Of a stretch of 64,000 bases of DNA, positions 1 to 64,000 are shown piece after piece. The DNA lies in contig JAFTPT010000031.1 in NCBI GenBank assembly GCA_017463155.1, positions 1-64,000 of the forward strand, in the 5' to 3' direction. Position 1 is the stretch's first letter. Every line of letters starts with the position of its first letter. Below the pieces are notes generated by a model. It was given only the letters and a program-made list of their open reading frames with translations, made no database searches and was not told the origin of the DNA. The DNA comes from Blautia sp. (GTDB lineage Bacteria > Bacillota > Clostridia > Lachnospirales > Lachnospiraceae). The position numbers and the translations under genes are program-made.

Positions 1-21
1 CTGTTAGAAGATGGAGAATGA
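1..21 (+). CDS. 3' end of a preceding phage gene (partial)
   Basis: The first seven codons of the window read LLEDGE and then TGA at 19-21, which looks like the tail end of the gene upstream of the zinc-ribbon protein. In siphovirus tail modules this position usually holds a tail-assembly chaperone, but too little is visible to name it. It overlaps the ATG at 18, a typical phage spacing. Confidence 0.35.
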   Translation: MLEDGE

Positions 22-23
22 AC

Positions 24-332
24 ATGGAGATCATTTGTGATAAATGCGGAGCCGTGATCCCAAATCCGGAGTGGAAGACGATCCGGGATGGGGAGATCGA
101 GCACACCTATTATGAATGCCCGGACTGCGGGGAAGCCTACCGGATCAGTACGACCGATAAGGCGCTCCGGAAACGAATCGATGATTACACAAAGATGGCT
201 GCCCGCCTGAAGAAGGGACGCTGCACGGAAGCATTCCACAGGCGGGTGCAAAAACTGAAGGAAACAAATGTGAAAAGGAGCCGGGAGCTTGGCAAAGACC
301 ATCCTCTGGCTCCTTTGCTTTTGCAGAAATAA
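24..332 (+). CDS. Small phage zinc-ribbon protein upstream of the tape measure
   Basis: A protein of about 102 residues with two CxxC pairs near its N-terminus (CDKC and CPDC), which should form a zinc ribbon, followed by a basic helical tail. Two ATGs exist, at 18 and 24. The GGAG at 13-16 is correctly spaced for the one at 24, so that start is preferred. It lies 24 bp before the tape-measure gene, where Firmicute siphoviruses carry tail-assembly proteins; a part in tail assembly is inferred from position only. No characterised family is recognised beyond the metal-binding pattern. Confidence 0.75.
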   Translation: MEIICDKCGAVIPNPEWKTIRDGEIEHTYYECPDCGEAYRISTTDKALRKRIDDYTKMAARLKKGRCTEAFHRRVQKLKETNVKRSRELGKDHPLAPLLLQK

Positions 333-356
333 CGAGGGAAAGGAGGCGCATGGGCG

Positions 357-3300
357 ATGGCAAACCGGATCAAGGGAATCACGGTTGAGATTGATGGCTC
401 GACCACCGGGCTTGATAAGGCCCTGAAAGATGTCAATACCACCATCAAAAATACCCAGACCCAGCTGAAAGATGTGCAGAAGCTCTTAAAGCTTGATCCG
501 TCCAATACGGAACTGCTCTCCCAGAAACAGCGCCTCCTAAAGGATGCCATCGGGGCCACTAAGGATAAGCTGGAATCCTTAAAGACCGCACAGGAGCAGG
601 CAAAGAAACAGCTGGAAGAAGGAACCCTTGGTCAGGACAAATACGACGCCCTGCAGCGGGAGATCGAAGAGACCGAGCAGGCTTTAAAGCAGCTGGAATC
701 CCAGGTCTCCACTACCTATGCAAAGCTCGAAAAGATCGATGAGACCGGGAAGAAATTCAAGGAGACCGGCGATAAGATTGCAGGCGTCGGGAAAGACCTG
801 ACCATGAAGGTGACGGCTCCGATTGTAGGGCTTGGCGCTGCCGCAGTGAAAACGACAGCAGATTTCGATGCCCAGATGAGCAAGGTGCAGGCGATCTCCG
901 GCGCGACCGGTGAGGAATTTGACGACCTTCGTGCCAAGGCCCGGGAGATGGGTGCAAAGACGAAATTCTCTGCATCCGAAGCCGGGGAAGCCTTCGAGTA
1001 CATGGCGATGGCCGGATGGAAGACCGGAGACATGCTGGAAGGTGTCGAAGGTATTATGAACCTGGCTGCCGCATCCGGGGAGGATCTGGGTACGACATCG
1101 GATATCGTAACAGACGCCCTGACTGCCTTCGGTCTGTCGGCAAAAGACTCCGGCCACTTCGCGGATATCCTTGCTGCCGCCAGCACGAACGCGAACACGA
1201 ACGTTTCCATGCTGGGCGAGTCGTTTAAGTATGCGGCCCCGGTGGCAGGTTCTTTGGGTATCAGCGCAGAGGATACCTCTGTGGCACTGGGCCTGATGGC
1301 AAACGCCGGTATCAAGGCATCGCAGGCGGGCACCTCGCTCCGTACCGGACTTACCAATCTGGCCAAGCCTACGAAGCAAATGCAGACCTACATGGATCGC
1401 TATAACATCGCTCTCGTGGAAAATGATGACGGCTCCATTAACCTGCGGGAGACCATGATCTCCCTTAGAGAGAAGATGGGCGGTCTGTCTGAATCGGAGC
1501 AGGCAGCTGCGGCCTCTGCGATCTTCGGGAAAAACTCCATGGCAGGCTGGCTTTCTATCATCAATGCTTCGGATGAGGATTTCAATAAGCTGACCGGTGC
1601 GATCGATAACTGTGACGGATCTGCGCAGTCCATGGCGGAGATCATGCAGGATAACTTATCCGGGCAGCTGACAATCCTGAAATCCCAGTTGGAGGAGCTT
1701 GCCATTTCCTTTGGTGACCTGCTCATGCCGATCATTCGGAAGGTGGTCGCGGCGGTACAGGGCTTTGTCGATAAACTCAACTCCATGAGTGATTCCCAGC
1801 GGGAAGCGATCATCAAAGTACTGGCACTGGTGGCGGCGATCGGGCCGCTTCTTCTGATTCTGGGGAAGACGATCAGCACGGTCGGATCAGCCATGCAGGG
1901 CTTTGCCTCCCTCGGGAAGGGGATCATTGCCCTTGGCACAAAGATGCAGGGCCTTGGTGGTGTCACCGGGATTCTTTCCAAGGTGATCGGCTTTTTAACA
2001 TCGCCGATTGGCCTTGTGATCGCAGCAGTAGCGGTGCTGGTCGCGGCGTTTGTCCATCTGTGGCAGACGAATGAAGAGTTCCGGGAAAAAGTGACCGCCA
2101 TCTGGAACCGGGTGAAGGAAGTCTTCTCCGGTTTTGTGGAGGGAATCAAGGAGCGCCTTGATGCGCTGGGCATTGATTTCGGTAAGATCACAGAGACCAT
2201 AAAGAAGATCTGGGACGGCTTCTGCAACCTGCTGGCCCCGGTATTTATCGCCGCTTTTGAGATCATCGCAAATGTGTTAGAGACAGTGCTTGGCGTCCTG
2301 ACCGGCCTGTTTGATGTCTTTGCCGGGATTTTTACCGGCGACTGGGATATAGTCTGGACAGGGGTGAAGGAGATTTTCTCCTCCATCTGGAACGGGATCA
2401 AGGGAATTTTCGAGTCCGTCCTGAACATGATCAAGGGCATCGCGAATACGGTGCTTGGCTGGTTTGGCACGAACTGGGAGACGGTGTGGGGAAATATCAA
2501 ATCATTCTTCGAGACCATATGGAACGGAATCAAGACGTTTTTCTCCAATACCCTGACGGCGATCAAAACGACGGTCACGACTGTACTGACAGCCATCCGC
2601 GATTTCTTTGTGAATATCTGGACGGCGATCAAGACCACGGTCACCACGGTAATCACCGCGATCCAGACGACGATCAGTACGATATGGAATGCCATAAAGA
2701 CATTTTTCACGACTGTTCTTACCGGCATCAAAACGACATTTGATACTGTATGGAACGGGATAAAAACGGTGGTTACCACGGTGCTTTCAGCGATACAGCT
2801 GGCGATCACCACGATTTGGAATGCGATCAAAACCACTGCGGAAACCGTCTGGAATGGAATCAAAACTTTCTTTACAACGACATTGACGGCGATCAAGACC
2901 ACATTCTCTACCGTGTGGGATGCGATAAAAACAGCGGTTACGGCTGTCTGGAATACGATCAAGACGACGGCAACGACCGTGTGGAATGCGATCAAAACAT
3001 TCTTCACGACGACGCTGAATGGGATCAAGACTACGGCGACCACTGTGTGGAACGGGATCAAAATCTTCTTTTCCACAACGCTGACGTCGATCAAATCTAC
3101 CTTCTCCAACATATGGGAGGGGATCAAAACGACCGTCAGCAACATCGGCACGAACATTAAAACCGGTGTCACAATCACATGGAACAGTATAAAGACTTCG
3201 CTCTCTACGACGATGACGAATATCAAGTCGGCTGCCTCGACCGCATGGGAGGGCATGAAGACCAGCATCGGTACAATCGTCGATGGGATCAAGACCAAGG

Positions 3301-3833
3301 TTTCCGGTGTATTCGATGGGATCAAGACCACGGCCTCCAATGTCTGGAGCAATATTAAAACTGCGATGACTTCCCCGATTGAAACGGCAAAGACCACCAT
3401 CGGTAATGCCATTGACCGAATCAAGGGCCTGTTCAATTTCAGCTGGAGCTTTCCGAAACCGAAGATGCCCCACTTTAACTGGACGTGGCAGAGTGTAGGC
3501 GGAATCCTGTCGATCCCGTACTTTACCATCGACTGGTACAAGAAGGCTATGGACGGCGGTATGATCCTGAACAATCCGACAATCTTTGGTGCGATGAACG
3601 GACAGCTCCTTGGGGCGGGGGAAGCCGGGAGCGAAACAGTGGTCGGAACGCACAGCCTTATGGACATGATCCGGCAGGCGGTCGGGTCTGTGGAACAGGC
3701 CATGAATATCTACTATGGCGGCGTGACGGTCAATGTCTACAGCCAGCCGGGACAGGATATCTCAGAGCTTGCCGATGAGATTGAGGAGCGCATCAACATG
3801 AACGTGGCCCGTCGGGCCGCAGCATTCTCATAA
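357..3833 (+). CDS. Phage tail tape measure protein
   Basis: This 1,158-residue protein fits the tape-measure family, which sets the tail length of siphoviruses and helps deliver DNA. The first 130 residues are predicted coiled coil (many K, E, Q and L). A TP901-type tape-measure core follows at about 150-440, then hydrophobic stretches near 480-570. From about residue 650 to 1020 comes a run of 11-residue repeats built on W-x-x-I-K-T/F (for example VWNGIKTFF), a common length-determining pattern. The C-terminus (about 1040-1158) is Gly-rich with a GEAGSETVV motif often seen at the end of these proteins. The start ATG has GGAGG at 342-346. It is the largest gene of the tail module, and distal tail and endopeptidase genes follow directly, which supports the call. 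Confidence 0.95.
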   Translation: MANRIKGITVEIDGSTTGLDKALKDVNTTIKNTQTQLKDVQKLLKLDPSNTELLSQKQRLLKDAIGATKDKLESLKTAQEQAKKQLEEGTLGQDKYDALQREIEETEQALKQLESQVSTTYAKLEKIDETGKKFKETGDKIAGVGKDLTMKVTAPIVGLGAAAVKTTADFDAQMSKVQAISGATGEEFDDLRAKAREMGAKTKFSASEAGEAFEYMAMAGWKTGDMLEGVEGIMNLAAASGEDLGTTSDIVTDALTAFGLSAKDSGHFADILAAASTNANTNVSMLGESFKYAAPVAGSLGISAEDTSVALGLMANAGIKASQAGTSLRTGLTNLAKPTKQMQTYMDRYNIALVENDDGSINLRETMISLREKMGGLSESEQAAAASAIFGKNSMAGWLSIINASDEDFNKLTGAIDNCDGSAQSMAEIMQDNLSGQLTILKSQLEELAISFGDLLMPIIRKVVAAVQGFVDKLNSMSDSQREAIIKVLALVAAIGPLLLILGKTISTVGSAMQGFASLGKGIIALGTKMQGLGGVTGILSKVIGFLTSPIGLVIAAVAVLVAAFVHLWQTNEEFREKVTAIWNRVKEVFSGFVEGIKERLDALGIDFGKITETIKKIWDGFCNLLAPVFIAAFEIIANVLETVLGVLTGLFDVFAGIFTGDWDIVWTGVKEIFSSIWNGIKGIFESVLNMIKGIANTVLGWFGTNWETVWGNIKSFFETIWNGIKTFFSNTLTAIKTTVTTVLTAIRDFFVNIWTAIKTTVTTVITAIQTTISTIWNAIKTFFTTVLTGIKTTFDTVWNGIKTVVTTVLSAIQLAITTIWNAIKTTAETVWNGIKTFFTTTLTAIKTTFSTVWDAIKTAVTAVWNTIKTTATTVWNAIKTFFTTTLNGIKTTATTVWNGIKIFFSTTLTSIKSTFSNIWEGIKTTVSNIGTNIKTGVTITWNSIKTSLSTTMTNIKSAASTAWEGMKTSIGTIVDGIKTKVSGVFDGIKTTASNVWSNIKTAMTSPIETAKTTIGNAIDRIKGLFNFSWSFPKPKMPHFNWTWQSVGGILSIPYFTIDWYKKAMDGGMILNNPTIFGAMNGQLLGAGEAGSETVVGTHSLMDMIRQAVGSVEQAMNIYYGGVTVNVYSQPGQDISELADEIEERINMNVARRAAAFS
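2380..3400 (+). repeat. Degenerate 33-bp coding repeats in the tape measure gene
   Basis: About thirty head-to-tail copies of an 11-codon unit with consensus W-N-x-I-K-T-x-x-T-T-V/L. The units differ at many synonymous positions but keep Trp, Ile and Lys spacing. Such units are the known ruler portion of tape-measure proteins; loss or gain of units would change tail length. Confidence 0.8.
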
Positions 3834-3843
3834 GGAGGGGGCA

Positions 3844-4548
3844 ATGCATAAATTCATCTATAACGGCAGAAGCTCTGCCGATTTTAACCTTGTCCTCTCC
3901 GGAGAGGATACCTGGGGTAAGCCCATGCCGGATGTGGAGCGGATGCAGATCCCGGGCAGGAATGGTGACCTGCTGCTTTCGAATCACCGATATAACAACG
4001 TGGAGATCACTTACCACGTCGGCATCAAGCGGAACTTTGATACGAACTTTACAGCCTTTATGAACTTCCTTCTGAAAGAGCCCGGGTATCACAGGCTGGA
4101 AGATTCCTATCACGGGGAATATTACAGGATGGCAGTGCTGGATAAGGAGATCAGCCCGAAGATGGGGTTCCAGAACTTTTCTGGGACGTTTGACCTGACT
4201 TTCTCCTGCATGCCGCAGCAGTACTTAAAATCTGGGGAGCGGCAGCAGGTGCTGACCGGCTCCGGTACAGTCTTTAACCCCACGATGTATGATGCAAAGC
4301 CGCTGCTGCGGATCTACGGGCAGGGAAAGCTCACCATTGGGGAGGAGCAGGTGACGGTCACGGAGAATGACTCTTTTATCGACCTTGACTGTGAGCTGGA
4401 GGATGCCTTTCGGGATACCATCAACCTGAACGGCTGCATCGAGCTCTCCAACGGGGATTTCCCGATCCTGCCGCCGGGGAGCACGAGCATCACGTTTGGC
4501 TCCGGGATCACCCGGGTCGAACTGGTACCAAGGTGGTGGTGCCTATGA
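3844..4548 (+). CDS. Distal tail protein (Dit), phi3626 gp14-like
   Basis: A 234-residue protein with the typical Dit start (FIYNGRSSADFNLVLSG) and the PGRNGDLLL motif of the siphovirus RBD/distal tail family. Dit forms the hexameric hub between tail tube and baseplate. The order tape measure, Dit, tail endopeptidase, BppU is the standard Gram-positive siphovirus layout. The start has AAGGAGGGGG just before it. The 3' end overlaps the next gene by a few bases, indicating translational coupling. Confidence 0.92.
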   Translation: MHKFIYNGRSSADFNLVLSGEDTWGKPMPDVERMQIPGRNGDLLLSNHRYNNVEITYHVGIKRNFDTNFTAFMNFLLKEPGYHRLEDSYHGEYYRMAVLDKEISPKMGFQNFSGTFDLTFSCMPQQYLKSGERQQVLTGSGTVFNPTMYDAKPLLRIYGQGKLTIGEEQVTVTENDSFIDLDCELEDAFRDTINLNGCIELSNGDFPILPPGSTSITFGSGITRVELVPRWWCL

Positions 4549-6200
4549 AGCCGATTTTATATCCTGCAGGCGAGACGCAGTTTAAATCGAACGGTCTGGG
4601 CCGCCTCGCAGAAGCAACGAAATGTCTGGTAACAGAGGAACGCAACGGCCAGTATGAACTGGAAATGCAGTATCCCATCACCGGGCGGCATTATAAAGAG
4701 ATCGTGGAAGAGCGGATCATCGCGGCGAGGCACGATGACTCCGACGATGTGCAGCCCTTCCGGATCTATAAGATCACCCGGCCCATGAACGGGATTGTGA
4801 CCGTATCCGCCCGGCATATCAGCTACCAGTTATCAAAGGTGGCTGTTATGCCCTTTGCAGCGGATACCTGTGCGGAGGCGCTGGCGGGAATGATCAGTCA
4901 TTCCGTCGGCGATTGTCCCTTTACCATCTGGACAGACAAGCTGTTGGAGGCGCATTTTTCTGTGGATGTGCCGTCCTCCTTCCGATCACTGCTCGGCGGA
5001 GTATCCGGATCAATCCTCGATATCTATGGCCCGGGAGAGTATGAGTGGGATAAGTTTACGGTTAAGTTTCATTCCCATCGCGGGAGTGATCAGGCTGTTA
5101 TGATCCGCTACGGCAAGAACATGACCGATGTGAAAAAGACGACCGATACCAGTAATATCTGGACAGGAATCCTACCGTACTGGGCCGGAACCGACGAGGC
5201 AGAGCAGGCTGTGCTGGTGACGCTGCCGGAGAAGGCCATCTACTCCGATTTTGTGAGCGATTACGTCTATAAGATGGTCGTCCCGGTGGATTTTTCCTCC
5301 GCCTTTCAGGAGCAGCCGACAGAAGAGCAGCTTCGATCCCGGGCACAGTCTTATGTGAAAGCGAACGCTGCGGACGGTATCCCGGCAAGTATCGATGTGT
5401 CCTTCGTGGCCCTCTGGCAGACGGAAGAATATAAGAACTGGGCACCGCTGCAGAAGCTGAAACTCTGCGATACTGTGACGGTCTATCACAAGGGCCTCGG
5501 CATCGAGAATAAAGCAAAGATCGTCTCTATCACCTACGATGTGATCTTGGAGCGATATGAAAAAATGACCATCGGAGAGGTGAAGACTTCCCTCGGGGAT
5601 TCCATCCGGCAGATCTCAGAAGAGATCAAAAAGGAAGTGCCGACAAACGCATCGGTCTCGCAGGCGATTTCATTGGCGACCAACATCCTCTCCGGGAGCA
5701 CCGGCGGCAACATCGTGATCAACACGAACGCGAAAGGTCAGCCGGTGGAGATCCTCTCGATGGACACGGCGGATATCAAAACCGCAAAGAAGATCATAAA
5801 GATTGATAAAGACGGCATCTCTGTATCCAAAGCCGGGTACAGCGGTGCCTTTACTGTTTTGCTGGACATGGACGGGAAGCTGGACGCAGGCATCTTGAAA
5901 GAGATCATCGATGCAGCGCTGATCAAAAAAGGTGTCCTGTCCGATAAGCAAAGTAACGTGACCTGGAACATGGCAACTGGGGCTTTTGCCGGGAAGAAGA
6001 TCACAATCACGGATCTGACAGCAGAAAAGATAACCGTACAGTCCTTTACTGCAGAAGAGTTAAGTTCCGGGGACGGCTACACCGGCACCTACCACGTGGA
6101 TGGTGCGACGGTGACTGTTCGGGCAGGAATCATAACAGCCGTAACGCCAGATCCGGAAGAAGAAACACCGGGTGGTGAGGAAGGAGAAAATACAGAATGA
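4545..6200 (+). CDS. Phage tail endopeptidase / tail-associated lysin (Tal)
   Basis: About 551 residues matching the prophage tail endopeptidase family (minor structural protein, anti-receptor type). The N-terminal 370 residues form the gp27/gp44-like hub that closes the tail tube. The rest (about 390-540) is repetitive beta structure ending in an acidic Pro-Glu tail (EETPGGEEGENTE). In-frame GTG codons at 4533 and 4536 would add four residues, but the AAGGTGG at 4530-4536 is well placed for the ATG at 4545. The stop overlaps the next start as ATGA, so the two are co-translated. It acts at the tail tip during adsorption and wall passage. Confidence 0.88.
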   Translation: MKPILYPAGETQFKSNGLGRLAEATKCLVTEERNGQYELEMQYPITGRHYKEIVEERIIAARHDDSDDVQPFRIYKITRPMNGIVTVSARHISYQLSKVAVMPFAADTCAEALAGMISHSVGDCPFTIWTDKLLEAHFSVDVPSSFRSLLGGVSGSILDIYGPGEYEWDKFTVKFHSHRGSDQAVMIRYGKNMTDVKKTTDTSNIWTGILPYWAGTDEAEQAVLVTLPEKAIYSDFVSDYVYKMVVPVDFSSAFQEQPTEEQLRSRAQSYVKANAADGIPASIDVSFVALWQTEEYKNWAPLQKLKLCDTVTVYHKGLGIENKAKIVSITYDVILERYEKMTIGEVKTSLGDSIRQISEEIKKEVPTNASVSQAISLATNILSGSTGGNIVINTNAKGQPVEILSMDTADIKTAKKIIKIDKDGISVSKAGYSGAFTVLLDMDGKLDAGILKEIIDAALIKKGVLSDKQSNVTWNMATGAFAGKKITITDLTAEKITVQSFTAEELSSGDGYTGTYHVDGATVTVRAGIITAVTPDPEEETPGGEEGENTE

Positions 6201-9200
6201 TCACGACACAGACAGAACTGGATGTATCTCCGGGCGGCATTGCCCCGGTGATCCATGTGAGCCAGTACGATACCGGGAGCCGGACGCTCCTGTTTAACCT
6301 GATCGCGACAGCGGGAGACTTGATCCTGCCGACCGGCACCAAGGCAGAAATCCGAGGAACCAAACCGGATGGGAACGGCTTCTCCTATGATGCGCTGATC
6401 AACGGCAAAACCGTGACAGCGGATGTTACAGAGCAGATGACAGCGGCTGCGGGCAAGGCGGTGTGTGAGATCGTCCTCTACACCGGGACTCCGGCCAGAG
6501 AGGGCGCGGAAGCCTCCGCTGATTTCGCACAGCTTTGTACCGCCAACTTTATCCTGTTTGTGGAGCGGGCAGCGCTGGATAAAGATACCGTGAAATCCGG
6601 GTCGGAGATCAAACAGCTGATCACCGTCCTTGATAGGACGGATGAACTTCTGGCAGCAGCCCAGACGATGGATGATGCCAAGCAGGCGATCACGGAAATG
6701 ACAGAGTCTACCCGGTCAGATATGAGTGAGCTGGCGGGGCGCGTGGAGCGTAATGTGCAGGAATTATCAGAAGCGTCTGCCGCTTCTGCGAGATCTGCTG
6801 CGCAATCCGCACAGGATGCTGCAGAAATCCTTGAAACGGTGGAGGCAAAAGGAGAATCGATCTCAAGGATTTCATTAAACGCGGACACGCTTGCAAAACA
6901 GGCATTGGAGAAAGCAACGAATGCGGAAAATGAATCTGCAGAAGCGGCAAACGCAGTAGATTCCATCAACAGGGACATCGCAAGTTTGAAGCTGATCACG
7001 GAGGGAAAGGTGGACGATGCCTATGTGGAGGATGGTTTCCTTTACATGACTTCGGAAGGAGATGTCGTGGTAGGGCCGCTTGGCCCATTTTCTGGAACAG
7101 GCGGAGGCGGTGGTGGTACCTCCGGGAACAACGCGCACATCACGCTGACAAATAAATCTGGATTCCTTTCCCGGACAATTGCACAGGGGGATGCGCTGCC
7201 GATCACCATTAACTGGACATCAGAAGAAGATAATATTCCAACTGGAAACGGTACCATGAAGGTGACTGTCGGCGGCGTGGTAAAAGCCATTATTGATGTG
7301 AAGCAGGGCGATGTGACCGTGGACGTTGCTCCGTATCTGTCTGCCGGGTCTTCTGTGGTGAAGCTTAACGTGGCGGATATTTATGGAAACAACCGGACAT
7401 TGAACTTCTCCATCACAGTGGTTGTCCTGACGCTGACATCTTCCTTTGATGATTCTGCAGCCTATACCGGGCCGATCAGCTTTCCGTATGTCCCGACCGG
7501 CAATATTCAGAAGACGATGCATTTCTTGTTGGATGGAGATGAAATCGGAAGGACAGTAACTTCCGTTTCAGGCAGACAGCAGTCCTTTACGATCCCGCAG
7601 CAGCGGCACGGGGCGCACAGCTTTACCTGCTACTTTGAAGCGGACATCAACGGTCAGACGGTTAAATCGAATGAGCTTTACTATGAGATCATCTGTCTGG
7701 AGACCATGAACCTGACGCCGATTGTAACCTGTGATTTCCATACAGAAACGGTGAAACAGTATACGACGATCCGCATCGGCTATTCCGTATATGATCCGAC
7801 ATCCATGAACGCGGATGTGGTAATCAAACGGAACGACGCTGTGATCTCGACACAGACAGTGGGTCGGTCAAAGCAGGACTTTGCTGTCCGCATGGATACA
7901 GTCGGCAGCTTCACCTTTGAGATCAGTTCCGGTGAGGCCAGCAGATCCTTTACCCTGACGGTCACGGAATCCGATATTCAGATCGAGGCAGAAACCGAGG
8001 CGCTGGCGCTGTTCCTTACCAGTTCCGGGCGGAGCAATTCCGAAGAGAACCGGTCGGTATGGAGTTACGGCGATGTGACGGCACAGCTTTCCGGATTCAA
8101 CTTTGCCTCTGACGGCTGGCAGAAGGACGAAAAGGGCATCAGTGTCCTTCGAGTCGCTGGTGATGCGAGAGTGCAGATCCCGTATCTGCTGTTCGGCTCA
8201 GACTTCCGTACCGCTGGCAAGACCATCGAGCTGGAATTTGCCACCCGGACAGTCATGAACTATGACGCCGTGATCCTGTCCTGTCTTTCCGGCGGCAGGG
8301 GCCTATCCCTTACCGCGCAGAGGGTACTCCTGAAATCCGAGCAGTCGGAAATTGGCACGCAGTTCAAAGAAAACGAGCATGTGCGCGTGGCCTTTGTAGT
8401 ACAGAAGAGAACAGAAAACCGACTTGTGCTCTGTTATATCAATGGCATTATGAGCGGTGCCATTCAGTACCCGGTAAATGATGACTTTGCCCAGACGGAG
8501 CCGGTCGGTATTTCCATCGGAAGTAATGAATGTACCATCGATCTCTATAACATCCGGGTCTATGATAACGACCTGACCAGAAGCCAGGTGCTGGATAACT
8601 GGATCGCGGATACACAGGATGTGGACGAGATGCTTGCCCGTTATCAGCGCAATCAGGTATATGACGCCTACGGAAATATCGTGAAGGAACAACTGCCGCC
8701 GGATCTTCCGTACCTGATCTTAGAGGCCGATGAGCTTCCGCAGTACAAGGGCGATAAGAAAACGGTCAGCGGCTCTTATATTGATCCGCTGCATCCGGAG
8801 AAATCCTTCACTTTCACCGGTGCTCAGTTCGATGTGCAGGGTACTTCCTCTCAGTATTATGAGCGGAAGAATTATAAGGGCAAGTATAAAAACGGCGTGG
8901 TGAATGCGAACGGCAACACAGCGGAGACGGTGAAGCTGCGGGATAATTCCATCGCAGTGGCGACCTTCTGTTACAAAGCGGACGTGGCCTCCTCCGAGGG
9001 CGCGAACAACGTGGAACTGGTCATCCTATATAACGATGCCTGCCCGTACAAGACTCCGGCGCAGCAGGAAGATCCGAGAGTGCGGCAAGGGATTGACGGC
9101 TTCCCGATTGTGATCTTCTGGCATGATACTGTGAAGGACGAGACGACATTCATCGGCAAGTATAACTGGAATAATGATAAGTCCACCGAGGAGGTATTCG

Positions 9201-9619
9201 GCTTCCGGGAGGATGATGAATCGTGGGAGGTGCGGAACAACACTTCCGACCGTGTTCTGTATAAGAGTGCGGACTACTCCGGCGAAGCATGGCTTGGTGA
9301 CTTTGAGGCCCGTTTCCCGGATACGGAGCCGCCATATGCAGATCCTGCCCAGCTGCAGGAATTTGCAGAGTGGCTCGTCAGTACGGATACGGAAAAAGCG
9401 ACTGGGGCAGCGCTTCCTACGCCTGTGACCTATGGGGAGGAAGAATACACCCACGATACTTCCGAATACCGGCTGGCGAAGTTTAAAGCGGAAGCAGGCC
9501 AGTACATGGAGCTGGAAAGCGCAGAGTTCTATTACCTGTTTACCGAACTGTTCCTGATGGTAGATAGCCGGGCCAAGAATATGTTCCCGTCATTTATGGG
9601 AGGTGACATTTCAGCATGA
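6197..9619 (+). CDS. BppU-type baseplate upper protein with Ig-like, LamG-like and partial CotH-like regions
   Basis: This 1,140-residue tail-tip protein starts with a BppU N-terminal domain (about 1-140), which anchors receptor-binding proteins to the baseplate. A coiled coil follows (about 150-280) with Ala-rich SAASARSAAQSAQ stretches, then a poly-Gly linker (GGGGGG, near 302-308). Three or so Ig-like beta domains (about 315-590) and a LamG/ConA-like domain (about 600-800) come next. The C-terminal part resembles the first half of a CotH kinase-like fold: FDVQGTSSQYYERKNYK recalls the CotH RGNSS/KKSY region, and FYYLFTELFLMVDSRAKNMF the helix before its WDxD motif. The protein stops there, and the expected PYDFDTAIG segment starts the next gene. 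Start and upstream stop overlap as ATGA. Confidence 0.85.
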   Translation: MITTQTELDVSPGGIAPVIHVSQYDTGSRTLLFNLIATAGDLILPTGTKAEIRGTKPDGNGFSYDALINGKTVTADVTEQMTAAAGKAVCEIVLYTGTPAREGAEASADFAQLCTANFILFVERAALDKDTVKSGSEIKQLITVLDRTDELLAAAQTMDDAKQAITEMTESTRSDMSELAGRVERNVQELSEASAASARSAAQSAQDAAEILETVEAKGESISRISLNADTLAKQALEKATNAENESAEAANAVDSINRDIASLKLITEGKVDDAYVEDGFLYMTSEGDVVVGPLGPFSGTGGGGGGTSGNNAHITLTNKSGFLSRTIAQGDALPITINWTSEEDNIPTGNGTMKVTVGGVVKAIIDVKQGDVTVDVAPYLSAGSSVVKLNVADIYGNNRTLNFSITVVVLTLTSSFDDSAAYTGPISFPYVPTGNIQKTMHFLLDGDEIGRTVTSVSGRQQSFTIPQQRHGAHSFTCYFEADINGQTVKSNELYYEIICLETMNLTPIVTCDFHTETVKQYTTIRIGYSVYDPTSMNADVVIKRNDAVISTQTVGRSKQDFAVRMDTVGSFTFEISSGEASRSFTLTVTESDIQIEAETEALALFLTSSGRSNSEENRSVWSYGDVTAQLSGFNFASDGWQKDEKGISVLRVAGDARVQIPYLLFGSDFRTAGKTIELEFATRTVMNYDAVILSCLSGGRGLSLTAQRVLLKSEQSEIGTQFKENEHVRVAFVVQKRTENRLVLCYINGIMSGAIQYPVNDDFAQTEPVGISIGSNECTIDLYNIRVYDNDLTRSQVLDNWIADTQDVDEMLARYQRNQVYDAYGNIVKEQLPPDLPYLILEADELPQYKGDKKTVSGSYIDPLHPEKSFTFTGAQFDVQGTSSQYYERKNYKGKYKNGVVNANGNTAETVKLRDNSIAVATFCYKADVASSEGANNVELVILYNDACPYKTPAQQEDPRVRQGIDGFPIVIFWHDTVKDETTFIGKYNWNNDKSTEEVFGFREDDESWEVRNNTSDRVLYKSADYSGEAWLGDFEARFPDTEPPYADPAQLQEFAEWLVSTDTEKATGAALPTPVTYGEEEYTHDTSEYRLAKFKAEAGQYMELESAEFYYLFTELFLMVDSRAKNMFPSFMGGDISA

Positions 9620-12147
9620 AGAAAAAGATAGTATTCCTGCCGTATGACTTTGATACGGCGATCGGGATCAACAACGAGGGCGCTCTGGTGTTCTCGTATA
9701 ATCTGGAAGACATCGACCAGACGGAAGGTGGGGCGGATGTTTTCAACGGGCAGCAGTCAGTTCTGTGGAAGAACATGAGGGCTGCCTTTTTTGATGAGAT
9801 CAAAGCGATGTACCAGAATCTGCGCTCTACCGGGAAGCTCTCTTATGAAAAAGTGGAGCAGATGTTTGAGGAACATCAGGCCAAGTGGCCGGAGGCGATC
9901 TTCAACGAGGATGCCTGGTTCAAATACCTGGCCCCGCTGGTGGAGAAGGGAAATGCGTCATACCTTTCCATGCTGCAGGGATCGAAGGCAGAACAGCGGA
10001 AGTGGTGGTTATATAACCGCTTCCGCTACATCGATTCCAAGTACAACGCTGGTGACAGCCTCTCTGATGTCATTACGGTGCGTGGTTATGCCAAGGCAGA
10101 TATCACCATCGAGCCTTACGCCGACGTGTATGCCAGCATCAAGTATGGTTCCTATCTGGTGCAGGAGCGGTCGGCCAGAAATACGAAGACCACTCTGGAA
10201 TGCCCGCTGGATAATGTGAATGATACAGAAATCTATATCTATTCAGCTTCCCAGCTGGCGGACGTAGGAGACCTGTCCGGATTGATGGTCGGTTATGCGG
10301 ACTTTTCCAAAGCGGTGAAGCTGCAGGGTCTGAAGATTGGAGATGCCAGCACGGAATATAGCAACGGCAACCTGACCGAGCTGTATCTCGGCAACAATGA
10401 GCTGCTCAGAAGCATCGACGTCAGGAATTGCCCGATGCTTTCACAGGCTGTGGATCTGTCCGGCTGTGCGAATATTGAGCACATCTATTTTGACGGTACG
10501 GCGATTACCGGTTTGGATCTTCCGAAGGGCGGCATCATCAAGACCCTGCACCTTCCGGAGACGCTGGCAAACCTGTCGATCATCGGGCATCCGGGGATCA
10601 CGGATTTCTCACTGGAGAGCATGGAGAATCTTTCGACCTGCAGGCTGGAGAATGTTGGTGGGATCGATACAAAAGCGATTGTAAACAGCCTGCCTGCAGG
10701 GTGCCGTGTCCGCATCATTGGTTTTGATTGGACAGTAGCAAATGAAGCAGAACTTTCCTCACTGAAGCGCGTTTTTGACACTATGCGTGGTTTGAATGAG
10801 AGCGGGATGAACGAGGATATTGCGCAGCTTTATGGGCGAATCCATATTGTTACCATCACAGGGGCAACCCTGAAGGAATTTCGGGAGAGCTACCCGGATG
10901 TGTCTGTATTCTACAGCAACATCACCAGCAAATGCTATTACTGGAATTATAACGGGACGAGCTTGCTCTATACTGCGAATTCCACCAATGGAGCCAATGT
11001 TGATTATTCAGGCTCTACACCGACGAGACCAGCCACGGCGCAGTACAATTTTTCATTCGCCGGATGGTCGAGGACGATTGATGGTGTTGGAGACCCGGAT
11101 GCTCAGAAGCATGTGGTAGAAGACAGAAATCTGTATGCTGTATTCACAGGAACCATACGGACTTATACTGTGAAGTTCTATGTTGGAAGCACGGTTCTCC
11201 AGACCAAAAGCAACGTCCCCTATGGCAGCACTGTTCATTACGATGGCGACACTCCGACAAACACAGCCGTGGCAAACCCGGAGGACTATGTGTTCACGGG
11301 GTGGGATGTATCTGCTGAGAATATTCAGGGCAATGTTGACTGCCATGCGGTATTTGCTTATATCGGCTATGCCTATAAGCAACTGTTGGATGGCAATGTC
11401 AGCGGAAAAATTGAAATCGCTTCTGTGACGGAAGTTGGCAGATATGGGCTTTCGCATTTTCCAAATGTACCGACTATCATCCTGCCGAATGTCGAATCTG
11501 TGGACTACAGGGGGTTCTATTGGGATGGCAACGGGTCTGCAACCAAAACGATATCCCTGCCGAAGGCCACTACAATCGGAGATCAGGCATTCTATAATCA
11601 AAAATCTTTGGAGACAGTCGATCTGAGCAGTGCTGAAACGCTCGGGAAAAATGCATTCCAAGGCTGCTCGAAGCTGAAGTCTTTATCGCTGCCGGAAGTG
11701 ACAGAAATTGCGGAAGGGTGTTTCCAGGGCTGTTCCATGCTTGAAAGTGTTTCGATGCCCTCTGTCGTTCAGATTAAAAACAGTGCGTTTAGCAGTGCGG
11801 CAGCACTCAAATCACTTACATTGCCGGAAACGCTGGAGACAATTGGTCAGAGTGCTTTCTCTAACTGTTATGCCTTGGAAGAAGTTGTTTTCCCGGCAAG
11901 TCTGACCACTATTAATCAGCTGGTCTTTTCCAGATGTACAGGGCTTAAGCGTGTAATCTTTAAAGGGTCATCGATAAATATGAAATGGGATAATATCTTC
12001 GCGAGTTGTACCGCGCTGGAGGATATTTACGTTCCGTGGGAGTACGGGCAAAAACCGAATGCTCCGTGGGGAGCTACCAACGCAACCGTCCACTATGTGG
12101 ACGAGGGCTGGCAGGCGGAGCTCTTCCCTGAACAGGGCGGAATTTGA
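9616..12147 (+). CDS. Tail-tip protein: CotH-like C-terminal half, InlB B-repeat and BspA-like leucine-rich repeats
   Basis: An 843-residue protein that begins straight with KIVFLPYDFDTAIGINNEG, which looks like the second half of a CotH-type kinase fold (the WDxD-like metal-binding segment). Irregular leucine-rich repeats follow at about 210-370, an InlB B-repeat/Listeria-Bacteroides repeat region at about 450-580 (YVFTGWDVS, HAVFAY), and BspA-like LRR_5 repeats at about 590-830 (SLETVDLSSAETLGKNAF and similar). It overlaps the upstream gene by ATGA and has a near-perfect ribosome site, GGAGGTGA at 9599-9606, so it is probably translated as a separate chain. BspA and InlB repeats are surface-binding modules, so host recognition is the likely role. 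Confidence 0.82.
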   Translation: MKKKIVFLPYDFDTAIGINNEGALVFSYNLEDIDQTEGGADVFNGQQSVLWKNMRAAFFDEIKAMYQNLRSTGKLSYEKVEQMFEEHQAKWPEAIFNEDAWFKYLAPLVEKGNASYLSMLQGSKAEQRKWWLYNRFRYIDSKYNAGDSLSDVITVRGYAKADITIEPYADVYASIKYGSYLVQERSARNTKTTLECPLDNVNDTEIYIYSASQLADVGDLSGLMVGYADFSKAVKLQGLKIGDASTEYSNGNLTELYLGNNELLRSIDVRNCPMLSQAVDLSGCANIEHIYFDGTAITGLDLPKGGIIKTLHLPETLANLSIIGHPGITDFSLESMENLSTCRLENVGGIDTKAIVNSLPAGCRVRIIGFDWTVANEAELSSLKRVFDTMRGLNESGMNEDIAQLYGRIHIVTITGATLKEFRESYPDVSVFYSNITSKCYYWNYNGTSLLYTANSTNGANVDYSGSTPTRPATAQYNFSFAGWSRTIDGVGDPDAQKHVVEDRNLYAVFTGTIRTYTVKFYVGSTVLQTKSNVPYGSTVHYDGDTPTNTAVANPEDYVFTGWDVSAENIQGNVDCHAVFAYIGYAYKQLLDGNVSGKIEIASVTEVGRYGLSHFPNVPTIILPNVESVDYRGFYWDGNGSATKTISLPKATTIGDQAFYNQKSLETVDLSSAETLGKNAFQGCSKLKSLSLPEVTEIAEGCFQGCSMLESVSMPSVVQIKNSAFSSAAALKSLTLPETLETIGQSAFSNCYALEEVVFPASLTTINQLVFSRCTGLKRVIFKGSSINMKWDNIFASCTALEDIYVPWEYGQKPNAPWGATNATVHYVDEGWQAELFPEQGGI

Positions 12148-12161
12148 GAGGAGGGATCTAA

Positions 12162-12899
12162 ATGGCTGTTGTAGAGAGAACTGTAGATATCATTGGTGAT
12201 GATGCGTTCTGCTCATTGATCATCAAGAGGACTGTTCCTGATGGAATGCCAGTCGATTTTTATGACGATATGCTGACGAAGCTGCGGCAGCATGCTTTGA
12301 GAAATATGAGCGGACTGGAATCTGTTAATTTCCCGAATGTTACCACAGTCGAGAAATACGCCTTTGCAGAATGCCCTGATCTAAAGCGGGTTAATATGCC
12401 GAAGGCAACATCTGTCCCGGAACGGGTACTGTTTTCCTGCCCATCGCTTTTAGAAGCGAAATTCCCGCAAGCAACTTTTGTTGGTGATTTCGCCATCACC
12501 GGAAAATCGATTAAGCGCATTGAGCTGCCGAATGTGACATCGGCTGGAGGAAGTCTGACGTTTTATAACTGTACATCCCTTGAAGAAGTGATTCTTCCCA
12601 AACTGGGGTATATTCCGCCCAGTATGTTTTCCGGATGTTCAGCATTGAAGCAGCTTGATCTGCCTTCTTCTAAGACGATTAGTACCACCATACTGAACGG
12701 GGCCTCCTCTATGGAGGTACTGAATTTGGGCCCTAACATCACGAGTATTAACGCAAACGCTTTTGGAGGTACGCCGGACGGTATGATCATTAACCTTCCT
12801 GTTTCAGAAGGCGTCATTTCGGGAGCTCCTTGGGGAGCTGCAAATGCTGTGATCAATTATGACGTTGAATATAGCGGCAAAGTGCCAATGCCAACATAA
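12162..12899 (+). CDS. BspA-like leucine-rich repeat tail-tip protein
   Basis: A 245-residue protein made almost wholly of LRR_5/BspA-like repeats of about 23 residues (for example SGLESVNFPNVTTVEKYAF and CSALKQLDLPSSKTI). It has no signal peptide, so in this context it is most likely a virion tail-fibre tip rather than a secreted host protein. It starts at an ATG with GAGGAGGG 9 bp upstream and follows the previous LRR protein by 14 bp. The two LRR genes probably arose from one module. The receptor is unknown. Confidence 0.8.
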   Translation: MAVVERTVDIIGDDAFCSLIIKRTVPDGMPVDFYDDMLTKLRQHALRNMSGLESVNFPNVTTVEKYAFAECPDLKRVNMPKATSVPERVLFSCPSLLEAKFPQATFVGDFAITGKSIKRIELPNVTSAGGSLTFYNCTSLEEVILPKLGYIPPSMFSGCSALKQLDLPSSKTISTTILNGASSMEVLNLGPNITSINANAFGGTPDGMIINLPVSEGVISGAPWGAANAVINYDVEYSGKVPMPT

Positions 12900-12914
12900 G
12901 AGGGGGTGATTAAT

Positions 12915-13175
12915 ATGATTCGAAAGATGCTTTATCGAACTGAGCGCGAAGGTGGAGGTTATACAGTCTCCCTCGCAAGGCCGCCGGAGGGTAAGAGTTA
13001 TAACGTCCGCTGGCGTCTGATCGCTGATGAAGGAAGGGCGATCACAAACGGGGAGACAACCGTGACTGTGATCGATGTGCAGCACCGGAAGGACTGCGAA
13101 GCCTGGTCAGACTGTGATCTGCCGGAGGAACTGAAACCACAATCCATAGAAACTATTGTACAGGGCATCCAGTGA
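12915..13175 (+). CDS. Small phage protein between tail tip and holin, unknown function
   Basis: An 86-residue protein (MIRKMLYRTEREGGGYTVS) of mixed alpha/beta composition with no membrane segment. An in-frame GTG at 12906 exists, but GAGGGGGTGAT at 12900-12910 is better spaced for the ATG at 12915. Proteins of this size often sit between the receptor-binding genes and the holin in Firmicute prophages. No function can be assigned. Confidence 0.7.
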   Translation: MIRKMLYRTEREGGGYTVSLARPPEGKSYNVRWRLIADEGRAITNGETTVTVIDVQHRKDCEAWSDCDLPEELKPQSIETIVQGIQ

Positions 13176-13215
13176 TGGGTGCCTATTTTCATGCAAAGAA
13201 AGAGAGGTAACGGAC

Positions 13216-13632
13216 ATGAAGGAATTTTGGACTGGAACACAGGTGATCTTCACCGGGGTTGGCGGCTGGTTGGGTTACTTCCTTGGCGGCTGCGACGGCC
13301 TGCTGTATGCGCTCGTGCTCTTCGTGGTGGTGGATTACATCACCGGCGTCATGTGCGCGGCGGCAGATCACAAGCTGTCTTCCGAAGTCGGCTTTAAGGG
13401 GATCTGCAGGAAGGTGCTGATCTTCCTGCTGGTCGGGATCGGCCATGTGCTCGATGCGCAGATCATTGGAACCGGGTCGGTACTGCGGACAGCCGTGATT
13501 TTCTTCTACCTGTCCAATGAGGGCGTGTCCCTTCTGGAGAACGCCGGACACCTGGGGCTCCCGATCCCGGAGAAACTCAAGGTTGTGCTGGAGCAGCTCC
13601 ATGACCGGGCGGAAAAAGACGATAACGAATGA
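13216..13632 (+). CDS. Phage holin (phage_holin_4 / toxin-secretion lysis holin family)
   Basis: A 138-residue membrane protein with hydrophobic segments at about 8-30, 32-50, 65-85 and 90-108 and a charged C-terminus (EQLHDRAEKDDNE). The motif VVDYITGVMCA followed by SSEVGFKGICRKV is characteristic of the Gram-positive holin_4 family, which opens the membrane so that the endolysin reaches the wall. In-frame upstream codons exist from 13156, but GAGAGG at 13202-13207 fits the ATG at 13216. The endolysin follows 48 bp later. Confidence 0.92.
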   Translation: MKEFWTGTQVIFTGVGGWLGYFLGGCDGLLYALVLFVVVDYITGVMCAAADHKLSSEVGFKGICRKVLIFLLVGIGHVLDAQIIGTGSVLRTAVIFFYLSNEGVSLLENAGHLGLPIPEKLKVVLEQLHDRAEKDDNE

Positions 13633-13637
13633 TGAGG

Positions 13638-13658
13638 GGCGGGAGCAATCCCGCCTTT
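13638..13658 (+). terminator. Short GC-rich hairpin between holin and endolysin
   Basis: A perfect 7-bp stem (GGCGGGA / TCCCGCC) with a GCAA tetraloop, followed by only three T residues. It may be a weak terminator or an mRNA-stabilising hairpin. It lies just upstream of the endolysin ribosome site. Confidence 0.5.
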
Positions 13659-13680
13659 CCCAATTTATGAAAGGACGGAA

Positions 13681-15189
13681 ATGACGATGGCTTATACAAA
13701 CAGTAGTCTTGTAGCATATACGAAACTCTCCCCGAATCACTCGGGAGCAAGGACACACAGCATCGACCGCATCACGCCGCACTGTGTAGTGGGTCAGTGT
13801 ACGGCGGAGGGCCTTGGTGACTGGTTTGCGAAATCCAGCACTCAGGCATCCAGTAACTACGGCATCGACAAGGATGGACGTGTGGGGCTTTATGTGGAGG
13901 AGAAAAACCGCAGCTGGTGCAGCTCTTCCAATGCAAACGACCAGAGAGCAGTCACGATCGAATGTGCGTCGGATACCTCGGAACCCTATGCATTCCGGGA
14001 TGTGGTCTATCAGAAGCTAATCACGCTGTGCGTCGATATCTGCTGCCGGAACTGAAAGAACAAGCTGATCTGGTTTGGCGATAAAGAGAAGACGCTGAAC
14101 TACTCCCCGAAAGCGGGAGAGATGATCCTGACCGTGCACCGCTGGTTTGCGAACAAGTCCTGCCCGGGCAACTGGATGTACGCCCGCATGGGAGACCTTG
14201 CAGCAAAGGTGACCGCCCAGCTTGGCGGCAGCACCGAGCAGAAAAGTGAAGAACAGGTTAAGACCGGCGGAATGCAGGCAACCGTTCTGAAGAATCTGTC
14301 TGAGGCAGATGCAATCAAGAAAGTCGGTGCACTCTTCACAGCGGACATGAAGAAGTCCGGTATTCTGGCATCGGTCTCTCTGGCGCAGTTCATTCTGGAA
14401 TCTGGGTACGGGAAATCCGAACTGGCCCAGAACGCTAATAACTGCTTTGGAATGAAGAAATCCCTCTCCGGGAATACGTGGGCGGGATCTGCGTGGGATG
14501 GAAAGAGCATTTATACCAAGCAGACAAAGGAGCAGAACGCGGATGGTTCCTATGTGACTATCACAGCAGACTTCCGCAAGTACCCGTGCATCGAGGACTC
14601 CATCGCTGATCACTCTGCCTACCTTCTGGGGGCGATGAACAGCAGCAAGCAGCGGTACGCTGGTCTTAAAGGCTGCACGGATTATAAGAAGGCTGTGCAG
14701 ATCATCAAGGACGGCGGCTACGCCACAAGCCTCTCTTACGTGAGCAACCTCTGTTCCATCATCGAGCGTTGGAACCTGACGCAGTATGATACGGCAGAGG
14801 CAGCACCGGCGACACCGGCTGCAGATGCCTGGTACCGTGTCCGCAAGAGCTGGGGTGATGTCGCTTCGCAGGTTGGTGCTTTCAAAATGCTGGATAATGC
14901 CAAAGCCTGTGCGGATGAGCACCCAGGTACCTATGTGTTCGATCCGGACGGTGTGAAGATCTATACGCCGAAATCCTCGGTGGCGGTTCCGTTCCTCGTG
15001 AGGGTGAGCATCCGGGATCTGAACATCCGGAAAGGCCCGGGCACCAATTTCAGTAAGACTGGAGAGTACACTGGTATTGGCGTATTTACCATCGTCGAGG
15101 TGGCAGACGGGCAGGGCAGCAGCGCTGGATGGGGGAGACTTAAGTCCGGGGCGGGCTGGTGCAGCCTCGATTACTGCCAGAAAATATGA
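13681..15189 (+). pseudogene. Endolysin (amidase_2 + glucosaminidase + SH3b) interrupted by an in-frame TGA
   Basis: One reading frame of 503 codons is split by TGA at codon 125 (14053-14055). The first part is an N-acetylmuramoyl-L-alanine amidase of the amidase_2/PGRP fold (HSGARTHSIDRITPHCVVGQ with a zinc-ligand His; WCSSSNANDQRAVTIECASD). After the stop, the amidase C-terminus continues in the same frame (MILTVHRWFANKSCPGNW). A glucosaminidase domain follows at about 205-360 (SLAQFILESGYGKSELA, NNCFGMK) and an SH3b wall-binding domain at about 430-500 (DLNIRKGPGTNFSKTG). The codon was probably GGA (Gly) in the ancestor. Re-initiation at the ATG at 14122 could still make glucosaminidase plus SH3b. 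Otherwise the lysin is dead and the prophage cannot lyse normally. Confidence 0.88.
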
Positions 15190-15232
15190 CGCACAGTCTT
15201 GTCGGTAATCGACAAATGACAGGGTAACAGGA

Positions 15233-15286
15233 GGCCGGAAATTCTCCGATTTATCGCAGAAAAACCGGCCTTCTTCCTATTATTAT
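15233..15286 (+). terminator. Possible terminator after the endolysin
   Basis: AGGCCGG near 15234 pairs with CCGGCCT near 15270, followed by a TTCTTCCTATTATT tract. The loop is about 30 bases, longer than usual. It would end the late transcript before the recombinase genes. Confidence 0.4.
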
Positions 15287-15391
15287 AAGTTGCTATTCCC
15301 GGCACCTAACGGTAATATGCTACTACCCCGGAAGGGGTGCAACAACCGCAGTGATCACCTGCGGAATCACGACGGAAAGGAGAGAACATAC

Positions 15392-17116
15392 ATGGCAGAA
15401 GTCAAAGTAGTGGAAGCCCGGGATATGATCAACCGGGGTTTTCGGATGAGGCCGGGGACATTGGATGCCTACAGGAATGCAAACACGGCAAAGCCAGAGA
15501 AGGACAATACCCGCCATCAACCAGCAAAAAGGGCTGTGCAGGTAAAGCCGGTCACCATTGCTGCAGCCCCCAAACTGGTCAATAAGCCAAAGGTCGCTGC
15601 TTACTGCCGGGTGTCAACACTTCTGGATTCTCAGGAGACTTCCATTGAGTCTCAGCGGGAGCATTACGAGCAGGAAATCCGCTCGAATGAAGAATGGGAA
15701 CTGGCGGGGATTTACCTCGAAACCGGAGTGAGCGGCACCAAGGCAGAAATCAGGCCCGAGCTGCAGAGGATGATCGCAGACTGTAAGGCCGGGAAGATCG
15801 ACCTGATCCTGACCAAGAGCATCAGCCGGTTTGCCCGGAATACGTCCGATTGTCTGGAGATGGTACGAACGCTGACAGCTCTTGGTGTGAACATCCGGTT
15901 TGAAAAGGAGGAGATCGACACCGGGACGATGGAGTCGGAGTTCATGCTCAGCATCCTCGCCTGCCTTGCAGAAGATGAGAGCCACAGCATATCCGGCAAC
16001 ATGAAGTGGGCTATTCGGAAGCGTTTTGAAGCAGGAACGTACAAACAGGTCATCGCACCTTACGGATATGAGTATCGGGATGGCAAGCTGGTGATCGAAC
16101 CGGAAGCGGCAGCAGTTGTTCGGCGGATCTTTGGGATGGTGCTTTCCGGTAACGGGATGACTACCATTGCAAAGACACTGAATGGGGAAGGGATTCCGAG
16201 CCCAAATGGGAAACGCTGGGCACAGCCTTCCCTGCGCTCGCTCATTAAGAATCCTGCTTACATTGGCGACATGCTTTACCAGAAAACGTTCAAAGACGAT
16301 CATTTCATGCAGCGAGTGAACAAAGGCGAACTTGACCAGTTCTACGATGCCGGGCATCATGAGCCGATTATCAGCAAGGAAGATTTCGACAATGCGCAGG
16401 CGGCGGTGGAGCAGCGGGGCAAAGAAGTCGGATACCAGGAGGGTGTGAACAATAACCGGGGAAACAACCGGTATTGCTTTACCGGCATCCTGATCTGCAA
16501 GGCCTGCGGGTGCGTGATGCATCGGCAGCCTTCTGTAAGAGCAAACATCCGCTGGATCTGCCACAGGCATGCCAGCCATCCGGATCTTTGCCGGATGAAG
16601 CCACAATCAGACGAGGATCTGAAGTGTGCCTTCCTTAACTGCCTGAATAAGCTGGCGTGGGCGCAGGAGAGCAAGGGCGCTTCAAACCGTGTGCTGGATG
16701 TCTATGAAACCATGCTCGGCAAAACGGAAGCGGAAAAGAGCGCGGATCGCCTTCAGGAGATCGAAGAGCTTCTGGAAGAAAATCGCCGGGAGAGCCGGAA
16801 ACTTACGGCCATCATCATGCGGGATCATTTCCTGCCGGAGCACAGGGAGAAGAAAGCCTTCCTGACCAAACAGGAGAAAGAACTTATGACCGAGAAAAAC
16901 CGTATCCTGATTTCCGGTGCACCAAGCGGGACGCTCCAGCAGCTCAAAAGCTTCGTGGCGGGCTGGAGGATCACAGACGATCCCGGGGCTTTTCCGGAAG
17001 AGACTTTTACAGAGTTTGTCGAAAGCTGCACAGTAAACAGCCAGAAGATGGTGACCTTTCATTTTCGCTGCGGCCTTGAGCTGACAGAGAGCCTTTACAG
17101 AACGGAGGTAGAGTGA
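15392..17116 (+). CDS. Large serine recombinase A
   Basis: A 574-residue large serine recombinase. After a 65-residue leader comes the resolvase catalytic domain (AYCRVST with nucleophile Ser75; KSISRFARN), the recombinase DNA-binding domain (about 220-340, GYEYRDGKLVIEPEAAAVVRRIF), a zinc-ribbon domain (about 370-410, GILICKACGCVM and later CH-type cysteines) and a C-terminal coiled coil. These enzymes integrate and excise phages and mobile elements without needing long homologous arms. Upstream in-frame codons reach back to 15290, but AAAGGAGAG at 15376-15384 fits the ATG at 15392. The stop overlaps the next start by one base (TGATG). Lying just after the lysis genes, it is the likely integrase of this prophage. 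Confidence 0.93.
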   Translation: MAEVKVVEARDMINRGFRMRPGTLDAYRNANTAKPEKDNTRHQPAKRAVQVKPVTIAAAPKLVNKPKVAAYCRVSTLLDSQETSIESQREHYEQEIRSNEEWELAGIYLETGVSGTKAEIRPELQRMIADCKAGKIDLILTKSISRFARNTSDCLEMVRTLTALGVNIRFEKEEIDTGTMESEFMLSILACLAEDESHSISGNMKWAIRKRFEAGTYKQVIAPYGYEYRDGKLVIEPEAAAVVRRIFGMVLSGNGMTTIAKTLNGEGIPSPNGKRWAQPSLRSLIKNPAYIGDMLYQKTFKDDHFMQRVNKGELDQFYDAGHHEPIISKEDFDNAQAAVEQRGKEVGYQEGVNNNRGNNRYCFTGILICKACGCVMHRQPSVRANIRWICHRHASHPDLCRMKPQSDEDLKCAFLNCLNKLAWAQESKGASNRVLDVYETMLGKTEAEKSADRLQEIEELLEENRRESRKLTAIIMRDHFLPEHREKKAFLTKQEKELMTEKNRILISGAPSGTLQQLKSFVAGWRITDDPGAFPEETFTEFVESCTVNSQKMVTFHFRCGLELTESLYRTEVE

Positions 17117-17562
17117 TGCCGAGCAAGATTCCTTTTGGCTATGAGATCATCGGCGGAAAGGCCTATGTAAATGCACAGGAAGCAGCGCAGCTGAAGACTT
17201 ATTTTCGCAAATACCTGGAGGGTTTGTCCATGAGCGCAGCAGCGCAGGAGGCGAGGCTTCCATTTTCCTCCACGACATATCCGCATCTGTTTAAGCGGAA
17301 GGAATACCTCGGAACGGATTACTACCCGGCACTCATCACCGAAGAGTACCAGCGACAGCTGATTGATGAATGGGAGCGCCGCAAAGAGGAAGCTCCGAGG
17401 TGGTCGAAGAAACAGCCCAGAAAGGGCGTGAAGATCTACACCGATTTCAGGCTTGTCCGGGCGAGATCCTACGAGCCGGAAGATCCGGTAGACTGTGCGG
17501 CGGCACTTTATCAGCGCATCAGACCTAAATATAAAACTGACCAGGCTCCGACCAGAGAATAA
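17116..17562 (+). CDS. Small recombinase-domain protein without a catalytic domain
   Basis: A 148-residue protein (IPFGYEIIGGKAYVNAQEAAQLKTYF...) that matches only the DNA-binding 'recombinase' part of large serine recombinases. The PFGY start, the EAA...YLEG helix, the spacer and a LFKRKEYLGTDYYPALI segment line up with the corresponding stretch of its neighbours. There is no resolvase domain, catalytic Ser or zinc ribbon. It is translationally coupled to recombinase A (TGATG) with GGAGG upstream, and recombinase B follows by 38 bp. A role as accessory or directionality factor is inference; a relic of a third recombinase is the alternative. Confidence 0.8.
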   Translation: MPSKIPFGYEIIGGKAYVNAQEAAQLKTYFRKYLEGLSMSAAAQEARLPFSSTTYPHLFKRKEYLGTDYYPALITEEYQRQLIDEWERRKEEAPRWSKKQPRKGVKIYTDFRLVRARSYEPEDPVDCAAALYQRIRPKYKTDQAPTRE

Positions 17563-17600
17563 ACTGGCGGAGTCTTTTCATTCAAAACAGGAGGTACATT

Positions 17601-19295
17601 ATGGCAGTACAGGTAATCAAAGCAACAAAGCAGACGCAGGGCCTTGCCCCGTCCGTGTTACGAAACAGCACAAAAATGAAGGTGGCGGCATATTGCCGAG
17701 TCTCCACGGACAGCGATGAGCAGGAGACTTCCTACGAAGCACAGTGCAGGCATTACACCGATTTCATTTCCGCCAATCCGGAATGGGAGATGGCAGGCAT
17801 CTACGCGGATGAAGGAATCAGCGGAACATCGACCAGAAAGCGCGAACAGTTCAATAAAATGATTGCAGACTGCGAAGCCGGGCTGATCGACATGGTGATC
17901 ACGAAGTCCATCAGCCGGTGGGCCAGAAACACCATTGATTCCCTGCAGAACATCCGGAAGCTAAAAGACCTCGGTATTCCTGTACTCTTCGAGAAGGAGA
18001 ATATCAACACGATGGATGCGAAGGGAGAGGTGCTCATTACAATCATGAGCTCCATTGCCCAGCAGGAATCGGAGAGCATCAGCAAAAACGTGAGGATCGG
18101 CATCCAGTACGGGTTCCAGCAGGGGAAGGGCAGGCTGAACACCACTCAGTTCCTCGGGTTGGAAAAAGGGGAAGACGGGAGGATGCTTGTGATCATCCCG
18201 GAAGAGGCGGCGCTGGTGCGGCGGATTTACAGGGAGTACCTTGAGGGCTACAGCCCGGGAATGATTGCAGGAAGGCTTACGGCGGATGAAATCCTGACGC
18301 CTGCCGGGAAGAAGACCTGGTATCAGTCCACGGTCGTGAGCATCTTGGAGAATGAAAAATACTGTGGCGACTTGCTGATGCAGAAGTACTTCGTGGTGGA
18401 TTTCCTGACACATAAGATCATTAAAAACACAGGCCAGCTGCCGCAGTACTATGTGGAGGATGCGCATGAGCCGATTATCCCGAAACCAGTCTTCTTTCAA
18501 GTGCAGGGAGAGATGCAGCGCCGGAGCCTTCTTCGGAGCGATCCTACCAAGCTGCGGTTTGGTAGTACAATGGCGCTTTCCGGCAGACTCGTCTGCGGGC
18601 GCTGCGGACGGGTGCTGAAGCGCTACACCAATCCGAATCCACAGCTGATTGACTGGCGCTGCCGGAAACGCTCGTACAATAAACGGAGCATCACAAGGGA
18701 AGTGGAGCCGCTTTGCCCCTGCCGGAACGTACCGGAGCGGGAAGCGAAGATGGCGATCATTACAGCCTTTAACCAGCTGCCCGCACAGCGCGATGAGCTG
18801 ATCCGGATGCAAGGCGCGGTGTGGAACGGAACCATCGGACGGATCGATGCTGAACTGAACAAACTGGAAGAGCAGCAGGAGAGGATTACCGACCGGCTGG
18901 ACAGCCTTCCAGAGGAGGAAGCAGATCAGGCAGCTTTCCTGAAGGAGGAGTTAAACCGGATGGGAATTGAGCACACCAGCCTTCTTCTCGACAGGGCCGA
19001 TGCTGCAAACAAGGAAGTGCAGATCAGGCTTCTTCTGGAGCTGGTCGACGCCATGAAGGAGCAGCGGGAAGACGAAGCGGAAGAGTACGATTCCCCTGCC
19101 TGCTACGATTACGATGAGTTTTTCCGTCGGACGCGCTACGTTTTGGACGAGGGGATCATTGGTGAGGACGGAAAGGTGATGAGCTTTTCAAACGACATGG
19201 TCATCCGGTACCTGGACAACGTGGTCATTCAGGACGATGCCTACGAGGTAAATTTCAAATGCGGCCTGACCGTCCGAGTCGCCATTCACGAATAA
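17601..19295 (+). CDS. Large serine recombinase B
   Basis: A 564-residue large serine recombinase: resolvase catalytic domain with AYCRVST (nucleophile Ser35) and TKSISRWARN, recombinase domain at about 190-300 (EEAALVRRIYREYLEGYSPGMIAGRL), zinc ribbon at about 335-380 (LVCGRCGRVLKRY and CPCRNV), and a coiled-coil tail. Its start has a perfect AGGAGGT at 17589-17595. It is related to, but clearly diverged from, recombinase A, so the pair is not a recent duplication. Paired large serine recombinases acting together are known from other elements (for example ccrA/ccrB); whether these two cooperate is inference. Confidence 0.93.
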   Translation: MAVQVIKATKQTQGLAPSVLRNSTKMKVAAYCRVSTDSDEQETSYEAQCRHYTDFISANPEWEMAGIYADEGISGTSTRKREQFNKMIADCEAGLIDMVITKSISRWARNTIDSLQNIRKLKDLGIPVLFEKENINTMDAKGEVLITIMSSIAQQESESISKNVRIGIQYGFQQGKGRLNTTQFLGLEKGEDGRMLVIIPEEAALVRRIYREYLEGYSPGMIAGRLTADEILTPAGKKTWYQSTVVSILENEKYCGDLLMQKYFVVDFLTHKIIKNTGQLPQYYVEDAHEPIIPKPVFFQVQGEMQRRSLLRSDPTKLRFGSTMALSGRLVCGRCGRVLKRYTNPNPQLIDWRCRKRSYNKRSITREVEPLCPCRNVPEREAKMAIITAFNQLPAQRDELIRMQGAVWNGTIGRIDAELNKLEEQQERITDRLDSLPEEEADQAAFLKEELNRMGIEHTSLLLDRADAANKEVQIRLLLELVDAMKEQREDEAEEYDSPACYDYDEFFRRTRYVLDEGIIGEDGKVMSFSNDMVIRYLDNVVIQDDAYEVNFKCGLTVRVAIHE

Positions 19296-19307
19296 AACAA
19301 CACCGCT

Positions 19308-19355
19308 GGCCGGGATCTGGTTCCTTCGGGGATCAGGTTCCGGCCTCTTTTTGTT
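19308..19355 (+). terminator. Strong intrinsic terminator after the recombinase operon
   Basis: GGCCGGGATCTG at 19308-19319 pairs, with two G-U wobbles, with CAGGTTCCGGCC at 19334-19345, followed by TCTTTTTGTTT. It closes the three-gene recombinase operon and may mark the right edge of the prophage transcription units. Confidence 0.85.
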
Positions 19356-19436
19356 TGTCTCCGGAATTATCTTGCTAATTCAGAACTTTACGTTTATAGT
19401 GCAAAGCAAAAAGATCGGGAAGGAGCGTGGCGGATT

Positions 19437-19751
19437 ATGACCGCTTTAGAATATGTACGAGCGGAGCTACGAAAGGAATACGGATCAAAAGCAGCGATCA
19501 TCGAGACCTGGCTTGAAAACCGGTTGGCAAAAATGATGGATCAACATGAGCTGACGGAAGAGGAGAGGCAGAGTGCTTTTCAGGTGCTTCTCAACGAAAT
19601 GCTCTATCCCTTCATAGCCTGCTTCGGTGCAATGAAGGATGCGGAGATCCCGCTTGCAGAGGTGAACGAGTTCTGCAGGAGGATTTGGGATCAGATGCCG
19701 GAAGAAATGAAGCAGGAGATCGTACGCAGGGACACAGATATAATTAAATAA
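19437..19751 (+). CDS. Hypothetical protein of 104 residues
   Basis: A soluble, helix-rich, acidic protein (MTALEYVRAELRKEYGSKAAIIETW...). No catalytic motif, signal peptide or membrane segment is seen. A GGAAGGAG lies 11 bp upstream of the ATG. It stands alone between two terminator-like structures, so it is probably a separate transcription unit. Its link to the prophage or to the pilin island is unclear. Confidence 0.65.
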   Translation: MTALEYVRAELRKEYGSKAAIIETWLENRLAKMMDQHELTEEERQSAFQVLLNEMLYPFIACFGAMKDAEIPLAEVNEFCRRIWDQMPEEMKQEIVRRDTDIIK

Positions 19752-19761
19752 GGAAGAATCA

Positions 19762-19806
19762 TACAAGCACCGATGCGATGAGATACTCATAACTTTGGTG
19801 CTTGTA
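19762..19806 (+). repeat. Two-tier inverted repeat between hypothetical gene and pilin
   Basis: A perfect 10-bp outer stem (TACAAGCACC / GGTGCTTGTA) encloses a second perfect 5-bp stem (ATGAG-ATA-CTCAT). There is no T tract afterwards, so it is not a standard terminator. It may be a regulatory or recombination structure. Confidence 0.6.
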
Positions 19807-19960
19807 CCCGTCTATCACATTTCTCATAACGCATACAATCACTAAAGTGAACAGGTCGTGTTAACGTCTGACTGCGCAAAGGTAAAATCTAAGAAATTGG
19901 TAGATAAGCCAGATTTCAGCTAAAAACAAGCCAAATATTCGTGCTGATTATGCCCGGAAT

Positions 19961-21664
19961 GTGCACGGTTTTCCAAGTGAGGGCAAAAGAAAGCATCGGT
20001 ACGTGTTGTCAAAAATGATGGCGTTGGTCATTGCTATGGTGATGACTGTTGCAATGGTACTGCCGGCAATGGCTGAAGGTAGCGTGGCAGATGGTGCTTC
20101 TAAGACAATCAAAGTTGATGGCTTGGCCGCAGGTGATACTGTAAAATATGTTCAGGTGATTGAGTGGGATCAGACTGCTGGGTGGAAATGGGCAAGTGGC
20201 TTTACTGATCTTTCAAGCCAAATGCTTTCTGAAGTTGTTGGAACATCAACAGTAGCAGGGAAAATCACAGATGCAACAGCAACAGCAATTGCTGCAAAAG
20301 CTACATCTATGACGGACGGTGGTTCTGTTGCTGCAGGAACAACATCTTGGACAAAAGACAACCTTGCTCCTGGACTTTACATGGTTCAGGCTGTTGCAAC
20401 AACTGCAGAAGTTATTTATAACCCTGTATTTGTAGCTGTTCAGGCTGATGGAACAGGCACGGTTGTTACACTTCCGCTTAACTATGCTGATAATGGCACG
20501 GCTAAGAAGTCTGATGTGACTGTTGATAAGAAAGCTAAGAGTGCTGGAGATGCCGAGTGGCAGGATGCAACAACTGAAGATGTTGGAGATATCATTGACT
20601 ATAAGGTTGAGACAACTGTTCCTGCTTATCTTGAAAGCTATACTGATCCAATCTTTAACGTAACTGATGATCTTAGCGACGGTCTTACTTTTGCAGTTAA
20701 AGAAGGCTCAGGAGAAGCTGCATTAACTGATATCACTGTTAAGGTTGGTGAGACTGCTCTTACTCTTGATACAGACTATAAGATTACCACAAAGACTACT
20801 ACCAAATGGGTTATTGAGTTCCAGAAATCTTATCTTCAGAGTAGAACTGCAGCTACTGTAGTGACAATCGAATATAAAGCGAAGATTACTGATGATGCTA
20901 AGAGCGTTAACCCAGAGACTAATAAAGTAAAGATTGAATATTCACGTAACCCCAACGATACTAGCGATCATGGCACAAAGGAGGATAAGACTACTCATTA
21001 CACCTTCGATATCGACGCTAAACTTCAGGGTGATGACAACTATACAACTTCTGAAATTATCAAAGTTGGAAAGAATGCCGATGGTACAGACATTACAGAA
21101 ACCAAGACCTATAGTAACAAGACTACACATCATCCTGTTGATGGCGCTGAATTTACTCTTTACAAAGCAGATGGTACTACCAAATATACAAACAGTACTT
21201 ATCCTGATGGAGTTGTAATCAATTCCGCTAATGGAGGTCTTTTGGAGATCAAAGGTCTTGACGAAGGTATCTATGTACTGAAAGAGACAAAAGCCGCTAC
21301 TGGATATATGCTGATGACTGATTATCTTGAGTTTAAGATTTCCGCCACCTATAAAGACGTTCCGGCCACTGCCACCTGCAATGCATATAAGGAACTTGAT
21401 ACTTATAAGGTTGAAGTATGGCATGTTGCTGCTGATGGGACTAAAACACAGGGTAATACTTCCACATATACTCTTAATCAGGGAACAATCACAAAGACAA
21501 ACGAGGTTGCTGGCGATCAGAGTAATGAACTGATTAATACCAAGGGCCAGTCTCTTCCCAGCACTGGTGGTATGGGTACCACGATCTTCTACATCATCGG
21601 TGCAATCCTTGTTATTGGTGCCGGCATCCTGCTGGTGACTCGTCGTCGCATGAACTCGAACTAA
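19961..21664 (+). CDS. LPXTG pilin with isopeptide (D2) and SpaA-like domains
   Basis: A 567-residue sortase-anchored fimbrial backbone protein. A signal peptide (KMMALVIAMVMTVAMVLPAMAEG) is followed by an N-terminal pilin domain (about 45-190), a fimbrial D2-type isopeptide domain (about 190-345, DVGDIIDYKVETTVPAYLE), a SpaA/Cna_B-like domain (about 395-480, E-box LKETKAATGY) and LPSTGG plus a membrane helix and RRR tail at 532-567. The first possible start is a GTG at 19961 with no good ribosome site; other codons (GTG near 20003, ATG at 20015) are no better. The gene is AT-rich with many GTT/ACT/GCT codons, unlike its neighbours, which suggests transfer. No sortase gene is in the window. 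Its 3' end is repeated at 22448-22571. Confidence 0.88.
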   Translation: MHGFPSEGKRKHRYVLSKMMALVIAMVMTVAMVLPAMAEGSVADGASKTIKVDGLAAGDTVKYVQVIEWDQTAGWKWASGFTDLSSQMLSEVVGTSTVAGKITDATATAIAAKATSMTDGGSVAAGTTSWTKDNLAPGLYMVQAVATTAEVIYNPVFVAVQADGTGTVVTLPLNYADNGTAKKSDVTVDKKAKSAGDAEWQDATTEDVGDIIDYKVETTVPAYLESYTDPIFNVTDDLSDGLTFAVKEGSGEAALTDITVKVGETALTLDTDYKITTKTTTKWVIEFQKSYLQSRTAATVVTIEYKAKITDDAKSVNPETNKVKIEYSRNPNDTSDHGTKEDKTTHYTFDIDAKLQGDDNYTTSEIIKVGKNADGTDITETKTYSNKTTHHPVDGAEFTLYKADGTTKYTNSTYPDGVVINSANGGLLEIKGLDEGIYVLKETKAATGYMLMTDYLEFKISATYKDVPATATCNAYKELDTYKVEVWHVAADGTKTQGNTSTYTLNQGTITKTNEVAGDQSNELINTKGQSLPSTGGMGTTIFYIIGAILVIGAGILLVTRRRMNSN

Positions 21665-21823
21665 GAGCAAACATCTTAGGGTGTATGGGAGATAAGATCT
21701 CCACGAACAAAGCTCACAACATTAGCAAGACAAAATAACAAATCATACGAGGGTCAGGCTAAAACGGTCTGGCCTTCGCTATGTCATAGTTATTTTTACA
21801 AGAGGCTGACCGCTGTCTTTTTC

Positions 21824-21852
21824 TTGACAGATTTGAACATAACCTTTAAACT
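21824..21852 (+). promoter_or_regulatory. Degenerate sigma-70 promoter opposing the small gene (copy A)
   Basis: TTGACA, 17-bp spacer, TAAACT. It is the counterpart of the better promoter at 22730-22758 and points into the 3' end of the minus-strand small gene. The weaker -10 suggests this copy is less active. Confidence 0.55.
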
Positions 21853-21930
21853 TACAAATAGAAAGAGGGACACAACGATAAGCGGTTGGCCCCTGTTTTG
21901 ACTAGAATATTAAGGTTTTTACCTCAACAT

Positions 21931-21966
21931 CCGTCACTTGGCAGAGTGGCGGTTGTTGCTTTTCTT
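21931..21966 (+). terminator. Plus-strand terminator inside the small gene (copy A)
   Basis: CCGTCACT / AGTGGCGG stem (one T-G pair) with a 6-base loop, followed by TTGTTGCTTTTC. It would end a short antisense RNA started at the promoter at 21824-21852. The same structure is kept in copy B. Confidence 0.55.
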
Positions 21967-22023
21967 CTTAATGGTCAATGTGAAGGTATAACCGAACACA
22001 TGCCAGGTCAGAGTAATAGGCAT
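21934..22023 (-). CDS. 29-residue small protein, candidate type I toxin (copy A)
   Basis: A minus-strand gene below the usual size cut-off: MPITLTWHVFGYTFTLTI, then KKK and a polar tail ending NNRHSAK. The start is preceded by AAAGGAGGTGAGAGCTT, a near-ideal ribosome site. The second copy at 22836-22925 keeps start, stop, ribosome site and all residues but one (Leu/Phe at position 16), which argues for selection on the protein. A 16-residue apolar segment plus basic tail is the usual plan of small membrane toxins. A plus-strand promoter and terminator lie opposite its 3' half. Function is inferred from layout; no named family is claimed. Confidence 0.65.
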   Translation of the reverse strand: MPITLTWHVFGYTFTLTIKKKSNNRHSAK

Positions 22024-22025
22024 AA

Positions 22026-22292
22026 GCTCTCACCTCCTTTCGGAGAGAAGGTCGTGAAGAAGCCTGGGAAGAGGCACGCAGAGAGGGAAAAAGAAAGCTG
22101 ATATCCGTTGTATGCAAAAAGCTGATCAAAGGGAAAGCTCCGCAGGAGATAGTCGAAGATCTGGAAGAGGATTTTTCCGTGATTCAGATAATCTGTGATG
22201 CGGCATATGCATTTGCGCCGGAGTATGCGGCAGATGATATATTGGAGGCAATCGAGGAAGGGCAAGGAGGAGAGATTCTTTGGAATTCATAA
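22026..22292 (+). pseudogene. C-terminal fragment of an Rpn/PD-(D/E)XK nuclease-like protein (copy A)
   Basis: An open frame without a start codon encodes REEAWEEARREGKRK followed by LISVVCKKLIKGKAPQEI and a Leu/Glu-rich helical end. Charged linkers followed by a short helical domain of this kind are typical of the C-termini of Rpn-family (putative transposase-nuclease) proteins. The catalytic part is absent. The fragment is repeated at 22981-23190, so it was already truncated before the duplication. Family placement is by resemblance only. Confidence 0.5.
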
Positions 22293-22440
22293 ACGGCGAA
22301 TTTATTATGCTGGGGTGTGGGGCGGAAGATGCGTTGCACACTGTCTCTGACTGCACTGCTTTTATCCACAAGGTTGGCTTTATACCGCTTTTTTCGAACT
22401 CGATTCCCGGCTTCTCCATCGAGGAGCATACGATGGCTTC
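22280..22440 (+). pseudogene. Truncated 5' copy of the AlkZ-related gene
   Basis: Starts at the same TTG as the full gene at 23734 and encodes nearly the same first 54 residues (EFINGEFIMLGCGAEDALHT...GFSIEEHTMASQ). It then runs out of frame into the repeated pilin 3' end. AGGAGGAGAG upstream is intact, so a short peptide could still be made. It marks the duplication-deletion junction. Confidence 0.85.
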
Positions 22441-22444
22441 ACAA

Positions 22445-22571
22445 CAACAAGGGTCAGGAACTACCTTCCACTGGTGGCATGGGTACCACAATCTTCTACA
22501 TCATCGGTGCAATCCTTGTTATTGGCGCCGGCATCCTGCTGGTGACTCGTCGCCGCATGAACTCGAACTAA
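22445..22571 (+). pseudogene. Second copy of the pilin 3' end (LPXTG sorting signal only)
   Basis: Encodes NNKGQ then ELPSTGGMGTT, the membrane helix and RRRMNSN, as in the pilin at 21536-21664, with scattered, mostly synonymous changes. The frame opens without a start codon of its own. It is a remnant of a deleted second pilin gene, or a stored 3' cassette that could recombine with the expressed pilin. Confidence 0.85.
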
Positions 22572-22729
22572 GATCAAACATCTTAGGGCGTACGGGAGAT
22601 AAGATCTCTACGGACAAAGCTCACATCATGAGCAGTATTTAATGACAAACCATACGAAGGTCAGGCCATAACGGTCTGGCCTTCGCTATGTCTAAGTTGT
22701 TTAACAAGAGGCTGGCCGCTGTGTTTTTC

Positions 22730-22758
22730 TTGACAGATTTGAACATAACCTTTATACT
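22730..22758 (+). promoter_or_regulatory. Near-consensus sigma-70 promoter for an antisense RNA (copy B)
   Basis: TTGACA at 22730-22735, exactly 17 bp, TATACT at 22753-22758. A transcript from about 22765 would run against the 29-residue minus-strand gene and stop at the hairpin at 22833-22854. No protein-coding gene starts in sense within this short distance, which is why an antisense RNA is proposed. Confidence 0.7.
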
Positions 22759-22764
22759 TAAAAA

Positions 22765-22866
22765 AGAAAGAGGGACACAACGATAAGCGGTTGGCCCCGG
22801 TTTCGAAGATTTGGGTTTAATTATTTAAACAGCCGTCACTTTGCCGAGTGGCGGTTGTTGCTTTTC
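22765..22866 (+). ncRNA. Candidate antisense (antitoxin-like) RNA, about 100 nt
   Basis: Bounded by the promoter at 22730-22758 and by the hairpin plus T-rich tract at 22833-22866. It is complementary to the 3' untranslated region and last codons of the minus-strand small gene, the arrangement of known type I antitoxins such as RatA opposite txpA. Inferred from signals only. Confidence 0.45.
22833..22866 (+). terminator. Plus-strand terminator inside the small gene (copy B)
   Basis: CCGTCACT at 22833-22840 pairs with AGTGGCGG at 22847-22854, followed by TTGTTGCTTTTC. It lies about 70 nt after the antisense promoter. It is conserved with copy A although it also has to encode the peptide C-terminus on the other strand. 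Confidence 0.6.
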
Positions 22867-22925
22867 TTCTTTATGGTAAACGTGAAGGTATAACCAAACA
22901 CGTGCCATGTCAGAGTAATAGGCAT
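22836..22925 (-). CDS. 29-residue small protein, candidate type I toxin (copy B)
   Basis: A minus-strand gene encoding MPITLTWHVFGYTFTFTI, KKK and NNRHSAK at the end. The ribosome site is AAAGGGGGTGAGAGCTT. The apolar part alternates polar and apolar residues (T-L-T-W-H-V-F, T-F-T-F-T-I), which could form a beta strand as well as a membrane helix. It has the full set of type I features: opposing near-consensus promoter, antisense terminator, and complementary ends around the gene. I found no convincing own promoter on the minus strand. Alternatives: a leader peptide, or the cargo of a miniature transposable element. Confidence 0.68.
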   Translation of the reverse strand: MPITLTWHVFGYTFTFTIKKKSNNRHSAK

Positions 22926-22980
22926 AAGCTCTCACCCCCTTTCGGAGATAAGTAGGCCAACCGCTTTACGTTGTGTCCCT

Positions 22981-23190
22981 TGCGAAGAATCACGCATAGA
23001 GGGACAAAGAAAGCTGATATCCGTTGTTTGCAAAAAGTTGATCAAAGGAAAAGACCCGCAGGAGATAGCAGAAGATCTCGAAGAGGATCTTTCCGTGATT
23101 CAGAGAATCTGTGATGCGGCATCTGCGTTTGCACCTGAGTATCCTGTGGAGGATATTTTGGAGGCAGTCGAGGATGAGAGTATCAGATAG
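22981..23190 (+). pseudogene. C-terminal fragment of an Rpn/PD-(D/E)XK nuclease-like protein (copy B)
   Basis: A startless frame encoding LISVVCKKLIKGKDPQEI, an acidic helix and AFAPEYPVEDILEAVEDE before TAG at 23188. It is the partner of 22026-22292. The linker upstream differs from copy A because the right arm of the inverted repeat lies here. The same caveat on family placement applies. Confidence 0.5.
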
Positions 23191-23218
23191 AGCTGGAGAC
23201 GGCGGAGGAAATGGTCAG

Positions 23219-23659
23219 ATGAAGATTCGACTCATGCAGATTGATGACTACGACAAGGTTTACAACCTGTGGTTAAACTGCTCCGGTATGGGCTTGAACA
23301 ACCTGGACGATTCCCGGGAAGGTATAGAAAGATACCTGAACCGGAATCCGGAGACTTGTTTTGTCGCAGAGGATGGTAATAATATCGTGGGTGTCATTAT
23401 GGCTGGTCACGATGGCAGGCGTGGCACTATTCACCATACAGCGGTTCATCCGGAATACCGACATTGTGGGATCGGAAAAGCCCTGGTAGAAAAAGTTCTG
23501 GGAGCTTTGAAACGGCAGAGTATCCACAAAGTGAATCTGGTTGTGTTTGAACGGAATGAAGACGGAAATGCTTTCTGGGAGAGAATGTGCTTCACAGATC
23601 GACCGGATCTGGTTTATAGGAACAGAGCCCTGTCAGAACTGGAAAGAATTGACACGTGA
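23219..23659 (+). CDS. GNAT-family N-acetyltransferase
   Basis: A 146-residue GNAT enzyme that moves an acetyl group from acetyl-CoA to an amine. The acetyl-CoA binding motif A is clear (HTAVHPEYRHCGIGKALVEKVL, with the Q/RxxGxG/A-type PEYRHCGIGKAL), followed by VNLVVFERNEDGNAFWERMCF. GGAGGAA at 23203-23209 fits the ATG at 23219; the open frame reaches back to 23111 but overlaps the nuclease fragment. The gene is present only in the second copy of the duplicated unit, so it was inserted after duplication or lost from copy A. The substrate is unknown. Confidence 0.87.
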   Translation: MKIRLMQIDDYDKVYNLWLNCSGMGLNNLDDSREGIERYLNRNPETCFVAEDGNNIVGVIMAGHDGRRGTIHHTAVHPEYRHCGIGKALVEKVLGALKRQSIHKVNLVVFERNEDGNAFWERMCFTDRPDLVYRNRALSELERIDT

Positions 23660-23733
23660 GATAGAGGGGCACAGCTTGCTAAAGTCATGGCGGTGGCAAG
23701 AGTGCTGCGGAGAAGAGCAAAGGGAGTGATTAT

Positions 23734-24882
23734 TTGGAATTCATAAACGGCGAATTCATTATGCTGGGGTGTGGGGCGGAAGATGCTTTGCACACTGTCT
23801 CTGACTGCGCAGCTTTTATCCACAAGGTTGGCTTTATCCCCCTTTTTTCGAACTCGATTCCCGGCTTTTCCATCGAGGAGCATACGATGGCTTCTCAGTG
23901 GTGGACAGAGGATCCGGAGACAGATCCGTGGGTTTGGAGACAGTTGTTATCCTCGGACCCTGTCATCGCTTACGGAAAGTTCTTCGGGCGAAATGCGGGG
24001 TTCATTTCGAAGGAATTCTTCCCGACGTTTGCAAACTACCGCCGCAACGGCTACGATTTCGATGCTCTTTTTGAAGATGAGCTGGCGAGCTACCGTGAAA
24101 AGAAGATTATGGATGTGTTCGAACTGGACGATGAGAGTGTTGGCCGGCAGATCATGTCTTCGGAGGTAAAGCAGCTCGCAGGCTTTTCAAAGGACGGCGG
24201 TGAGAAGAATTTTGAAGGTGTACTGACGGATCTTCAGATGCAGACCTATCTGATCATGGGTGATTTTTGTCAGAAGAAGAACAAGAAAGGCGTGCCTTAC
24301 GGCTGGTACATTGCGGTCATGGAGACGCCGGAAACGAAATGGGGACGAGAGTTTGTTGCTTCCGCGTATGCGGAAGATCCGGCTGAGAGCTGGCAGAAGA
24401 TAATCACACACATGAAGAAGTTCTTTCCGGAAGCATCGGACGACCAGCTGCAAAAGCTGCTGGGAATCAAATATCCAGGCGTGGAAAGAAAACCCGAGAA
24501 AAAGGAAAAGAAGCTTCGTCTTCCAAAAGAGTGGATCATACCGGCCAATCCAAAGTACTATGATATTGAAAGCGCCTTTGAGAGCGCCGAAGAAATCGAC
24601 TGGAAACAGGGGGCAGGTATTCGAAAAGGCGATACTGTATTCGTGTACGTTGCGGCTCCGGTTTCTGCAATCCTGTACAAGTGTGAGGTGACCGAGACGG
24701 ACATTCCGTTCGAGTATCATAATGGAAATGTGCAGATGAAGGCTCTGATGAAGATAAAACGTGAGAAACAGTATCAGAAAGACCGATTCACGTTTGACAT
24801 ATTGAAGAGCGAATACGGAATCTTTGCGGTCAGAGGACCGAGAGGGATTCCGGAAAAACTGAGTGAGGATCTGAAGAAGTAG
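23734..24882 (+). CDS. AlkZ-related protein with C-terminal EVE/PUA-like domain
   Basis: A 382-residue protein. The N-terminal part (about 1-210) has the pattern of AlkZ-related proteins (VGFIPLFSNSIPGFSIEE, WWTEDPETDPWVWR, YGKFFGRNAGFISKEFFPTFANYRR), a group named after the winged-helix DNA glycosylase AlkZ/YcaQ but without proven activity. The C-terminal part (about 265-380) begins IIPANPKYYDIESAF and resembles EVE/PUA-like domains that bind modified bases. A DNA-repair or modified-base role is inference. The start is TTG with AGGGAGTGAT upstream, shared with the truncated copy at 22280. A terminator follows the stop. Confidence 0.78.
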   Translation: MEFINGEFIMLGCGAEDALHTVSDCAAFIHKVGFIPLFSNSIPGFSIEEHTMASQWWTEDPETDPWVWRQLLSSDPVIAYGKFFGRNAGFISKEFFPTFANYRRNGYDFDALFEDELASYREKKIMDVFELDDESVGRQIMSSEVKQLAGFSKDGGEKNFEGVLTDLQMQTYLIMGDFCQKKNKKGVPYGWYIAVMETPETKWGREFVASAYAEDPAESWQKIITHMKKFFPEASDDQLQKLLGIKYPGVERKPEKKEKKLRLPKEWIIPANPKYYDIESAFESAEEIDWKQGAGIRKGDTVFVYVAAPVSAILYKCEVTETDIPFEYHNGNVQMKALMKIKREKQYQKDRFTFDILKSEYGIFAVRGPRGIPEKLSEDLKK

Positions 24883-24883
24883 A

Positions 24884-24913
24884 GGCTGGTCTCATGGAGA
24901 CCGGCTTCTTACA
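24884..24913 (+). terminator. Intrinsic terminator after the AlkZ-related gene
   Basis: GGCTGGTCTC - ATG - GAGACCGGCT stem (one G-U pair) followed by TCTTACAATTT. It starts two bases after the stop codon. Confidence 0.75.
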
Positions 24914-24916
24914 ATT

Positions 24917-25036
24917 TCAGGGGATAGGACAACTCGAAAAGTGGACGAATATGGCAAAACTTAAACAAGGGACAGCACCTCCTTTTGACGCAAAAAAATA
25001 ATGATCTGCAATACGCTCATCCCAAAGTATTCTCAT
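24917..25036 (-). pseudogene. Truncated toxin gene downstream of the RelB/DinJ antitoxin
   Basis: Four bases after the antitoxin stop there is an ATG opening a 39-codon frame that starts MRILWDERIADHYFF and then turns into unrelated sequence before a TGA. The first residues fit the beginning of a RelE/YafQ/YoeB-type toxin, and the 4-bp spacing is typical of such operons. The rest of the toxin is missing, so it should be inactive. Confidence 0.5.
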
Positions 25037-25040
25037 AGGC

Positions 25041-25301
25041 TCAATCCTCAATCAGTGCGTGTTCCGCAAGGGTAGCTCTTCCGGAATCAATCTCAGACAC
25101 CACTTTTTTTAGATAAGCACTGTTTATATCAGAATCAAACGGATCAGCAGATACCTCAAAAGGAATCCTCTTCTCATGCCGCATCTTTTTAGCAAAAATA
25201 GTAAACGCAGTGGACATGCTTATACCAAGATCACGGCATACATCTTCCATGCCTTTCTTATCGTCTTCATCCAAGTGGAAATTGACTAAAACCTCTGCCA
25301 T
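25041..25301 (-). CDS. RelB/DinJ family antitoxin
   Basis: An 86-residue antitoxin with the ribbon-helix-helix N-terminus of the RelB/DinJ family (VNFHLDEDDKKGMEDVCRDLGISMSTAFTIFAKKM) and a disordered, toxin-binding C-terminus starting at IPFEV. Such proteins bind their toxin and repress their own operon. AAGGAGGT lies 8 bp before the ATG. A 10-bp palindrome upstream (25348-25372) is a good candidate operator. The partner toxin is reduced to a short remnant, so this is an orphan antitoxin that may still neutralise related toxins or act only as a regulator. Confidence 0.88.
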   Translation of the reverse strand: MAEVLVNFHLDEDDKKGMEDVCRDLGISMSTAFTIFAKKMRHEKRIPFEVSADPFDSDINSAYLKKVVSEIDSGRATLAEHALIED

Positions 25302-25347
25302 TTCAAATACCTCCTTGTTTGGGTATAGGATAACACGCTTGAAAGCA

Positions 25348-25372
25348 TTTATAAAGCGCTCTGCTTTATAAA
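25348..25372. promoter_or_regulatory. Palindromic candidate operator of the antitoxin gene
   Basis: TTTATAAAGC - GCTCT - GCTTTATAAA, a perfect 10-bp inverted repeat 46 bp upstream of the antitoxin start. Position and symmetry fit autoregulation by the ribbon-helix-helix antitoxin. It could also be an intrinsic structure of the promoter. Confidence 0.5.
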
Positions 25373-25380
25373 ACCTAAAA

Positions 25381-25621
25381 AAAGTTTATGAACGAGAAAC
25401 ACGGCCATTTTGGCGGAGAACTGGAAAATCAACTAGTGGCGTGATGTGTTTTTGTTCGGAGAAAACCGAGTCGGATGCGACCGAATAAATTTGTACGAGC
25501 GGTAGTCAGAACGGAAACTGTTGCGGAGAATCCTTATATAAGAAGATATGCAGACTGTTCTTATTTACGGAGAGTATAACGGAGCTGATCAGATTAACGG
25601 GCACCAGAAGGGACAGGACTA
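25381..25621. other. Gene-free AT-rich stretch
   Basis: No open frame with a ribosome site, RNA gene or clear repeat is seen on either strand. The frame with ENPYIRRYADCSY near 25530-25570 has several stops and may be earlier parts of the ATPase remnant that follows. Confidence 0.4.
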
Positions 25622-25738
25622 AACTGTTACCGGTACAGGTTCATTTCCCGTTCCGGCTTTGACGACATGGAACCGGAGGAAGACCTGGAACTGATCAGCC
25701 TGGAACAGCTTTATGAATGGGCTCCGACACATACCTAA
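25622..25738 (+). pseudogene. C-terminal remnant of an AAA ATPase-like gene
   Basis: A startless frame encodes NCYRYRFISRSGFDDMEP, then EEDLELISLEQLYEWAPTHT and TAA. The pattern FISRSGF...LISLEQLYEW resembles the C-terminal end of the DUF234/archaeal-type ATPases found widely in Clostridia. Upstream sequence is degraded. Resemblance only; short length limits certainty. Confidence 0.4.
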
Positions 25739-25873
25739 AAGTACTATACTATTGAAAACGCCTCCAATCTACTGGGAATTGTGTGGCGAGTTGATATGAA
25801 TACTATCAAAGCATAAGAATGTACTAAAAAAAATACATATGTGATGCTGCATAATGCTGGCTTTGTTGGACAT

Positions 25874-25902
25874 TTGTTGGACACGGTGTGTTATTGTATA
25901 AA
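25874..25902 (+). promoter_or_regulatory. Candidate promoter for the riboswitch-adhesin transcript
   Basis: TTGTTG at 25874-25879, 17-bp spacer, TATAAA at 25897-25902. It would start RNA about 90 bases before the c-di-GMP aptamer. Confidence 0.5.
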
Positions 25903-25997
25903 CAGGAGTACAAAACGATGGACTAGCGTTTTTATATTAGTTAAGAATAGAAATAAGTAAGGGAATAGGATAACAACTTCGGAAACAATTGAACAAA

Positions 25998-26096
25998 TGT
26001 AAATTAAAAGGCAAAGCAGATGAAAGTCTGTGACGCAAAACTATAGGGTCTGAACTGTAATCGGTATTACGGAAGACAGCCAGCTGCATTTTACGA
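25998..26096 (+). ncRNA. c-di-GMP-I (GEMM-I) riboswitch aptamer
   Basis: The conserved GEMM-I core is readable: GGCAAA at about 26010, a short P2 stem CAGA-tGAAAg-TCTG with the GAAA tetraloop, then GACGCAAA, GGGTCT, a variable P3 hairpin (GTAAT/ATTAC), and GACAGCC before the closing strand. The outer P1 stem pairs GTAAAT with ATTTTAC. The aptamer is followed at 26108 by an intrinsic terminator and then by the giant adhesin gene, so c-di-GMP should set read-through. In Clostridioides difficile, class I and II c-di-GMP riboswitches control pili and surface adhesins in the same way. Whether this one turns on or off cannot be read with certainty. Confidence 0.88.
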
Positions 26097-26107
26097 TAAG
26101 ACTAAGT

Positions 26108-26146
26108 GGACGTCACGGAATAACTGTATTTGTGATGTCCTTTTTG
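26108..26146 (+). terminator. Riboswitch expression platform terminator
   Basis: GGACGTCAC at 26108-26116 pairs with GTGATGTCC at 26132-26140 (one G-U), followed by TTTTTGAG. It lies 12 bases after the aptamer and 138 bases before the adhesin start, so it is placed to control adhesin transcription. Confidence 0.85.
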
Positions 26147-26283
26147 AGTTATCTAAACAAAAATCCGAAGCAGATGGACGAAAACGCCTTCAGGACAAGG
26201 AAACGGACAGTAAAGTGAGAGGAGCATTCATGCATGTGTATCAGACTGCAGAAGAAGCATGCGTGAGGAGAAGGAGGAGCGCT

Positions 26284-29200
26284 ATGAGAAAGAAACGATT
26301 CATGGAGAGACTGATCAGCATGATGCTGAGTGCATCAATGGTGTTCGGCTCAATCACACCATTGTCAGCTTCGGCTGTCTATGTGGATGAACCGGCAGAA
26401 TATGTCGAGGCATCGGACCAGGTGTATGAGATGCCAGGCGAAGATGAAGCGGATGCATCTTCAGAAGCCATCCTGGACGACGGTAGTGAATATGAGGATG
26501 ATTTCGAAGAAGCTGTCTGGGAAGACTCCTCCGGGTATGAGACGGAAGAGAAAGCAGAAGGATCGAAAAACGAATTCGAAGAATTCGAAGATAACGAACA
26601 AAACGAAGAAAACGAAGTTCTTTCGGATTCCGAAGTACTTCCTGCGGACGAAGAAGATAATTCGGAAGCCACGAAGGATTTCTACGAATTTGAAGACCGG
26701 AATATCTATGTAACCGCCACGCTCAACCGTCCGGATGCAGTCCCGGATGACGCTGAGTTCAAGGTAACCCGCGTGACGCCGAATGTCCGCGGCTACAACT
26801 ACGATGCCTATATGGAGGCCCTGAACCAGGAAACTGCAGATCCTGCGGAAGAGCCGTACTATACGGATGAGAACACCCTTCTCTATGACATTGCGTTTAT
26901 GGTTGATGAGTTGGATGAGGAGGGAAACCCGACCGGCGCCAGAGTCGAATATCATCCGGACAACGATGATGTCGAGATCGCCTTCTCCTTTAAGAAGGCA
27001 CAGCTATCCGAACAGATGGGTGCGGATAGTTCGGATTCGGTGAATGTGTTCCATTTACCTCTTGAGGACGACGTGATCGAGAATTTCGATTCCACCAGAG
27101 ACGCGACTGACATATCGGCGGATGACATTGCTGTCGATTATGTTGATACCCGGATCGAAGATCTGGGAGCTGATACCGGATATGATGAGACGGCCGTATT
27201 CACCACCGACGGCCTGTCTGTGTTTGCGTTCACCGTTGACTTCCATTATGAAGGGACCGACTACAGCATCCCCGGTGAAAGCCAGATCCTGCTGAGCGAG
27301 CTGATCACGCAGCTGCGGATCATGAACGGCGGTGTGCTTCTGGATGTGGCGGATGTGGAGAGTGTCGAGTTCACTGATGAGCATCTGGTGACCGTCGAGG
27401 AGGTCAGCGGACTGATCAGCTACAACAACGAAGAAGGCGTCGATGTCGAAGATAAGGATTTCCTGCTGAGCAGCAAGGAAGCATTCACAAGTGAAGAGAA
27501 GCTGACGATCCGGCTTATGAACGGTGAGGAAATCGAAGTCGGCGTGACGGATGCACAGGGTGATGTCATTGTTATGGACAATGACGGATATTTCACATAC
27601 GGCGGTCTGGAGTACGGAGAACGGATCGATGATTTTGACGGCATCGTGTGCTACGGATATGACGCGAACGGAGAATATCCTGCCGATATCACGATCCCGG
27701 CCAGCTTCAGCATAAAGTATGCTGACGATGATTATGTGTGGGAAGATAAGCCTGTCATCAGGGTCGCGGAAGAAGCATTTGCAAATGATACGCATGTAGT
27801 CAATGTGACCTTTGAGGGAGATATTGAACTGCCGTCGAATTATTACGGCGTTTTTGATTCATGCAATAGTCTTAAAAAAGTTACTTTTAATGGTTCAAAA
27901 GTCAACCTGGGTTTGTGTACTTTCTGGAACTGTTCTTCCCTGGAGGAAGTGTGGGCCGGGAATGCGACGGAACTGACGATTGGGCAGGAGGCCTTATCGT
28001 ACTGCGGAAATCTGAAAAAGTTTACAGCCCACAGCGAAGCGGAAACGACGATACATCAGAATGCTTTCAATGGATCCGGCATCTCTGCGGAACAGATCAC
28101 CTATGTTGTTGTTCCTGAGACAGAAGAATATGACGATGGAGTCTACACGTACAAGCTCAACAAAGAGAATAATACGGCCAAGATCACAGGCCTTAGTGAC
28201 AGCTACAGCGGCGATTACAATCTGAATATTCCGAATACAGTGACTGCCGGTGAGGGCGATGCTGCAAAAATCTACACTGTAGACGCAATCGATGCCTATG
28301 CGTTCAGCTATGATGAAAAAGGCTGGGATATCCAGAATGTTACGTTGGATAGTCCTACGGGTATTTCCATCGGTTTGCAGGCCTTTATCAGATGTGCCAA
28401 TATGACCGGCGATCTGAAGGGCGTTACAGCCGTCGGTGAAAATGCGTTCTGGGGCACAAAGCTCAACAGCATCGAGCTCAACATCGCAAAGATCGAGGAT
28501 ATCGGGAACTGGGCTTTTGGAGACCAGGGAACCGAGGCCAGTGTGACCGTAAATGCCAAAGATCTGACCATTACGCACGGACACTTGAGCAAATTGCAGG
28601 GTGTTACGGATCTGACAATCAACGCGGACAGAATAGCCTTTAACTGGTGGGTACTCCAAGGCGATTATTATGGAGAATCAAACCTCCGCTCCATTACGAT
28701 CAACTGCGAATCTGATATAGACCTTCCTTTCCAGGTGTTTGGGGACCATAAGAATGCAGGCTTCAAGTCGATCGTCATTGATGCGCATGTTGGAGAAGTG
28801 TCCGACCAGGCTTTCGAATGCCTTGGAGATGGAAAAACTGCCGTGTACGTAGAGTTCAAGCAGGGAGTGGATAAGATCAATGAGAATGCTTTCAGCAACT
28901 TCAGCGGAGGCAAAGGCTCTGTGATCCGCATCCACAACAACATGGCCGATACGGACTTTACGGAGGGACAGTCCTTCCCGAAGGATCCGAACCTCAGCAT
29001 TGTTTTTGATGATGAAACGCTCAGCTACGAGCAGATTCATGACGATGCTCTGACCTACGAGGAGGAAAACGGAAGTCTCGTCGTTACAGGCCGCTACGTT
29101 GAGGACGACTATACGGCTCCGGCCACGACCTTTACGGTGCCGGAGACACTGACATGGAAGGATAAGACCTATCCTGTCATCGCTATCAAGGAAGGCGCCT

Positions 29201-32200
29201 TTAAAGGGCTGTCAGACCTGAATGTTACGGTTGAAGGCGACGTGGATGTCCGCGGGACTTACTCGAACGACAGCACCTGCAACGGCGCGTTCTCCAATAC
29301 CAGCAATATCACCTTGACCTTCAACGGTGAGAACACAACTCTCGGTTCTGCCGCATTTATGAAGGGAAATGGTGTTACAATCGTATCAAACGGCACCGGT
29401 ACCTTTGACATCGGCAGAAAGTCCTTCTTCGACTGCAAAGATTTGGATCTGACGGTTAAGGACGGCTCAATTCCAATCGGCACGACAAAAGGATCGGATG
29501 GCTGGACAGGAAACTCTTTCCAGTATGCAACGGGTGAACTGACTCTCCTTGGCACTGTCACGGGAGTTAACGACCTGTATGCGGTTCAGCTCACAAAACT
29601 GACCACACTAGCCAAAAATGCGGATAAGCTCAGCGGATTCGGCGGTGGTTGGGCAGATATTGATGTGGTTCTGGAAGCGGAACCTGATGATACTATCAGC
29701 TGGAATAATTGGAGTAGAGTCAAGTCCCTGACCGTAAACTATGATTCGAAGGTGAATACGGTATGGCCGTTAAGTAGTGCATTAGGTAACGATGGTTCTG
29801 TACCTGTGACCATCAATTATAATGGCGGCATCGGAACGATGCAGGGAGGCGCCTTCGATGATCTTTATGGAGCGGAAGGAACCACGATCAATATCAAGGG
29901 CAATTCTGCGACGGTGTCTTCGGGATCCTTCCCGGACGATGCCAACCTCACGGTTCACTTCATTGATGCGACCTGGTCGAATGTAACCGGTGCGGAGACC
30001 ATTGACAACGAATTGGATGAAACCACGGTTACGTATAAGGTATGGGATCTTCGCCAGTCCGGAGAGGAACAGAAACTTCTTTCCGACCTGGTTGACGAGA
30101 TGGACATCAAGCGGGAGGATGGTTCCAAGGTTGACGTGACCGAAGTGGAGTCTGTCAAGTTTGCCACTTCCCACTCTGTAACGGCCACCCGCGTTGCATG
30201 GGATATTCTTTATAATGAAAAGGGAGAAGAGGCCGTCAACGTAGGCAAGAAGAATTTCCTTTTGGCGAGCGGCTCCGAGTTTACCGACAAGGAAGTCCTG
30301 ACGATCACCATGACGGATGGCGAAGTCATCGAGGTCGGTGAAGAATCAACCGGTGATGTGGTATATGACATCGGCGATAACGAGACCTTAAAGCTGTCCC
30401 AGGTTTTGAAGGAGACAAAACAGGAAGGGTATCTCGATCAGTATGGAAGATATACCAACTATGGTGGTATGTACTATATCTGGTATGGGATATATGCGTG
30501 GGATGATGACACGGATGACTGGAAGATCGCCGATTCCGCAAAAGACCTGTATGATCCTGCCCAGTATAGAGATGTCGAATTGTTAAATCTGAACAAGATC
30601 GCCTATAAAGACAGCGGCTATTTAAAGATTTATGTGATCGGCGACAACGGCAGCGGCTATGTGACATTCAGTTCGGGTGATAAATGGATCTGGCTCTACC
30701 AGAGCGTGAAGCCCAAGAATCCGGAATCCGATGGCATTTTCATCTACAAGCTCGAGAAGGGCGAGGCTGTGATCACTGGTGTTGATCCCACTTATGCCGG
30801 GGATGGCGATGTGACTGTGCCTGCGACCGTCATGATGGAAGACTATGACAGCGAAGAAGCAGGAGCAAAAAAGGAATATCCGGTTACAAAGATCAAGAGC
30901 ATGGCGTTTAATGGTGATACCAAGCTTAAAAATGTCACCCTGGCCGACAGTGAGAAACCGCTCCTTATCGAGGATGCTGCTTTCTTCCAGATGGCAAACC
31001 TGGAATCTGTAAGCGGGGATCGACCGGTGACATGCCAGTCCTCCGTTAATAATGTGTTCGCCGGTAACCCTGAATTAAGGTCGCTGACATTGCACGTAGA
31101 TGGAACAAATGTTCCTATTGGCAATAATAACAGCAAACTTACGGATATTGAACTGTATATCGATGAGCTTACCATCAGCGCGGGAGTGTTCAGGAATGCT
31201 GACAGCCTCGAGAATCTTACGATTCATGGAAACAGCATCAATATCGGCGATAATGCGTTCACGCAGAATGATAAGCTGACAATACTGGCCATTGACAGCG
31301 CGAAGGCTTCGACCATAGGAGCCTATGCGTTCAAGGATGCTGCCGCTCTGAAGAGTGTTTCCTTCCCGGGCGGTGTTACAAAAATCGATGCAAACGCTTT
31401 TGAAAACGACAATGCGCTGACCACGGTCAACCTTGGTACGAACGGCGACAACAACGGGAAGGATCTTACCATTCAGAAGGATGCCTTTAAAGGCTGCACA
31501 GCGCTTGCACAGAACGTGACCTGCAGGCAGATCGTAGAGAGCAAAGACGGCATTGTGACTGTTCCCGGTAAGGTGGACGGCGTGCCGCTTGGTCTCTATC
31601 TTGTCAAGAAGGATATCGATGCGGTAGAAGCCATTAAGGCCTATGCAGACAGCTGGTACAAAGAACAGGGAAAGATCAATCCCATCGAAGTCATTCTGTA
31701 CATGGACCTCAGCCTGCAGACACCGGCCGGAGATACCGTTACCGATGTGGCTGCAGATATTCTTCTCAGTAATAACAATACCAATACGATTTCCATGGGA
31801 CCTGATGGTTCGGATATTGACCAGACATCCTTAGAGGTGTTCCACCTGACAGATGCTGAAACCAGAACGGTTGAGCACGTGGATTCCCAGTGTGCAGCGA
31901 TTAATGGTACGGCTGTCCAGAATCTGAGCTTCCATGTGGACAGCCTGAGCCCCTTTGCATTAACGACCCTGGGCAATAAATACCACGATGATCAGTTCTG
32001 GTACGAGGTATCCGACGCGAACCCGAGGACAGCCACGATCACGGGTGTCTATGATGGAGGAGAATACCCGGTTACAGAACTGGATTTCACAGGGTATACC
32101 CACGACGCCAACGCGTTCAAGGTGACGGGCATTGCGGCCAATGCACTGAATGCAGTAGCAGCAGATGGAAAGACCGAGGATGCCATCAATGCCAACAAAG

Positions 32201-35200
32201 CGGTCAAGAGCATCAACTTCACCAATGATGGTATCAAGAATACGCTGAAAAAGAACAATGGCGGCTATGACCTGCCCGAGAGCGTGTTTGAGGGCTGCAG
32301 TGGTCTCGAGAGCGCGACCTTCGGCAATGGAGAAGATGATCTGCTGAAGGAACAGCTTCGGTTCACGAGCAATGCTTTCAAAGCAGTTACGGGGCTGAAG
32401 ACGCTTGCTGTCCATACCGATCGGGCCTCTGTGCACAGCCTTGGCTTTAATGGTGCTACAGGCCTTGAGACCATCATATTTACCGGTAAGGGCACACATG
32501 CCATGTCGAATAGTGCTTTTGTGGATGCAAAGGCCCTCAAGTACCTGCGAATCGACAGCATGAAAGGCGTGTCGACAAACGCGTTCATGGCCAGTGCGGG
32601 CACAGCGTTCGTAACGAAAGGCGATGTCGTCAATGATATCGGCAGCAGGATCGGTTCGTTTGGCACATATATCTTTGCGGGCGATAACATCAATGAGTAC
32701 AACAATGTTCTTAAGTATAATGCCCCGGATACGCTTTATATCGAACAGCCCAATCCTGATAAGGCGGATCAGTTCTATAAGCAGTGGATCCAGTCTGCCG
32801 GCAAGGACCTGAAGGATGTTTACTTCAACTGCGACCGGGAAGACTTTGGCGACGTCGCCGATGCAATTGATGAGGCAGCTGCGGCAAAGGGCGTTACGGT
32901 TCATTATAATACCAACGAAGTGGACAGGCCCTTCTACCTGGATGGCGTAAAGGGTTCTGACGCAGATCCCGCAGATGGCTCCTATGACAAGCCGTATAAG
33001 ACCTTCGCCAAGTTGAAAAAGGCGTGGGATGCGGTCGATCCGGAGGCTGACGGCGTTCCGGAAAAGGACGAAGTCATCGAACTGATCGTCAACGAGGCGT
33101 ATAAGGCGTTGGGGATCGACAGCGAATGTGGAGAATTCAGGGATAACATCCACCGTGTACAGGAAGCTTATATCAAGAACACCGTGACTACGACGGGTGA
33201 GACCTGGGAGAGCACCGACGCGGAGAACCCGATCGTGCTGAACCGTGATCCCGGATTCAAGGGGGTCATGGTCCAGAACAACAGCGGTCTGAGCCTGAAG
33301 AACGTGGTACTGGATGGCGGAAGCGAAGCCGGCCTTACGGCAAATGCTCCGATCATCAATTCCAAGGCGAACTTGGAGATCCATGAAGGTGCGGTGATCC
33401 GTAACAATAAGCGCACTACCTTTGGTTATCCGGACGGAGCCGGCGGTATCTACGCCAGCGGTGGAGTGACCATGGATGGCGGCGAGATATCCGGAAATAC
33501 CGGTATGTATGGCGGCGGCATCCAGATCTGCGGCAGTGGTTCTGAATTTACCATGTCGGGCGGTGTGATCAAAAACAACACTGCCGATCATGTAAAGGCA
33601 TATGGTGGTGGTGTAAACGTCAGTTGCGGTGCGATCATGAATCTGTCCGGCGGTGAGATCCTGAACAATAAAGCGACCGGCAGCAATAATGCAGTAGGCG
33701 CGGCAGGAGGCGGTATTGCCATTGGTGCTGATGTCAGCGGCATGTGCCAGGGCGCAAGGCTTGTGATGAAAGGCGGGACGATCGACGGAAATGAGAGCGG
33801 GCAGAGCGGCGGCGGTATCTTTATTCAGACCAACTGCATGGCGACCATCACCGAAGGACGTATCACCAACAACACGGCGCATGGCGGTGCTTACGGCGGC
33901 GGCGGTATCTATGCCAACGGCGTTCGTGATGATACCGAGGATGGACGTCTGTATTTGATCAATGTACTGATTACGGACAACGATGCAAAAGAGACCGGAG
34001 GTGGTTATGCCGGATGCTGTACATCGACCACGTATATCTACATGGGGAATGGCGCTGCGATCTATGGAAACGACGCAGGAGATAATTCGGACATTCATAT
34101 TGGAACAGAGTATCATGTCACTTCATGGGGAATGCAGAGCGGGACGCCTTATGCGTATGTTTCGCAGTACATGTTCAACGGGACGGAATACAACTGGAAG
34201 GATTCCGAGACCGGAGAAGCGTATACCGTAGCACAGCTGGCAAGGATCTCGACGACAACATCGCTGACGGCCTATCCCGATGGAACGCCTCCAAAAGAAG
34301 AAGATGCCAAGGTCATTATCACCGGCAACCATTCCGACACAAAGGCCGGCGGCGTTGGTTCCAATGGCTTTGTGAGCATCGGTGACAAGCCCGAGCCGAT
34401 GGATGTGAAATGGACGCCTGAAGCTGACAAGGTTCTTTATAACCGCGATATGAAAGAAGGAGAGACCTTCACCTTCAAGGTCTATGAAGAGAAGACATCT
34501 CAAGGACTCAACTTCTGGTGGACCAGATACGAAGATGTTGAGGTCGGGGAAGGCTCCGTAACAGGAGGTGAAAAAGGAAAACCTGTTTCGATTAAATTCG
34601 ATGAGATCGATCTTGGTAACTGTACGGCTGATGATATCGGCAGCACCCGGACCTTCCTGATCGTCGAGGATACTCCGTCCGATACAAATGTGATCGTACC
34701 GAAAAAGTACTATGCGGTTACAGTGATCATTGGTACAAAACTGGATGAGAATAAGGAGAAGCTGATCCTGACGGCTGAAACACTGAAAACCGAAATCGGT
34801 AATATTACCGAGAATGGCTATTTTGAATACGATGATATTTTTTATGGAGAGGATGAGCCTTCTCCGAACGCAACTCCCTATAACAACTTCGGCCGTATCC
34901 GTGAGAAAGCTGAGGATGGAAAGGCGGTATTTAACAACTATTCCACCTCTACTTCCGTCGAGGCTGACAAGGCATGGCTGCGTGTAACCGGGTCCGAAAC
35001 TCCGCCGGAAGGCGCGAAGATCACCTTTACACTCTACGCAGACTATGGCGATGGAGCGGGCGAGAAAGCAGTCGTGGATAAAAATGGTGATCCGTGTACC
35101 GTAACCCTGGATGGAGCGGCAGATTTCCAGCCGGGACAGGATATTGACCGGCTGAATTATGAGAAAGAGCCCTGGACCGCTATATGGACGGAACTGCCTG

Positions 35201-38200
35201 CCTACGTCACGGATGAAAATGGAAACTTCATTCGGGAAAATGAGGATGACGAAGAGTACAAGAAGATCGTCTATTCCATCAAAGAAACGACAGAGTGGCC
35301 CGGCTATGCGCCGGATTATGGCACGGTTCTGACGGATCCCGAGGATCCCGAATCCGAAGAGGCAAAAACCTCCGCAGCTCCGGATGGAACGATCACCAAC
35401 GAACAGGTTCCTGTCAAAGTATCTGCAACGAAGAAATGGACAGATATCAACGGAGAAGAAGCAGCTGCGCCTGAAAAGGCTGAGATCGTGTTCGGCGTGT
35501 TTAGGAACAGCGAGACGGATCCGCTGGTTACCGTGACCGTGAACGGAACTCCGGATGCGGAGGAAGCGGAAGAGGATGAGAATTACAAGGGCTCCTATGA
35601 TTCTTACGAGTCCGCAGCCTGGACAGCAGTCTTTGAAAAGCTTCCGAAGTATGACGAAAAAGGCAAAGAGATTGTCTGGACTGTCCAGGAGCTGGAGATT
35701 CCAGAAGGATATTACATCAGCGGAACAGAGGAGATCACCACAGAGGATAGCGGCAAGCATTTCGACATCACAAACACACCGCAGCCTGTCCGGATCGTGG
35801 CCGCGAAGGAATGGAGCGAGAATGACGATCAGACCGGGCTCCGCGAAGATGTAATTCTGACGCTGTACGCGAAGGATGCGAATGGCAACGACGTCATGGT
35901 CACGAAGGATGAGGAACTCTTTAAGAATGTGACCATCACGAATCCGCAGACGATCAGGAAAGGAACCGTTCCGAAGGATGCATATGTTGTCTGGGAGAAT
36001 CTGCCGGCTTACAATGGCACAATCAGGATTGAGTATGTTGTCAAGGAAAAAACCATCAGGGGTTATACCACTCTGATAAAGAATGACATTTCCCGGTATG
36101 TTGACATCAACGATCCGAAGGCAGATTTTGATCCGGCCAATCCTAAAAAAGACAACCTCCTTCATTTCACCGTTACAAATACCCGGGAAGAGCTGACACA
36201 TCTGAAGGTTACAAAGGAATGGGTCGACGGTGAGAACAAGGACAATCTGCGTCCCACGTCCATCACAGTTAAGCTGCTGGTAGATGGAAAAGAACCGGTT
36301 GATGAAGATAAGGTTCTGACAAAGACCCTGACCCTGGATGAGAGCAACAATTGGACTGGAACGTTTACACATCTTCTGACGACTTCGGCAACTGGGGAAC
36401 CGATCGAGTATTCCGTAAAGGAGGTCGGAGAAGAGAATCACCTGTATAAGGATGGAGAGAATACCTACAAGGTCTCTGTATCCGATCCGGCTAATCACTC
36501 TACAACGGTAACCAACACGCTGGTCAAGGATATTCCGGTCAAAAAGATCTGGGATGACGCAAATGACCAGGATGGCTTCCGTCCGCGTGCCATTACCTTT
36601 ACACTGAAAGCGGATGGACATGAGGTCGAATCCGAGACGGTGACCGCTGCGGATGACTGGAAGACAGTCTTTACGAATCTTCCGGTCTACAAGAGCGACG
36701 GACAGAAGATCGGATACAGCGTCGAAGAATCCGTGGCGGAGACCGAGACGGATAATATGAAGGAATACACCCTCCAGACGCCGGTCAAATACACGGAGAA
36801 GGATGGCTTTGAACTGACAAATGTCCACAAGCCGAACACGGTCAATATTCCGGTCACAAAGCTTTGGGACGATAGGACCAACCAGGATGGCGTCCGTCCG
36901 GAGAGCATCAAGCTGATCCTCTACAGTCAGACTCCGTCTGAGAAGGCTGCGGGCAAGGAAGAGACCCGAAAGGAAGTGACCTTCATCCCGGATGATGATG
37001 ACACGCCTGATGAGTGGACGTATGAGTTCAAGGATCTTCCGGAGCGGAAGAACGGTGAGATCATCAGCTATCGTGTCGAGGAAGTGATCGAGGCTCCGTA
37101 TACGCAGACGGCTTCGAGCGGTGATGCTTCGACCGGGTATGTGTTTATGAACAAGTACACGCCCGAGAAGACTGAGATTCCGGTGACCAAGACCTGGGAT
37201 GATGCCTCCGACCAGGATGGCAGACGGCCGAAGAGCATCACGCTCAATCTGACCGGCACCATCGAAGGCGACAAGACCTGGAAGTACGAAGATACTCATG
37301 TGCTTACGGCTCCGTTCGGAGAAAAGGCTGATAAATGGATCTACACCTTTGAGGATCTCGACAAGTATCATGCAGGCAAGCTGATCAGCTACAAGGTCGA
37401 GGAGGTTCTGCCTGAAGCTGCCAATGAGTACTACGAGGCGAAAGTAACCGTAAATAAAGATGGCTCCTACAGCTTTGTCAACACTCATACGCCGGAGACG
37501 ACCGAGTTAAGCGGGGAGAAGAGTTGGAACGATAAGGACGACCAGGATGGCATCCGTCCGGAGAGCATCACGATCCATCTGCTTGCGGATGGAATAGAAA
37601 CAGATAAACAGCTTACAGTCAAGCCGGATGCGGATGGCAAATGGAAGTACGTGTTCACGAACCTTGATAAGTTCAAAGATGGCAAAGAGATCGGCTATGG
37701 TATCAGGGAGAATAAGGTAGATAAGTACGATACCACCTACCTTGGTAACAACATCATCAACACGCATAAACCCGAGGAGATGGAGGTTTCCATCACCAAG
37801 ACCTGGGCCGATGCAAATGACCAGGATGGCCTTCGTCCGAACGCCAGAGCCTACGCCGCCATGGTACAGCTGAAAGCAGATGGCAAAGAAGTTACCAATG
37901 CGAATGAAACCGTAACGGACAACGGCGACAACACCTACACGGTATCCTTCACAAATCTTCCGAAAAAGAGCGCCGGTAAGGACATTGTCTATACGGTTGT
38001 CGAGACGCCGGTCACCGGCTACGAGGCAGATAATCTTACGGTTTCGAATGGCGGTAAGATCACCAACACGCACGTACCGGGTACGGTTTCTGTCGAGATC
38101 ACCAAGACCTGGGATGATGCAGAGAACCAGGATGGTATCCGTCCTTCCGCAGAAGAATACAAGAAGTATGTCCATCTTTATGCGGATGGCGTGCTGCAGA

Positions 38201-41200
38201 AGGATGCGGCGGCGACTGTGGTTGGCAAGGAAGACGGAAGCTACGCAATCGCCTACGCGAATCTGCCCGAAAAGAAGGCAGGCGTTAAGATCGCCTATAC
38301 GGTTAAGGAGGATCCGATCCCCGGCTACACCACCAAGCCTGACCCGGCTGAGGTGGAGGACGGCGATGAACTGGTCAATCACCATACACCGGAGCTTACA
38401 AGCATCACGATCAAGAAGGTCTGGGACGATGGCGGCAACCAGGACGGCATCCGCCCGACGACTGCAGCGTTCCTTTCAAAGATCCATCTGATGAACGGTG
38501 AGACCGAAGTCAAAGGTCATACACCGGTTACCAGAGAGGAGAATGACGGCTCCCTTATGATCACCTGGTCCGGTCTGCCGAAGTATACGGAAGGAAAGGA
38601 AAACACCTACTCCGTCAAGGAGGATGTGATTACCGGCTATGCGGTCGTTCCCGCAAACGGGACCGTGCAGAACGAGGGAACCCTGACCAACAAACACATT
38701 CCGGAAACCACGGAGATCTCCATCACCAAGGTGTGGGACGATGATGATGACCGTGATGGCATCCGCCCGGGTGCGGCGGACTTCGCGGATATGGTCGAAC
38801 TTCTGGCTGACAACGTCAAGGTGAAGGATGCTGTCGGCATCGTGACCGACAACGGGGACGGCACCTATACAGTGACGTACAAGGATCTGCCGAAATATCG
38901 GAAGACGGCCGATGGTTCTGTCGAGATCGAGTATTCCGTCAAGGAAAACCGGATCGAGGGCTACAGAACCGTTCCGGCTAACCAGACCGTGAAGAGTGGT
39001 GAGACCATCACCAACACCCATAAACCTGAGGAGACGGAAGTTTCGATCACCAAGGTATGGGAGGATGCGGATAACCAGGATGGTATCCGGCTTACGGCAG
39101 AGGCATTTGCCGCGAAGCTCCATCTGTTTGCAAACGGAAAGCCGGTTGAGAAGGCGGTGCCGGTTGTTACAGACAACGAGGATGGAACATACACCGCACT
39201 CTACGAACATCTGTTGAAGAATGAAGATGGAGAAGTGATCACCTACACGGTGACAGAGGATGAACTTCCCGGTTACAATACGATTCCGGCGAACAGGACC
39301 GTGAGAGACGGCGGAACGCTTCGGAACATACATACGCCGGAGCTGACGGAGGTTGGCGTCATCAAGTTCTGGAACGACGAGGATGACCAGGATGGTATCC
39401 GTCCGGACAGCATTGAACTCAAGTTGTATGGGAAGACTGCCTCCGAGACGAATGAGACTCTTGAAAGGACCGGGACATTCGAAGGGCCGGAAGATGTCAG
39501 CGAGTGGACTTATGCATTCACGAGACTGCCGAAGTACAGAGATGGAGAACTGATCGTTTATACCGTAAGAGAGACTGCGGTTTCCGGTTATGGCAAGCCT
39601 GTTGTCACAGGCGATGCAGCGAAGGGCTTCCGCATCGAGAACCCGCACACGCCTGAAAAGATCAGTATCCCGGTCACAAAGAAATGGGAAGACAAAGACG
39701 ACGCTGATGCGCTTCGTCCGGAATCCATCGAAGTTGTTCTTCTGGCAGACGGAAAAGAAACGAATCAGAAGCTGACACTCTCTGAAAAGAATGAGTGGAG
39801 CGGTGAATTTACGGAGCTTGACAAGTGCAAGGACGGCAAGGAGATTGCCTATACCGTGACCGAGGTCCAGGTCAAGGGCTATGACAAGCCGCTGATTGAA
39901 GGCAGCCAGTCAGAAGGCTTCCTGATCACCAATACACATGTGGTCATAACACCGACACCGACGAGCACGCCGACACCTACACCGACGAGCACGCCGACAC
40001 CGACACCGACGAGCACGCCTACACCGACGCCGACGAGCACGCCGACACCTACACCGACGAGCACGCCGACACCGATACCGACGAATACGCCGACACCGAT
40101 ACCGACGAACACGCCGACACCGACACCGACAAATACGCCGACACCTACGCCGACGAGCACACCGACACCTACGCCGACAAGCACGCCGACACCGACGCCG
40201 ACGGAAACGCCGACACCGACGCCGACGAACACGCCGACACCGACGCCGACAAGCACGCCGACACCGACGCCGACGGAAACGCCGACACCGACGCCGACGG
40301 AAACGCCGACCCCGACACCGACAGAAACGCCGACACCGACACCGACGGAAACGCCGACGCCGACACCGACGAGCACGCCGACACCGACACCGACGAATAC
40401 GCCGACGCCCACACCGAATCCGGAGAAGACGAACATCTTTGGTACCAAGACGTGGGAGGACGATGACAACCGCGACGGCATCCGCCCGAGCGCGATCGTT
40501 GTACATCTGTTCATGAACGGCAGTGAGGCGGCGAAACAGACGGTCAAGCCCTCTGCAGACGGAACCTGGAGCTACAGCTTCAATGACCTTCCGGAAGAGG
40601 ACAATGGTGTCAAGATCAACTACACGGTTACCGAAGACCCTGTCGACGGATATACACCGACGATCAACGGCTTTGATATCGTCAATACACATGAGGTGGA
40701 GAAGACCGAGATATCCGGCACCAAGACGTGGCTTGATGACGACGAGGAGGACCGTCCGGAATCAATCGTTCTGCAGCTCTATGCAGATGGTGATCTGTTG
40801 GATACGAAGACCGTTACAAAAGAGGACGACTGGAAGTATACCTTCACAGACCTGCCCAAGAACAAGAACGGACGGGAGATCCGCTACAGTGTCGTTGAGG
40901 AGCCGGTTGAAAACTACAGCATGTCTGTCGATGGCTGGAATATCATCAACCGTTATACACCGGGCAAGACCAGCATTCCGGTCACCAAGACCTGGAATGA
41001 CAGTAACAACCAGGATGGCCTGAGGCCAGCATCCGTCACCGTGCATCTTCTCGCAGACGGTGCAGATACCGGCAGAACGCTTGTCCTGAGTGAGGAGAAC
41101 GCCTGGACGGGTCTGTTTGATGATCTTGAAATCGAGGATGACGGCGAGAAGATCATCTACTCTGTCGAGGAGGAACCGGTTGCGGAATACACCTCCGAGG

Positions 41201-42501
41201 TGAAGGACGAGCCGGCCGGCTTTGTGATCACCAATACCCACGAGCCTTCCGTGACGACCCTGAACGGCAGCAAGACCTGGAATGACGACGAGGATAAGAA
41301 CAAGGCGAGACCTGCATCCATCATCATCCGGCTCCATGCCGATGGCGATGTGGTCGACAGCCGTACCGTGACAGAGGATGACGACTGGGCATGGAAATTC
41401 ACGAATCTTCCGGTCTACAAGGATGGCAAGGAGATCGACTACACGATCACCGAGGATCCGGTCATGGATTATACGGCCGAGGTGAGGGATTACGATGTGA
41501 TCAACACCTTCGTACCCGGTACGGCTTCCGTGGAAGTGACCAAGGATATCAAAGATACTCATGACAACAGCGTCTTTGTGAAGGATGAAACCTTCTACGT
41601 TGCGTTGTTCGGCGATGAGGCCTGCACGAATCTTGTCAGCGGTCCGCAGGAGCTGCATTTCCAGGATACCGCGACAACGAGCACGACCTTCACCGGTCTG
41701 TCGATCAACACGCGGTACTATGTGGCGGAGACAGACGCGGATGGGCTGCCGCTCTATGTCGGTATGACGAAGGGCGATGCGGAGATCGAAGCAGTTCCCT
41801 TCACCCCGTACTACGGCGGCGAAGAATCCCTGGCTGTGGTGACCGGAGGTAACCGAAGCGAAACAAAGGGACGCATCGAGAATCATCTGATCAGAGTGCC
41901 GCATGGTTACTACTATGAAGGCAACATTGAGATTACGAAGGTATTGCTTGGCACGGACAAGAAGGCGAAGGAATCCAATGATACATTCTATGCGGGCGTT
42001 TTTCTCGACGAGGACTATAAGACGCTGGCACCAGTGGAGACCGTCGTTACCAACCCGATTCCGATTGCCATGAACGGTTCAAGCAGTGCGAAAGGCAGAT
42101 CCAAGGTAATCATTGTCGGTGATGAACCGCTTCACCTGTATATCACGGAGGTTCTGGAAGACGGAACACCTGTGGAAGATGCCGAGGACTTCATGTATGA
42201 GTTCACAGTGGAGAATGGTGAGATTATCATCTCCAGGGATAATCTGGAGGAAGCTTCCACCATCACCAACGAGGAAATACCTGGACCCTCCGACACACCG
42301 ACGTCAACCCCGACTGACAAGCCAAACCGGACGCCTCGCCGTGGCGGCAGCACACCGCCGAGCGGACATAGCACAGTAACGAAATCCGCAGCTAAAACAG
42401 GCGATGATACCAACCTCGCCTTCTGGTATCTGATGCTGCTGACGGCAGCACTCGGAATCTCCATGACTCTCTTCGCAAGAAAGAAGAGAAAAGAGGAGTA
42501 A
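26284..42501 (+). CDS. Giant cell-surface adhesin: BspA-like repeats, beta-helix, about 19 Cna_B domains, TP-repeat stalk, sorting signal
   Basis: About 5,405 residues. Signal peptide at 1-31 ([14 protein letters not shown]...SASA), a Glu/Asp-rich stretch (about 35-145), BspA-like LRR_5 blocks (about 440-2200) and a right-handed beta-helix with GGGI/NNTA turns (about 2315-2615). A Spy0128-like domain follows (about 2705-2880), then fifteen Cna_B domains (about 2890-4555) of the type [15 protein letters not shown]...YTVxE...ITNTH, with Lys, Glu and Asn placed for isopeptide cross-links. A Thr-Pro stalk (about 4555-4713), four more Cna_B, two pilin-like domains, and AAKTGDD plus membrane helix plus KKRKEE complete it. 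The open frame reaches back to a GTG at 26215, but AAGGAGGAG fits the ATG at 26284 and leaves a clean signal peptide. It is anchored to the wall by sortase and lies under a c-di-GMP riboswitch. Confidence 0.93.
39946..40420 (+). repeat. 24-bp coding tandem repeat (Thr-Pro stalk), about 19 units
   Basis: Units of eight codons encode TPTPTPT plus a variable residue (Ser, Asn or Glu, occasionally Ile for Thr). The 24-bp period keeps the frame, so slippage would change stalk length without breaking the protein. Unit-to-unit identity is high (ACGCCGACACCGACACCGAC), unlike the flanking Cna_B domains. Confidence 0.9.
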
Positions 42502-42528
42502 CCGGGATCTGCCAATGTACACAAAAAT

Positions 42529-42561
42529 GCAGGCTCTGCGTGATCAAAACACAGAGCCTGC
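42529..42561 (+). terminator. Hairpin after the adhesin gene
   Basis: Perfect 10-bp stem GCAGGCTCTG / CAGAGCCTGC with a 13-base loop, followed by AGCAAAATC rather than T residues. It probably works together with the T-tailed hairpin 10 bases further on. Confidence 0.6.
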
Positions 42562-42571
42562 AGCAAAATCA

Positions 42572-42613
42572 AAAAGGAGAATTGTCTTTAACGTGACATT
42601 TCTCCTTTCTTTT
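42572..42613 (+). terminator. Intrinsic terminator of the adhesin gene
   Basis: AAAAGGAGAA at about 42572 pairs with TTTCTCCTTT at about 42599, followed by CTTTTAT. It separates the adhesin from the housekeeping genes. Confidence 0.7.
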
Positions 42614-42683
42614 ATGCAATTCTTCCTGGGTGAGGCCAGCTTCTTTTCTTTTCCTCTTAGGCCGCCGCATCAAGACAAGCCTC

Positions 42684-42712
42684 TTTTCATTTAGAGGCAA
42701 ATAGGATATAAT
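42684..42712 (+). promoter_or_regulatory. Promoter of the radical SAM - rng operon
   Basis: TTTTCA, 17-bp spacer, TATAAT at 42707-42712, about 37 bp upstream of the radical SAM start. A small GCCTC/GAGGC hairpin overlaps the spacer. Confidence 0.65.
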
Positions 42713-42748
42713 AAGCAGATACTATAAATCGAAACCAATGAGGTGTTT

Positions 42749-44614
42749 ATGCGTAAACTGGCGTTAAGTGATGAATTATTGATGCAGATCGACAAGGCCG
42801 CCCGCTACATCGGCGGGGAGGTCAATGCGGTCGTTAAAGATAAGGATGCAGTGGACATCCGTTTCTGTATGTGCTTTCCGGACGTCTACGAGATCGGCAT
42901 GTCCAACCTCGGCATGATGATCCTGTATGATCAGTTCAATGAGCGGGAGGACGTCTGGTGCGAGCGGTTGTTTTCACCGTGGCTGGATCTCGACAAGGTC
43001 ATGCGGGAGCAGAAGATCCCGCTGTTTGCCCTTGAATCCCAGGACCCGGTCAGGGATTTTGATTTCCTCGGGATTACGTTGGGCTATGAAATGTGCTATA
43101 CGAATGTGCTGCAGGTGCTGGAGCTTTCGGGCCTGCCGCTTCGAAGCATCGATCGTACGGAGGGACCTCTTGTGATCGGCGGCGGCGCCTGCGCCTATAA
43201 TCCGGAGCCTCTGGCGGCGTTTTTTGATCTTTTTTATATCGGCGAGGGCGAGACCGTCTATGACGCGCTTTTTGATGCCTACAAGGAGAACAGGGAGAAC
43301 GGAGGTACACGGGAAGATTTCCTCATAAAAGCCGCCAACATTCCGGGTATCTATGTGCCGCGCTTCTACAAAGCGGCCTACAACGAGGACGGCACCCTGG
43401 CTTCCTTCGAGCCTGTCAGGGATGACGTTCCCTCCGTGATCGAAAAGCAGCTGGTCATCGATATGGCAAAGGATTACCACGCCATCAAAAAGCCGGTTGT
43501 TCCCTTTATCAAGGCGACCCAGGACCGCGTCACGCTGGAGATCCAGCGGGGATGCATCCGCGGCTGCCGGTTCTGTCAGGCCGGCATGATCTACCGGCCG
43601 ACAAGGGAACGTCCTGTGGAGGATCTGAAGGCTTCCGCCCACGAAATGCTGCAGACGACGGGCCATGAGGAGATCTCTCTTAGTTCGCTGAGCTCCAGTG
43701 ATTATTCGCATCTGAAGGAACTGGTGGACTTTCTGATCGAGGAAGCCGAAGGAAAAGCCATCAATATTTCGCTGCCGTCGCTTCGGATCGACGCGTTTGC
43801 GCTCGATGTGATGAGCAAGGTCCAGGACGTCAAGAAAAGCAGCCTGACCTTTGCACCGGAAGCAGGCACCCAGCGGCTCCGAGACGTGATCAACAAGGGC
43901 CTTACCGAGGAAGTGATCCTGAAGGGGGCTTCCGAAGCCTTTCACGGCGGCTGGAACCGGGTCAAGCTGTATTTTATGCTGGGCCTGCCCACCGAGACCG
44001 AGGAGGATATGAAGGGCATCGCGCATCTTGCGGAAAAGATCGCAGAGACCTACTATGATATACCCAAAGACCAGCGGAACGGGAAGGTGCAGATCAATGT
44101 GAGTACGTCGTTCTTTGTACCGAAGCCCTTCACGCCCTTCCAGTGGTGCGGGATGTTCCGCGAGCAGGATTTTATCGAAAAAGCCAAGGTCGTCAAGAAC
44201 GAGATCCGTTCGATGCTGAATCAGAAGAGCATCAAATACAGCTGGCACGAGCCGGACGTCACGATCCTGGAGGGCTTTCTGGCCAGGGGAGACCGGCGCT
44301 GTGCCGATGTGATCGAGCTTGCCTACAAAAAAGGCGCACTCTACGATGCCTGGTCGGAGAGCTTCCACTATGATCTGTGGAAGGAAGCTTTTGCGGAAAC
44401 GGGCATTGATATTGACTTTTATACCCTGCGGGAGCGCAGCACGGACGAGCTGCTCCCCTGGGACTTTATCGACGCCGGCGTGACGAAGGAATTCCTGGTG
44501 CGTGAATGGAACAATGCAAAGCAGGAAACCGTGACGCCCAACTGCCGTGCCCGGTGCTCCGGCTGCGGCGTACGTAAATACAAGGGAGGTGTCTGCTATG
44601 AAGGTAAGGATTAA
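42749..44614 (+). CDS. Radical SAM protein, TIGR03960 family
   Basis: A 621-residue radical SAM enzyme with a B12-binding-like N-terminal region (about 15-190) and the iron-sulphur motif CIRGCRFC near residue 269, followed by the typical EISLSSLSSSDYSHL and FAPEAGTQRLRDVINK segments. The C-terminus carries CRARCSGCGVRKYKGG, a likely extra metal site. The family is widespread and conserved in Clostridia next to a DUF2344 protein and RNase G. Its reaction is not established; a tRNA or ribosome-linked role is suggested only by the neighbours. An in-frame GTG lies two codons upstream. The gene overlaps the next by 17 bp, so the two are co-translated. Confidence 0.93.
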   Translation: MRKLALSDELLMQIDKAARYIGGEVNAVVKDKDAVDIRFCMCFPDVYEIGMSNLGMMILYDQFNEREDVWCERLFSPWLDLDKVMREQKIPLFALESQDPVRDFDFLGITLGYEMCYTNVLQVLELSGLPLRSIDRTEGPLVIGGGACAYNPEPLAAFFDLFYIGEGETVYDALFDAYKENRENGGTREDFLIKAANIPGIYVPRFYKAAYNEDGTLASFEPVRDDVPSVIEKQLVIDMAKDYHAIKKPVVPFIKATQDRVTLEIQRGCIRGCRFCQAGMIYRPTRERPVEDLKASAHEMLQTTGHEEISLSSLSSSDYSHLKELVDFLIEEAEGKAINISLPSLRIDAFALDVMSKVQDVKKSSLTFAPEAGTQRLRDVINKGLTEEVILKGASEAFHGGWNRVKLYFMLGLPTETEEDMKGIAHLAEKIAETYYDIPKDQRNGKVQINVSTSFFVPKPFTPFQWCGMFREQDFIEKAKVVKNEIRSMLNQKSIKYSWHEPDVTILEGFLARGDRRCADVIELAYKKGALYDAWSESFHYDLWKEAFAETGIDIDFYTLRERSTDELLPWDFIDAGVTKEFLVREWNNAKQETVTPNCRARCSGCGVRKYKGGVCYEGKD

Positions 44615-45317
44615 GTTTTCAAAGCTTGGCCCTGTCAAATTCCTGGGACACCTGGATACCATGCGCTATTTTCAGAAGGCAGTACGTCGTTCGGGCCTGC
44701 CGGCGGCTTTCTCCGGGGGCTACAGTCCGCACATGATCATGTCCTTTGCCTGCCCGCTGGGCGTCGGTGTGGAGAGCGAGGCGGAATACTTTGATCTGGA
44801 GCTTGCGGAATATGTCCCCACGGAAGAGGTCACACAGAGATTGAATGACGTGATGGGGGAAGGCTTCCACGTAGCCGGGACCACCGAGATCGAGGAAGGC
44901 AAGGCGGGCAACGCCATGTCTCTTGTAGCCGCCGCGGACTATCTGGTGACCTTCCGTGAAGGCAAGGAACCCGATGGCGATTTTTATGCCGGTCTTGAGG
45001 ACTTTCTTTCGCAGGAGGAAATACCCTTTACCAAGGTGACCAGGAAAGGGGAATCCCAGGTGGATCTGCGGCCGAATATCTATGAGATGCAGCGTCGGGA
45101 TGACGGGATTTTCCTTACGCTCGCATCCGCCAGCAGCAATTACACAAAGCCTGAGGCTGTCATGAAAGCCTATGCAGACTATCTTGGTATCGAGCTGGCC
45201 CCGTTTGCGTTTCAGACCCGGCGGCTGGAGATCTACGCAGATGAAGGCGTGGAGGGAGAACGGAAGCTGGTGACACTGGCCTATGCACATGCGGCTCGAA
45301 AAGAAGATGAAAACTGA
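44598..45317 (+). CDS. DUF2344 / TIGR03936 radical-SAM-linked protein
   Basis: A 239-residue protein (MKVRIKFSKLGPVKFLGHLDTMRYFQKAVRRSGLPAAFSGGYSPHMIMSFACPLGVG) with the hallmark GHLD and GYSPHP-like motifs of this family. In many bacteria it is fused to, or next to, the TIGR03960 radical SAM enzyme, so the two probably form one complex. GGGAGGTG precedes the ATG at 44598, inside the end of the upstream gene. Function is unknown; the family resembles RNA-modifying partner domains. Confidence 0.92.
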   Translation: MKVRIKFSKLGPVKFLGHLDTMRYFQKAVRRSGLPAAFSGGYSPHMIMSFACPLGVGVESEAEYFDLELAEYVPTEEVTQRLNDVMGEGFHVAGTTEIEEGKAGNAMSLVAAADYLVTFREGKEPDGDFYAGLEDFLSQEEIPFTKVTRKGESQVDLRPNIYEMQRRDDGIFLTLASASSNYTKPEAVMKAYADYLGIELAPFAFQTRRLEIYADEGVEGERKLVTLAYAHAARKEDEN

Positions 45318-45400
45318 TTCCGGACAGCGTGAGAGCATATGACAGGACGATGTTAAGCAGGAGCCTGCTGTATTTTCAGGCAGAAAACAGGAGATTACGA

Positions 45401-46690
45401 GTGAACAGATTGATCATCGGCAGGATGCCGGTTTATGAAAAAAGCTGTACCGTGCTTGCCCTTCAGGAGGAAGGACGCATCATGGAGATCCAGGTCATGG
45501 CGGACGGAGACGCCTCCATGACCGGGAATATCTATGCAGCACAGGTGGAGCGCATCGCCGCCAATATCCAGGCGGCTTTTTTGCTGGTCGCGCCGGGCGT
45601 GCGGGCTTATCTGCCCCTTGCCGGCTCCGAAAGAGCAGTTTTTTTGTCAGGTCGTACCTGGGACGGCAAACTCCGACCGGGAGATCTGCTGCTTGTGCAG
45701 ATCCAGAGGGAATCGCTGAAGAGCAAGCTCCCGACTGCAACCGTAAAGCTTACGGTACCTGGCCGCTGCATGGTGGTCATGAATGAAGACAGGAAGGACA
45801 GCTTCTCGCATAAGCTGTCCCCGGAAGACAGGGAACGTCTGCGGGGATGGCTGGAAGAGAAGAAAAACGCGGCAGAACCCGGCAATAATATAACAGCGGA
45901 CACTGCAGCGGCTGGGAGAAACGATACGGTCTGCCGGAGTTATCCGGTCATTATCCGTACAAATGCCGGAGAAGCCTCCCGTGAAGAGTTCAACGAAGAG
46001 TACCTGGAGCTGCAGAGGACCATGGACGGGATCGTTCGCGCGGCATCCTCCAGGACGGCTTTTTCCTGCCTGTATGAGACGCCGCCATTCTATATGGAAG
46101 CCGTGCGGGATCTGTACAGCCGGGGCTTTGATGATTATGTGACCGACGATCCGGAGATCTATGAGCAGATCCGCGGCTGGGTGTCTGTACATGCCCCGTC
46201 CGAGATCTCAAAACTCCGCCTCTATGAAGATCATCAGCTGCCACTGTACAAGCTGTATTCCCTGGAAGGCGTGCTGGATGAGGCGCACCGCAAAAAGATC
46301 TGGCTGAAGAGCGGAGGATTTCTGGTGATCGAGGAGACGGAGGCTCTCGTCGCGGTGGATGTGAACACCGGCAAATGTATCGACAAAAAGAAGGACGGAG
46401 AGATCTTCCGGCGTGTCAACCGGGAGGCGGCTGATGAGATCGCGCGGCAGATCCGCCTTCGGAATCTGTCCGGGATGATCCTGATCGATTTTATCAATAT
46501 GGACAGGGCGGAGGATGAGGAGGAACTGCTTACGTATATGCGGGAGCTGTGCGCAAAAGACCGTGTACAGACGCGTGCCGTTGATTTTACAAAGCTCCAT
46601 ATACTTGAAATGACACGGAAAAAGGTGCGCAGATCTCTTGCCGAAGATTTGCAGATGCTCTATGGTCAAAATCACCAAAATACGGATTGA
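45401..46690 (+). CDS. rng: Ribonuclease G/E family protein
   Basis: A 429-residue single-strand-specific endoribonuclease of the RNase E/G family, acting in rRNA 5' processing and mRNA turnover. It has an S1-like RNA-binding part near the N-terminus (about 35-125, SMTGNIYAAQVERIAANIQAAF) and the catalytic DNase I-like part with metal-binding Asp in VAVDVNTG (about 319) and LIDFINM (about 362). It lacks the long C-terminal scaffold of RNase E. The start is GTG at 45401 with AGGAG 8 bp upstream; the frame extends back to 45329 without a ribosome site. In relatives this gene often directly precedes rplU, but here a sugar operon intervenes. Confidence 0.92.
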   Translation: MNRLIIGRMPVYEKSCTVLALQEEGRIMEIQVMADGDASMTGNIYAAQVERIAANIQAAFLLVAPGVRAYLPLAGSERAVFLSGRTWDGKLRPGDLLLVQIQRESLKSKLPTATVKLTVPGRCMVVMNEDRKDSFSHKLSPEDRERLRGWLEEKKNAAEPGNNITADTAAAGRNDTVCRSYPVIIRTNAGEASREEFNEEYLELQRTMDGIVRAASSRTAFSCLYETPPFYMEAVRDLYSRGFDDYVTDDPEIYEQIRGWVSVHAPSEISKLRLYEDHQLPLYKLYSLEGVLDEAHRKKIWLKSGGFLVIEETEALVAVDVNTGKCIDKKKDGEIFRRVNREAADEIARQIRLRNLSGMILIDFINMDRAEDEEELLTYMRELCAKDRVQTRAVDFTKLHILEMTRKKVRRSLAEDLQMLYGQNHQNTD

Positions 46691-46736
46691 TATTATAGAG
46701 GATTTGTACGAAACGGCAACGAATTGGCCAAACACC

Positions 46737-46764
46737 TTGACTTTTCGAAAAAAATATTTATAAT
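46737..46764 (+). promoter_or_regulatory. Promoter of the LacI-type regulator
   Basis: TTGACT, 16-bp spacer, TATAAT at 46759-46764. A LacI-type operator sits just downstream at the presumed transcription start, which fits autorepression. Confidence 0.8.
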
Positions 46765-46773
46765 ATTAATTGG

Positions 46774-46784
46774 TTAAACGTTTA
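46774..46784. promoter_or_regulatory. LacI-family operator O1
   Basis: TTAAACGTTTA, an 11-bp near-perfect palindrome with the central CG step typical of LacI-family sites. The surrounding GGTTAAACGTTTACTC is repeated exactly before the sugar operon (47885-47900), so the regulator most likely controls both. Confidence 0.82.
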
Positions 46785-46814
46785 CTCTACTTTGTGTATG
46801 ATTGGACTGTTCAT

Positions 46815-47846
46815 ATGGGAAACTACGCAAACAGAGTGACCATCCGGGATATTGCGTCGGCCTGCGAGGTCTCTACGGCGACCGTGTCTCGCGTGCTGAA
46901 CCACATTCCCGGAGGATACAGCGCAGAAACAGAAGAGAGGATCCGCGATACAGCGGAAAAGCTCGGCTATGTTCCCAACCGGATGGCCAGGTCGTTGATC
47001 ACCAGGAGGACGAACCTGATCGCCGTGCTGGTTCCGGACATTCATTACTGCTTTTTCCAGGACTTCTTTGTAAGACTGGAGCAGTATCTGAACGGATTCG
47101 GCTACCGGGTGCTCCTTTGTAACACGCAGGAACAGCAGGAACTGGAGGAGCAATATATACGGGAGCTCTGTAACGGGCTTGTAGACGGACTGATCGTCTC
47201 CACACTGAACAAGGACGAGAGCAACGAAGCACTTCTGGACATCAGCCGGAAAGGGTTTCCGGTGGTACTGCTGGAGCGGTATGGCGAAGGACTTACGGAA
47301 CTCTGCAGATTAAGCGTCGATAATGTCGGAGCTGCCAGGGTGGCTGTGAACCATCTGTATGGAGAAGGACATCGAAGGATCGCGTTTATCAGCGGCGGCG
47401 AGGATGCCCAGAATGCCCGTTTTCGTTTTGAAGGATACCTCGAGGGCCTTAAGGACAATGGCCTCGAGTATGACAAGGAACTGGTTTCCGACGGAAACTA
47501 CAGCTTTGAGAGTGGTACATCCGCCATGCAGAAGCTTCTGGAACGCGGCGGATTCACCGCGGTGATCGGTGCGAATGACCTGATGACCGTGGGAGCCTGC
47601 AAGGCGATCACACAAAAAGGCCTGCGGATCCCGGACGATATCTCCGTCATGGGCGTGGACAACACGATCCTGACAAGAACACAGGAGCCGGCGATCACGG
47701 CTGTCGATTTCTGCGCGGCTGAGCTGGGTGAGAAGGCAGGCAGCCTGCTCATGAAGATGATCCGGGATGAACTTCCGGAAAAAGAGATCTACATGCAGGA
47801 GCCGAGGCTCGTACCTGGCCACAGCGTCAGTAAGGTACATGGATAA
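46815..47846 (+). CDS. LacI-family transcriptional regulator of the sugar operon
   Basis: A 343-residue repressor with the LacI helix-turn-helix (VTIRDIASACEVSTATVSRVLN at about 8-29), the hinge helix NRMARSLITRRTN, and a periplasmic-binding-protein-like ligand domain (VLVPDIHYCFF, GVDNTILTRT). Such regulators sense a sugar or sugar phosphate. The ATG at 46815 has only a weak ribosome site; a GTG at 46794 and a TTG at 46770 are possible but would lie at or before the expected transcription start. It is followed by the sugar module, with matching operators in both promoter regions. Confidence 0.9.
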   Translation: MGNYANRVTIRDIASACEVSTATVSRVLNHIPGGYSAETEERIRDTAEKLGYVPNRMARSLITRRTNLIAVLVPDIHYCFFQDFFVRLEQYLNGFGYRVLLCNTQEQQELEEQYIRELCNGLVDGLIVSTLNKDESNEALLDISRKGFPVVLLERYGEGLTELCRLSVDNVGAARVAVNHLYGEGHRRIAFISGGEDAQNARFRFEGYLEGLKDNGLEYDKELVSDGNYSFESGTSAMQKLLERGGFTAVIGANDLMTVGACKAITQKGLRIPDDISVMGVDNTILTRTQEPAITAVDFCAAELGEKAGSLLMKMIRDELPEKEIYMQEPRLVPGHSVSKVHG

Positions 47847-47886
47847 CTGCCACCGGTTGGTAGACCGGCGGTGATTTCATAGATGG

Positions 47887-47897
47887 TTAAACGTTTA
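47887..47897. promoter_or_regulatory. LacI-family operator O2
   Basis: Second copy of TTAAACGTTTA, inside the same 16-base context as O1, 106 bp upstream of the uroporphyrinogen-decarboxylase-like gene. Confidence 0.82.
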
Positions 47898-47940
47898 CTC
47901 ACAGGAGTTTAACTGGGTGCGCTTTCTGCTTCACACATCA

Positions 47941-47951
47941 TACGTTTAACC
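47941..47951. promoter_or_regulatory. LacI-family operator O3 (half-conserved)
   Basis: TACGTTTAACC, the reverse-oriented match to GGTTAAACGT. It is 54 bp from O2, about five DNA turns, which would suit looping by a tetramer or two dimers. Confidence 0.6.
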
Positions 47952-48002
47952 TGTGAGACATAACCGGATTATCGGGGTCTATAGCAGAAAGGAGTGTTTC
48001 AA

Positions 48003-49259
48003 ATGGGACTTACATCCAGAGAACGGGTTTTGACGGCACTTGAGCACAAGGAGACGGACCGGGTTCCGATCGACCTCGGGTCTTCCCGTTCAACAGGAAT
48101 CAACGCGAACGCCTACAGCAAGCTGAAGAAGTATCTGATCGAGAACGAGCATCTGGATATTTCGCCTGATACGGTCTGCTTTGATGTAAAACAGGATCTG
48201 GCTTATGCCGATTTCAATCTCCTGAAGAGGCTCGGGAGCGACGTGGTGATCCTTCCGAGACTGGTTCCATCCATAGGTGTACGGATCGATAAGATGAAAA
48301 AAGGCATGCTCCCGCAGGACGGCGGCGAGTGCCTGCTGGCAGAGGCTTTCAACCCCGTGGATATCGGCGGCGGAACGCTGGGCGTATTTGACGCGCAGGG
48401 CCATCTGCTTGCCAAGAGGCCGAAGGACGGACTTTATTTTGACGAATGCTACAATCCGCTGAAGGAAGTGACCAGCGAGTCCGAGATCGACGAGCTGCTG
48501 ACGCTTCCGTCCATCACGGACGAGGAGTGTGAATGGCTCCGGGCCCGGGCAAAGGATATCTATGAGAACACGGATTTCTGCATCTCCGGTGCGACCAGCA
48601 CCAGCCTGTTCGAGAAGGGCTGGAAGGACTGGGGCATGGAGACCTTCATGGAGAACCTCTACGAAGAGCCGGAGCTGATGGAGTACTATCTGGACAAGAT
48701 GACCGACGCCTACATCGTCATGATGGAGAAATATCTGGACGCGGTCGGCGATTACGTGCAGATCGTCCAGAACAACGATGACTTCGGTTCCCAGAAGAGC
48801 ATGCTGCTTTCGCCTTCCACCTACCGGGAGTTCTTTAAGCCCAGGCATGCGAGGATCAACGAGGCTATCCGCAAAAAGAAAAAAGACATCCACATTTCGC
48901 TCCACTGCTGCGGAAGCATCATGCCGATCATCGGAGATATCATTGAATCCGGCTATGACATCCTGAATCCGCTTCAGAAGGAAGCAGCGGACATGGATCC
49001 CTACGAGATCAAAAAGCGCTTCGGACAGAACGTGACGATCTGGGGCGGTGCCTGCAGCACACAGACGACCCTGACTCACGGGACGATCGACGAGATCATC
49101 GCGGAATGCAAGGAGATGATCAAGTGCTATGCGCCGGGCGGCGGGTTTGTCTATTCACAGATCCACAATATACAGGCGGATATCTCCCCGGAGAAGATAC
49201 TGGCTGTTTTTGATACAGCCCTGAAATACGGAGTCCCGGAGTTTTACAGACAAGCTTGA
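48003..49259 (+). CDS. Uroporphyrinogen decarboxylase-family protein in a sugar operon
   Basis: A 418-residue TIM-barrel protein of the URO-D superfamily (MGLTSRERVLTALEHKETDRVPID is the typical start; SLHCCGSIMPIIGDIIESGYDILNP and GGACSTQTTL are typical of the clade). The superfamily contains true heme decarboxylases and also corrinoid methyltransferases. No other heme or methyltransfer gene is near, so heme synthesis is unlikely. The first place in a LacI-controlled operon with ribokinase and a sugar transporter suggests work on a sugar-derived or C1-linked substrate; this is inference. AAAGGAG precedes the ATG at 48003. Confidence 0.85.
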   Translation: MGLTSRERVLTALEHKETDRVPIDLGSSRSTGINANAYSKLKKYLIENEHLDISPDTVCFDVKQDLAYADFNLLKRLGSDVVILPRLVPSIGVRIDKMKKGMLPQDGGECLLAEAFNPVDIGGGTLGVFDAQGHLLAKRPKDGLYFDECYNPLKEVTSESEIDELLTLPSITDEECEWLRARAKDIYENTDFCISGATSTSLFEKGWKDWGMETFMENLYEEPELMEYYLDKMTDAYIVMMEKYLDAVGDYVQIVQNNDDFGSQKSMLLSPSTYREFFKPRHARINEAIRKKKKDIHISLHCCGSIMPIIGDIIESGYDILNPLQKEAADMDPYEIKKRFGQNVTIWGGACSTQTTLTHGTIDEIIAECKEMIKCYAPGGGFVYSQIHNIQADISPEKILAVFDTALKYGVPEFYRQA

Positions 49260-49274
49260 AGGAGAGCGTGAGAG

Positions 49275-50195
49275 ATGAAAAAGATTGCGGTTGTGGGCAG
49301 TTACGCAGTAGGAATGACGATCTTCGGCGACCATTTCCCGATCGCGGGCGAGACAGTCCCGGGTCATGGGTTTTTCGCCTGCCACGGTGGCAAGGGATCG
49401 AACCAGGCCGTCGCGGCGGCGCGCATGGGCGCGAAGGTGGTCTACGGTACCTGTATCGGAAACGACAGCTTCGGCGACGGAGCGATGAAGCTTTTTGACG
49501 AGGAAAAGATGGACGCCTCCTTCGTGACGAGAAGTAAGGAAGGTCAGTCCACCGGCGTCGGCATTGTCATCATCAACAGTGAGGGCGAGAACGAGATCGT
49601 CATCGATTTCGGCGCGAACAAGGAATTCTCGCCGGCTGATATCGACCGGATGGTGCCGGCCCTCAAGGAATGCAGCCTTCTTCTGATGCAGCTGGAGTGC
49701 AGCATGGAAACCGTCGAATACGCAGCTGCCAAGTGCAAGGAGATCGGTGTTCCGTTCGTCCTGAATCCGGCTCCGTTTTCTCCGCTGAGCGACGATCTGC
49801 TCCGGAACTGCACCTATGTGACGCCGAACCAGACGGAGGCAAGACTGATCCTGCACCTTGCAACCGACGATCCCACGCCGGACAGCGAGATCGCCAGGAT
49901 GCTCTACGAGAAGGGTATCCCCAACGTGATCGTGACTCTCGGGAACGAAGGCTGTTATATCAAGAATGACACCCTGGACGTACAGGTTCCGGGGATCAAG
50001 GTGGACGCGGTGGATACGACGGGCGCGGGCGACACCTTTACCGGTGCGTTCTGTGTAGCGATCGCCGAGGGGAAGAGCATCACCGAGGCCTGCCGGTTCG
50101 GAAATGTGGCGGCCGGTATCGCGGTGACTATCCCCGGTGTTGTGGAATCCATTCCCACGAGGGAAGAAGTGGATAAAAAGATGGAGGAAATGTGA
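49275..50195 (+). CDS. rbsK: Ribokinase (PfkB family)
   Basis: A 306-residue PfkB-family kinase most like ribokinase, which phosphorylates D-ribose at O5 with ATP. The substrate motif GGKGSNQAVAAARMG (about 39-53) and the ATP/catalytic motif DTTGAGDTFTGAF (about 246-258, catalytic Asp in GAGD) are intact. A YVTPNQTEARL segment fits the family. The start has GGAGAGCGTGAGAG upstream. RbsD follows with one base between stop and start, so the product probably enters the pentose phosphate pool. Other ketoses or pentoses cannot be excluded from sequence alone. Confidence 0.9.
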   Translation: MKKIAVVGSYAVGMTIFGDHFPIAGETVPGHGFFACHGGKGSNQAVAAARMGAKVVYGTCIGNDSFGDGAMKLFDEEKMDASFVTRSKEGQSTGVGIVIINSEGENEIVIDFGANKEFSPADIDRMVPALKECSLLLMQLECSMETVEYAAAKCKEIGVPFVLNPAPFSPLSDDLLRNCTYVTPNQTEARLILHLATDDPTPDSEIARMLYEKGIPNVIVTLGNEGCYIKNDTLDVQVPGIKVDAVDTTGAGDTFTGAFCVAIAEGKSITEACRFGNVAAGIAVTIPGVVESIPTREEVDKKMEEM

Positions 50196-50196
50196 A

Positions 50197-50679
50197 ATGA
50201 AAAAACATGGGATCTACAACAAAGCACTGATGACAGCCATCGCCGATATGGGGCATGAGGAATTCATGGTGATCGGTGATGCAGGGGTCCCCATTGCACG
50301 GCCCGAACAGCGTATCGATCTGGCGGTAGCCCAGGATCTTCCGACCATCGCGCAGGTCCTCGACCTGATCATGGATGAATTCATCTTTGAGGAGGTCATC
50401 GTGGCGGAAGAACAGAAAAAATTCAACCCGGTCCATTTCAAGAATGTAGAAGATATGGTCCATGCCCGCTATGAGGGAATGGAAGTCAAGACGATGCCGC
50501 ACTATGATTTCTTTGCGGAGTATCTTCCGAAGGCTAAATACATCGTCCGTACGGGCAGCCTGATGCCCTGGGGCAACGTCGTGCTGAAGGCCGGTATCGA
50601 CGCGAAGATCTGGTTCCAGAAACCCGGCTGCATCACACCGGATTTCTATGAGGAGAGAGCATCCTACGATAACGAATAA
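50197..50679 (+). CDS. rbsD: RbsD/FucU-family sugar mutarotase (D-ribose pyranase)
   Basis: A 160-residue protein of the RbsD/FucU family, which converts the pyranose form of a sugar to the furanose (or the alpha to beta) form before phosphorylation. MKKHGIYNKALMTAIADMGHEEFMVIGDAGVPIAR carries the conserved catalytic His and Asp (GDAG). It is about 20 residues longer than typical RbsD. GGAGG precedes the ATG at 50197; the longer open frame from 50137 overlaps ribokinase and is not needed. Confidence 0.9.
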   Translation: MKKHGIYNKALMTAIADMGHEEFMVIGDAGVPIARPEQRIDLAVAQDLPTIAQVLDLIMDEFIFEEVIVAEEQKKFNPVHFKNVEDMVHARYEGMEVKTMPHYDFFAEYLPKAKYIVRTGSLMPWGNVVLKAGIDAKIWFQKPGCITPDFYEERASYDNE

Positions 50680-50766
50680 ACAGACTTCATCAAATCTATG
50701 TTTTCAACGGATACAGGGCGTATCCGTGAAAAATACACATTTTTCCAGCAGAAAGGAGAAACAACT

Positions 50767-51699
50767 ATGAAGAAAAGAATTATGGCACTGGTACTCGCCG
50801 GAGCAATGGCCCTTTCCATGGGCGTCACTGCATTCGCGGAAGAAGCAGACGACATCAGCATCGCATTCGTTATGCATGCACAGAACGGTTCCTTCTACAC
50901 CAAGCTGTCTGACGGCGCAGAAGCTGCTGCGGCAGACCTGGGCATCACTGTAAATGTTTCTGCTCCGAATACCGCCAGCTCCCTGCAGGATCAGATCAGC
51001 CTGCTGGAGACCGCTGTCGCTTCCGATGTTGACGGTATTGCAACGGTTACCTGGGACCTTTCCGGTTTCAACGGCATCATCGCTGAGGCTGCTGAAAAGG
51101 GTATTCCGGTTATCGGCTTCAACCAGGATGCAGAAGGCTGCGGCACCGTGGCATTCGTAGGCCAGGCTTATGAAGAGGCCGGATATTCTCTCGGCAAATA
51201 CATGTTCGACCTGATGGGCGGCGAGGGCAAGTACATCATCGCTTCCTGCGGACCGACCGATTCCGCTCTGATCGCAAGAGAAGCCGGTATCGACCGTGCG
51301 GCTGCCGAGTATGACGGCGTAGAAAAGCTTGAGACCATCGATATCGGAACCGACCTGACCAACGCTTACGGCGTTATCGAGAACGCTCTGCTGGCTCATC
51401 CGGATTGCACGGCTGTCCTTGGCGTTGACGTGTTCTCCGAGGCGATCGGCAATGTTATCGAGGACCAGGGTCTGGAAGGCCAGGTTTATGCAGCAGGCTT
51501 CGACCTTACCGAAGGTATGCTCGGCCACATCAAGAACGGTTCCGTACAGCTGACTGTCGGCCAGAACCCGTTCCTGCAGGGCTACTATTCCGTACTTGAG
51601 CTGTACCTCAACAAGAAGTACGGCAGCGACTTCCTGAACATTGACACCGGTGCTCAGATGGTTACCAGCGAAAACGTTGACACTGTTCAGCCGGAATAA
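50767..51699 (+). CDS. Sugar ABC transporter substrate-binding protein without lipobox
   Basis: A 310-residue periplasmic-binding-protein type 1 family member (RbsB/Peripla_BP_4 type) that captures the sugar for the ABC transporter. The signal peptide is MKKRIMALVLAGAMALSMGV then TAFAEE. In contrast to most Gram-positive binding proteins, no lipobox Cys is present; cleavage by signal peptidase I after TAFA is predicted. The mature protein has DGIATVTWD and GVDVFSEAIGNV segments typical of hexose/pentose binders. AAAGGAG precedes the ATG at 50767. Codons are strongly biased, suggesting high expression. Confidence 0.92.
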   Translation: MKKRIMALVLAGAMALSMGVTAFAEEADDISIAFVMHAQNGSFYTKLSDGAEAAAADLGITVNVSAPNTASSLQDQISLLETAVASDVDGIATVTWDLSGFNGIIAEAAEKGIPVIGFNQDAEGCGTVAFVGQAYEEAGYSLGKYMFDLMGGEGKYIIASCGPTDSALIAREAGIDRAAAEYDGVEKLETIDIGTDLTNAYGVIENALLAHPDCTAVLGVDVFSEAIGNVIEDQGLEGQVYAAGFDLTEGMLGHIKNGSVQLTVGQNPFLQGYYSVLELYLNKKYGSDFLNIDTGAQMVTSENVDTVQPE

Positions 51700-51735
51700 T
51701 CAGAACGATCTGAAACTGACGAACAACTGACAAGC

Positions 51736-51763
51736 AGGGCTGCCGCTGCGCGGCAGCCCTATT
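51736..51763 (+). terminator. GC-rich hairpin between binding protein and permease genes
   Basis: GGGCTGCCGC - TGC - GCGGCAGCCC, a 10-bp perfect stem followed by TATTCC. The lack of a T run suggests partial termination or mRNA protection, common after binding-protein genes to give more binding protein than permease. Confidence 0.7.
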
Positions 51764-51803
51764 CCACAGACAAATATTCAGATAGGAATGGGTGCTAAAG
51801 GCT

Positions 51804-52769
51804 ATGAAGGAAAAGCGTAAGAAAAAACAACTCGGAGAGCTTGGCGTATTTGCGGTCATGGTGATCATCTTTGTGATCATGAGCATCGCGTCTCCGGTAT
51901 TTCTGAAAGCAAATAATCTGATCAACATCGTACGCCAGACAGTAGAGATCGGGATCATGGCGATCGGTATGACTTTTCTGATCATTGCCGGTGAGCTGGA
52001 TCTGTCGATCGGATCGCTGTTTGCGACGACAGCCATGTTCGGAGGGTATCTGTTTAAATATGAGATCGTTCCGCCGACAGCGGTGTTCTTCCTGACGCTG
52101 CTGCTGGGTATCCTGATGGGCTGTGTGAACGGTCTTCTTGTAACGCGGGTCAAGATCCCGTCCTTTATCGTAACGCTCGGCACGATGAAGATCTACCGCA
52201 GCTTTGCCTACGCCATCGGCGACGGCCAGAGTATCGGCCAGTTCCCGGAATCCGCGTCAAAGAGCTGGGTGTGGTCACTGGGAGCCAAGATCAACGGCAT
52301 TCCCGTACAGATCTTCGTGATGCTGGCACTTTTCATCATCGCACATATACTGTTAAAAAAGACGACCTATGGATACCAGGTGTACGCGACGGGCGGCAAC
52401 CCGAGGGCAGCGCACCTTTCCGGTATCAATATCAAGAATGTACGACTGATCGCGTTTGCGATCATGGGCTTTTTGTGTGCCGTGGCGGCGCTTGTCAGCA
52501 CGGCGTATCTTGGAACGGTGACCACAACCAGCGGTGCCGGCCGTGAGATGGACGCCATCGCAGCCGTCATCCTCGGCGGTGCGGCCTTGTCCGGTGGACG
52601 CGGAACGATCCTGGGGACTTTCCTGGGCGCGATCATCATGGCAACCGTCAAAAACGGAATGGTCCTTCTGTCCGTTCCGGTATTCTGGCAGGATGGTTTT
52701 ATCGGCGTAGTCGTTATCCTGGCTGTGCTGGTGGATACCCTGTTCCATAAGAATGATTCAGAAAGATAA
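51804..52769 (+). CDS. Sugar ABC transporter permease (RbsC type)
   Basis: A 321-residue BPD_transp_2 membrane protein with about nine to ten hydrophobic helices and the conserved GELDLSIGS and GGAALSGGRGTILGTFLGAI motifs of ribose-type permeases. It forms the membrane channel with the ATPase encoded next. An in-frame GTG at 51792 is possible; the ATG at 51804 gives a basic cytoplasmic start (MKEKRKKKQ). The 104 bp between binding protein and permease hold a GC-rich hairpin (GGGCTGCCGC... GCGGCAGCCC), likely an attenuating or stabilising structure that favours the binding protein. Confidence 0.92.
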   Translation: MKEKRKKKQLGELGVFAVMVIIFVIMSIASPVFLKANNLINIVRQTVEIGIMAIGMTFLIIAGELDLSIGSLFATTAMFGGYLFKYEIVPPTAVFFLTLLLGILMGCVNGLLVTRVKIPSFIVTLGTMKIYRSFAYAIGDGQSIGQFPESASKSWVWSLGAKINGIPVQIFVMLALFIIAHILLKKTTYGYQVYATGGNPRAAHLSGINIKNVRLIAFAIMGFLCAVAALVSTAYLGTVTTTSGAGREMDAIAAVILGGAALSGGRGTILGTFLGAIIMATVKNGMVLLSVPVFWQDGFIGVVVILAVLVDTLFHKNDSER

Positions 52770-52778
52770 GGTGAGCGT

Positions 52779-54266
52779 ATGGCGGCAGTGATCGAATTTA
52801 AGAATATTACAAAACGCTTCGGCGGTACCGTCGCTCTCAATGACGTTTCCTTTTCCATAGAAAAAGGCGAGATCCATTGCCTTTGCGGCGAAAACGGCGC
52901 CGGAAAATCGACGCTGATCAATCTTTGCGGCGGCGTGTTCACCCCGACGGAGGGGCAGATCCTTGTCAACGGCCGTGAAGAGAATATCAACACAATCCGT
53001 AAGTCCGAAAAGCTCGGCTTCTCCATCGTGCACCAGGAGGTTCCGCTCTGCCTGAATATGAGCGTCGCCCACAATATTTTCCTGGGCTCAGCGGAGGCCA
53101 CAAAGGGCTGGTTTCTGAATGAAAAGCATATGAGTGAGAAGACCCGCGAGCTGCTGGACATGTTCCGGCTGCATGTGGAGCCGACGACACTTCTCGGGTC
53201 CTTAAGCATCGCGGAACAGTCGATCGTCCAGATCGCCAAGGCGGTCTATTTCAAGCCGGACATCCTGATCCTCGATGAGCCGACAGCGGCCCTGACAAAC
53301 GACCAGCGTGAGGTCATGTTCGAGGTGGTAAGGAAGCTTGTCAAGGAGCATGGAACCACGGTCCTCTACGTCAGCCACAGGCTGGAGGAGGTCATGATGC
53401 TTGGCGACCGCCTGACCGTCCTGAAGGATGGCAAATACGTGACCACCCGGAATGTCAGCGATGTGACCATGGATGAGATCGTGACCCTGATGGTCGGACG
53501 TAAGATCGAAAAGACCGAGTGGGACAGAAGCTATGTGACGAACGAGGAGCTTCTCACCGTCAAAAATCTGTGCAACGGCAAAAAGTTCCAGAATATCAGC
53601 TTTTCCCTGCACCGCGGGGAGATCCTGGGGCTGGCAGGCTTTGTGGGCGCCGGGCGGACGGAGGTGCTTTCCTCCATCTTCGGGGCGGACAAGCTTGATT
53701 CCGGAGAGGTCTATGTAAAAGGAGAGCGGGTCAATATCCGTTCCCCCAAGGACGCGATCCGCAAAAAGATCAGCATGATCCCGGAGAACCGGCGTGACGA
53801 CGGCCTGGTCACCAGTATGTCGATCAGGCAGAACGCGCAGCTGGCGGTCATGGACCGGATCTCCAGCAAAGGCTTTTTAAGCGAATCGAAATCCGTCAGC
53901 CTGATGGAAGAGATGATCAACAAGTACTCCATCAAGGTCGGCGGGATGAACGACATGATCCTGACGCTCAGCGGCGGCAACCAGCAGAAGGTTGTCATCG
54001 CCAAGTGGATCGGAAACGATCCGGAGATCCTTCTCTGCGACGAGCCGACCAGGGGTATCGACGTCGGAGCCAAATCCGAGGTCTACACCATCCTGAAGGA
54101 TATCGCAAGCCATGGGATCGGGATCCTGATGGTTTCTTCCGAACTTCCGGAATTGATCAACCTGTGTGACCGCATCATCGTCATGCACGAGGGCAGGATC
54201 ACCGGCGAGATCATGAGGGAGGAAGCGACCGAGGAACTGATCACCCGGTACGCCGCGGCGATATGA
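52779..54266 (+). CDS. Sugar ABC transporter ATPase (RbsA/MglA type, two ABC domains)
   Basis: A 495-residue protein with two fused ABC domains. The first has a canonical Walker A (GENGAGKST), a diverged signature (LSIAEQSIVQIAKA) and Walker B (ILILDEPTAAL). The second has the degenerate Walker A GFVGAGRTE and the intact signature LSGGNQQKVVIAKW, which is normal for RbsA-type ATPases. It powers import through the permease encoded upstream. The start overlaps nothing, with AAGGTGAG 7 bp before the ATG. Confidence 0.95.
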   Translation: MAAVIEFKNITKRFGGTVALNDVSFSIEKGEIHCLCGENGAGKSTLINLCGGVFTPTEGQILVNGREENINTIRKSEKLGFSIVHQEVPLCLNMSVAHNIFLGSAEATKGWFLNEKHMSEKTRELLDMFRLHVEPTTLLGSLSIAEQSIVQIAKAVYFKPDILILDEPTAALTNDQREVMFEVVRKLVKEHGTTVLYVSHRLEEVMMLGDRLTVLKDGKYVTTRNVSDVTMDEIVTLMVGRKIEKTEWDRSYVTNEELLTVKNLCNGKKFQNISFSLHRGEILGLAGFVGAGRTEVLSSIFGADKLDSGEVYVKGERVNIRSPKDAIRKKISMIPENRRDDGLVTSMSIRQNAQLAVMDRISSKGFLSESKSVSLMEEMINKYSIKVGGMNDMILTLSGGNQQKVVIAKWIGNDPEILLCDEPTRGIDVGAKSEVYTILKDIASHGIGILMVSSELPELINLCDRIIVMHEGRITGEIMREEATEELITRYAAAI

Positions 54267-54271
54267 TTACA

Positions 54272-54331
54272 GCGCCAAAAGTCTTCTCCCACGTCGTGCT
54301 TGCACGTAAGTGGGAGTAAGACCTTGGGCGC
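54272..54331. repeat. Long imperfect palindrome after the ABC operon
   Basis: Nested stems GCGCC/GGCGC, GTCTT/AAGAC and TCCCAC/GTGGGA with CGTGC-TT-GCACG at the tip make a hairpin of about 60 nt. There is no T tract. It may be a dispersed palindromic element or a transcript-end structure. Confidence 0.65.
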
Positions 54332-54463
54332 GCCTCTACATGAGCAAAAAAGTGGTGCGGCAGCGCCACGATTTGCGAATGGAGAGCAGAATTGCGAGAG
54401 TTTCGCAGAAACGGAGCAATTCGTAATCATGATTTTTATATAATAATGTACGGAGGAGCAGCG

Positions 54464-55117
54464 ATGAAGCATATATTGATCTATGGAGATTCCAATACCT
54501 TTGGCTGCAATCCGGCCGCCAGTGACGGGAAGGATCCAAATGAAAATCTCCGCTACGAGCCGGAGAACCGCTGGCCCTACATCCTGCGGGATAAGCTCGG
54601 CGTTGACTACGAGGTCATCGATGAAGGACTGCCGGGCCGCACCGCGGCTCTTGATGAGCCCTTCAAGCCGTTCAGGAAGGGGACGGGCACGTTTGTCGCG
54701 ATCGCCCAGTCCCATTATCCGGTGGATCTTCTGATCTTCCTTCTGGGCGTCAACGACCTGAAATTTGCTTTCCATGAGCAGGATGTGCAGAAGAGCATGG
54801 AGGCACTTCTGCAGATCGCGATGAATCCCTTCACCTGGGACAGGCAGAGCGTGCCGAAGATCCTGCTGATCGCGCCGCCGGCTCTTGCGGATCCCATCCG
54901 TGAGTCCTGCTTCTACGGGATGTTCCGGGAGGAGCATGTGGCCATGTCCAAAAAGGTGGCCCCGCTCTACAAGGATCTGGCAGAGGAATACGGGTGTGAA
55001 TTCATGGATGCCGGGACCATCATCGAGGCGTCACCGATCGACTGCGTGCACTTCACCCGCGAGGGGCATCATGTCCTTGCGGAAGCGGTGGAGAAGAGGA
55101 TCCGGGAGATCCTGTAA
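54464..55117 (+). CDS. SGNH/GDSL-family hydrolase
   Basis: A 217-residue cytoplasmic SGNH hydrolase. Block I GDSNTFG (Ser10), block II Gly in GLPGRT, block III LLGVND and block V DCVHFTREGHH (Asp and His of the triad) are all intact. These enzymes remove acetyl or acyl groups from sugars or other esters. Placed after a sugar transporter, it may deacetylate an imported carbohydrate (inference). GGAGGAG precedes the ATG at 54464. It may have its own promoter, since TATAAT occurs at 54439-54444. Confidence 0.88.
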   Translation: MKHILIYGDSNTFGCNPAASDGKDPNENLRYEPENRWPYILRDKLGVDYEVIDEGLPGRTAALDEPFKPFRKGTGTFVAIAQSHYPVDLLIFLLGVNDLKFAFHEQDVQKSMEALLQIAMNPFTWDRQSVPKILLIAPPALADPIRESCFYGMFREEHVAMSKKVAPLYKDLAEEYGCEFMDAGTIIEASPIDCVHFTREGHHVLAEAVEKRIREIL

Positions 55118-55140
55118 AGCCAATCGAAAAGAATGTGCAG

Positions 55141-55164
55141 AAAGGCGGCTTTGCCGTCTTTTTG
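55141..55164 (+). terminator. Intrinsic terminator before rplU
   Basis: AAGGCGGC - TTT - GCCGTCTT hairpin followed by TTT and GCG. It closes the sugar/SGNH unit. Confidence 0.7.
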
Positions 55165-55188
55165 CGTAAAAAAGTATAAAAAACCATG

Positions 55189-55217
55189 TTGACGAATGGC
55201 CGGATCCATGCTACTAT
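55189..55217 (+). promoter_or_regulatory. Promoter of the rplU-prp-rpmA operon
   Basis: TTGACG, 17-bp spacer, TACTAT at 55212-55217. The transcript would start about 84 bases before rplU. Confidence 0.7.
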
Positions 55218-55221
55218 AACT

Positions 55222-55300
55222 GAGTATGCCGCACAAAGAGGTTTAAGTGCCATGCCCAAAAGGCAGGCCACCACATTTGGCGAGTAATTATTCAGGAGGT
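55222..55300 (+). promoter_or_regulatory. Probable L21 leader RNA
   Basis: The conserved-looking leader (GCCGCACAAAGAGGTTTAAG, then GCC-rich hairpin segments such as GCCATGCCCAAAAGGCAGGC) lies between promoter and rplU. Firmicutes carry an L21 leader that regulates rplU-ysxB-rpmA by feedback. The assignment rests on position and partial resemblance; a covariance search would settle it. Confidence 0.5.
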
Positions 55301-55307
55301 GCCACAG

Positions 55308-55613
55308 ATGTACGCAATTATTGCAACTGGTGGTAAACAGTACAAGGTTGCCGAGGGTGACGTGATCAAGATCGAGAAGCTCGGCGCAGAAGCAGGCGAG
55401 ACCGTAACATTTGACAATGTGCTTGCCGTTCAGAACGAAGGCCTTAAGGTCGGAGAAGATGTAAAGAATGCCAGCGTTACCGCTTCCGTAGTCGAGAACG
55501 GTAAGGACAGAAAGGTCATTGTTTACAAGTACAAACCGAAAACCGGTTATCACAAAAAGAACGGTCACAGACAGCAGTACACCAAGGTAAAGATTGAAAA
55601 GATCAACGCCTGA
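55308..55613 (+). CDS. rplU: 50S ribosomal protein L21
   Basis: A 101-residue L21 ([32 protein letters not shown]), a primary-binding protein of the large subunit. AGGAGGTG precedes the ATG at 55308; a GTG three codons earlier is not needed. The order rplU-prp-rpmA is the classic Firmicute arrangement. Confidence 0.98.
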
Positions 55614-55625
55614 TCCGGTGTCCGT

Positions 55626-55943
55626 ATGATCCGTATCAATGTAACAAAAAAATCCGGCAGCTATGTGGATTTTGAGTCGGCAGGACATGCCGGCGCTGGG
55701 GAAGAAGGGCATGACATTGTCTGTGCCGCTGTCTCCGCGCTGATCATCAATGCCGTGAATTCCATCGAGCGTTTTACCGATGATGCCTTTACCGAGGAAT
55801 CAAAGGACGGGTACGTCCGCATCCGTTTTGACGGGCCGAATTCCCCGGGTGCCAGGCTTCTGATGGATTCGCTCGTGTTCGGACTTGAGCAGATCCGCGA
55901 GGATTGCCGGGATTACTTGAAAGTACATGTCAGGGAGGTCTAA
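55626..55943 (+). CDS. prp: Ribosomal-processing cysteine protease Prp (YsxB)
   Basis: A 105-residue protease that removes the N-terminal extension of L27 in Firmicutes. Catalytic His21 (GHAG) and Cys33 (DIVCAAVS) are present. Its substrate is encoded directly downstream with an intact cleavage site. Spacing to both neighbours is a few bases, so the operon is tightly coupled. Confidence 0.95.
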
Positions 55944-55947
55944 TACC

Positions 55948-57590
<1,643 letters not shown>

Positions 57591-57600
57591 GGAGCAGACC

Positions 57601-57906
57601 ATGACAAGTAAGCAGAGAGCCTATTTAAAGGGCCTTGCCATGAACATCGATCCGGTCCTGCAGATCGGAAAGAGCAGCCTGACGCCGGAGCTTACCGCCG
57701 CTGTGCAGGAAGCGCTGGATGCGAGGGAGCTGATCAAGATCAATATCCTGCAGAACTGCCTGGATGACCGGATGCAGCTGGCGGATATGCTGGCGGAACG
57801 CACGCATTCCGAGGTCGTACAGGTCATCGGCAAAAAGATCGTTCTCTACAAAGAGGGCAAGGATGACAAAAAGAAGATCGTGCTGCCGCCTGCAAAGGCA
57901 AAATAA
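57601..57906 (+). CDS. yhbY: YhbY family RNA-binding protein (CRM domain)
   Basis: A 101-residue CRM/KH-like protein (LTSKQRAYLKGLAMNIDPVLQIGK with the family GxxG-type loop) that binds pre-50S ribosomal particles. Follows obg by 10 bp with AAGGAG at its start, so both are probably translated from one mRNA. The basic tail (KKKIVLPPAKAK) is suited to RNA contact. Confidence 0.95.
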   Translation: MTSKQRAYLKGLAMNIDPVLQIGKSSLTPELTAAVQEALDARELIKINILQNCLDDRMQLADMLAERTHSEVVQVIGKKIVLYKEGKDDKKKIVLPPAKAK

Positions 57907-57912
57907 CGGGCT

Positions 57913-58545
57913 ATGAACGGAAAAAGACGCCGGGTCGGGATCATGGGAGGAACCTTTGATCCGATCCATATCGGACATCTGATCCTGGGGGAGAAGGCCT
58001 ATGAACAGCTGGAGCTTGAAAAAGTCCTGTTCATGCCGTCCGGCAATCCTCCGCACAAAAAAGACCGGCAGGGAAGGGCCTCCGACGAGGAAAGGACCGA
58101 CATGGTCCGTCTGGCCATCGGGAACAATCCGCATTTTGAACTGTCGCTGGTCGAAATGCATGAGAAGGGCTATACCTATACCTTCCATACGCTCGAGATG
58201 CTCCGAAAAGAGCATCCCGATACGGATTATTATTTTATCATCGGAGCGGATTCTCTCTATACGTTCCATACCTGGATGGAGCCGCAGCGGATCTGCGACG
58301 CCTGTACACTGGTCGTGGCCACGAGGAACCATACCTCCCTCGCGGAGCTGGACCGCGAGATCGGAAGGGTGAGAGAGGATTTTCATGCCCGGGTGATCCG
58401 GCTCGATACCATGAACATCGACATTTCCAGCCAGATGCTGCGGGAGTGGATCGGTGACGGGAAAAGTATCCGCTATTATCTTCCGGATCCGGTCATTCAG
58501 TATATTGACGACAAGCAGATCTATCGTACGGGAAAGGCAGAATGA
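57913..58545 (+). CDS. nadD: Nicotinate-nucleotide adenylyltransferase
   Basis: A 210-residue NadD, which makes NaAD from nicotinate mononucleotide and ATP in NAD synthesis. GGTFDPIHIGHL (nucleotidyltransferase HxGH), PSGNPPHKK and the C-terminal ISSQMLREWI signature are present. It sits 6 bp after yhbY and is followed by yqeK, the usual Firmicute order. Confidence 0.97.
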   Translation: MNGKRRRVGIMGGTFDPIHIGHLILGEKAYEQLELEKVLFMPSGNPPHKKDRQGRASDEERTDMVRLAIGNNPHFELSLVEMHEKGYTYTFHTLEMLRKEHPDTDYYFIIGADSLYTFHTWMEPQRICDACTLVVATRNHTSLAELDREIGRVREDFHARVIRLDTMNIDISSQMLREWIGDGKSIRYYLPDPVIQYIDDKQIYRTGKAE

Positions 58546-58567
58546 TCCCACATAGCAGGAGGAAAGT

Positions 58568-59161
58568 ATGTCCAGATATGATTTCATCAAGATGAAAAAA
58601 AAGCTTGCCAAATACCTGGATGAGGAGCGTTTTGCTCATACCATGGGAGTCATGTACACCTGTGCTTCCCTGTGCATGGTGCACGGAGGAGATTTGGGCG
58701 ATGCCCAGGCGGCGGGCCTTCTGCATGACTGTGCCAAGTGCATTCCGAACAAAAAGAAGATCAGGCTGTGTGAACAGCACCATATAGAGATGACCTCGTT
58801 TGAAAAGGATCATCCGTTCCTGCTGCACGCCAAGCTGGGTGCTTATATCGCGTCAAAGAAATACGACATCGACGACAAGGATATCCTGTCCGCGATCCGG
58901 TACCATACGACCGGCCGTCCGGGGATGAGCCGGCTTGAGAAGATCGTCTACATTGCCGATTACATCGAACCCATGCGTGACAAGGCACCGAATCTTTCCA
59001 GAGTCCGCCGGCTGGCCTTCGAGGATCTGGATGAATGCATGTACGAGATCCTGAAGGATACGCTGGATTATCTGGAGGAAAACCCGCGGGAGATCGATCA
59101 GACGACGGTGGAGGCGTACCGGTATTATAAAGAAGTGCACAACGATCGAAAAGATCGATAG
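58568..59161 (+). CDS. yqeK: Ap4A hydrolase YqeK, HD domain
   Basis: A 197-residue HD-domain protein matching YqeK, shown in Bacillus/Staphylococcus to split Ap4A symmetrically to ADP. Metal ligands His24, His53-Asp54 (LLHDCAK) and later HPFLLHAKLGA and YIADYIEPMR motifs are in place. It lies between nadD and rsfS as in most Firmicutes. Confidence 0.95.
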   Translation: MSRYDFIKMKKKLAKYLDEERFAHTMGVMYTCASLCMVHGGDLGDAQAAGLLHDCAKCIPNKKKIRLCEQHHIEMTSFEKDHPFLLHAKLGAYIASKKYDIDDKDILSAIRYHTTGRPGMSRLEKIVYIADYIEPMRDKAPNLSRVRRLAFEDLDECMYEILKDTLDYLEENPREIDQTTVEAYRYYKEVHNDRKDR

Positions 59162-59185
59162 ACTGAGTACAAAGAGCGTGTACAA

Positions 59186-59216
59186 AAAGTGTCTCGGAAA
59201 CGGGACACTTTTTTCT
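59186..59216 (+). terminator. Intrinsic terminator after yqeK
   Basis: AAAGTGTCTCG - GAAA - CGGGACACTTT, an 11-bp stem with a GAAA tetraloop, followed by TTTCTG. Confidence 0.9.
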
Positions 59217-59347
59217 GTCAATTTGGCGGAATGTGTGTTATACTATGGATAGGATCCCTGAATTGCATAAAATGCATGATCCCAAATGACTTTTTGTGAA
59301 TAAAAATGACAGCCGGACAAAAAAGAAAGTAAAATAGGGAGGTTGCT

Positions 59348-59698
59348 ATGGGCAGAGAACTTGAGATGACCAAACTGGCCTGCAAGGCGCTGGAAGAAAA
59401 GAAGGGAAAAGATATCCAGGTGATCGATATCCACGAGGTGTCTGTCATCGCGGACTATTTTGTCATCGCCAGCGCGACAAATCCCAACCAGCTGCAGGCG
59501 ATGGTGGATGGTGTGGAGGAAGAGCTCGGGAAAGCCGGTTTTACGCCAAAGCAGATCGAGGGAAGCAAGAACTCCTCCTGGGTGCTGATGGACTATGAGG
59601 ATATGATCGTCCATGTATTTGATGAGGAAAACCGCCTGTTCTATGATCTGGAGAGGATCTGGCGCGACGGAAAGATCGTAAAACCCGAAGAACTGTAA
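59348..59698 (+). CDS. rsfS: Ribosomal silencing factor RsfS
   Basis: A 116-residue RsfS (Iojap) protein (DIQVIDIHEVSVIADYFVIASATNPNQLQAM; WVLMDYEDMIVHVF), which binds L14 and blocks subunit joining in starvation. TAGGGAGG precedes the ATG. A TATACT at about 59238 upstream may be its -10 box, since a terminator separates it from yqeK. Confidence 0.97.
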   Translation: MGRELEMTKLACKALEEKKGKDIQVIDIHEVSVIADYFVIASATNPNQLQAMVDGVEEELGKAGFTPKQIEGSKNSSWVLMDYEDMIVHVFDEENRLFYDLERIWRDGKIVKPEEL

Positions 59699-59703
59699 AC
59701 TGA

Positions 59704-59776
59704 GGAAAAGACAGGGGACGGTTCTGTGTCTTGTTTTCGATGAAAACAAGACACAGAACCGTCCCCAGTCTTTTCC
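59704..59776. repeat. REP-like perfect palindrome, also a likely bidirectional terminator
   Basis: Two 35-base arms with one mismatch (left arm includes GGGGACGGTTCTGTGTCTTG; right arm is its reverse complement) around a 3-base loop, between convergent rsfS and lexA. Palindromes with this ACAGAACCGTCCCC theme are dispersed in many Clostridia and other bacteria, often with REP-associated transposases. None of these transposases is seen here. Confidence 0.8.
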
Positions 59777-59783
59777 TGTCAAT

Positions 59784-60401
59784 TCAGAAGAACCGGAATA
59801 CGCCGAACACTTTTCCGAGGATCTGCAGGTCGCCGGTGACGATGATGGGATCCATGTGATCGTTCTCCGGCTGAAGGCGGATATAGCCATTCTCGCGGTA
59901 GAAGGTCTTGACCGTCGCAGAATCCTCCAGAAGCGCCACCACGATATCACCATTGCTCGCGGTGCTCTGTTGTTTGACCAGCACCTGGTCTCCGTCGAGG
60001 ATGCCGGCGTTGATCATGCTTTCACCCTTTACCTTCAGCATAAAGCTCTGCTGGTTGGGCATCAGCTCCGCAGGGATCGGGAAATAGGATTCGATATTCT
60101 GAACGGCAAGAAGCGGCTCGCCGGCGGCCACGGAGCCGACCAGCGGTACATTGACGACCTCGCGGCGCGTCAGGTTGAAATTCTCGTCGACGATCTCGAT
60201 GGCGCGGGGCTTGGTGGCGTCGCGATGGATATAGCCGTTGCGCTCCAGGGCTTCCAGATGCGCGTGCACCGAGGAGGTGGACTTGAGATTGACCGCCTCG
60301 CAGATCTCACGAACAGAGGGCGGGAAGCCCCGGTTGAGGATCTCGTTCTTGAGATAATCCAGTATTTCTGTCTGCTTTTTGCTGATCTTGCCGTAAGCCA
60401 T
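59784..60401 (-). CDS. lexA: LexA repressor
   Basis: A 205-residue LexA, the SOS repressor. It has a winged-helix DNA-binding domain (about 1-70, SVREICEAVNLKSTSSVHAHLEAL) and an S24 autoprotease domain. The cleavage site is Ala93-Gly94 (VAAGEP), with Ser128 (GESMINAG) and Lys165 (SATVKTFY) as the catalytic pair. GGGAGGG precedes the start. An SOS-like box lies just upstream, consistent with autoregulation. Confidence 0.98.
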   Translation of the reverse strand: MAYGKISKKQTEILDYLKNEILNRGFPPSVREICEAVNLKSTSSVHAHLEALERNGYIHRDATKPRAIEIVDENFNLTRREVVNVPLVGSVAAGEPLLAVQNIESYFPIPAELMPNQQSFMLKVKGESMINAGILDGDQVLVKQQSTASNGDIVVALLEDSATVKTFYRENGYIRLQPENDHMDPIIVTGDLQILGKVFGVFRFF

Positions 60402-60414
60402 TCTGAAGCCCTCC

Positions 60415-60428
60415 CGAACATACTTTCG
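60415..60428. promoter_or_regulatory. SOS (LexA) box upstream of lexA
   Basis: CGAACATACTTTCG, one base short of the Firmicute CGAAC-N4-GTTCG consensus, 14 bp upstream of the lexA start codon. Confidence 0.75.
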
Positions 60429-60515
60429 ATATTTTTATCTTATCACACGGAATACAAAAAAGCAAACATATATTCGGAAAATCCGGAAGCCGTTCAACAA
60501 ATAATTATGGAAACC

Positions 60516-60544
60516 TTGTTTTATTGAATGGAAAATGATAAAAT
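60516..60544 (+). promoter_or_regulatory. Promoter of the HlyD-like gene operon
   Basis: TTGTTT, 17-bp spacer, TAAAAT at 60539-60544, about 54 bp before the gene start and divergent from lexA. Confidence 0.6.
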
Positions 60545-60597
60545 ACAGTGATATATGAACTGGACCATACCACTGCGTTTCACATAAGGAGGCTTTT

Positions 60598-62079
60598 GTG
60601 GCGTCAGGAAATAGCAGAAAGAATATACCGGCGGAGATCGTGCTCAGGATCCGCCGGATCTTCGGACACAATATCGCGACCATCGTTTTCAGCGTGATCT
60701 TTCTCTACGTCGTGCTGAGTGCGGTGTTTTATATGAATGCAAACCACATCGAGTCCTACCAGGTCACCTCGGGCCCTCTTTCCCGGAATGAGACCTACAC
60801 GGGGCTTGCGATCCGTGAGGAAAATGTGGTGCAGGCCGACTCCAGCGGTTATATCACCTATTACGCCCGGGAAGGCGATAAGATCAACGCCAACGGGGCG
60901 GTCTTCGGACTCAGCAGTACCCGGATCCCGGAGGTGACGACCAGGCTGAGCCAGGAGGATCTGCAGAAGATCAGGGATCAGATGCTGAGCTTCTCCAAAG
61001 GCTTCGATTCCGCCAAATTCAATAAGACCTACAGCTTTAAATACCAGCTTGAGGGCAGCATCCTGCAGTATGCGGGGGCGACGGGACAGTCATCCTCGGC
61101 ACCGCTTACCTCCGAGGAGCTGGATGAGTACGCTGAGGAGGTTGATTCTTCGGACAGCGTCACCCTGGGCAACCAGACGATCAACAAGGCGGAGGCCGAC
61201 GGGATCATTCTCTATGCCGAGGACGGATATGAGGATGTGACCATGGAAAACATCACCGAGGAGGATTTCGACCAGAATTCCTACCATGAGACCGATCTGA
61301 AGACCGAGGATCCGGTCAAGGCGGGAGATGATGTCTATACGATCATCACGGACGAGAGATGGAGCCTGCTGATCCCGCTGAGTGACAAACAGGCTGTCAA
61401 GCTGCAGGACAGACCGGCGATCCGCGTAAAGTTCCTGAAGGATGACATGACGCAGTCCGGCGATTTCTCCATTGTGAAGATTGGGGACGGCAAATACGGC
61501 AAGATCGATTTCAGCAAAGGGCTGATCCGCTACGCTTCGGACCGCTTCCTGGATATCGAGCTTGTCACGAACACGGTCACGGGCCTCAAGATCCCGCTTT
61601 CCGCGATCGTGACAAAGGAGTTCTACACGATCCCGTCCACCTTTGCGACGACGGGGGCGGATGGTGCTTCCGAGGGCTTCCTTGTGGCGACCAGGAATTC
61701 GAACGGCAAGACCGAGACCACCATGGTGACGCCGATGATCTACGCCCGGATCGAGAACCCGAAAAAGAAGACGCTCGGCGCGGATGATGATTCCACCGCC
61801 AAGACGACCTATACCTACTATGTGGACCAGACGGCCTTTGAGGAAGGGGACGCTTTGGTGACAACGGATTCCGAAGCCAAGTACATCATCGGCGAGACAG
61901 CCGCTCTGGAGGGTGTGTACTGCATCAACCAGGGCTATGCCGTATTCCGCCGCATCCAGATCCTTGACCAGAACGAGGAGTACGCGATCATTGCGAAGGG
62001 GACGACCTATGGCCTGACCAGGTATGACCATATCGTCAAAAACGCGGACAAGGTCAAGGAAGAGGATATTCTATATTAA
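60598..62079 (+). CDS. HlyD-family-like membrane-anchored adaptor protein
   Basis: A 493-residue protein with one N-terminal membrane helix (about 25-47, IATIVFSVIFLYVVLSAVFYM) and a large extracellular part starting YQVTSGPLSRNETYTGLAIREENVV. Its biotinyl-lipoyl-like region (SSGYITYYAREGDKINANGAVFGL) recalls HlyD/RND adaptor proteins. No transporter partner is next to it. In Lachnospiraceae a protein of this kind often lies next to yggS and sepF, so a cell-envelope or division role is possible. Start is GTG with AAGGAGGC 5 bp upstream; no ATG lies near. Confidence 0.8.
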   Translation: MASGNSRKNIPAEIVLRIRRIFGHNIATIVFSVIFLYVVLSAVFYMNANHIESYQVTSGPLSRNETYTGLAIREENVVQADSSGYITYYAREGDKINANGAVFGLSSTRIPEVTTRLSQEDLQKIRDQMLSFSKGFDSAKFNKTYSFKYQLEGSILQYAGATGQSSSAPLTSEELDEYAEEVDSSDSVTLGNQTINKAEADGIILYAEDGYEDVTMENITEEDFDQNSYHETDLKTEDPVKAGDDVYTIITDERWSLLIPLSDKQAVKLQDRPAIRVKFLKDDMTQSGDFSIVKIGDGKYGKIDFSKGLIRYASDRFLDIELVTNTVTGLKIPLSAIVTKEFYTIPSTFATTGADGASEGFLVATRNSNGKTETTMVTPMIYARIENPKKKTLGADDDSTAKTTYTYYVDQTAFEEGDALVTTDSEAKYIIGETAALEGVYCINQGYAVFRRIQILDQNEEYAIIAKGTTYGLTRYDHIVKNADKVKEEDILY

Positions 62080-62092
62080 TAAGGAGTATACC

Positions 62093-62791
62093 ATGATACA
62101 GGAACAGGTGAGATCGGTGCAGGAGAGGATCCGTGCGGCCTGCGCGGCGGTGGGACGTGATCCGTCGGAGGTCACGCTGATCGCGGTGAGCAAGACCAAA
62201 CCGGTGCCGCTCCTTACGGAGGCCTACGATGCGGGCTGCCGTGAGTTCGGGGAGAACAAGGTGCAGGAGATCATGGACAAATATGACCAGCTTCCGCCGG
62301 ACATACACTGGCATATGATCGGCCACCTGCAGCGGAACAAGGTCAAATACATTGTGGACAAGGTAACGATGATCCACTCCGTGGATTCCCTCAGGCTCGC
62401 GGAGGCCATCGATCACGAGGCGGGCCGGAAGGGCTGCGTGGTTCCTGTACTTCTCGAGGTCAATGTGGCGGAGGAGGATACCAAATTCGGCCTGAAGGTG
62501 GAGGAGGTCCTTCCGCTGTGCGAGACTCTCGACGGCTTTTCCAATCTGAGGGTTATGGGGCTTATGACCATCGCGCCGTTTGTGGCCGATCCCGAGGAGA
62601 ACCGTCCTGTATTCCGTAAATTAAAAAAATTAAGTGTTGACATTTCCCATAAAAGCTTTAATAATATTACTATGAGTGTCCTGAGTATGGGAATGACAAA
62701 TGATTTTGAAGTGGCCGTACAGGAGGGCGCTACTTTGGTGCGTGTAGGTACCGCGATCTTTGGTGAGCGGGACTATGGCGCGACAGTCTGA
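62093..62791 (+). CDS. YggS/YlmE family PLP-binding protein
   Basis: A 232-residue PLP homeostasis protein. Lys34 in AVSKTKP binds PLP; FGENKVQE, HMIGHLQRNK and SMGMTNDFEVAVQEGATLVRVGTAIFG are family signatures. It has no known catalysis and keeps free PLP and amino-acid pools in balance. In Firmicutes it is typically encoded just before sepF (ylmE-ylmF), as here. AAGGAG precedes the ATG at 62093. Confidence 0.96.
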   Translation: MIQEQVRSVQERIRAACAAVGRDPSEVTLIAVSKTKPVPLLTEAYDAGCREFGENKVQEIMDKYDQLPPDIHWHMIGHLQRNKVKYIVDKVTMIHSVDSLRLAEAIDHEAGRKGCVVPVLLEVNVAEEDTKFGLKVEEVLPLCETLDGFSNLRVMGLMTIAPFVADPEENRPVFRKLKKLSVDISHKSFNNITMSVLSMGMTNDFEVAVQEGATLVRVGTAIFGERDYGATV

Positions 62792-62812
62792 AATATAGAA
62801 TGGAGAATGAGA

Positions 62813-63445
62813 ATGGGTGTTTTAGATAAACTTCTCGATGCAATAAAACTGAACGACGAAGACGACGATTACATGGATGAGGATTTCCTGGATGAGGGCG
62901 ATGACGATTTCGATGATGAGATCGACGAGCGTCCCAAAAAGAAGTTCTTCGAGAAATTCTCCCGTAAATCCTCGGTTGACGACGATCTGGATGATTTTGA
63001 CGAAGAGCCTGTCGTGACCAAGACCCGTACCACGTCTGTCAAACCGGCCGCGTCGACACAGACGGCTTCTACGACGAGAGTCACGGCCAAGGCGGAGAAG
63101 GCTCCCAAACAGTCCTCCAAGATCACGCCCATGCGTTCCAGCAGGCGTTCCGGGGCTGCCAATGTCGAAGTCTGCGTGATCCGTCCTACTTCCATGGAGA
63201 ATACGAGGGAGATCGCGGATACACTGATCGACAATTCGTGCGTCATCCTCAACCTCGAGGGACTGGATGTCGAGCTGGCGCAGCGGATCATTGACTTTAC
63301 GCTTGGTTCCTGCTACGCACTCGGCGGATCGCTCCAGAAGATCTCCAGCTACATTTTCGTGCTGGGACCCTACAACGTCGATATTACCGGCGATCTTCAG
63401 AATATTCTGGGAGGACCGGCTCCTTCCGTACGGGCAGGCTATTGA
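62813..63445 (+). CDS. sepF: Cell division protein SepF
   Basis: A 210-residue SepF, which anchors FtsZ to the membrane and shapes the division septum. The N-terminal amphipathic helix (MGVLDKLLDAIKL) is followed by an unusually long acidic, then Ser/Thr/Lys-rich linker (about 15-115), and then the C-terminal SepF domain (VEVCVIRPTSMENTREIADTLIDN; LGPYNVDITGDLQNI). The ATG at 62813 has GGAG 7 bp upstream. Confidence 0.96.
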   Translation: MGVLDKLLDAIKLNDEDDDYMDEDFLDEGDDDFDDEIDERPKKKFFEKFSRKSSVDDDLDDFDEEPVVTKTRTTSVKPAASTQTASTTRVTAKAEKAPKQSSKITPMRSSRRSGAANVEVCVIRPTSMENTREIADTLIDNSCVILNLEGLDVELAQRIIDFTLGSCYALGGSLQKISSYIFVLGPYNVDITGDLQNILGGPAPSVRAGY

Positions 63446-63492
63446 TAAACGTGGGTGGTCGAAGGACCATTCCGTACATATGTAACAATGTT

Positions 63493-63526
63493 CAGGACGA
63501 CCCGGTTCCGGGCCGTCCTGTTTTTT
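63493..63526 (+). terminator. Intrinsic terminator after sepF
   Basis: CAGGACG(A)CCCGG / CCGGG(C)CGTCCTG hairpin followed by six T residues, ending 10 bp before the aroB start. The aroB ribosome site directly follows, so partial read-through is likely. Confidence 0.88.
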
Positions 63527-63536
63527 GGAGGTAAGT

Positions 63537-64000
63537 ATGAAACAGCAGCTTTTGGTGAAACGGGAGAATGAGTTTTCCTATCCGATCGTATTTTGCCGGG
63601 ACTTCAGTGACCTTGCCGGCTGCATACAGGAGCTTTATCCGGACAGACGATCCGCCTGTGTGATCACGGATTCCAATGTGGCACCCCTGTATCTGAACGA
63701 AGTGCTGGAAGCGCTTTCGGCCGTCTGCGGGAAGGTCGTTTCCTATGTGATCCCGGCGGGGGAGGAGAACAAGCATCTTACCACGGTCGCCGATATCTAC
63801 AGGTATCTGATCAGGGAAGGACTGGACAGGAAGAGCTTTCTGGCCGCGCTCGGCGGCGGCGTCACAGGCGACATCACCGGCTTTGCGGCTGCGACCTATC
63901 TTCGCGGGATCGATTTTGTCCAGATCCCGACGACGCTGCTTTCGCAGGTGGATTCGAGTGTAGGCGGGAAGACCGGCGTGGATGTCGACCAGTTCAAAAA
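63537..64000 (+). CDS. aroB: 3-dehydroquinate synthase, 5' part (cut by window end)
   Basis: The first 154 codons of AroB, the second step of the shikimate pathway (DAHP to 3-dehydroquinate, NAD and metal dependent). The NAD-binding GGGVTGDITGFAA and the PTTLLSQVDSSVGGKTGVD motif are unmistakable. GGAGGTAAGT precedes the ATG at 63537. The frame is open to the end of the window. Confidence 0.95.
   Translation, partial: MKQQLLVKRENEFSYPIVFCRDFSDLAGCIQELYPDRRSACVITDSNVAPLYLNEVLEALSAVCGKVVSYVIPAGEENKHLTTVADIYRYLIREGLDRKSFLAALGGGVTGDITGFAAATYLRGIDFVQIPTTLLSQVDSSVGGKTGVDVDQFK

Follow-up and report, generated by a model that had tools for sequence, protein, structure and literature searches.

Two small minus-strand genes in the window (the whole stretch of 64,000 nucleotides analysed here) belong to a family of peptide loci that is real and, within the databases and literature searched, undescribed; the family probably represents a new group of modules, each some 250 bp long and of the type I toxin-antitoxin kind, acting as in the mechanism proposed below. 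Its reading as an antisense-controlled peptide module is well supported by comparison of the loci, and the likeliest reading of the peptide is that it is a toxin. Comparative sequence evidence supports the putative promoters, the predicted hairpins, the stem joining the 5' and 3' parts of the sense RNA, selection on the peptide, and a decay in which the peptide side goes and the antisense side stays. The original prediction, a candidate type I toxin-antitoxin locus, is thus borne out at the level of 93 loci with convergent promoters, covarying hairpins, a 5'–3' stem and peptide selection.

Two tandem copies in the window and a third elsewhere

Both window copies encode a 29-residue peptide on the minus strand, copy A at 21934–22023 and copy B at 22836–22925, and, as predicted, the products differ at one position, copy A having L for F of the copy B peptide (MPITLTWHVFGYTFTFTIKKKSNNRHSAK; open reading frame and family comparison). 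Ribosome sites are present in both, GGAGGTGA in copy A and GGGGGTGA in copy B. In copy B a hairpin with a GAAA loop and nine predicted pairs lies just 5' of the start codon (22931–22952, minus strand; from the fold and from covariation in relatives), and in copy A the equivalent is TCTCC-GAAA-GGAGG (22033–22046, minus strand; by eye and by the family pattern).

On the plus strand, opposite the reading frames, the promoters noticed earlier are found as TTGACA-17-TAAACT at 21824–21852 in copy A and TTGACA-17-TATACT at 22730–22758 in copy B; the antisense promoters of the window copies score 11 and 10 of 12. The plus-strand hairpins with T-rich tails (“hairpin T”) are likewise there, at 21931–21952 in copy A and 22828–22859 in copy B, both supported by covariation; that of copy B is the putative terminator of the antisense RNA, and its opposite strand encodes the peptide end …NRHSAK-stop. 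The predicted antisense RNA (RNA II), its ends inferred, spans 22766–22868 in copy B and 21861–21966 in copy A (plus strand), with 78.4 and 72.4 bits, respectively, in the RNA model R1, which contains both copies.

The two copies are parts of one tandem duplication of about 907 nt (21536–22258 vs. 22443–23174), and are therefore not independent. Four blocks make up the duplication: 21536–21795 matches 22443–22702, 21794–21901 matches 22700–22806, 21919–22050 matches 22821–22952, and 22065–22258 matches 22981–23174, with 87%–93% identity across blocks. The duplicated flanks take in the last part of a gene for an LPXTG pilin (GramPos_pilinBB, SpaA) and, further along, the start of an AlkZ-related gene. 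The surrounding DNA had been thought to have drifted around a constant peptide, a claim that does not hold, the blocks being as identical as the reading frame itself (82/90 nt); with gene and flanks equally diverged, flank drift was ruled out as evidence of selection. Only one of the eight differences between the two reading frames changes a residue and seven are silent, with 18.2 synonymous and 68.8 nonsynonymous sites in the frame, suggesting that the peptide was still of importance once duplicated.

The 5' repeat R of the sense RNA is kept in copy B (22955–22980, minus strand) and lost from copy A. In copy B it is complementary to 22771–22796 (plus strand), the R' repeat, which would form the 5' part of the antisense RNA and whose complement would form the 3' arm of a stem closing the sense RNA; the own-locus duplex is -49.6 kcal/mol (rank 0/93). 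The R' repeat of copy A (21866–21891, plus strand) has no partner R in its copy, and the own duplex there is -16.9 (rank 35). Within 150 nt upstream of copy A or copy B there is no recognisable sense promoter (best 7/12). The sole minus-strand promoter-like site in 21700–23700, 9/12 at 22847–22820, is inside copy B and some 800 nt before copy A, and on both strands of that interval four promoter-like sites were found vs. 2.5 expected. Because no sense promoter is recognisable nearby, and R is lost in copy A, the window copies may be toxin-silenced descendants with their antisense promoters in place, unless they are read from elsewhere.

A third, diverged peptide copy lies elsewhere in the same genome (G000:C37:30259-30333, within a module at G000:C37:30193-30333). 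It carries all of the module elements, with sense and antisense promoters both at 11/12. The RNA model R1 finds these three places in the genome, copies A and B and the third copy, and none other at E 0.1.

Recurrence of the module and its promoters

A ten-row peptide profile matches 22 of 397 genomes of the same taxonomic family at E 0.01, eight of the 22 in two or more places. In a wider genome collection, 102 relatives were found and 80 loci kept, all titled Clostridia; by title they divide into Lachnospiraceae (22), “Clostridia” (18), Ruminococcaceae (11), Oscillospiraceae (11), “Clostridiales” (9), Bacillota (3), Blautia (2), Eubacteriales (2), Mogibacterium (1) and Faecousia (1). Rumen or gut samples are named in many of the locus titles. 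In an even sample of the class (391 genomes) the same profile matches eight at E 0.01, of which six lack the tail motif, and a 42-row profile at 1e-4 matches two of 391, our own genome and one family member; with so few matches, the peptide family is patchy.

The relatives also include a Vescimonas fastidiosa plasmid record and two phage-labelled faecal contigs, one of which matches over 66% of the peptide. In IMG/VR one contig is matched by the profile and ten by a hairpin-pattern search; nine of these ten have, by eye, a typical peptide upstream of the tail and one (L185) a divergent peptide, the tail itself being demanded by the pattern.

For comparison, 99 loci were cut out, with tail motif and start required and altered-tail loci and near-identical copies left out, and were thinned to 93. 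The set was found via peptide and tail patterns and its copies are related by descent. Tandem copies occur, and one locus (L072) has four. The recurrent order in the 93 loci is sense promoter, 5' repeat, ribosome-site hairpin, peptide, hairpin at …NRHSAK-stop, 3' repeat and convergent antisense promoter.

A sigma-70-type antisense promoter of at least 11/12 is found in 86 of the 93 loci vs. 0.2 expected from dinucleotide shuffles, and one of at least 10/12 in 90 of 93 vs. 1.6 expected. Its -10 box ends 61–81 nt past the stop codon, except for one locus at 46. Sense promoters of at least 10/12 are found in 65 of 93 loci vs. 1.4 expected, the other 28 falling below that score. In a second set of loci the antisense match is at least 10/12 in 26 of 27, a count that took in tail-motif rows, with 23 motif-less loci outside it; only the leading copy of the tandem pair in L049 falls short.

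Found again in scores of loci, each time beside other neighbours, the layout is beyond chance. Among 20 neighbouring proteins of 12 loci, Pfam matched 12 and left eight without a family, four of these on viral contigs. The families are pilin, phosphoesterase, melibiase, amino acid kinase, peptidase M3, DUF1269, LytR, tRNA synthetase, biotin ligase, symporter, a weak sigma-70 region 4, and rubrerythrin. No neighbour recurs among these 20 proteins, and the module therefore seems to travel alone.

Predicted paired elements of the RNAs and constraint on the peptide

The 5' repeat R and the 3' repeat co-evolve as a predicted stem closing the sense RNA. Paired within its own locus, R gives a mean of -42.2 kcal/mol vs. 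-29.6 between loci, with none of 10,000 permutations as strong, and in 87 of 93 loci the own pair is stronger than pairs with the five nearest relatives; two control segments have no effect (590 and 456 of 2000). Of the differences between the repeats, 107 would be read in the sense RNA as G-U pairs and 25 as A-C mismatches, a ratio of 4.28 that was taken after removal of two columns beside a shared CGG (170 and 26 before removal), vs. 57 and 30 for random partners (ratio 1.43–2.71 in 30 shuffles). Minimum-energy folds have at least 15 closing-stem pairs in 86 of 93 loci, and in about 53 of 93 when loci are swapped.

Inverted repeats that bracket a gene, present in multiple and tandem copies such as the four of L072, could also be the terminal inverted repeats by which a small MITE-like mobile unit spreads, and direct words are shared slightly more often than expected outside the unit (5.50 vs. 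5.14, reached in 4/500 permutations). R and R' are, however, internal, the promoters being the outer elements, and the two promoter spacers of one locus resemble each other no better than spacers from different loci (0.267 vs. 0.276, 50 loci). The G-U bias, being on the sense strand, counts further against such a unit because a repeat acting at the DNA level does not predict it, and we regard this explanation as highly improbable.

The G-U bias, the permutations and the folds favour a sense RNA that extends past the internal hairpin. A terminator beyond the antisense promoter is found at a strict score in 25 of 93 loci vs. 0.4 expected, and in some of them (L094, L096, L099, and L104) the antisense -35 box lies inside that distal hairpin; as only 25 loci have it, the internal hairpin may be where the sense RNA (RNA I) stops in others. 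We do not accept such an ending for all loci, since R co-evolves with a 3' repeat that lies beyond the hairpin. The T-run of the internal hairpin is, by eye, good on the antisense side and poor on the sense side. An Fst-like contact between the two RNAs through their 5' ends was also considered and set aside as weak (-22.0 vs. -21.2 between loci, with 26/5000 permutations as low).

Covariation of the hairpins is modest. The antisense RNA alignment, for which 54 of 72 sequences were used and 18 removed by hand, has 57 double-change cells vs. 22 in shuffles, while the pairs with double changes (6; shuffles 5.9) and the further pair types (23; shuffles 22.3) are not above chance. Its terminator hairpin is paired in 98.7% of cells, with double changes at 4 of 13 pairs, and its 5' stem-loop in 78.8%. 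The ribosome-site hairpin, in 60 hand-chosen loci with copy A left out, is paired in 88.7% of cells and has 14 double-change cells vs. 6, all at one pair. A strict script finds this hairpin with 4 bp in 71 of 99 loci, and the ribosome site is locally paired in 86 of 93 folds.

The peptide is 25–31 residues long in the family, with a mean net charge of +4.7, and comparison of the coding sequences indicates purifying selection on its core. Among 1179 equal-length pairs with 70%–97% identity, which are not independent of each other, dN/dS of the core is 0.17 in frame, with 1.16 and 2.8 for the two alternative sense frames; the antisense frames give 0.75, 0.33, and 2.3, the one at 0.33 sharing its wobble position with the real frame. 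The tail is constrained in another way: AAC CGC CAC is invariant at the DNA level in 93/93 loci, the search motif having fixed the tail residues and not these codons, so that the constraint there acts on nucleotides. Such invariance would fit a module that works through its RNA, whether as a pair of RNAs or as a structural repeat element, with a peptide frame that is incidental or a leader, and the persistence of RNA II in 6 of 27 hits that have lost the peptide (see below) points the same way. The mostly synonymous variation of the core, confined among sense frames to the real one, and the retention of the ribosome-site hairpin and start codon, with start and frame kept in 21 of 27 hits, speak against it, and we consider this reading very unlikely.

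The order in which the module decays bears on what the peptide does. The RNA model gives 39 hits in 25 of 299 family genomes, and our tally takes the 27 hits of at least 52 bits, a limit set after viewing the gap beneath it; 12 weaker hits (38–48 bits) stay outside, among which L061 retains the peptide and L166 has only the tail and a broken start. Peptide loss with promoter and hairpin staying, named beforehand as an outcome that would refute a toxin-antitoxin locus, is seen in six of the 27 (L155, L177, L179, L205, L208, and L210), all six with an antisense promoter of at least 11/12, while start and frame are kept in the other 21, one of them with an altered tail end. In L203 the peptide frame is intact, the antisense match is only 8/12 and the usual 5' region is lost too. 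The model favours hits that keep RNA II because it was built on RNA II, and the 93 loci obtained from peptide patterns have the same strong antisense promoters. That the peptide goes first and its antisense promoter stays is as expected if the free peptide is a toxin that harms its maker.

An antisense-controlled peptide that is not toxic to its own cell, for instance an exported antimicrobial, a signal or a regulatory peptide that is mostly kept silent, would fit the cationic charge, the amphipathic character as a strand and the conserved tail, and the type I peptides PepA1 and SprG1 act on other cells according to PMC6563280. It is at odds with the six hits just described and with the 20 neighbouring proteins looked at, none of which is for secretion, and seems to us unlikely. 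We keep to a toxin as the likeliest reading, and one that would be beta-prone: the core alternates hydrophobic and polar residues, the strand (beta) moment is 2.45 vs. a helix moment of 0.88, and the best 13-residue hydropathy averages 1.2, with no clear membrane helix. Composition and moments, as sequence-based measures, favour a strand over an alpha-helical transmembrane segment, the form described for membrane type I toxins in PMC8309996.

Proposed mechanism, related systems and meaning

In the mechanism that we propose, the sense promoter would give an mRNA, RNA I, for a cationic, beta-prone peptide of 25–31 residues, and a small hairpin would hide the ribosome site while RNA I is being made. 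Once RNA I passes the internal hairpin into the 3' repeat, the 5' and 3' repeats would pair and the long stem lock the RNA. The convergent promoter would give the antisense RNA II, roughly 100 nt long, which would match the 3' repeat, the hairpin and some ten codons at the peptide's end in complement, and stop at the hairpin with a U-tract templated by the peptide's Lys-Ser-Asn codons. Pairing with RNA II would block or destroy RNA I; with RNA II exhausted, ribosomes would translate the processed RNA I, to the harm of the cell in which the peptide is made. Of these steps we infer the transcripts and their ends, the pairing and effect of RNA II, the processing and the toxicity.

The peptide had been taken for an unrecognised family, and no curated family scores over its cut-off for it, the nearest being YrzI (PF09501) at 16.8 bits, the best Pfam score, vs. 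a gathering cut-off of 23. YrzI (PF09501 and TIGR02413) matches a T-rich N-terminal stretch weakly in 9/42 and 6/42 members, with a best NCBIfam E of 0.003 for TIGR02413, and a PF09501 search of our own genome gives one sub-threshold place, other than the peptide. In B. subtilis, YrzI belongs to a Rae1 target operon. Pfam gave weak E-values for three families, YrzI, SH3_retrovirus, and FAM212, the last two in single or double matches that we take as chance. Ten members searched against PHROGs reach a best E of 0.033, and PDB sequences give no match at E up to 1. No Rfam gathering score is reached over the peptide modules (window positions 15000–27000 and four relatives), BsrG coming to 17.3 bits in one relative vs. 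a cut-off of 55. In the literature searched (titles and abstract openings) we found no description of this peptide, nor does the string NNRHSAK occur in the text searched; a paper such as PMC8040213 might list the RNA in a supplement. Shortness, which had been offered as a distinction, does not set the peptide apart, as Lpt and ZorO, by the descriptions available, are type I toxins of 29 residues.

Four groups of known systems come closest. Fst, of the par locus of pAD1 (Fst/Ldr family), as portrayed in PMC7472228, shares with the module convergent promoters and an antisense RNA, predicted in the module, a terminator hairpin where the toxin gene ends, a stem-loop over the ribosome site, and a charged-tail peptide some 30 residues long. 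The par terminator is shared and bidirectional; the module's hairpin, which covaries and has a poor T-run on the sense side, may serve in the same way. The par repeats DRa and DRb are direct, those of the module inverted; and Fst has a hydrophobic helix, a Trp just before the charged tail and a PXXXG-like motif, which the module peptide, by eye, lacks. For aapA/IsoA of Helicobacter pylori, PMC6733600 describes long-distance 5'–3' pairing of the mRNA, ribosome-site hairpins, a short cis antisense RNA and several copies per genome, all as predicted or seen for the module, and a 5'–3' stem that locks the mRNA until 3' trimming. That system is from another phylum, and the closing stem of the module forms 5' of the ribosome site instead of covering it; the likeness is one of RNA layout as judged by comparison of sequences.

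The txpA/RatA and bsrG/SR4 loci of Bacillus subtilis, according to PMC4147584, have toxin and antitoxin RNAs overlapping at the 3' end (about 75 and 120 nt), the bsrG ribosome site in a stem, and a location on prophage-like elements, again like the module; TxpA is longer, at 59 residues. Type I modules of Clostridioides difficile (PMC6563280) are Clostridia systems with convergent overlap, lysine-rich tails and prophage copies, as here, while their toxins have 34–59 residues and a hydrophobic N-terminus, unlike the module peptide, and no family common to both was seen.

Taken further, these comparisons raise the possibility, which we hold tentatively and rate somewhat below even, of a new class of toxin: a cationic amphipathic beta-hairpin and not a membrane helix, with dual-use tail codons, Fst-like promoters and an aapA-like lock, carried by gut Clostridia and their phages. 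As part of the same joint proposal, the codons for Lys-Ser-Asn-Asn-Arg-His would serve at once as peptide, as stem of the internal hairpin and as template for the U-tract of the antitoxin terminator. If so, the tail would show cleanly how a single stretch can work as part of a peptide and as an antisense terminator.

Type I peptides of this size are missed by routine annotation, and the review of such systems in Clostridia centres, in the text available, on C. difficile (PMC6563280). The family merges the Fst and aapA layouts with another kind of peptide, one that does not fit the membrane-helix picture, and the alignments and RNA model make tests direct. The viral copies hint at a part in maintenance or in phage–host conflict. 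If the proposed reading is true, gut commensals of the Lachnospiraceae and Oscillospiraceae would gain a native set of RNA-controlled toxin genes.

Gene ends carried by the duplication

The duplication that gave rise to the two peptide genes also copied the last part of an LPXTG pilin gene (19961-21664), which creates an 84-aa frame on the plus strand (22317-22571) with a second sorting signal at its end. Next to the peptide genes lie two copies of another gene end, also on the plus strand (22056-22259 and 22984-23175), which we take to resemble an Rpn-type nuclease C-terminus; the short frames themselves gave no family match. Relatives of this gene end are found on contig C15 of the source genome, one inside a 347-aa open frame (G000:C15:26499-26705) and a further one at G000:C15:15724-15921.

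Tandem modules and a candidate orphan antitoxin in relatives

Four modules, spaced about 435-453 nt apart, stand in tandem on one Lachnospiraceae contig (locus L072, 1550-2980). At L157/L179 (G083:C48:2822-3025), a single peptide is followed by two predicted antisense-RNA genes in tandem, the second of which lacks its own peptide and is a candidate orphan antitoxin. Three IMG/VR viral contigs from separate datasets (L184, L187 and L188) carry one and the same version of the module across the stretch compared. Direct words shared outside the unit, compared over 66 loci in sequence outside the -35 boxes and bearing on a mobile-repeat (MITE-like) reading, are slightly in excess (5.50 vs 5.14; 4/500 permutations).

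Neighboring features within the window

Downstream, a c-di-GMP-I-GGC riboswitch-like match (26001-26092, plus strand; 51.9 bits, under the gathering threshold of 59) directly precedes a 5428-aa open frame (26215-42501) in which many Cna-B-like repeats are recognizable by eye. Upstream are two plus-strand frames (15290-17116 and 17601-19295), large and, by eye, serine-recombinase-like, which hint at a mobile element beside the pilin and peptide region.
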